A stretch of DNA of 26,468 nt from a virus. The notes beneath the pieces were generated by a model that had not been told where the DNA came from, did not search any database, and saw nothing but the letters and a program-made list of their open reading frames with translations. Shown one piece after another: positions 1-26,468 of the stretch. The stretch is taken from IMG/VR virus record IMGVR_UViG_3300032073_000207, positions 1 to 26,468 of that record; one strand, 5' to 3'. Each line of letters begins with the position of its first letter. Position 1 is the stretch's first letter. A program made the translations under genes and the position numbers.

Positions 1-887
1 TCAATACCTTCTCCGCCTGTGAAAGTAAAGGTTTCGCCAATAGTTGCCGCAGCATTACCAGAATCACTTGCAAGAGTTATATCATTAGCAGTAATAGCAC
101 CTGAAGATGCTGTAAAGTGTGTGGAATTGAAAGAAGCAACACCTTTATTTGATGCACTTGCATCCTCCGCTTCAATGGTAAGAGTAACATCTGTTCCTGA
201 TTTTGCAACAGCAGTATCAATCCCTTCTCCGCCTACAATTCGTAAGTCATCTGTAAGAAGTGCCGTGTCCGCAGTAGTAGAATCTGCGTCTACAGTAAGA
301 GTTGCAGCAACATCCGTAAACGTAACTACACCTGATCCGTTAGTAACGAGTGCCTGCCCACTAGTGCCATCAGTGATTGGAAGTGTATATTCTCCGGAAA
401 ATTCTACCTGTTTACCAAATTTAATAAGCTCTGAAGAGTTAGTTGTATCAAGAGTAATATAGTTATTAGAGCCTTCACTGACAGTAAAAGCAGTAGCAGA
501 GTTATCAACTAGTTTAAATTCTGTTGCTTGAGCACTTATATCTACGGTACCTGTAGTAAGTACTAAATTACTTGCAGGATTTAAAGTAAGATCTCCTGAA
601 GAAGTATCAATATGATTTGTAGTATTATTTATACGAATGTTGCCAGTAAGTAACTTGTTTACTTTACTGTTCGCGTCTACAAGAATTGCGCTTGAAGCAG
701 TAAGAATCCCTGCTGTGTGGTCGAGCATATCGACATAAAGTTTACCGCCAATAGCTACTACAGCATTATCTGCGGGGGCACCAATAAATAACTTGTCACT
801 ATTATCTGAATATGCTAATTCACCTGCGGTAAGTGAGCCGGGGGCCGCAGTGGTGGTACTGCGTTTAATTTTAATTGTTTGAGCCAT
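1..887 (-). CDS. Phage tail fibre protein, N-terminal 295 residues (runs off window edge)
   Basis: I translated this open frame directly: it starts at ATG 885-887 and has no stop before base 1. The start is supported by AGGAG about 7 bases upstream. The protein begins MAQTIKIKRSTTTAAPGSL, followed by TAGELAYSDNSDKLFIG. This IKIKRS...GELAY...LFIG pattern is known from the N-termini of many fibre proteins of marine and T4-like phages, where it attaches the fibre to the baseplate or tail. The rest is Thr/Ser/Ala/Gly-rich beta-type sequence without Cys. A module ending in GGEGID recurs with a 72-residue period (DNA copies at 1 and 217). It is probably a trimeric fibre shaft or receptor-binding protein, and is the third gene of the unit started by the promoter at 1681-1709, 21 bases after its neighbour. 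The C-terminal receptor-binding part is outside the window. Confidence 0.8.
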   Translation of the reverse strand, partial: MAQTIKIKRSTTTAAPGSLTAGELAYSDNSDKLFIGAPADNAVVAIGGKLYVDMLDHTAGILTASSAILVDANSKVNKLLTGNIRINNTTNHIDTSSGDLTLNPASNLVLTTGTVDISAQATEFKLVDNSATAFTVSEGSNNYITLDTTNSSELIKFGKQVEFSGEYTLPITDGTSGQALVTNGSGVVTFTDVAATLTVDADSTTADTALLTDDLRIVGGEGIDTAVAKSGTDVTLTIEAEDASASNKGVASFNSTHFTASSGAITANDITLASDSGNAAATIGETFTFTGGEGI

Positions 888-908
888 TTAGGGTCTCCTA
901 GATTAGCC

Positions 909-1322
909 TTAAAAGGCTCCTGCGTCTAATGTGTCTGAATCGTCAGCGGCCGCACCTACAATTATAGGGACCCACTCAAAAACTCCATTACTAGTTTCGC
1001 GGTATACTTTTAGTTGATTATCATCTATATCGTACCAAGTGTCTCCTTCTCCTACGTTGGGTCCAGTCGGTGTAGTTGTTGTTCTAAAATCTTGATCTGC
1101 TAATTGTTCTATAGCACCTTGTACGGTGCCTGCAGTTATTGATCCATGAGGTTGAATGGATATTTGTGAAGCATTTGATTCAGATATAGCAATACCTCTA
1201 AGTTGCAATACCGTTTGATCCTGACTTATATCTAAAGAAATCTCGCCACTAGTACTATCTACGTCTATTTTTGTGACGTTTTCTGAAACCGTAACATTTG
1301 TATGGGGTTCACGAACTGGCAT
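909..1322 (-). CDS. Small fibre/baseplate-associated protein (137 aa)
   Basis: This acidic 137-aa protein has no signal peptide or membrane segment. Its first ~75 residues look beta-rich and repetitive (ISLDISQDQTVLQLRGIAIS). Residues ~86-118 carry a GDTWYDIDDNQLKVYR segment followed by FEWVPI. This short 'G-D-x-W-Y-D...N-x-x-K-V-Y...W' pattern is common in phage fibre and baseplate proteins. A related pattern, GDEAWFF...KIWQYSGSAW, occurs in the 2,915-aa tail-tip protein of this window. The start overlaps the stop of the upstream gene as TAATG, so translation is probably coupled. Position between a beta-sandwich accessory protein and a fibre protein suggests it helps assemble or attach the fibre. 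I do not recognise a named family. Confidence 0.65.
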   Translation of the reverse strand: MPVREPHTNVTVSENVTKIDVDSTSGEISLDISQDQTVLQLRGIAISESNASQISIQPHGSITAGTVQGAIEQLADQDFRTTTTPTGPNVGEGDTWYDIDDNQLKVYRETSNGVFEWVPIIVGAAADDSDTLDAGAF

Positions 1323-1660
1323 TACCTAGTGACTCCTTGATTAATAACCACCTCTCCGTAAAGAAGTTTGGTCACTACCAAATCGGAGCTAGTAAAGATC
1401 TCTAAATCATACTGATAATTTCCAGCAGGTATACCATTGCTTACACTGTTTCCCAAGGCCATTTGCACCTTTCCATCTGTACCTGTAGGAACAGTGCAAA
1501 GAAAGGTGCCAGTCAAAGTAGAGGAAGACTTAGTTGGTCTTATTTGAGCACGTGCAGAGTAACCGCTTAAATTTTTAACCGTTTCATTCTCTTTTACTGT
1601 CAATTCTATCGCAAAGTCGGAACCTTGGTCGATAACTAGGTCGTAGCGGGCTGCTGTCAT
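1322..1660 (-). CDS. Beta-sandwich fibre/baseplate accessory protein (112 aa)
   Basis: The 112-aa protein reads YDLVIDQGSDFAIELTV, then NLSGYSARAQIR, then IPAGNYQYDLEIF and a final EVVINQGVTR. This 'qGsdf...LsGYsARaqIR...aGnYqYDLe...G.v.v...VTR' pattern is a recurrent small virion protein of siphoviruses and myoviruses. It resembles the immunoglobulin-like N-terminal domain of baseplate upper proteins (BppU type). The start is secure: GGAGG lies 7 bases upstream of the ATG, and a consensus promoter lies just before that (-10 box at 1681-1686). It is the first gene of the promoter-driven fibre unit. Its likely role is a connector or host-binding accessory at the tail tip. The role is inferred from family pattern and context. 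Confidence 0.7.
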   Translation of the reverse strand: MTAARYDLVIDQGSDFAIELTVKENETVKNLSGYSARAQIRPTKSSSTLTGTFLCTVPTGTDGKVQMALGNSVSNGIPAGNYQYDLEIFTSSDLVVTKLLYGEVVINQGVTR

Positions 1661-1680
1661 TTGATTTCCTCCATTACAGA

Positions 1681-1709
1681 ATTATAGCCAACTTGAGGTG
1701 TTATGTCAA
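1681..1709 (-). promoter_or_regulatory. Consensus sigma70 promoter for the fibre unit
   Basis: On the minus strand, TTGACA (1704-1709) and TATAAT (1681-1686) are separated by exactly 17 bases (1687-1703). Both hexamers match the bacterial sigma70 consensus perfectly. An A/T-rich stretch lies upstream of the -35 box, like an UP element. The predicted start, near 1674, gives a leader of only ~14 bases that already contains the GGAGG ribosome-binding site. It sits in the 73-base gap after the 2,915-aa tail-tip gene. Confidence 0.85.
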
Positions 1710-1733
1710 GAATTATTTTTTGTATGGTACTTA

Positions 1734-4700
1734 TTAAAGAGCTCCAATACGCACTCGTAAAGCTGAGCTATCTCGTATGTCTATTCTATTATTAACCCCA
1801 TCCATGTAAATGCCTGCGCTTCCAGCAGCATCATTTGAAACTTTTAAATGAGTTGCATCAATTGAGTCTGCTGTTATATAGTCGGCAATTACAGTATCGG
1901 CATCCAAAATACCCACTCTCAACGTTCCTGTAAGAGTGTCTCCTGCTTGAATAGCTGCTAGATTCCCTGAAGTTCCTAGTGTAATAGTAGTTCCTGAGAT
2001 ACTACCAGTCACCCCTCCTCCATTAGTTACAGCCGTTACACCATTTGTACCTGTCGCATCATCACGCCATGCAGGCACACCGTTCACATCTGTTTTCCAA
2101 ACCTTATGTGCCTGTCCCACACCCGAAGCTACAACTCCTGCGGAACTTGCGCTGTTTGCGGCTACAGAAATAGTAGGGGTAGCTCCTCCAGTACTTGCTA
2201 TAGGTGCGGTACCTGATACACTTGTTACTCCTGAAGAAGTTGAATATCTTCCATCTAAATCTACCGTTACTTGTGCTGTGTCACTTCCTGCTCTGGTGAG
2301 TGTTAATATTCCATTTGCAGTATTGAAAGACGCAGAATTAACATATCTATCAGTATTCGTAGCACTAATATCAATAGTGTTACCGCTGCGGCTAACAGAC
2401 GCTGAGCCGCTCGCTGTAAATGTAACGGTCTCTCCGGCACTAATATTTTCTACAGCTCCCGATTCTGCCTGAATATTAAAATTAGTAGTATTCGTATTAT
2501 TATCTGTACTACTAATTGTAAAGTTAGGATAAGTACCTGATACAGTAGTTGCACCACTACCTGATAAACTTACTTGTGCCGGAATAGTAGGCTTATTACT
2601 AAAGTTATTATAATCTAGATAATAAGTTCCGTGTTGCCCGTCAAGTTGATCGGTATCTCCTATAAATTTACCATTATTATCAATATAAGACTTATCCGCA
2701 CCATCTCTTCGGAATTGAACAATACGATTTGAAGAAGAATCGGATACAATATACCACCTATTTGAGTGATACTGTATTTTACCATTAGCACCTGGATCAC
2801 CTGTCCAAGTAGACGTTGCTGCAGAACGAATATCAGAACTAGTAATCGTTATCGCATTTGCCCCGCCTGAAAAAGTTACATCTCCTGTAAAGGTTGCCCC
2901 AGAAAGATTTGCTTTTCCAGATATATCTTGATGTGAGGTAAGATAGCCAGGATTACTTGAAGGAACCCACGAAGGTGTTACATCTGCTCCGTTTGCTACA
3001 TTCAGTAGAGTTCTTGCGGCGGCGGCTGTATAAGAGCGACCGTAAGTATCACTACCATTAGTACCGGTAAACATTCCCATTCCGCTTGTATTACCTGAAG
3101 TAGAAAAAGTTCCTGTTCCGTTGTAATAAACTGCAAATATATAGCCATTACCTTGTCTTCGGACTACTGTGTTAGCACTTGCTCCTGTATCAATTGTGTA
3201 TGGAAAACTATAGGCATTTGCTCCGTCTGCTACATTTAAAACGGAACGTATAGTAGCAGGACTAGCAGGTCTAATATAGTTATCTGTCGAAGTATTATGC
3301 TGCACCATTATATGATTAATATTGCCAGAGCTTGCTTGTGAATCATATTCTGAGCGGAAGAGTCTAGCGTTTATATCTCCACTACTGTTTCTTTTTACTA
3401 CAGTACTTGCGGTGCTCGCCTCTGTACCCCCACTATTTGTAATATAAGCGGCTCCGTTGGTAAGCTGATTATTATTCGTTATAAGGTTTGCACCCGTTGC
3501 TATACCGTCTAACTTACTCTTGAGAGTAGTAGTAAAGTTCTTTTGTGTCAGACCTCCATCACCTACACTATACTCGGTATTAGGAGTTGTCACAGTATCT
3601 GTAGTACCATCTCCTCTGGCTAGAGTAATAGTACTACCACTAATTGTCATTGCATTAGCGGCACTTGATAAAGCGGCAGCTTGGTTAGTTTTAACGTATG
3701 CAGAAGGTAAAGAGCCTCCAAAAGTAGCAGCGTTACCTCCGTCTGCGTTTGTAACGTATCCCGCTCCATTAGTAAGCTGGTTATTATTAGTTATAAGATT
3801 TGCACCCGTTGCTATACCGTCTAACTTACTCTTGAGAGTAGTAGTAAAGTTCTTTTGTGTCAGACCTCCATCACCTACGCTATATTCGGTATTCACCCAA
3901 GGAACATTAACATACATCTTCTGGCTAGAAAGCTCTACAGGATAATTTTTTCCGCTTTCTGTATAGCCTATTTTTACGAGACCAAGAGTAGAACCGGTTG
4001 CTACTCCATATTCAGTATTTGCAGTAGTTATTGTAAAATTCGGATAGGTACCTGAAATTGTAGCACCTCCTCCTCCTGTTAAAGAAACAGTTTGATCAGG
4101 GGCGGTATTACTAAAGACAGTACCTGTTAGCGCTATACCAGAACCTGCAGTATAATTAGTGTCTGTAGAACTGATTGTTACAGTGTTAGCTGAATCATTT
4201 TTAACAACACTTACGTTTGTACCTGCTGTTATAATTCCCGCCGCTAGATCACGAATCTCTTCATCGCTTCTTTGAGTATCTGTAAACACGGCTCCAGTAG
4301 GTACGGATGTTTTAACATTATCAAAAGCCCAGTTAGAGCTAATAGCTGTAGTAGTAGCGCCATCTACGGGAGTATCGTGTACATTTGTATTACTACTAGA
4401 AATAGTAAAGTTAGGATATGTTCCGCTAATGGTTGTACCGCCTGCACCTGTTAGAGCAACGGTTTGATCAGGAGCAGAATTACTAAAGACAGTACCTGTT
4501 AAAGAGATTCCAGAACCTGCTGTGTACTGAGTATTATTATCAGGTACAGTTACTGTATCTGTCGTCCCGTTTGCTCTGTTTAGAGTAATTGTATTACCAC
4601 TAATTGTCATTGCGTTTCCGGCAGTTGACAAAGCTTGATTTGAGTTAGTACTTACTTTATTGCCTAAACTTGTAGTTACAGAAGCAGCAAAACTTGAATC

Positions 4701-7700
4701 ATCATTTACTGCTGCTGCGAGTTCGTTCAAAGTATTTAAGGCATCGGGTGCTCCATCTAGTAAAGCAGTAATTTCATTATCAACATAAGTTTCTGTTGCA
4801 AAGCCCGAGCTATTTGCTAAAGAAGCATTGCTAATAGTAACACCATTGATTGTTAAACTGGTTCCATCCCACCAGATATATTTACTTGCATTACCTAGAA
4901 CCATCTTACCTACACCAAGATCTAGAAAAGCTCCTGATTCGGTACCTGTAGGGGCAGAGGAAGCTTCTGGGATAGTGCCTCCTTTTAAAGTACCTGCTGT
5001 AATATCTCCTAGATTTGCGGAGAGTGCCTCTAAGTTGGTAACATTGATATTTGACGCAGTTATATTACCTGCTGTAATATCATCGGCATTTAATGCCCCA
5101 CGAATCTCCATAGTACCTGCAGATTGATCCCAAAAAACATATTTATTACTAGCTTTATTTCCCAGGTAGAAATCACCGTCTGCGTTTAAGTGTGCACCTG
5201 CACCTGTAAGAGTAGTGCCTGCAATTTTTGCAACTGTAGTTCTATTTCTGGCTTTACCTGTACCAGTACCTGCATTTTGTGCTGTAAAAATACCACCTAA
5301 ATTATAAGTTTGTCCACTTGTTCCTGCTACAGAATTCCACTGTGCTTGAGTAGTGTTTCCAAGATCGGTAATGTAGTATTCTGTATTTGTTACAAAAGAG
5401 CCAGCATTAACTTCTGCGGAAGGACCTACTCGAATATCTCGAGTCACAATCGCATCAGAGTCTAACATCTTTGTGTTTAAGGTACCGATGGTGGCGACTT
5501 CTGCCATAAGAGTCGCAAAGGTGGCACTCGAACCTACAATGTCATCTACATTTAAAGTGCCTCTAAAAGTCATTGTCCCTGCGGATTGGTCCCAGAACAA
5601 ATATTTATTAGCAGCAGCATTACCTATATACATATCGCCATCTTGCTTCAAGTCAATACCAGCACCTGCAAGAGTAGTACCACTAATAGTGGGAGGAGTT
5701 TGTCCCGAAGGAAATACTTGCACTTCTCGAGCAATCACTGAGTTTGCATTTAGTACATCAGTATCTACTACGCTAAAGGTTCCTACGGCTGCTACTATTT
5801 CTCCGAATTTTCCTCCGGATGAGGTCTGATCAATGTTATCTGCAAGAATAGTTCCATTGGCAATTTCAGTAGTAGTAACAGTACCGTCTACCATTACATC
5901 GCCTCGAATTGCTTGAGTTATTTCTGTCCAAGCACTCCCGCTATACTGCCATATTTTTTGACCTGTAGGAGCATTCTGATTACCAGTAAAAAACCAAGCT
6001 TCATCTCCTGCAACAGGTACTGTAGGTCTCTCACCTGTGCCATCACCCCACCGAGTATTTGCCAAAGTTGCTGTTGTAGGTAATGCGCTTACTGCAATAT
6101 TCCATTTTCCTTTATGACGAATAGGAGCTACTGTTGATACACCCGCAGTAGTATTCGGAGAAAAAAGAGATCTAACTACAGTATCTCTAGTAGGTTTGAT
6201 TACATGTCTTACCCAGAAATACTGAGTGGTAGCATCATCGTCAGCATCAATAGTATGATCATATCTTTCTGTAGTGAGAAGGTCTGCTATTAATTTTGTA
6301 TTTGCGTGATCCTTATCATTGTGAGTTGTATTAGCATAAACTTCCGTAGTATGAGTATTGACATTAAAATCAGCAGCATTGTTCCATTTTAGTACAAAAG
6401 TACCGGGCACTTTGCCCGCACCTTGTAGATTTGTAGGAGGAGCAGGAGTATTTAAATTAACAGGAGTAGACGCAGTAATCTCTTCTCCAATAGAAGGTTT
6501 CTCTAACTTTTTGATTAAGTATGCTTCATTATTATGCTCATCTGCTGTAATATTAACCAAACAATCCGAATTTAATACAATATTAGAGATTCTAAATTCT
6601 TTATCGGTCCAACCAAATCTATCATAGCTAATCTTTATAATTTGTCCTGGCAGTAAAAGTGATCCTTTGGGCATCATCTTAAAGCTAATACTTAAACCGA
6701 AACGAGACTCGTCCAAATATTGATTAATATTAAAACGAGCATTATAATAGTTTGTTACCCCAGGCATACCGTAGTTGCCTTTCTTAGGTATACTCTTATC
6801 TTGCTTTAAGTATGTAGAATTAAAAAATGAAACAGAGCGAGCCTCAAACTTAGTTTGTGGATCTTTAATACTAGTACTTACACTATTGTAGGATTTTTTT
6901 AGCCCACCATCTTTAATAGATATGGTTCCAATAATATCTTCTTCATTTATCGTTTCTCCTACTACAAAAGTTGTAGGGGTTCGGCCTTTGATATCCAAAG
7001 CGTATCGTCCATTAGAGAATCTCAGTACGCCGTTGAACTGTTTTAACATTAAGTTAATATTTTCAAATACGGGATTAGAAGTTGATATAACTTGATTCAT
7101 TTGGTGTCGAGTAACGTTTCTTTGCTGATTAGAATCCCAGCCTATATACTTCCAATATTTTACACTATCAGAATCATATAAATCGTAGCCGCTACCATTA
7201 AATGTACCATTTACATAAGATTTAACTAAAGGGTTCCCATCTGACGAAAATTGACCCAGCTCGGCATTACTAATATGTAAAGGTAATGTAGTACTTGACG
7301 ACCCTACTTTTGTTAAATTAAATGCGGTACTAGTAGTTTGAAAAGAGCCGCTAGTAGCAGGTAGGCTTGTTTGCTGACCTCCACTGGAGTTCATTGCCCA
7401 TAAGTATCCGCGATCATCCCATATAACTTGGTGAGGCGCAAAAGATTCCCAATTATTCCATTTTCTTCCTAACTTACCTATAACATTAGTAAACTTTACT
7501 TCTTTAAACGTGGGAGGATTTTCTCCACTACCGTACTGAACGGTCGGAGTATCCGAAGAACTAGATACTACAGTTCCTTGGAATAGTACTGCACTTCCTG
7601 CCCCCGTATATTTATAAACATCACCAGCTGTGAAACTAGTAGATGAGGGAACAATTACTGTAATATCAGAATTTACATCACAGTCTCGAGCTGCTGACTT

Positions 7701-10481
7701 AAAAGTAGAAAGATCAATATCATTCTCTAAGCTAAGTCCTGCCCCGTACCTATGATTCGTCAAATAGTCTAGTAATTGCATGGCAGGGTTAAGACTTACA
7801 CGTACATCAGGCTGGCCTGCTGTAATTACATAGGTGTCTCCAGCATCCGGAAAATATTCTGCATCCCACGCCTTATCAACAATAGCTGAATTTGCACTAT
7901 TATCATAGTCTAGTATAATTCTTTCTTGAATATAAGGAACGTCATTACTATCTAAACGAGTAAGAGTTATTTTCATCCCATTGTAAAAGTCGTCAGGTTT
8001 GGCAGTGCTATTTAAAATAATAGCATCTTTTACAAAAACTTCGGTAAGCTCAGTTGATACACTTGTTATACTGTCTCCGGAACCTACCTCTTCAATAGTA
8101 TTTGTACTAGTATTCCAAATCCAGTTATATATCCCTGAATTTTGAATAGCCTCTCTCCCTGCTCCATTGAGAACGATGGCTGCTAGTTCCTCTAAGTCTG
8201 CTTGGGTAAGCCAGTCTAATAGGTTTTCAAAAGCTGTATTAGAGTCTACAACAACATTTACGCCATTGTTTGTATTATTGCTAGTTGTATCTATAGTTGT
8301 TTTTGAGGGAGTGCTAACTGTACCAGACACAGTATCTTCTGCTGCTTCTGGCGCAACATACCACTTTTTACTAGAATCCGATACTTTTTCCATATAGTGC
8401 GAAACAGTTATATCGTAACCCCAGTCTGTTTGGAATCTTGTATTATTAAGCCCGTTTACATCTAGGAAAGTCCATTTATCTGTAATAATTTGAACACCTG
8501 AAGTTGCTACAACTGATCCACCTACTGAATGCGTTATTGAGCTACCTGAGTTGCTTTTCAAATATACCTGATCTCCCAAATTAAAATCAGAAGAAGCTGC
8601 GGAAGCCTGATTAGTTCTACTATAACTCCTATCATAGTTATGACAATTAATTCCCTTACCTCGTACTACAAAGTCTATTTCAGGAATACTAGTCTCACCT
8701 GCTGCGATTGTGTATTTACTAACCACATAGGCAGTGTCTAGCAGTCTATGATTATTACTCCAGTACTGAGATCTTTTAGATGCAGGAAAATAGTCATTCT
8801 GTATCTTAAAGCCATTAGCAGCTGCTTTGTTTACCAGAGTATTGTTTGACTTTTGATCAGGTCTACCGGCATGAAACTGAAAAGTTCCAGTGATAGGACT
8901 ATCTATGTTGTGACTTTTTTCATGTAGAATACCCGTAGCTTGATCCGCTCCAGTTGTTCCTGTGTTAAAATTTTGAGTATGATTTCTTCGAGACTGTACG
9001 CCGCCTCTACCAAAATCCCATATTCCGTTCCGGCTGTAGGGTATCCACATATCTTCAATATCCCCTGTAAAAGCAGAATACTGTTGAGTGTTCGCATTAT
9101 AACCATTTAAAGCATTGCCTCTATCCATGCGCCCTTTACACGTTAAGTCTGCTTCAGAATTATTAGAGCGTAGAGCAAGATCTGCAGCGTCCACACAGAT
9201 ACTACTATTACCGTCTACATATAAATCTAGTATGCCTCCTATGGGGCCCTCTCCAATGGCATATGCAACATAGATCTGAGAAGCGTCAGAGTTGTCGGTA
9301 TCTACAAAAATAGGTATAGAGTCTACTTTATTAACTCCATATACAACAGGTAGGTACTTGGGAGACAGATTAAAATTTAAATCAGTACGCCTTTCTACTA
9401 CATTCTCTACCTCTCTTAATCTCTTACCTCCGGGCCATCCGCCATTTATGTCTACTTGCTTATAAGATATTTCAATATCATTATACAGTGCCATAACATT
9501 AACAGCTTGGTTAGCGTGCATAAAACCAAAGTCATGAGCATACTCAGGACGTAAAACAGCGTCTTTATCGGGTATACCTCTACCATCTAGCGCTCTATGG
9601 CTCTCGTCTACAGTAAGCCTGCCAGAAACTCTGGAAAAATCTCCCCAGTGGCTAGAAATAGTCCACGTTATAGAAGACCCCTTGCCGGGATCTTCCTTTA
9701 AAGCACCATTTGTGATAATACCTTTAAATATTAGATAAGGTTCTCCTATAATTACATTTGTATCAATATCTAAGTGTGCTTTGTATATAAACACCTCTCT
9801 ATTCATATAAGTACTATATGCATCATCGGTCTTATAAGTAGTTAAAGCTTTTAACTCCTCCGAAGCTAAAGATACTGTGTAGTTATAGTTTTGGAAGGCT
9901 AGTGCATACGAAGGTAAAGCCTCTGTGAAATCGATAGACCTTCCTTCATTTTTGAACGTATCTATGGTTACATAAATACCTTGAGCATTACGAGCAACTG
10001 TACCGTCTGCTTTATTAGCCGCAATTGCAGTAGCATCTCCTACAATATAAATTTTATCACCCTCTTGGAATCCCGCAGCTACAAAATCAAAACCTACAGG
10101 TCCTGTGATTGTATTACTTTGGAATTGCATCTGAGTTACAGATACGGTAGCTCCAAGAGAAGCCGTGTCTAGGGTTATATTAGTAGAGCTTGCTTTTGCT
10201 TCAGTACTTTCTGTAACGGAACCTATTTTTTGCAATTTATTTGCATTATACTTTTGAGCACCGTTAGAAGCACCTGTAGAATTTTTACTGCCATCATCCC
10301 AAACAATATCAAAGGCTCCATCAGTAATATAAGTATAGTTTGAAGCTTTCTTAGCGGTACTTCCATCTTGGAGGGAAGTTTCTATAGTAGGTTTTTCAAA
10401 CTTTACAAGATGAGCATAGTTAAACGGAGCATTCTCAAGTAAAGAAGTTCTTAAAGTAGAATGAAGATTACGAATTGTCAT
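1734..10481 (-). CDS. Giant tail-tip/host-specificity protein: gpJ-like hub fused to fibre modules
   Basis: This 2,915-aa protein should form the distal tail tip and contact the host receptor. Residues ~1-340 look like a tail-hub domain (NYAHLVKFEKP, YLIFKGIITNGAL). Lambda gpJ-like features follow: YLPVVYGVNKVDSIPIF near 372, LLDYLTNHRYGAGLSL near 905 and FNGVLRFSNGRYALDIKGR near 1150, then a fibronectin-III-like domain at ~1345-1425 (APPTNLQ...FVLKWN...YFWVRHV). Residues ~1490-1870 hold repeated 'GNxxxKYxFWDQSAGTM' modules. Residues ~1930-2850 are fibre-type repeats (GSGISLTGTVFSN, YSVGDGGLTQKNF, KLDGIATGANL). The protein ends DIRDSSALRVRIGAL, as many gpJ-family proteins do. The ATG overlaps the upstream stop (TAATG), with GAGGAG 11 bases before it. 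At more than twice the length of lambda gpJ (about 1,130 aa), it appears to carry hub and side-fibre functions in one chain. Confidence 0.88.
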   Translation of the reverse strand: MTIRNLHSTLRTSLLENAPFNYAHLVKFEKPTIETSLQDGSTAKKASNYTYITDGAFDIVWDDGSKNSTGASNGAQKYNANKLQKIGSVTESTEAKASSTNITLDTASLGATVSVTQMQFQSNTITGPVGFDFVAAGFQEGDKIYIVGDATAIAANKADGTVARNAQGIYVTIDTFKNEGRSIDFTEALPSYALAFQNYNYTVSLASEELKALTTYKTDDAYSTYMNREVFIYKAHLDIDTNVIIGEPYLIFKGIITNGALKEDPGKGSSITWTISSHWGDFSRVSGRLTVDESHRALDGRGIPDKDAVLRPEYAHDFGFMHANQAVNVMALYNDIEISYKQVDINGGWPGGKRLREVENVVERRTDLNFNLSPKYLPVVYGVNKVDSIPIFVDTDNSDASQIYVAYAIGEGPIGGILDLYVDGNSSICVDAADLALRSNNSEADLTCKGRMDRGNALNGYNANTQQYSAFTGDIEDMWIPYSRNGIWDFGRGGVQSRRNHTQNFNTGTTGADQATGILHEKSHNIDSPITGTFQFHAGRPDQKSNNTLVNKAAANGFKIQNDYFPASKRSQYWSNNHRLLDTAYVVSKYTIAAGETSIPEIDFVVRGKGINCHNYDRSYSRTNQASAASSDFNLGDQVYLKSNSGSSITHSVGGSVVATSGVQIITDKWTFLDVNGLNNTRFQTDWGYDITVSHYMEKVSDSSKKWYVAPEAAEDTVSGTVSTPSKTTIDTTSNNTNNGVNVVVDSNTAFENLLDWLTQADLEELAAIVLNGAGREAIQNSGIYNWIWNTSTNTIEEVGSGDSITSVSTELTEVFVKDAIILNSTAKPDDFYNGMKITLTRLDSNDVPYIQERIILDYDNSANSAIVDKAWDAEYFPDAGDTYVITAGQPDVRVSLNPAMQLLDYLTNHRYGAGLSLENDIDLSTFKSAARDCDVNSDITVIVPSSTSFTAGDVYKYTGAGSAVLFQGTVVSSSSDTPTVQYGSGENPPTFKEVKFTNVIGKLGRKWNNWESFAPHQVIWDDRGYLWAMNSSGGQQTSLPATSGSFQTTSTAFNLTKVGSSSTTLPLHISNAELGQFSSDGNPLVKSYVNGTFNGSGYDLYDSDSVKYWKYIGWDSNQQRNVTRHQMNQVISTSNPVFENINLMLKQFNGVLRFSNGRYALDIKGRTPTTFVVGETINEEDIIGTISIKDGGLKKSYNSVSTSIKDPQTKFEARSVSFFNSTYLKQDKSIPKKGNYGMPGVTNYYNARFNINQYLDESRFGLSISFKMMPKGSLLLPGQIIKISYDRFGWTDKEFRISNIVLNSDCLVNITADEHNNEAYLIKKLEKPSIGEEITASTPVNLNTPAPPTNLQGAGKVPGTFVLKWNNAADFNVNTHTTEVYANTTHNDKDHANTKLIADLLTTERYDHTIDADDDATTQYFWVRHVIKPTRDTVVRSLFSPNTTAGVSTVAPIRHKGKWNIAVSALPTTATLANTRWGDGTGERPTVPVAGDEAWFFTGNQNAPTGQKIWQYSGSAWTEITQAIRGDVMVDGTVTTTEIANGTILADNIDQTSSGGKFGEIVAAVGTFSVVDTDVLNANSVIAREVQVFPSGQTPPTISGTTLAGAGIDLKQDGDMYIGNAAANKYLFWDQSAGTMTFRGTLNVDDIVGSSATFATLMAEVATIGTLNTKMLDSDAIVTRDIRVGPSAEVNAGSFVTNTEYYITDLGNTTQAQWNSVAGTSGQTYNLGGIFTAQNAGTGTGKARNRTTVAKIAGTTLTGAGAHLNADGDFYLGNKASNKYVFWDQSAGTMEIRGALNADDITAGNITASNINVTNLEALSANLGDITAGTLKGGTIPEASSAPTGTESGAFLDLGVGKMVLGNASKYIWWDGTSLTINGVTISNASLANSSGFATETYVDNEITALLDGAPDALNTLNELAAAVNDDSSFAASVTTSLGNKVSTNSNQALSTAGNAMTISGNTITLNRANGTTDTVTVPDNNTQYTAGSGISLTGTVFSNSAPDQTVALTGAGGTTISGTYPNFTISSSNTNVHDTPVDGATTTAISSNWAFDNVKTSVPTGAVFTDTQRSDEEIRDLAAGIITAGTNVSVVKNDSANTVTISSTDTNYTAGSGIALTGTVFSNTAPDQTVSLTGGGGATISGTYPNFTITTANTEYGVATGSTLGLVKIGYTESGKNYPVELSSQKMYVNVPWVNTEYSVGDGGLTQKNFTTTLKSKLDGIATGANLITNNNQLTNGAGYVTNADGGNAATFGGSLPSAYVKTNQAAALSSAANAMTISGSTITLARGDGTTDTVTTPNTEYSVGDGGLTQKNFTTTLKSKLDGIATGANLITNNNQLTNGAAYITNSGGTEASTASTVVKRNSSGDINARLFRSEYDSQASSGNINHIMVQHNTSTDNYIRPASPATIRSVLNVADGANAYSFPYTIDTGASANTVVRRQGNGYIFAVYYNGTGTFSTSGNTSGMGMFTGTNGSDTYGRSYTAAAARTLLNVANGADVTPSWVPSSNPGYLTSHQDISGKANLSGATFTGDVTFSGGANAITITSSDIRSAATSTWTGDPGANGKIQYHSNRWYIVSDSSSNRIVQFRRDGADKSYIDNNGKFIGDTDQLDGQHGTYYLDYNNFSNKPTIPAQVSLSGSGATTVSGTYPNFTISSTDNNTNTTNFNIQAESGAVENISAGETVTFTASGSASVSRSGNTIDISATNTDRYVNSASFNTANGILTLTRAGSDTAQVTVDLDGRYSTSSGVTSVSGTAPIASTGGATPTISVAANSASSAGVVASGVGQAHKVWKTDVNGVPAWRDDATGTNGVTAVTNGGGVTGSISGTTITLGTSGNLAAIQAGDTLTGTLRVGILDADTVIADYITADSIDATHLKVSNDAAGSAGIYMDGVNNRIDIRDSSALRVRIGAL
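3460..3893. repeat. Direct repeat pair of ~122 bp inside the tail-tip gene
   Basis: The copies lie at 3460-3581 and 3772-3893, offset by 312 bases (104 codons), with a core of about 80 identical bases (3487-3566 against the same offset). Each encodes the fibre module YSVGDGGLTQKNF...KLDGIATGANLITNNNQL in the same frame. High nucleotide identity indicates a recent duplication or ongoing recombination within the fibre region. Confidence 0.9.
4025..4525. repeat. Diverged direct repeat pair in the tail-tip gene
   Basis: The copies lie at 4025-4153 and 4397-4525, offset by 372 bases (124 codons), and are similar but not identical. Each encodes the module YTAGSGIxLTGTVFSN, then APDQTVxLTGxGG and TISGTYPNFTI. 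A third partial copy (SGTYPNFTIS) lies near 2511-2575. Confidence 0.8.
5097..5682. repeat. Diverged repeat pair encoding 'FWDQSAGTM' modules
   Basis: The copies lie at about 5097-5220 and 5559-5682, offset by 462 bases (154 codons). They encode GNKASNKYVFWDQSAGTM and GNAAANKYLFWDQSAGTM, each followed by an RGxLNxDDI segment. A shorter, more diverged version (GNASKYIWWDG) lies near 4830-4900. The modules belong to the region between the gpJ-like hub and the fibre-type repeats. Confidence 0.75.
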
Positions 10482-11188
10482 TAGGGTAAGGTCTCCTCAA
10501 GTTTTAAAGAAAATGTATATAGCCCTTCTTTGTTCAAGGAGTATTCCTGTACATCAGTAGCTATCACCCTTATTAAAGGGTTTGTGAAAATTACGTCTGA
10601 GTTATTTTGAGTAGCTTTTTGCAAGCCTGGCATAAAGTGAATTATACGCTCATCTGTTGCAGGTTGAACACTATTATAGTGAGTATTTGTTTCTACTTGA
10701 GTAACTCTATATGTTTTTTTATGGTTAGAATCATTAGCATCGGTAATTGTAAATAAGTCACCAGGAGTGGGATTACCTGCGGTAAAGCCGTCTATTTTCA
10801 TAGAAGTAGCGCCTGCAATGGCTGCTCCGTCTACTTTAATTGTTCCTGCCATAGAACTATCCTGAGGGCTTCTATACTGTGGCAAACTTACGAAAAAAGG
10901 CTTTAAAGAACCTCTACGATTGATTAAAAAATTGTAAACAGGTTCAAACTCAGTTCTAGTCATTGGATTATAAGAAATGCTAATATCCCATTGATGAGAC
11001 TTTAACGCTCTTGCAACCATTCGTCCAGAGTTTGTACGAGTTTTCATTATAGGAGACTTTGAACTTAGAGATACAGATGCAAAACCAGGGCCTGTTGACC
11101 CTGTTGCATTACCGCTTGTTCCATCTCCTCCATCAGACCCAATTGCATAGTTGGGATCTGGAAGTACATTTTGATAATCAATAGCCAT
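10481..11188 (-). CDS. Distal tail-type / minor tail protein (235 aa)
   Basis: This 235-aa protein lies between the tape measure and the tail-tip protein, the usual place of distal tail or gpM/gpL-like proteins that join tube to tip. Residues 1-40 are Gly/Ser-rich and probably flexible (GSDGGDGTSGNATGSTGPG). Residues ~50-103 hold the most family-like part: a basic segment (RMVARALKSHQWDISISY) and MTRTEFEPVYNFLINRRGSL followed by KPFFVSLP. The pattern 'f..l..fl..rrG...pF...lP' recurs in minor and distal tail proteins. The C-terminus is beta-rich (NPLIRVIATDVQEYSL, GLYTFSLKLEE). It overlaps the neighbouring genes at both ends by TAATG, so its translation is probably coupled to the tape measure. 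The exact homologue in model phages is not certain. Confidence 0.7.
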   Translation of the reverse strand: MAIDYQNVLPDPNYAIGSDGGDGTSGNATGSTGPGFASVSLSSKSPIMKTRTNSGRMVARALKSHQWDISISYNPMTRTEFEPVYNFLINRRGSLKPFFVSLPQYRSPQDSSMAGTIKVDGAAIAGATSMKIDGFTAGNPTPGDLFTITDANDSNHKKTYRVTQVETNTHYNSVQPATDERIIHFMPGLQKATQNNSDVIFTNPLIRVIATDVQEYSLNKEGLYTFSLKLEETLP

Positions 11189-14100
11189 TAGTCTGTATAT
11201 GCTCCATCACTGATAGTCTCTAAGAAAGGCTGTCCGTGCTCATTCGCTGCTTCGCGTATCATTCTTATTATATGTCCTTTTTGTCTTACTAGTACATCCT
11301 CTACACCTTGGGCGTCTACCGCACTAATATTAAAGTTTACATTTGTAGGTTCTCCGCCGCCTACTCTACCTGCAGGTATTATCTCTCCTGGAGTTTCTGG
11401 CATAAACAACTCAGGACCCTGCTCTCCAACTACGTATCCTCCAGCGTTGCGATGCTTATATCCAGAGAAGGCTCCTGTAGGTTTAAAGTTACTTGCTCCT
11501 GTACCTACACCATCCTCTCCTCTCATATAAGCCAGCTCACCTGCTGCATTATTACCTTTTGCAAGATCAACAGTATTGTTTCTTTGGCCCATGTTTACTT
11601 CACTAGGTCTACCCGTTTCTGCTATAGAGTTACCTCCTCCTTGATAAGAAGTACTAGCAATAGTTGCTAACTGTAACGCTCCCATGGCTCCAAAAAATGC
11701 CATCTTAGGAATATTAGGCGCAGACTCCATAATAGCCTGCGCGGTAGAAATAACTACTTGAGCCATGCTCATTTTCTTTTTCATATTGAAAGCTTTTCTT
11801 TCAATTTGTTCTTTTTTCTTTTCAAGAGCCTTAATTTTTGCAATAGAAGCAGCAGATTTTCCGTCTCTTTTCTTTTCTGCTGCTATTTCTTTATCTATAG
11901 AGTTTACTTTATTTTGTGCTGCTCCGCCAACTATCTGACTTAAAGCTCCTATACCGGCCCCTATTTTTTCAGCAGCACTTCCTTCCATTTCAAAAGCTGC
12001 CGCCATAGCATCAGCTCCTAACAACATCTGAGACACTCCTTCACCATCAGGACCCAAAGCTGCCATATCTTTTGCAGCGCCTTGTAAAGTTCCTCGAAGC
12101 TCTCCCATTGTAAGTGCTGTATTTTTTAATTTGTCTACAGGATCTTCGGTTTCTCCCGTACTGCTACTACCTGTATCAACTACAGGATCTGTAGTAGTGC
12201 CACTCGAGTTTGTGGTTGTATCATCAGTTTTATCGTCATTTTTACCGGCATCAACACTAGTAGGAGGTTGGGTCTCAGTAGGATCAGGTACTATAGCAGG
12301 ACTACCCGTGTTAGACGCAATTGTCTGAAGTATAGTATTCCCTTCTCCCAATAATCTATTTGCTTCATCTCTAATTAGATTTGCTTTGTCTTCTGTTGAA
12401 GTAATCTTTGCTATAATAGGATCTTCTTCGGTAGTTTCTGCGCCTTTTACAGCACCTTCTACAGACCCTGCCGCTGCGGTTCCAAAGATAGATGCAATAG
12501 CTCCTGCAAATCCTCCAGCTTTTCCTGCTGCGGAGTGTGCGGCATCTTCTTCCATTTTTATACGCGCCGCAACTAGTTTAGTTTCTTCTTCTGCTGTTTC
12601 TATCTTTGATGTATTTAGATCTTGTTGGAGTCTCATTGCAGTACGAGAAGCTCTTAGTACTGCTGCTTCCTGTTGCGTTAATATACCTCCAGAGGCTTCC
12701 ATCTCTGCTCTTAATAAATTAAACTTAGCCTCAAGTAGAGCATTTTCAGCTTTTAGAGTCTTCTTTGCCATCGCCTCCTTTGCTTTTGCAAAAACAAGCT
12801 CTGCCTGCCTATTCTCTTGAGCAATCTTTGCGGCTTCACTAGCGCTTGCAATGTTTCCAGCACTGTCCGTGTTTGCAATTTCTCTTATACTTTGACGTAT
12901 TTCAAATTGCTTTTCCTGCTCTGCAAGAATACCTTTTTGAGCGTCATGCTGACTTTTGAGTATAGAATCTATTTCTATCTCTTTTTTGAGACGTTCTGCA
13001 GTTTCCATACTAATTTGTGCAGTAGTATTTGCTTGCTCTTGTAGCAAGCCCAACCCTAACGATAATCCATCGTTAATATTCTGTTCCATGGTAGCGTACG
13101 CAGCATCAAGACCGGAAATTGTTTGAGTTAGCGCATCAGTACTTATTAACTTAGCCGCTGTCTCACCTTCTTTTAATTTTGAGTTTGCTTCAGTTCTCTT
13201 TTGATTAATAACATCAACTTCTGCTTTCAATACTTGCAGACGCATTCGTGTCATTTCTTTTTCTAATTTAAGAGCAGCTTTCTTTGTATTTGCTTCTGCA
13301 ACCAGTCCTTGAACTTTCTTTTTGAGTACTTCATCATCTTGTTCAAGAAGTGCAATTTGAGAAGGTAAAAGTTTACCGTCCATACCAGCTTTTCTATTTG
13401 CAATACTTTGGTTAAGTTTAGCTATTTTTATAGAATTTGTTAACTCTTCGCTATTTGCTTTATTTATCTTTTTAGTTACATCTAAAATAGCTTTTTCTAC
13501 ACTATGCTCTTCTTTAAGTGCGGACATTAGCGTCTTCTTTTGCTTAACAATTGTTTCTTCGATGGTAAGCTTTTGACCTACGATTAGGGCTATTTCTCCT
13601 GTGATTATTTTTTCGTCATGCTTTAGTTTGTTTATGCGGGCTGTAGTAGCTTCGTCCTCTGCTCCTGAGTCTGTTAATCTTTTGTGCTCTTCCGCAACAA
13701 ACTTTAATCTTTCCCTTGCATCTCCTTCTCTTAAGGATCTAAGACTTTCTTCGGCCGCCATTCTTTCGTTAATACTTGTTAAAGTATTTGACTTTTCTTG
13801 ATTTACCAAAGCAAGTGCATTTTTTTGAATCTGCTCTTGTTGCTTGAAAAGTTGTAATCTTTCTTGCTCCGCATTAAATAGGTTATTAGTTTCCTCTATT
13901 CTCTCTAGTATAAGTGCTTTTGCAGCTTTTGCTGCGTCGCCGTCTAGAGCTGCAGTAGCAGCTATACCTGCTGCTTCTAACTTTTCTAAAGTCTGCTTAT
14001 CTTTCTTTCTTTGGGAATGGCTTCTTCTACCACGTCTTTTTTCTTGCCTTTCTCTTTCCGCTGTAATCGCTTCCTGCGCAGCTGTTTCAGCATCTACTAA

Positions 14101-16383
14101 ACTCTGTAATTGCGCTTCTTCTGCCTTTACATTAAAAATGACTGCTGATTGGCTATCGATATTTTCAGCTATAATCCTAGTTATGTCTGATCCATCCGTC
14201 TCTGCTAATTTTGGAACTAGTTTTAGAGTACCCTCTTCATCTCTTTCTCCACTAGTAAGGCTATTTCTCATTTCATTAATAGCACTTGTTACACTATCTA
14301 GCTCAGTCTTAACGGCATTTGCATTTGCAAATTCCTGTAAAGGTGTTCTTGCATTCTTGAAAGATTCTCCTACGGACTGTACGGCTCTTGATTGTAGTAC
14401 TAACCTGTCTATTTCGTCTTCAATTAAAGCAAGATTTGCTCTTCTTTGTTTTATTGAGCCAGAGTTTAAAGCTTTTTCAACAGATTGAAAACCCAATCTC
14501 TTACTTATCATATCATTAAGTGCGCCTGAAGATCCTACCAGATCGATAATAGCACTTCTTTGGGCACTAAAACTTTGTCGGATTCCTTGACCTGACTTTT
14601 TTACCTTCTCGTATTGTGCATCAAAAGTACTTAAAACATTTGCCATCGCCTCATAAGCTTTGGTAGTATTTTGTATTTTTCCTGATCCATCAGCAAAAAA
14701 TTGATTAAGCTCTTTAACGTTCCCCGAAAGTTCTTCGGTTAACTCACTTAACTTTTCCTCTTGAGCTTCAAACTCCTTAAAAGCCTCGCTTTTAAGAGCT
14801 TCAACAACAAACATTACGGCATCCTTCAGCATTGTAAACGCCATTATAGCCATGCCTACAAAACCCATCATACTCATTATAGCGGCACCAGCTGTTTTAG
14901 CTGCCATAGCCAAGCCATTTGCAGCAAGACGAGCAACGTTTAAAGCACCTGCATAAGTAAAAGCTTCTCTACTAGCTATCTTTAGAGCGCTTTGTTGAAG
15001 TTTTAAAGCTCTCATTGTATTTTTAAGAGCCACTCCAAATCTACCTTCTGCAAGTGCGGCCTGTGCTTTTGCAGCAGCTAGCTGAGCCGAACTATTACGA
15101 CCCTGAGATTGGGCAATATTTAAATTCGACATAATCTTTTTAGAGTTAGCTATTCTTCGATTATATTCATCTTGGCTTATGCCAGTTTTTTTAAGAGCTT
15201 TTCCTTGAGCGTCTACAAGAGGCTTGCCTTCTTTTAGTATTTTATTTCTTTTATTTAGTAGCCCTAAATTTGTTCTTTGTGATTGGACTTGTCCGTCCAT
15301 TGCTGCCTTATACTCAGAGCTAGATACATTACCATCTTTCATCGAAGTAATAACATTGTCTAAAGCTTTTGAAGATAAGTTTAGAGGTCTTATACCTCTT
15401 AAAGTATCTGCATTAAGTCTTTGCATATTTTTAGAGTTGAGTGCCGTTGCTTTTGACATGTCAGTAAGACTACCAAGTACTTGCCCTGAAATAGTTGCTG
15501 CAAAAGCGGCCATAGCACCCATAAGTGCTGTAGGGCTTTCTGCCAAATAGCTTACTATAGGGGCTAGAACTTCTGCTAAGCCTCCAATGCCGCTTTTTGT
15601 GATATTTGCAAAACCTGCGGCTAGCTTATCATAAGCATTAACATCTACATCACCTAACGCTCCAAACTTCTTCTCGCCCTCTTCAAGGGTAGCATTTAAG
15701 AATGCTTGTCGTTTTTCAAAGTTTGTTAGTTCTGATACATTTTTACCTATACTGTCGGCATACGTTTTTGAAGCGTCGTCTAGACGAACCATAATACCTA
15801 ATTCATCAAGTAATTCTGGTTCGAGTTTTGTTACACCTCGAGTAAGACGACTAATTGAATCTTGTACATCTCGTCCTAAGGCTCCTGCTGCTTTTCTGGC
15901 AACTTCACCAAAACGTTCAATACTAGAAGGGTCTATGCCTGCACTTGTGATAAGTGCCGTAGATCTCATAGCCTCCTCTAAGCTAATAGCATGCCCAGTT
16001 GCTTCTACTAATCCTTTAGAAAGGGTGTGCATAGCAAGACCGGAAGCCTGACCCATGGCGACCAGTCCTTCTTCTAATTGAGTAGCACGAGCTGCTCTAG
16101 AAAGTGCTCCGAATGTAGCAGTTAAGGCAAAGATATTCGCGGCAAGACCTGCATAAGCACCTACTAACCCACTTCCGCCTCCTCCGATTTCATTACGCAT
16201 CTTTGAGAAAGCTTTAGTACTGTTCATTCCAGCTTGGGCAACACCTTTTTGACCTCTTTGATATCGATCATTGGCTTTTCCAGCTTTATCCGTTTGCTTT
16301 GCAGTCTTCTCAGCCTGCTGACCCATGGCTTTGAGAGTTCCGTCTTCGGAGATTTTAAACGTAAGAGTAACTGTATTCGCCAC
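11188..16383 (-). CDS. Tail tape measure protein (1,731 aa)
   Basis: The gene starts with GTG (16381-16383), overlapping the upstream stop as TAGTG. Its 1,731 aa have the classic tape-measure layout: an N-terminal helical region with a hydrophobic stretch at ~70-95 (GLVGAYAGLAANIFALTATF), further hydrophobic segments at ~265-305 and ~475-530 (AAIMSMMGFVGMAIMAFTML), and a long charged, coiled-coil-rich stretch at ~535-1300. A Thr/Ser/Asp-rich linker follows at ~1355-1420. A second hydrophobic segment (~1540-1580) leads into Gly-rich sequence with GGYVVGEQGPELFMP, a C-terminal signature of many tape measures. It sets tail length, is wrapped by the upstream chaperones during assembly, and is probably released at infection. 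I see no lysozyme or peptidase domain. Confidence 0.93.
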   Translation of the reverse strand: MANTVTLTFKISEDGTLKAMGQQAEKTAKQTDKAGKANDRYQRGQKGVAQAGMNSTKAFSKMRNEIGGGGSGLVGAYAGLAANIFALTATFGALSRAARATQLEEGLVAMGQASGLAMHTLSKGLVEATGHAISLEEAMRSTALITSAGIDPSSIERFGEVARKAAGALGRDVQDSISRLTRGVTKLEPELLDELGIMVRLDDASKTYADSIGKNVSELTNFEKRQAFLNATLEEGEKKFGALGDVDVNAYDKLAAGFANITKSGIGGLAEVLAPIVSYLAESPTALMGAMAAFAATISGQVLGSLTDMSKATALNSKNMQRLNADTLRGIRPLNLSSKALDNVITSMKDGNVSSSEYKAAMDGQVQSQRTNLGLLNKRNKILKEGKPLVDAQGKALKKTGISQDEYNRRIANSKKIMSNLNIAQSQGRNSSAQLAAAKAQAALAEGRFGVALKNTMRALKLQQSALKIASREAFTYAGALNVARLAANGLAMAAKTAGAAIMSMMGFVGMAIMAFTMLKDAVMFVVEALKSEAFKEFEAQEEKLSELTEELSGNVKELNQFFADGSGKIQNTTKAYEAMANVLSTFDAQYEKVKKSGQGIRQSFSAQRSAIIDLVGSSGALNDMISKRLGFQSVEKALNSGSIKQRRANLALIEDEIDRLVLQSRAVQSVGESFKNARTPLQEFANANAVKTELDSVTSAINEMRNSLTSGERDEEGTLKLVPKLAETDGSDITRIIAENIDSQSAVIFNVKAEEAQLQSLVDAETAAQEAITAERERQEKRRGRRSHSQRKKDKQTLEKLEAAGIAATAALDGDAAKAAKALILERIEETNNLFNAEQERLQLFKQQEQIQKNALALVNQEKSNTLTSINERMAAEESLRSLREGDARERLKFVAEEHKRLTDSGAEDEATTARINKLKHDEKIITGEIALIVGQKLTIEETIVKQKKTLMSALKEEHSVEKAILDVTKKINKANSEELTNSIKIAKLNQSIANRKAGMDGKLLPSQIALLEQDDEVLKKKVQGLVAEANTKKAALKLEKEMTRMRLQVLKAEVDVINQKRTEANSKLKEGETAAKLISTDALTQTISGLDAAYATMEQNINDGLSLGLGLLQEQANTTAQISMETAERLKKEIEIDSILKSQHDAQKGILAEQEKQFEIRQSIREIANTDSAGNIASASEAAKIAQENRQAELVFAKAKEAMAKKTLKAENALLEAKFNLLRAEMEASGGILTQQEAAVLRASRTAMRLQQDLNTSKIETAEEETKLVAARIKMEEDAAHSAAGKAGGFAGAIASIFGTAAAGSVEGAVKGAETTEEDPIIAKITSTEDKANLIRDEANRLLGEGNTILQTIASNTGSPAIVPDPTETQPPTSVDAGKNDDKTDDTTTNSSGTTTDPVVDTGSSSTGETEDPVDKLKNTALTMGELRGTLQGAAKDMAALGPDGEGVSQMLLGADAMAAAFEMEGSAAEKIGAGIGALSQIVGGAAQNKVNSIDKEIAAEKKRDGKSAASIAKIKALEKKKEQIERKAFNMKKKMSMAQVVISTAQAIMESAPNIPKMAFFGAMGALQLATIASTSYQGGGNSIAETGRPSEVNMGQRNNTVDLAKGNNAAGELAYMRGEDGVGTGASNFKPTGAFSGYKHRNAGGYVVGEQGPELFMPETPGEIIPAGRVGGGEPTNVNFNISAVDAQGVEDVLVRQKGHIIRMIREAANEHGQPFLETISDGAYTD

Positions 16384-16787
16384 TATTTCTTTCTCTTTAG
16401 CTTTTCCCTCTCTCGTTTCATGCTCTCATGAGATCGGTCAATTGCTCTTGATTCTAGCCATGTTAGAATCTCTAAAAATAATTGTTTATCTTCTACTCCG
16501 TAAAATTCTATATAATACGGTAAATTTGTAAAATCTTTGCCCATATACCCTATATCAGGAATAAGTCTATCGCCTAAACTTGAAAAAGTATTCAAGGCTT
16601 GAACTGCTATTTCTGGAAAGTCGTCCATATCGGGAGGAATTTCATCCGGATCAGGCTCTTTGTTCAACTGTTCACACATTTTGAAATAACGCTCTCGCGT
16701 CATTTTTCCATCACTATTCTTGAAGTACCTTTCCAGTCTTTTTAGCAATTGGTCCCTTTGATCCTGTACGAAAGTTATCAAGATCAA
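16383..16787 (-). CDS. Downstream tail-assembly chaperone frame (GT-type extension candidate)
   Basis: This frame overlaps the 3' end of the upstream gene by 74 bases and ends at the tape-measure start. Its first codon is TTG. The first ATG in frame is at 16701-16703, 10 bases after the upstream stop, with only weak GGA-type ribosome binding. From there it encodes an acidic segment (EPDPDEIPPDMDDFPEIAV) and a helical C-terminus ending in a Lys/Arg-rich tail (MKREREKLKRKK). In many siphoviruses two overlapping frames just before the tape measure encode the tail-assembly chaperones, the second being made as a fusion by programmed frameshift. Position and overlap fit that role. A separately started protein of ~106 aa is the alternative. 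I see no sequence motif that proves the function. Confidence 0.65.
   Translation of the reverse strand: MILITFVQDQRDQLLKRLERYFKNSDGKMTRERYFKMCEQLNKEPDPDEIPPDMDDFPEIAVQALNTFSSLGDRLIPDIGYMGKDFTNLPYYIEFYGVEDKQLFLEILTWLESRAIDRSHESMKREREKLKRKK
16714..16787 (-). other. Overlap zone and possible programmed frameshift between chaperone frames
   Basis: Across these 74 bases both frames are open. The downstream frame is +1 (equivalently -2) relative to the upstream one, not the -1 typical of lambda G/GT. A run of five A's at 16739-16743 (read GCT AAA AAG in the upstream frame) would let a lysine tRNA re-pair after a +1 slip. A full-length shift product would be about 259 aa. The frameshift is an inference. 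Confidence 0.4.
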
Positions 16788-17163
16788 AGACTACCTCATT
16801 AAGCCAAGTATCAAATTCTGTTGAGGAACTTACAAGAGTCTCTGCGTTTTCTTTAGTAAACTCTAGTTCTTTACTAGCATCTTCTCCTGAGATATCTACT
16901 AGAATAAGTGTTTCTAGATGCTCAAGAGTTAGGCCTCTCCAGTTTTTAACAACTGAGTTCGTAAATTCTGTTACGAACTTTTCTTCATCTAGTACTTCTA
17001 GTGCCTGTCGTGTTTTACGATCAAATTTAGTACTAGTGCACTTCTTACGAAGTCCTGTTAGTTCTTTTCGAGAAAGGTTTGCTACTTCTACTTCAAAGCC
17101 TTTCAATCCGGGAAAGTCAATCCAAGCTGCTTTTGTATCGACCATTAATTTTTTTAAATCCAT
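16714..17163 (-). CDS. Tail-assembly chaperone, upstream frame (G-type candidate)
   Basis: This 149-aa soluble protein starts at an ATG preceded by AGGAG (spacing ~7) and lies between the second tail-tube-like gene and the tape measure. It is predicted mainly helical and charged. It contains PGLKGFEVEVANLSRKELTG near residue 18, a Lys/Arg-rich segment (KKCTSTKFDRKTRQALEVLD) and a middle EFTNSVVKNWRGLTLEHL stretch. This layout, in which a substrate-like N-terminus is followed by 'f...v..W.g', is common in gpG-type chaperones that keep the tape measure soluble before tube polymerisation. The frame ends inside the next gene with a 74-base overlap in another frame. The assignment rests mainly on position, size and the overlap. 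Confidence 0.72.
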   Translation of the reverse strand: MDLKKLMVDTKAAWIDFPGLKGFEVEVANLSRKELTGLRKKCTSTKFDRKTRQALEVLDEEKFVTEFTNSVVKNWRGLTLEHLETLILVDISGEDASKELEFTKENAETLVSSSTEFDTWLNEVVFDLDNFRTGSKGPIAKKTGKVLQE

Positions 17164-17181
17164 TGTTGCTCCTAATTGCGG

Positions 17182-18096
17182 TTAGTTATAAGTAATTTTA
17201 CTACCAAGATTGGTAGTGTTATCGTTAGAAATCCAATCATAGCTTTGTGTAAATACGTCCCCGACATTATTTCGGTTGGTAAAAGAGCACGTGCCAAAAT
17301 TGAACTTAAAGCCTCTAAAGTCGTTTCCTGTTAATCCGTTTCCTGCTGTTATAAGTACTGGTACATTTTGTTTCCAATTTTGTACATCGGAGTTAAATGT
17401 ATCCAGTACATACTGGCCAACAGAACCGGAAACAATCCGCTTCTTTAGAGTGAAATTAGAGGGGTACATTGTAGTATTGACATTATGCGTATTACCAATA
17501 TTCAATGCTTTATTGACAGTTTCGTAAGGAGTCCATTCAATGTTATTTTGAAGCTCTACAGCTACAGAAAACACACCTTCGGTTAAGTTGGTGAGAGCCA
17601 TAAACACTGATAAATCTTTCATATAGTGAGGAGTCCTTGTCCCTCCTGAAAAAGAAGTAAAAGAACTATTTCCTCTTGTTAATCTTGATGCTTCTCCGGC
17701 AATTGTCAACTTGAGATTCTCTAATTTCTCAATTATGAATGTCCCATTAGTTATAACACAATTTTCCAGTCTGTAAACATCGTTAGGTAATTTTATGTAC
17801 ATTGTAAAGGTATTTAAAGTATAAGTACCTGACTTAAAATTAACTAATAAATTAAAAACTGTATCCAGCGCTGTTTCCGTAATCGCTGGGATAGTAAAAC
17901 TAAAATTTGCTGCATTGGCTTTCGTTATGTTGGAAGCATCATGCAAATTTTGTGGAGCATGTAGAGTTTTTTGCTCATACGTGCTATCCGTAAAAGTTTG
18001 GCTAAAACTTAAATCCTTAGTTACGTCAAGTCTTATTTTTCCCGCACCTGCATCAATATAGACCTCCGCTTCATTTTTAAAGTTGTAATTAGCCAT
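17182..18096 (-). CDS. Second tail-tube-like protein (304 aa)
   Basis: This 304-aa beta-rich protein parallels the major tail protein just upstream. Residues 12-42 (VYIDAGAGKIRLDV, then LSFSQTFTDSTYEQKTL) match the pattern of tube residues 13-44 (VFIKIGTAVWEVPV, then FSFSQATNASEVTL). Residues 107-140 (VYRLENCVITNGTF...LKLTIAGEASRL) match tube residues 174-207 (VYKIAECVVNEASADF...ATINWSGMGSII). This shared order suggests a duplicated tail-tube fold. It lacks the inserted domain of the tube protein. Possible roles are a minor tube ring next to the tip, as in phages with a tube-fold adaptor protein, or a second tube subunit. The start has GGAG 4 bases upstream and lies just after a terminator hairpin and promoter. 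Confidence 0.7.
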   Translation of the reverse strand: MANYNFKNEAEVYIDAGAGKIRLDVTKDLSFSQTFTDSTYEQKTLHAPQNLHDASNITKANAANFSFTIPAITETALDTVFNLLVNFKSGTYTLNTFTMYIKLPNDVYRLENCVITNGTFIIEKLENLKLTIAGEASRLTRGNSSFTSFSGGTRTPHYMKDLSVFMALTNLTEGVFSVAVELQNNIEWTPYETVNKALNIGNTHNVNTTMYPSNFTLKKRIVSGSVGQYVLDTFNSDVQNWKQNVPVLITAGNGLTGNDFRGFKFNFGTCSFTNRNNVGDVFTQSYDWISNDNTTNLGSKITYN

Positions 18097-18103
18097 TTGT
18101 CTC

Positions 18104-18137
18104 CGTATAATAAAAGGGGCTCGAAAAAGAGCCCCTT
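18104..18137 (-). terminator. Rho-independent terminator/attenuator before the second tail-tube gene
   Basis: A perfect 9-bp stem (AAGGGGCTC, 18129-18137, with GAGCCCCTT, 18114-18122) encloses the loop TTTTTC. On the minus strand it is followed directly by TTATTATAC. It lies downstream of the major tail protein gene and also downstream of the promoter at 18157-18185, so it should act on read-through and on new transcripts alike. On the plus strand a weaker T-run follows, but there is no plus-strand gene to end. Confidence 0.85.
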
Positions 18138-18156
18138 CTAACTTTTTCTATCTCAT

Positions 18157-18185
18157 AGTATAGTCCAAAAGACCTCCTATGTCAA
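18157..18185 (-). promoter_or_regulatory. Sigma70-type promoter after the major tail gene
   Basis: On the minus strand TTGACA (18180-18185) and TATACT (18157-18162) are separated by 17 bases (18163-18179). An A/T-rich stretch precedes the -35 box. The predicted start near 18150 gives a leader that enters the terminator hairpin after about 13 bases. The promoter lies in the 113-base gap between the two tail-tube-like genes. Confidence 0.75.
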
Positions 18186-18209
18186 GAAATATTTTTACGT
18201 ACCTTCTAC

Positions 18210-19547
18210 CTACGCAGGATCTCTACCAAAGTACTTAACAGTAAGTTCGTCGGTTTTATCGATCTGGCTAGGTAATGCGTGGAACGCAGTCTCTAGTGAG
18301 ATAACATCGTCGATAGAGTGCGAAGGCAACTCAAGGTGACAATCCAACATAGTCATCTCAACTCTAGGCAGATTAGGAGTAGTACCACCAATGGCGAATA
18401 CTAAACGGTGATTGTTTGTAACTGTAGTGGTATCACCCAGTAAGTCTTCAAACAATTCTGCACTTGAGTCAGTGTCATTATTCAAGTAACAAGTAAAGCT
18501 GCCTGATACTGAACGTGCACCTGTAACGTGACCAATTGGCTGGTTCACACTTCCAAGAGTTTCTGGAGTAAGGAAAGTAATATTGTTAGTAATAGTAACA
18601 TTACCTCCAGTTAGTACTAGTCCATACGTTTGCTCTTTAAATGCTTTACCACTTGCTCCTGTTGTAGCTGTTGAGTTTGCAACAAACTCAACGCCTACAG
18701 CAGCCGAAGTGGCTCCAATAGCAGTCCAGTTAGTATCTCCCACTACAGAGATCTTGTATCGAGTACCTGCTACTACTGGTACTACACCACTAGCAGTGGC
18801 TCCAATAGTAATTGCTGTTGAGGGATACTTACCCGCTGAAAGAGTAGTTAGTCGGTTACGAATAAAGTTATTTGTAGCAGTGTTACCTTCAGTGATAGTA
18901 GCTGTAGGAACTGTAGCACCTTCATCAGTAATAATTGAGCCCATTCCAGACCAGTTAATAGTAGCAATACCATCAATATCAAAGTCTGCAGAAGCTTCGT
19001 TTACAACACACTCTGCTATTTTATACACAGTTTTTGTGTCATTGTCTCCACCCATCGCAAAGAAAATATCTGCAGTACCTAACGTACTTTTGTTAGACTG
19101 TGCAAAGTCAATATCTGCCGAAGTAGTGCTGTGTGAAATATAGGTAGTTCCTCCTGAAGCTGCGGACTTAAACTCATCTGTAGCTGCATCATAGTACCCG
19201 GGACCTGCCATCATGCCCCAAAGAACCTCTTCCACTGCGTGATGGTCTCCATCAGTTTGAGAAGCCAACTTACCAGTTAACTGAGCAGCTGCATCACCTG
19301 CCCCAACTGAAGTAAATGGACGCATGTAAGTAGAGAAACTCCACTCTGCAGGTGCGAATGAGTCAGTAAACATTCGTCGTCCACGACGGCTTGAACCGCC
19401 TGTACCTGACATTTCGGACAGAGTTACCTCTGACGCGTTTGTTGCTTGTGAGAATGAAAATCCATCAAGAACAGGTACTTCCCAAACAGCGGTACCTATC
19501 TTAATAAATACTTTCGTATCTCTGCTAAAATATAATTGATCAGCCAT
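18210..19547 (-). CDS. Major tail (tube) protein with inserted domain (445 aa)
   Basis: This protein should polymerise into the tail tube. It starts at an ATG with AGGAG 8 bases upstream and lies directly after the tail-terminator candidate. N-terminal tube-fold features are VFIKIGTAVWEVPVLDGFSF (13-32), GSSRRGRRMF and the segment VYKIAECVVNEASADF (174-189), followed by IDGIATINWSGMGS. Between residues ~240 and 305 an extra module is inserted (GTRYKISVVGDTNWTAIGAT, GVEFVANSTATTG), after which tube-like strands resume (HVTGARSVSGSFTCYLN). The C-terminus ends LTVKYFGRDPA. At 445 aa it is longer than simple tube proteins (about 200-250 aa); the insert probably decorates the tail surface. A terminator and promoter follow the gene. 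Confidence 0.85.
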   Translation of the reverse strand: MADQLYFSRDTKVFIKIGTAVWEVPVLDGFSFSQATNASEVTLSEMSGTGGSSRRGRRMFTDSFAPAEWSFSTYMRPFTSVGAGDAAAQLTGKLASQTDGDHHAVEEVLWGMMAGPGYYDAATDEFKSAASGGTTYISHSTTSADIDFAQSNKSTLGTADIFFAMGGDNDTKTVYKIAECVVNEASADFDIDGIATINWSGMGSIITDEGATVPTATITEGNTATNNFIRNRLTTLSAGKYPSTAITIGATASGVVPVVAGTRYKISVVGDTNWTAIGATSAAVGVEFVANSTATTGASGKAFKEQTYGLVLTGGNVTITNNITFLTPETLGSVNQPIGHVTGARSVSGSFTCYLNNDTDSSAELFEDLLGDTTTVTNNHRLVFAIGGTTPNLPRVEMTMLDCHLELPSHSIDDVISLETAFHALPSQIDKTDELTVKYFGRDPA

Positions 19548-19611
19548 AGTTATTCTCCTATGATTATCTTGAAAAGGCTAGGACGTGAACGTTTGCTCGT
19601 GCCTGCGATTT

Positions 19612-20064
19612 CTAATAACGAACCTCTATAAGCATCTCTCCGACACCTAACGGCTCAAGTACACCTTCATCAGTATCTATACTGACGATTGTGATTTGTT
19701 GTGTAAATTGTTCCGTATTAGTACGGTCCAAATACATTAAAGTAGAATTTTGCTCTAGTACAGTCTCGACATCTTCTAGTAGTTCATCCAGAGCTAAAAC
19801 AGCATCTTCTGCTCGAACATAACATCTAAATGTAATAGATAAAAATCTGTCCTTATATCCGCCTCCTTGATAAGCTCTTGTTTCGGAACCGGCATTTAGG
19901 TGAACGGCAGGAAACTCCTCCACTTCATCCCAAAATTTCAAACGAGGAGAAACATTACCGCCTAAATCAGTTAGATATGTACCTCCTCCATTTATTTGCT
20001 TTAACTTATCCACAAGAGCCGCTACAATACTAGCACGCCGTGTAGTGTACGCTCTTTCTGTCAT
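19612..20064 (-). CDS. Tail terminator / tail completion protein (150 aa)
   Basis: The 150-aa protein is in the gpU-like place between neck proteins and the major tail protein. It starts with a helix (TTRRASIVAALVDKLKQING). A beta core follows, with FPAVHLNAGSETR, a Gly-rich turn (AYQGGGYKDRFLSITFRCYV), a helix (ALDELLEDVETVLEQN) and final strands (GVLEPLGVGEMLIEVRY). The order 'short helix, P-A-hydrophobic strand, f-strand, dimer helix, strand' is typical of tail-terminator folds that cap the tube and join it to the head. The ATG overlaps the preceding stop as TAATG and is preceded by AGGAG. A 64-base gap separates it from the tube gene; I see no strong promoter there. Confidence 0.72.
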   Translation of the reverse strand: MTERAYTTRRASIVAALVDKLKQINGGGTYLTDLGGNVSPRLKFWDEVEEFPAVHLNAGSETRAYQGGGYKDRFLSITFRCYVRAEDAVLALDELLEDVETVLEQNSTLMYLDRTNTEQFTQQITIVSIDTDEGVLEPLGVGEMLIEVRY

Positions 20065-21533
20065 TAAATTCTCCTAGTGTAGAATCTTCCGAGAGCCATA
20101 GTTGCTGCTATTTCTCTTACGGATTTGTCTATCAAATCTCGAGGATCTCTATTTCCGTTTGCCCAAGGAGGAGATCCCATCCCTTCTTCAAAAACTTGAT
20201 AAGGATCTCTTTGGTAGGTATAGCCTACACTTGGAAATCCTTTTGGTGTTTTAATAATATTCTCTACCTTTACACTATCTGCGAATCTCCCTGTAATATT
20301 GTTTAAAGCAGGGCTTCCCATATTTTTCCTTACAACAGAGGGTAATTGTTTATTAAACTCTGTTATTAAACGTAAAGGAGAAGAAGCAGGACCTTCTGTA
20401 ACTTTTCTCTCTCTTTTTACTCTTCCTGCTTTTACACCTTTACCTAAAGCTATTGCTGTTGCTGCTTTTGAAACTTTTGCTTTCTTTTTTGTAGATTTTT
20501 TACCGCTTTTTGAATTAGGTAATCCTAAATCGTTTTTTACAGTAACCTTTAAACTTTTACTTTTTTGATTTTCTACAAAAGAATTCAATACAGAACCCAT
20601 TAGTACTTTTTGCTTTTTTGTGTTAATACTGTCAGAGCCTTGCAAGTGTTCCAGTCCTGAACCTAGTTTTTCTGCCGCAGCTAACTTATCTATTGCTTTT
20701 TTTAATTGAGTTTGTAATTGCCTTCTTAAACTAGCAACGTCTACTCCACCGCTTTTTCCTTGTGTATTTAAATATGCTGATTCGATTGCTATAGTATGAC
20801 TGTCTTCTCTATCGTTTCTTACGGCAGTTACTAGACTAGTCATTCCCAATTCTTGTAAATCTTTTTGGGTAGCTCCCGAGGTTAAATTTGTAGAGGCTGC
20901 AATACCCTCAAAAGCATCTCGCATAAAACTCTCAAATATTCCAGCACCTTTCTCATGTCCTGCATGGAACAACTCTCTAGTACCTTTTTTAGTTTTTCCA
21001 CTTGTAGTGCGTAAGCTTCTATTTATCATTCTTCCGCTTTCTGGATTAACTTTTACAGTACCTTTTAAATGCTCCTGGATTCCATTAAAAAACTTTTTTA
21101 ATGCAGGCCTATAAAATCTTTTTACTTTTTGAAATACATCTGTAGCGTCTAAGACTACAGTTTTTCCTGAATATAATGTAATTACATTATTTGTTTCAGT
21201 ATTTATATCAAATCTAAAGCTGACAGTATTTGTCGTAGTTCTTAACTTACTATTTGGATTAGTCTTTGCCAGTTTAGTTAAGCCAGAAACTAAATCGTCT
21301 TTCATTGTTTTTGCTAGTTTATTTACTATTTGTCTATCTTTTTGTGTGAGTCCGTCGAAGCTTGGATGGTTTTCCAACTCTATCTTCATCTGGTCTGCCA
21401 TTACTTTACTGCTAAACTTAAATACGTGAACTCTTTTATTTGCTACTAGATCTCTATATATCTGTGAGCCTTTTGGAGACTTCAATGTGGCGTCCAACTT
21501 ATTACAAAAGGCTAGTAAAGATGAAGTACTCAT
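20064..21533 (-). CDS. Large neck/minor virion protein with HK97 gp10-like C-terminus (489 aa)
   Basis: Position between the head-tail adaptor and the tail terminator is where small neck proteins (HK97 gp10/lambda Z type, ~120-190 aa) normally lie, but this protein has 489 aa. The last ~100 residues match such a neck protein in layout: NNITGRFADSVKVENI, then YQRDPYQVFEEGMGSPPW and a final helix (DLIDKSVREIAATMALGRF). The first ~330 residues are helical and Lys-rich, with no motif I recognise. Residues ~338-378 are very basic (SKSGKKSTKKKAKVSK, KAGRVKRERKV). The N-terminal extension could be an internal head or ejection domain, or a second head-tail function. Both ends overlap neighbours as TAATG, so it is translated with them. 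Confidence 0.6.
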   Translation of the reverse strand: MSTSSLLAFCNKLDATLKSPKGSQIYRDLVANKRVHVFKFSSKVMADQMKIELENHPSFDGLTQKDRQIVNKLAKTMKDDLVSGLTKLAKTNPNSKLRTTTNTVSFRFDINTETNNVITLYSGKTVVLDATDVFQKVKRFYRPALKKFFNGIQEHLKGTVKVNPESGRMINRSLRTTSGKTKKGTRELFHAGHEKGAGIFESFMRDAFEGIAASTNLTSGATQKDLQELGMTSLVTAVRNDREDSHTIAIESAYLNTQGKSGGVDVASLRRQLQTQLKKAIDKLAAAEKLGSGLEHLQGSDSINTKKQKVLMGSVLNSFVENQKSKSLKVTVKNDLGLPNSKSGKKSTKKKAKVSKAATAIALGKGVKAGRVKRERKVTEGPASSPLRLITEFNKQLPSVVRKNMGSPALNNITGRFADSVKVENIIKTPKGFPSVGYTYQRDPYQVFEEGMGSPPWANGNRDPRDLIDKSVREIAATMALGRFYTRRI

Positions 21534-22117
21534 TAAAAGTTTTTATATAGATCCAAGACTCTTTTAATATGGTCTGGGAACGCTACATTATCACGCTGAC
21601 TAGAGGAAGAGTTGTGTTGAATACTTGCCCCTGCAATAGTCTGTCGTGCTTTATGTTCATTTTTAAGGTAGTAAGTGATTAAATCAATTACTGCTAACTC
21701 TAAGTCTGCTGGACAATCTGCATAACCTGCTTTATATGTAATCTTTACAGCAGCCGGACCGCCGGGCCAGTTCTTTTTACCACCATTAGTACTAACTCTG
21801 TAAATTACATCTAAGGTCGTATCTGCAAAGTACTCGGTGCTGGGTACAGTAGTATAACTAGAACTGTAATCATCCCTTTCCTCTACAGACACTATTGAAA
21901 CTAAAGGAGTTTCTGTCAGTTGTACTAAATTTGTCGCCCAGTTAATACTGAACGTTTCTACCTTATTTGACGAGTAGTGATCAACAATACTGTTACCACA
22001 ATAAGTTTTTACTAATTGACTCACAGACGCTATAATAGAATTAATCCGAGAATCATCCTTCGTGCTTACTATAGCTTCCGAAATCTTATATTTATCTATG
22101 TCTATCAAGTTTGCCAT
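21533..22117 (-). CDS. Head-tail connector/adaptor (gp6-like, 194 aa)
   Basis: The protein is the first gene after the capsid and its terminator, the usual place for the adaptor that binds the portal. The N-terminal helices (SRINSIIASVSQLVKTYCG) end in the YCGN turn common in gp6/gp15-type adaptors. A beta region follows (VQLTETPLVSIVSVEERDDY), then PAAVKITYKAGYADCPADLE and a helix (LAVIDLITYYLKNE). 'AvkItYkAGy...Pa.le.Av..l..y.y' is a well-known signature of phage head-tail connector families. It should form a ring under the portal and help seal DNA in the head. Its stop overlaps the next start by one base. Confidence 0.82.
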   Translation of the reverse strand: MANLIDIDKYKISEAIVSTKDDSRINSIIASVSQLVKTYCGNSIVDHYSSNKVETFSINWATNLVQLTETPLVSIVSVEERDDYSSSYTTVPSTEYFADTTLDVIYRVSTNGGKKNWPGGPAAVKITYKAGYADCPADLELAVIDLITYYLKNEHKARQTIAGASIQHNSSSSQRDNVAFPDHIKRVLDLYKNF

Positions 22118-22133
22118 TTATAAGTCCATTAGT

Positions 22134-22160
22134 AAAAACTTGGGGGAGATGAACTCCCCC
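22134..22160 (-). terminator. Rho-independent terminator after the capsid gene
   Basis: A 7-bp G/C-rich stem (GGGGGAG, 22154-22160, with CTCCCCC, 22142-22148) has a 5-base loop and is followed on the minus strand by AAGTTTTTAC. It lies 22 bases after the capsid stop and before the adaptor gene, so it probably limits read-through from the abundant capsid message. The T-run starts after two other bases, so strength may be moderate. Confidence 0.7.
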
Positions 22161-22182
22161 TCGTTTCTATACTTTTTCAGTA

Positions 22183-23544
22183 TTAAGCTACAAGATCAAT
22201 CTTAACACAAGGCTGGTCTGCACCGGCACCTGCAACGATTTCTTCGAAACCGAGAGACTGACTAGCAACGATAACGCGACGCTGGTTCATTACTTCGTAA
22301 TCCTGCTCAACGGTTACACCGCGAAGACGAGGCATTACGTAGTTACGAGTGTAACATGCGAATGCTGCTGGGATACCTGCTGCTTCTGCAGGGAACTGAT
22401 CAGATACTACTACTGGAGTACCGTAAACGGCTCCGATAGTACCCGTTACACGAGCTGCAAGATCAGATCCTACTTCGTCCAGAGTCTGGAAGCTAGCATC
22501 TTCGAGCAAGTCGTAGTACATGTTCTGGCTTACGATGTAGGCCAAATCAGTTGGGTTCAAGCCGTACTTGCCCATTTGCTGACGTGCTGCAAGCAGTCTT
22601 GCTGAAGTCATCTTAACACCATCAGAGATGTCCATAGTTGCTGCTGCTGCTGCTGCAACACCGTCAAGACCGACGATAGTGCCGTTACCGTTAAGAACAA
22701 CAGATTCAACAGCTTTTGCGTGAGCGCGAGCTACTGATTCAACAATCATAGGCATCAAGTTAATAAGAACTTGCTCGTCTACATCGTTGTCCATGAACGA
22801 GCTTGAAATCAAGCGATAAGCGTTCAGGATTACTTGCTTAGGCTGGAACTTATTAGCGTTGCCGCCAGTGTTGCCTTGATTCTGCAAGTTACCAGAGGTA
22901 GCATTGATTGCCCATGCAGCCGCGTCAACGTCAGGCTGGATAGGAAGTACAGTTGCTGCACCATTTACAGGGATTTCACGGAACAAACGAGCTACTTTCA
23001 ACTCATTCATGATTTCTTTCTCGATGAGACTAGAAACTTCCTGATCAATATCAGCGGCTGCTGTAGTATAATCGATACCTGCTTTTTCTTGTAAGTCACG
23101 AGCGAACTCAGTGTTCATACCCTTACGAGTCATAACACCCAATAGGTGAGCTTTCAAGAACTCTTGGCCCCACTTAGATACATCACCCTTAGAAGAACGG
23201 TCAGTGAAAGACTTCTTGCTATTTTGCATAGCATCGATCTCTGCTGATTTCTCTTCCAACTCAGACTTATACTGCTTGAGTACTTCGTCCATTTTTGCGT
23301 CTTTTTCAGCTAGCTTAGCTTCAACGTCGGCCATAAGAGCTTCAACGCCGGTTTGTACGCCAGTTTTAACGCGGATTTCTTCGGCTTCAACAGCCTGTGC
23401 CTTTTCAACTTCTGCTTCGGCTGCTGCCTTTGCTTCTGCTTCATCAGCTGCTTTTTGCTCGGCTTGCTTCATAGCAATCTTAGCAGCTGTGTCTTCAGCT
23501 ACCTTCTTTGCAAAAGCTTCCAAGTCGATGTTTTGATTATCCAT
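22183..23544 (-). CDS. Nested frame: scaffold domain plus major capsid protein from internal start
   Basis: Inside the fusion frame, ATG 23542-23544 (Met208 of the fusion) is preceded by AGGAG at 23551-23555, 6 bases away: as good a ribosome-binding site as any in the window. The product, 453 aa, would start MDNQNIDLEAFAKK. It would consist of an acidic-basic Ala-rich coiled coil followed by the HK97-fold capsid domain, the same layout as HK97 gp5 before delta-domain cleavage. It could supply most of the capsid subunits, with the fusion adding a few protease copies. This in-frame nested design resembles lambda C/Nu3, where the nested product is scaffold. The internal initiation is inferred from sequence only. 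Confidence 0.55.
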   Translation of the reverse strand: MDNQNIDLEAFAKKVAEDTAAKIAMKQAEQKAADEAEAKAAAEAEVEKAQAVEAEEIRVKTGVQTGVEALMADVEAKLAEKDAKMDEVLKQYKSELEEKSAEIDAMQNSKKSFTDRSSKGDVSKWGQEFLKAHLLGVMTRKGMNTEFARDLQEKAGIDYTTAAADIDQEVSSLIEKEIMNELKVARLFREIPVNGAATVLPIQPDVDAAAWAINATSGNLQNQGNTGGNANKFQPKQVILNAYRLISSSFMDNDVDEQVLINLMPMIVESVARAHAKAVESVVLNGNGTIVGLDGVAAAAAATMDISDGVKMTSARLLAARQQMGKYGLNPTDLAYIVSQNMYYDLLEDASFQTLDEVGSDLAARVTGTIGAVYGTPVVVSDQFPAEAAGIPAAFACYTRNYVMPRLRGVTVEQDYEVMNQRRVIVASQSLGFEEIVAGAGADQPCVKIDLVA

Positions 23545-24165
23545 CTTGATCTCCTGATCTGCGGAATTAATATCCGCGCTTTGAGGTGTGTCACTAGCTA
23601 TTCCCGAAGTAATAACTTCATCCTTAGCCAGAGACTGACCTGCTAGATCTACACGATTTGTGAAAGTTTTTTTGAATTCTTCGTACTCTTCAGAAGAGTC
23701 AAAAGACTTCGCGAGCGAAAAAGTAGCCGATTGATTGCACGGTACCGATACTACAGATACCTCAAACAACTCAGCGTCCTTAATCATAAGTCCGTCGGTT
23801 TCCTTAATATAATCAGCATCCTTGACTCGGAAACCTACGGAAAAGGCCCCAAGAACACCGTCTTTAACTAGTTCTGCAACATTAGCGGGTGCAGACTTGC
23901 TAATCTTACACTCTAACTCCAAACCGTTAGGTCCAGATTTCAGACCAGTGGCTCGGCCAATTGGCTTGTCATAATCATGATTAAACAAGATAATTGGATT
24001 TTTTTCAAAGTTCTTTAGTCCACCTTTCTGCCAAGCTTCTGCTGAGATGGAGTCACCCGCGCGATCAAAATCAGCTGTACTTGCCATTCCGCGAATCATG
24101 ACAGAGCCATCGTCCTGTTCATGAGTCTTGAAAGTAGACGTCAGATTAAAGATTTTATTCATCAT
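22183..24165 (-). CDS. Fused HK97-type prohead protease, scaffold-like coiled coil and major capsid protein
   Basis: I place the start at ATG 24165 (660 aa): AAGGA precedes it, and it begins one base after the upstream stop (TAAGATG). Residues 1-155 are an S78-family prohead protease: NHDYDKPIG with His63, GAFSVGF with Ser109 and LFEVSVVSVP with Glu135 fit the catalytic triad. Residues ~156-207 are a linker. Residues ~208-330 are Ala/Glu/Lys-rich coiled coil, like the HK97 delta scaffold. Residues ~335-660 have HK97-fold capsid features (REIPVNGAATVLPIQP, ISSSFMDNDVDEQVLINL, LNPTDLAYIVSQNMYYDLL, RRVIVASQSLGFEEI). Protease and capsid are usually separate genes; here no stop separates them. An internal start could release capsid alone (next entry). 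A terminator follows. Confidence 0.9.
   Translation of the reverse strand: MMNKIFNLTSTFKTHEQDDGSVMIRGMASTADFDRAGDSISAEAWQKGGLKNFEKNPIILFNHDYDKPIGRATGLKSGPNGLELECKISKSAPANVAELVKDGVLGAFSVGFRVKDADYIKETDGLMIKDAELFEVSVVSVPCNQSATFSLAKSFDSSEEYEEFKKTFTNRVDLAGQSLAKDEVITSGIASDTPQSADINSADQEIKMDNQNIDLEAFAKKVAEDTAAKIAMKQAEQKAADEAEAKAAAEAEVEKAQAVEAEEIRVKTGVQTGVEALMADVEAKLAEKDAKMDEVLKQYKSELEEKSAEIDAMQNSKKSFTDRSSKGDVSKWGQEFLKAHLLGVMTRKGMNTEFARDLQEKAGIDYTTAAADIDQEVSSLIEKEIMNELKVARLFREIPVNGAATVLPIQPDVDAAAWAINATSGNLQNQGNTGGNANKFQPKQVILNAYRLISSSFMDNDVDEQVLINLMPMIVESVARAHAKAVESVVLNGNGTIVGLDGVAAAAAATMDISDGVKMTSARLLAARQQMGKYGLNPTDLAYIVSQNMYYDLLEDASFQTLDEVGSDLAARVTGTIGAVYGTPVVVSDQFPAEAAGIPAAFACYTRNYVMPRLRGVTVEQDYEVMNQRRVIVASQSLGFEEIVAGAGADQPCVKIDLVA
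23542..23555 (-). promoter_or_regulatory. Internal ribosome-binding site in the protease-capsid frame
   Basis: AGGAG (23551-23555), ATCAAG spacer and ATG (23542-23544), read on the minus strand in the fusion frame. It lies exactly at the boundary between the protease linker and the scaffold-like coiled coil, which favours a functional start over chance. Confidence 0.6.
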
Positions 24166-24166
24166 C

Positions 24167-24487
24167 TTAATCCTTTTTAACTGCTGGTTTAACAGCAGGC
24201 TTGACCGCAACCTTAGGTTCTGGCTTTGGTGCTTTAGGTGGAGCAGGTTTTGGTTTAGGAGGAGGATTTTCCTTCTTCTTAATTTCTGCCCACACTTCTG
24301 GAAGAGAGCTCTGCATAATACCTAACATGCGACTCCAGCTCCCAAAAAAATTCAGTACAAGTCCTGCTCGAATAGGTGTTCGTGCTTCAATATGTTCATA
24401 CTCACGCTTACTAAGTATTTTTCCTTCTTCTAGCATTACCATTGATACTGCTTCGAGGACCTTGCCTCTTTGTCTTAAACTTCCCAT
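24167..24487 (-). CDS. Small head-region protein with Pro/Lys/Ala-rich tail (106 aa)
   Basis: This 106-aa basic protein lies between portal and protease-capsid fusion. The N-terminal ~65 residues look helical (QRGKVLEAVSMVMLEEGKIL, ARTPIRAGLVLNFFGSWSRM). From residue ~75 the sequence is a disordered tail of Pro, Lys and Ala with short repeats (PPPKPKPAPPKAPKPEPK, then KPAVKPAV). The start is secure: GGAGG lies 5 bases upstream of ATG, and the ATG overlaps the portal stop (TAATG). The downstream ATG of the fusion follows its stop by one base. The gene order suggests a head-assembly or packaging accessory, but I do not recognise a family and do not assign a function. Confidence 0.7.
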   Translation of the reverse strand: MGSLRQRGKVLEAVSMVMLEEGKILSKREYEHIEARTPIRAGLVLNFFGSWSRMLGIMQSSLPEVWAEIKKKENPPPKPKPAPPKAPKPEPKVAVKPAVKPAVKKD

Positions 24488-25686
24488 TATTCCTCCGCTT
24501 CCTCTGTTTCCTCGACGGGTCTTCCGCCTTCATCTGGGTTAGTTGCTGAACCTGCAATGTTTGCAGGAACGCGTATTTCTTCTGTACCTTCAACAGGCTC
24601 AAAGCCTAATCGGTCTCTTGCTTCTGCTGGAGTAATAATACCTCCATTTACTAAAGATGTGTAGTATGCTGAAGCATCTCGTAATTCTGGCTGTAAAGCG
24701 GGGATATCAGAAATGTCCTCACGTAATTCAAAACCAAAAAATCTTTCGAGTCCATAATTAATTTTTCGAACAATAGGAAGTATAGTCTCAAGATAATACA
24801 TCCGCATATTTGGGCGAATGTTAGCGTTATTACCAGAATCCAACATAATTGGAGGGATTCCTAGCGCCTTTAAAATAATCTTTTCATTCTCATCTATCGA
24901 AGTTTGAAAATCTAATTCTTTAAAATTTACATTGGAAATTGAATCCACTTCAATTCCACCGTCTAAGATAAGAGGTCGTCTTCCTCCTGCATCCGGACGG
25001 TATCTTGCTTGCCAAGAAACCATCATACGTTCTTTAATTTTTTCGGAGAGTGTATTAGGAGATTTAAGTACTAAACCCGGAACGGCTCCGTTCTTAAAGA
25101 AATTATCTTGGAAAGCTCTCATGCTTTTCATGAGAATCATAGTGCGTAATGCAGGCTTTAGTCGAGGAACTCCGCGATATATGGAGTGGAAAGAGTTTTC
25201 TTTAATATGAATAATCTCATCAGGACTAAACGTAATATCATGCATTGTAAACTTTTCAATATACGTTTCTTTACTAGAATGAATACGTACATCTGTGGCC
25301 GGTAAGTGATAGAGATGAGCTCCATCAAAGTACATAAAAATATTACCATCAATTAAAAAATCAGTAATAAGATTACGCTTAAAGCTGTTAATATCTTGAT
25401 AAGGATTAGGAGATTTGTTTAAAAGAATATCTACCTTGGATCTCTTAATGCCAGGAACTACGCCTCGAAAAGCATTGTCTCTAGAAACAGTAGTAGGAAT
25501 CTCAGCTACATCATCTACGATCATATTTACGCCGCGATTAACGATTTCTAAGTCTTCATACGCTTTTTCATAACTAAAGCTGGGCTCTCGAGAAGAGTTA
25601 ATATCATTGCCCATATGAAGCTGTGCAGGATTTAACTTCTCCTCAACTTCTACGGGTTTTTTCTCAAAAATATTATACCATGCCAT
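24487..25686 (-). CDS. HK97-family portal protein (399 aa)
   Basis: This protein forms the dodecameric ring at the capsid vertex through which DNA enters and leaves. Family features in order: an N-terminal helix (YEDLEIVNRGVNMIVDDVAE, 43-62), LLNKSPNPYQDINSFKRN (88-105) with FLIDGNIFMYF (110-120), HLPATDVRIH, a FSPDEIIHIKE strand, RGVPRLKPAL (171-180), FFKNGAVPGLVL (196-207), and the segment DENEKIILKALGIPPIMLD (265-283) near the ring core. The C-terminus has the typical 'GGIITPAEARDRLGFEPVEG' motif, followed by an acidic end (EETEEAEE). Length is normal for the family. The ATG lies inside the end of the HNH gene (14-base overlap) with only a weak Shine-Dalgarno, which suggests coupled translation. 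Confidence 0.93.
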   Translation of the reverse strand: MAWYNIFEKKPVEVEEKLNPAQLHMGNDINSSREPSFSYEKAYEDLEIVNRGVNMIVDDVAEIPTTVSRDNAFRGVVPGIKRSKVDILLNKSPNPYQDINSFKRNLITDFLIDGNIFMYFDGAHLYHLPATDVRIHSSKETYIEKFTMHDITFSPDEIIHIKENSFHSIYRGVPRLKPALRTMILMKSMRAFQDNFFKNGAVPGLVLKSPNTLSEKIKERMMVSWQARYRPDAGGRRPLILDGGIEVDSISNVNFKELDFQTSIDENEKIILKALGIPPIMLDSGNNANIRPNMRMYYLETILPIVRKINYGLERFFGFELREDISDIPALQPELRDASAYYTSLVNGGIITPAEARDRLGFEPVEGTEEIRVPANIAGSATNPDEGGRPVEETEEAEE

Positions 25687-26041
25687 TATGTTTTTCTCTT
25701 TGAATCTCTACCCAACGCATTTGCTTTTTTGCAGTGCCTAATCCCGGGTCTTTGCCATAAATTGAGTGAAGCTTTATATGATGAGTATGACATAATGTAA
25801 CTGTGTAATCATATAGCTCAGCATGGTGTTCTTCTATAAAGTCATCCCGAAGTGCTTGTATGTATTCAGGATTGTGTTTGTTCTTTGTCAACCATTGATT
25901 TAGCAATGGTGTTAAACTGTAAAAATGGTGAAAGTCAAGCTGCTCTGTCTCATTGCAAATCTCGCAAGCGTTCCCTTTTTCATACTTGGACTTAGCCTTA
26001 TCTCGTACATACTTTACAACATCACGTTTTAACTTGGGCAT
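25673..26041 (-). CDS. HNH endonuclease near terminase (122 aa)
   Basis: This 122-aa basic protein has a clear HNH/zinc pattern: Cys26-x2-Cys29 (ACEICN), LDFHH with His38/His39, and LCHTHHIKLH with Cys84, His87, His88 and His92. It should bind a zinc ion and a catalytic metal and cut DNA. HNH proteins encoded beside terminase genes, such as HK97 gp74, are known to take part in DNA packaging with the large terminase, so a packaging role is likely; a homing-type nuclease is less likely because the gene sits neatly between terminase and portal and overlaps the portal start. A promoter lies just upstream. The start lacks a strong Shine-Dalgarno at normal spacing (GAGG is 12 bases away), and an out-of-frame ATG lies 7 bases upstream. 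Confidence 0.85.
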   Translation of the reverse strand: MPKLKRDVVKYVRDKAKSKYEKGNACEICNETEQLDFHHFYSLTPLLNQWLTKNKHNPEYIQALRDDFIEEHHAELYDYTVTLCHTHHIKLHSIYGKDPGLGTAKKQMRWVEIQREKHNGMV

Positions 26042-26073
26042 TTTCCATTAGATCCTCAATTTTCATCTAAAGA

Positions 26074-26102
26074 ATTATATCGACTTTAGGGTGACTTGTC
26101 AA
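26074..26102 (-). promoter_or_regulatory. Consensus sigma70 promoter upstream of HNH and head genes
   Basis: On the minus strand TTGACA (26097-26102) and TATAAT (26074-26079) are separated by exactly 17 bases (26080-26096), a perfect consensus. It lies in the 84-base gap after the terminase stop. The predicted start is near 26067, giving a short leader before the HNH gene. It probably drives HNH, portal, small protein and capsid as far as the terminator at 22142-22160. Confidence 0.85.
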
Positions 26103-26125
26103 TAACTATTTTTCATCAGGTGTCG

Positions 26126-26468
26126 CTAGAAGGACACGTTTGCGGTTTGAAATGAATATAGTCCGTAGCGAAGACCGTCTGCCATGTGCGAAGCCATGTT
26201 GTGCTTCGGCTTTTCCTTTAATAGATTAGGATTAGGATCCCATTGATAAGCATCTAAACACTTAAGGGACTCTTTACATTCTTGGTCAACATAAAGTTTG
26301 TCGTTGTCGATAATGCCCGATACATGTCCAATTCCATCCAGTACAGACTTCTTAGCGTTAATGGTGGAGATGTCATAGTTCTGCGCGAGATCGAACCTTG
26401 TTTGCTGAGCAGCACTGTCAATATAGATATAATCAATATCCCAACGATCAATAAGTTTTTGTATTTCA
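26126..26468 (-). CDS. Large terminase subunit, C-terminal 113 residues (partial)
   Basis: The frame enters from beyond base 26468 and stops with TAG at 26126-26128; I found it by direct translation because its start is outside the window. It reads EIQKLIDRWDIDYIYIDSAA, then QQTRFDLAQNYDISTINAKK, SGIIDNDKLYV, SLKCLDAYQWDP and, near the end, HMADGLRYGLYSF. A hydrophobic strand ending in YIDSAA and a late 'H-x-x-D-a-l-R-Y' Asp are the second and third acidic positions of the RNase H-like nuclease domain of large terminases, which cuts the concatemer during packaging. Position before HNH and portal is canonical. The ATPase domain and the first acidic residue lie outside the window. Confidence 0.85.
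   Translation of the reverse strand, partial: EIQKLIDRWDIDYIYIDSAAQQTRFDLAQNYDISTINAKKSVLDGIGHVSGIIDNDKLYVDQECKESLKCLDAYQWDPNPNLLKEKPKHNMASHMADGLRYGLYSFQTANVSF

Follow-up and report, generated by a model that had tools for sequence, protein, structure and literature searches.

What does a near-consensus promoter accomplish when it stands directly before a terminator, in the middle of the genes for a phage tail? The question is raised by a locus in a 26,468-base stretch (hereafter the window), which makes up one virus record, IMGVR_UViG_3300032073_000207, and, judged from its sequence, represents part of the genome of an uncultured phage, a distant relative of T5. Its gene set is that of a long-tailed phage: portal, protease/capsid, tail terminator, major tail protein (MTP), p140-like protein, tail chaperone, tape measure and distal tail protein. 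A promoter and a hairpin lie between the MTP gene and the p140-like gene, with all parts on the minus strand (Table 1). Reading along that strand, the MTP stop codon is followed by an A-rich element, TTGACA, 17 nt, TATACT, a leader of 12-13 nt, the hairpin, a U-rich tail, a Shine-Dalgarno sequence and the ATG. The first-pass annotation had the letters and coordinates of the promoter right; the perfect 9-bp hairpin and T-rich tail that it placed about 13 nt past the predicted start are likewise borne out, and the second tail-tube-like gene it saw downstream matches PF23779, the p140 baseplate tube family. Two aspects went beyond it: the hairpin would serve the upstream major tail gene as a terminator too, and in some relatives promoter and hairpin come in reverse order.

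Table 1. Coordinates in the window of the MTP/p140 junction and its flanking genes.
Feature	Position	Strand	Evidence or remark
Major tail (tube) protein gene, MTP	18210..19547	-	phrog_3575, E 4.4e-46
A-rich UP-like element AAAAATATTTC	18186..18196	-	near-invariant AAAAA-A--TTC 5' of the -35 in promoter-then-hairpin and terminator-then-promoter junctions
-35 TTGACA	18180..18185	-	TTGACA or TTGACT in 109/109 promoter-then-hairpin junctions
17-nt spacer with GGTC (18174-18171) and GAC (18165-18163)	18163..18179	-	putative protein-binding element; 17 nt in 109/109
-10 TATACT	18157..18162	-	TATACT 82/109, TATAAT 27/109
Predicted transcription start	18149..18151	-	predicted from distance to -10
Leader GAAAAAG	18142..18148	-	complementary to CTTTTTC 18129-18123
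Intrinsic-terminator-like hairpin, loop 18128-18123	18114..18137	-	hairpin here in 60/133 protein-found junctions
U-rich tail, two of its Ts inside the stem	18106..18115	-	sequence
Shine-Dalgarno GGAG	18101..18104	-	sequence inspection; ATG of p140-like gene at 18096
p140-like baseplate tube protein gene	17182..18096	-	PF23779 E 6.4e-18, over Pfam cut-off; phrog_3889

The promoter agrees with the sigma-70 hexamers, sought at 16-18 nt spacing, in 11 of 12 positions across a 17-nt spacer. Only two sites scoring 11 or 12 of 12 occur within 8000-26468; a separate scan covering the whole window returned three, along with a single promoter-then-terminator pair. When the window was shuffled 60 times with dinucleotides preserved, sites of this score averaged 0.63 and the pair never arose, even at 9 of 12. 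Given also its conservation in relatives, the promoter-before-terminator arrangement is a real feature beyond chance, for which the attenuator or short RNA originally proposed were sensible options. Two further promoters of the same A-rich type (TTGACA-17-TATAAT) are found on the minus strand of the window: one at 26102-26074, 5' of an HNH-like gene, with no hairpin after it in the scan used for the junctions, and another at 1709-1681, 5' of an LtfC-like gene, with none visible by eye. The latter promoter and its leader (TATAATTCTGTAATGGAGGAAATCAAATG) are near-identical in five other loci. Across 14 records there are 36 matches to the A-rich type, 13 of them at MTP ends; 20 of the other 23, together with the 26102 site of the window, served as 21 control promoters. 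None of the 21 is followed by a terminator: 20 lack a leader hairpin at the junction threshold and one has an AT-rich hairpin with no U-rich tail.

The hairpin, AAGGGGCTC-TTTTTC-GAGCCCCTT, is perfect over 9 bp (12 bp in RNAfold) and runs into TTATTATA, i.e. a GC-rich stem followed by a U-rich tract that is interrupted by an A, as in an intrinsic terminator. The RNA is predicted to fold at -20.3 kcal/mol (z about -4 to -5). At the MTP/p140 junction a terminator is thus placed between a promoter and its first gene, the arrangement of an attenuator. Stems vary in relatives with matched changes in both arms (e.g. GGGGCTC/GAGCCCC, GGGACTC/GAGTCCC, GGGGTCT/AGACCCC and GGGATGA/TCATCCC); these were compared by eye, as stems of unequal length fall out of register in a MAFFT alignment, from which covariation was not counted, and the pair types of the leader-loop survey described below are paired by construction. 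No Rfam family matches the window at the gathering threshold, and a riboswitch or known RNA family was rejected on this ground. Ribosome-mediated attenuation through a leader peptide was also rejected: 56 of 60 leaders have no ATG, GTG or TTG between start and hairpin. Elsewhere in the window, the end of the capsid gene carries a perfect hairpin (GGGGGAG/CTCCCCC, 22142-22160) that is terminator-like on both strands.

All relatives bearing the element are metagenome fragments. Against cultured phages, the DNA search gave one weak hit, the p140 protein no hit, and the MTP only distant T5-like phages (Demerecviridae). These share the order MTP, p140-like gene, tail chaperone, with MTPs 23-31% identical over most of their length in the listed records. 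They differ at the junction itself: Klebsiella phage Sugarland and Vibrio phage VCPH have at most 10 nt between the MTP stop and the start of the next gene, too little to accommodate the element. The p140 protein search yielded 20 loci, and the promoter and hairpin 5' of p140 are visible down to 46% protein identity. A 33-base pattern occurs in 107 stretches of IMG/VR, with 77 distinct copies among the loci collected to that point; when up to 3 mismatches are allowed, it is present exactly once in each of 15 records (26-73 kb). As this pattern presupposes the promoter, a search with the MTP protein alone was run; each viral scan had more than 580 relatives, of which at most the best 80 were taken. 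Altogether 188 distinct junctions were assembled, of which 133 came from the protein searches (p140 or MTP), which return the nearest relatives.

Within these 133 MTP-end junctions of nearest relatives, three layouts account for nearly all: 60 have the promoter and then the hairpin, 50 the terminator and then the promoter, and 16 the hairpin alone. Five of the seven junctions with neither lead into a second MTP copy and the other two come from one locus. An Aeromonas record, classed as terminator-first in the full set of 188 (51 such rows), was left out of the layout counts as its promoter-like site scores only 9/12. The gene 3' of a promoter-then-hairpin element is either p140-like or the tail chaperone, two unrelated genes over which the 60 junctions are split (37 and 23). 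The distance from the hairpin to the next ATG is mostly 14-20 nt in the p140 type and 25-38 nt in the tail-chaperone type; in both, the distance from promoter to hairpin is alike, and across all 109 promoter-then-hairpin junctions the hairpin begins 9-21 nt past the -10 irrespective of the distance to the next ATG. Thus, the hairpin goes with the promoter and not with the ATG. Leaders fold better than their shuffles (p<0.05) in 57 of 60 promoter-first junctions vs 2 of 49 terminator-first ones. The 50 terminator-first relatives have a homologous promoter with no terminator between it and the gene, which suggests that its job there is to transcribe the next tail gene. Some loci show further peculiarities. 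Six have tandem MTP genes. In two of these, the promoter at the end of the first copy has its -10 flanked by a long inverted repeat (GAGTATT-CACT ... AGTG-AATACTC), which is made up of spacer and initial transcribed sequence and lacks a U-rich tail. Three others have a large extra stretch in the N-terminal part of p140 (the match starts ~660-750 nt past the promoter) which by eye resembles a carbohydrate-binding domain.

The layouts have changed repeatedly. On a quickly built tree of 126 MTP rows with long branches, they need 16 changes, with at least 7 forced for the promoter-first layout by well-supported branches. Counted on the tree of the downstream gene vs that of the MTP, the changes number 4 vs 7 for 66 tail-chaperone rows and 5 vs 4 for 56 rows with p140 in that position; these mixed counts lend only partial support to a linkage of layout with the downstream gene. 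In one pair of loci with opposite layouts and different next genes (L157 and L280), identity of the MTP DNA is 84-96% as far as the stop codon and ~55% beyond it, and this drop right after the stop points to an exchange of the junction and downstream gene as a block.

How might such a junction work? At slightly better than an even chance, we read the element, which lies where the major tail gene ends, as a promoter-proximal attenuator that meters transcription into the next tail genes and probably controls their output. Building a tail takes tube protein in many copies and tip proteins in few. The strong sigma-70 promoter with its A-rich upstream element would start RNA near 18150, and the hairpin and U-rich tail would halt most of this new RNA after ~45 nt. 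The same hairpin would end the mRNA coming from the major tail gene, so that p140, the tail chaperone, the tape measure and the genes beyond would be reached by read-through polymerases alone, and the element would set a step-down from abundant tube protein to low-copy tail parts. We infer start, termination, read-through and control of the fraction read through; what the DNA displays directly is the sequence of both signals, how they are ordered and spaced, how well they are conserved, and the reverse order among relatives. The argument for metering by read-through is that RNA started at the window's promoter meets a terminator before any gene, and that this terminator would also stop the MTP polymerases. 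The 8 nt that follow the GC stem contain on average 5.5 Ts in promoter-first junctions, 6.6 in terminator-first ones and 4.9 where the hairpin is alone; the fewer Ts of promoter-first tails relative to terminator-first ones suggest that termination may be partial. However, a weaker promoter could meter equally, so a purely passive attenuator leaves the near-consensus promoter unexplained.

In a rival reading, a phage or host protein would bind the spacer, load onto RNA polymerase and carry it past the terminator late in infection, with only the ~45-nt RNA being made earlier, in the manner of lambda Q, AlpA or GafZ; we consider this possible but doubtful. The targets of AlpA in Pseudomonas aeruginosa (alpB, PA0807) have the same layout: a conserved element between -35 and -10 and, before the first gene, intrinsic terminators that start 26 or 54 nt past the start (excerpts of PMC7969949). 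They differ from the window, where the terminator starts ~13 nt past the start and ends the upstream gene as well, and where we identified no antiterminator. Similarly, the Q-dependent PR'-tR' regions of lambdoid phages have a promoter and then a terminator before the morphogenesis genes with a similarly placed spacer element, and 21Q needs -21 and -13 (excerpts of PMC6606751); GGTC and GAC in the window lie at about -24..-21 and -15..-13. In contrast to the Q systems, our group has no match to a Q family in 14 fragmentary records, and its element lies inside the tail block rather than before all late genes. Further, a sigma-dependent pause element was rejected: 36 distinct initial transcribed regions contain -10-like sequences no better than shuffles do, though a divergent form is possible. 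GafZ/GafY of the Caulobacter gene transfer agent cluster likewise have a putative binding element between the -10 and -35 of a promoter of phage-like structural genes, but there the terminator comes after the first gene and is built of 150-bp repeats (excerpts of PMC11150451).

The spacer itself gives mixed evidence on protein binding. It is conserved across the promoter-first group (15.4 bits), and the full 3+3 dyad is kept in 22 of 42 distinct spacers (19 GTC/GAC, 3 GTT/AAC). With kinship not controlled, one dyad pair covaries (25/42 complementary vs a shuffled mean of 16.1, reached in 0/1000), whereas the two others do no better than shuffling (97 and 208 of 1000). Against this, terminator-first spacers are also conserved (12.7 bits), with pyrimidine-rich CCTC replacing GGTC; the PF06530 antiterminator has no match in 14 records, all fragments, although the control search recovered it in E. 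coli and L. lactis; and between genes further downstream, within 8000-18096, no other strong terminator was noted. In T5, D5 has a role in late transcription. A D5-like regulator was rejected as a layout-specific partner as it is full-length in 5 of 14 records, and these five span all three layouts. A 72.9-kb promoter-first record carries, on one 26.9-kb piece, such a regulator (phrog_323, E 1.6e-44) with a partial NAD-dependent DNA ligase and DNA polymerase A, and two loci of a promoter-first phage encode ribosomal protein S21, PhoH, ThyX and a D5-like regulator. A bolder conjecture, rather improbable in our view, has lytic, T5-related marine phages using a new antiterminator. It would recognize the conserved spacer at just one promoter per genome, within the tail block, and by switching read-through of a terminator ~13 nt downstream would separate mass production of the tail tube from the later tail parts. 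Among the alternatives, a protein-loaded switch is the most interesting.

The remaining explanations fare worse. That the ~45-nt RNA is itself the product, acting in trans as a small RNA, is improbable: a strong promoter and terminator would yield a discrete short RNA, and the single copy in all 15 records agrees with this, but the loop and leader vary (UUUUUC, UUUCU, UUCG, GUAAAA, CAAAC), which leaves no shared seed, and the Rfam search is negative here too. Lower still we place the idea that the hairpin merely stabilizes the 5' end of the downstream mRNA or aids its translation. The p140-type spacing from the ATG in most rows would suit it, as would the weak hairpin in some terminator-first p140 leaders; yet the tail-chaperone-type hairpin, farther from the ATG, keeps the same promoter distance and has a U-rich tail. 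Six terminator-first p140 leaders show a weak hairpin near the leader start, with no U-rich tail, and 2 of 18 such leaders have a hairpin significant against shuffles.

A self-contained RNA switch, in which the competing leader-loop structure of the first-pass annotation would block termination through pairing of GAAAAAG with the loop, is very unlikely. The complementarity of 7 nt stands, in the window and in most close relatives; tail-chaperone-type leaders with GAAAATC often face a GATTTTC-like loop; and a match of at least 6 nt, G-U allowed, occurs in 63 of 88 distinct promoter-then-hairpin copies, more than in re-dealt loops (0/300), with kinship among copies not controlled. As a structure it is weak: in RNA up to the 3' arm the pairing is worth only -4.4 kcal/mol (z +0.26) and, by folding prediction, is displaced by the complete hairpin (-18.4 to -20.3 kcal/mol), and the match shrinks to 4 nt or less in 20 of 88 copies, being absent in several distant relatives. 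Given this weakness, the pseudoknot is not adopted as the mechanism. Scarcely credible is polymerase recycling, which has been reported after termination (PMC6978322), whereby the enzyme that ends the MTP mRNA stays on the DNA and restarts at the adjacent promoter: the two sites are close together in both orders, but 16 junctions have no promoter at all.

Among the papers listed in searches of an open-licence library, none describes such an element in its title or opening abstract. Under the attenuator reading, it would mark the step from tube to tip in a large group of uncultured marine phages, and the three natural layouts (promoter first, terminator first and terminator alone) offer a ready comparison for how phages set such ratios. 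If read-through proves to be controlled by a protein, the element would represent a new antitermination system outside temperate phages.
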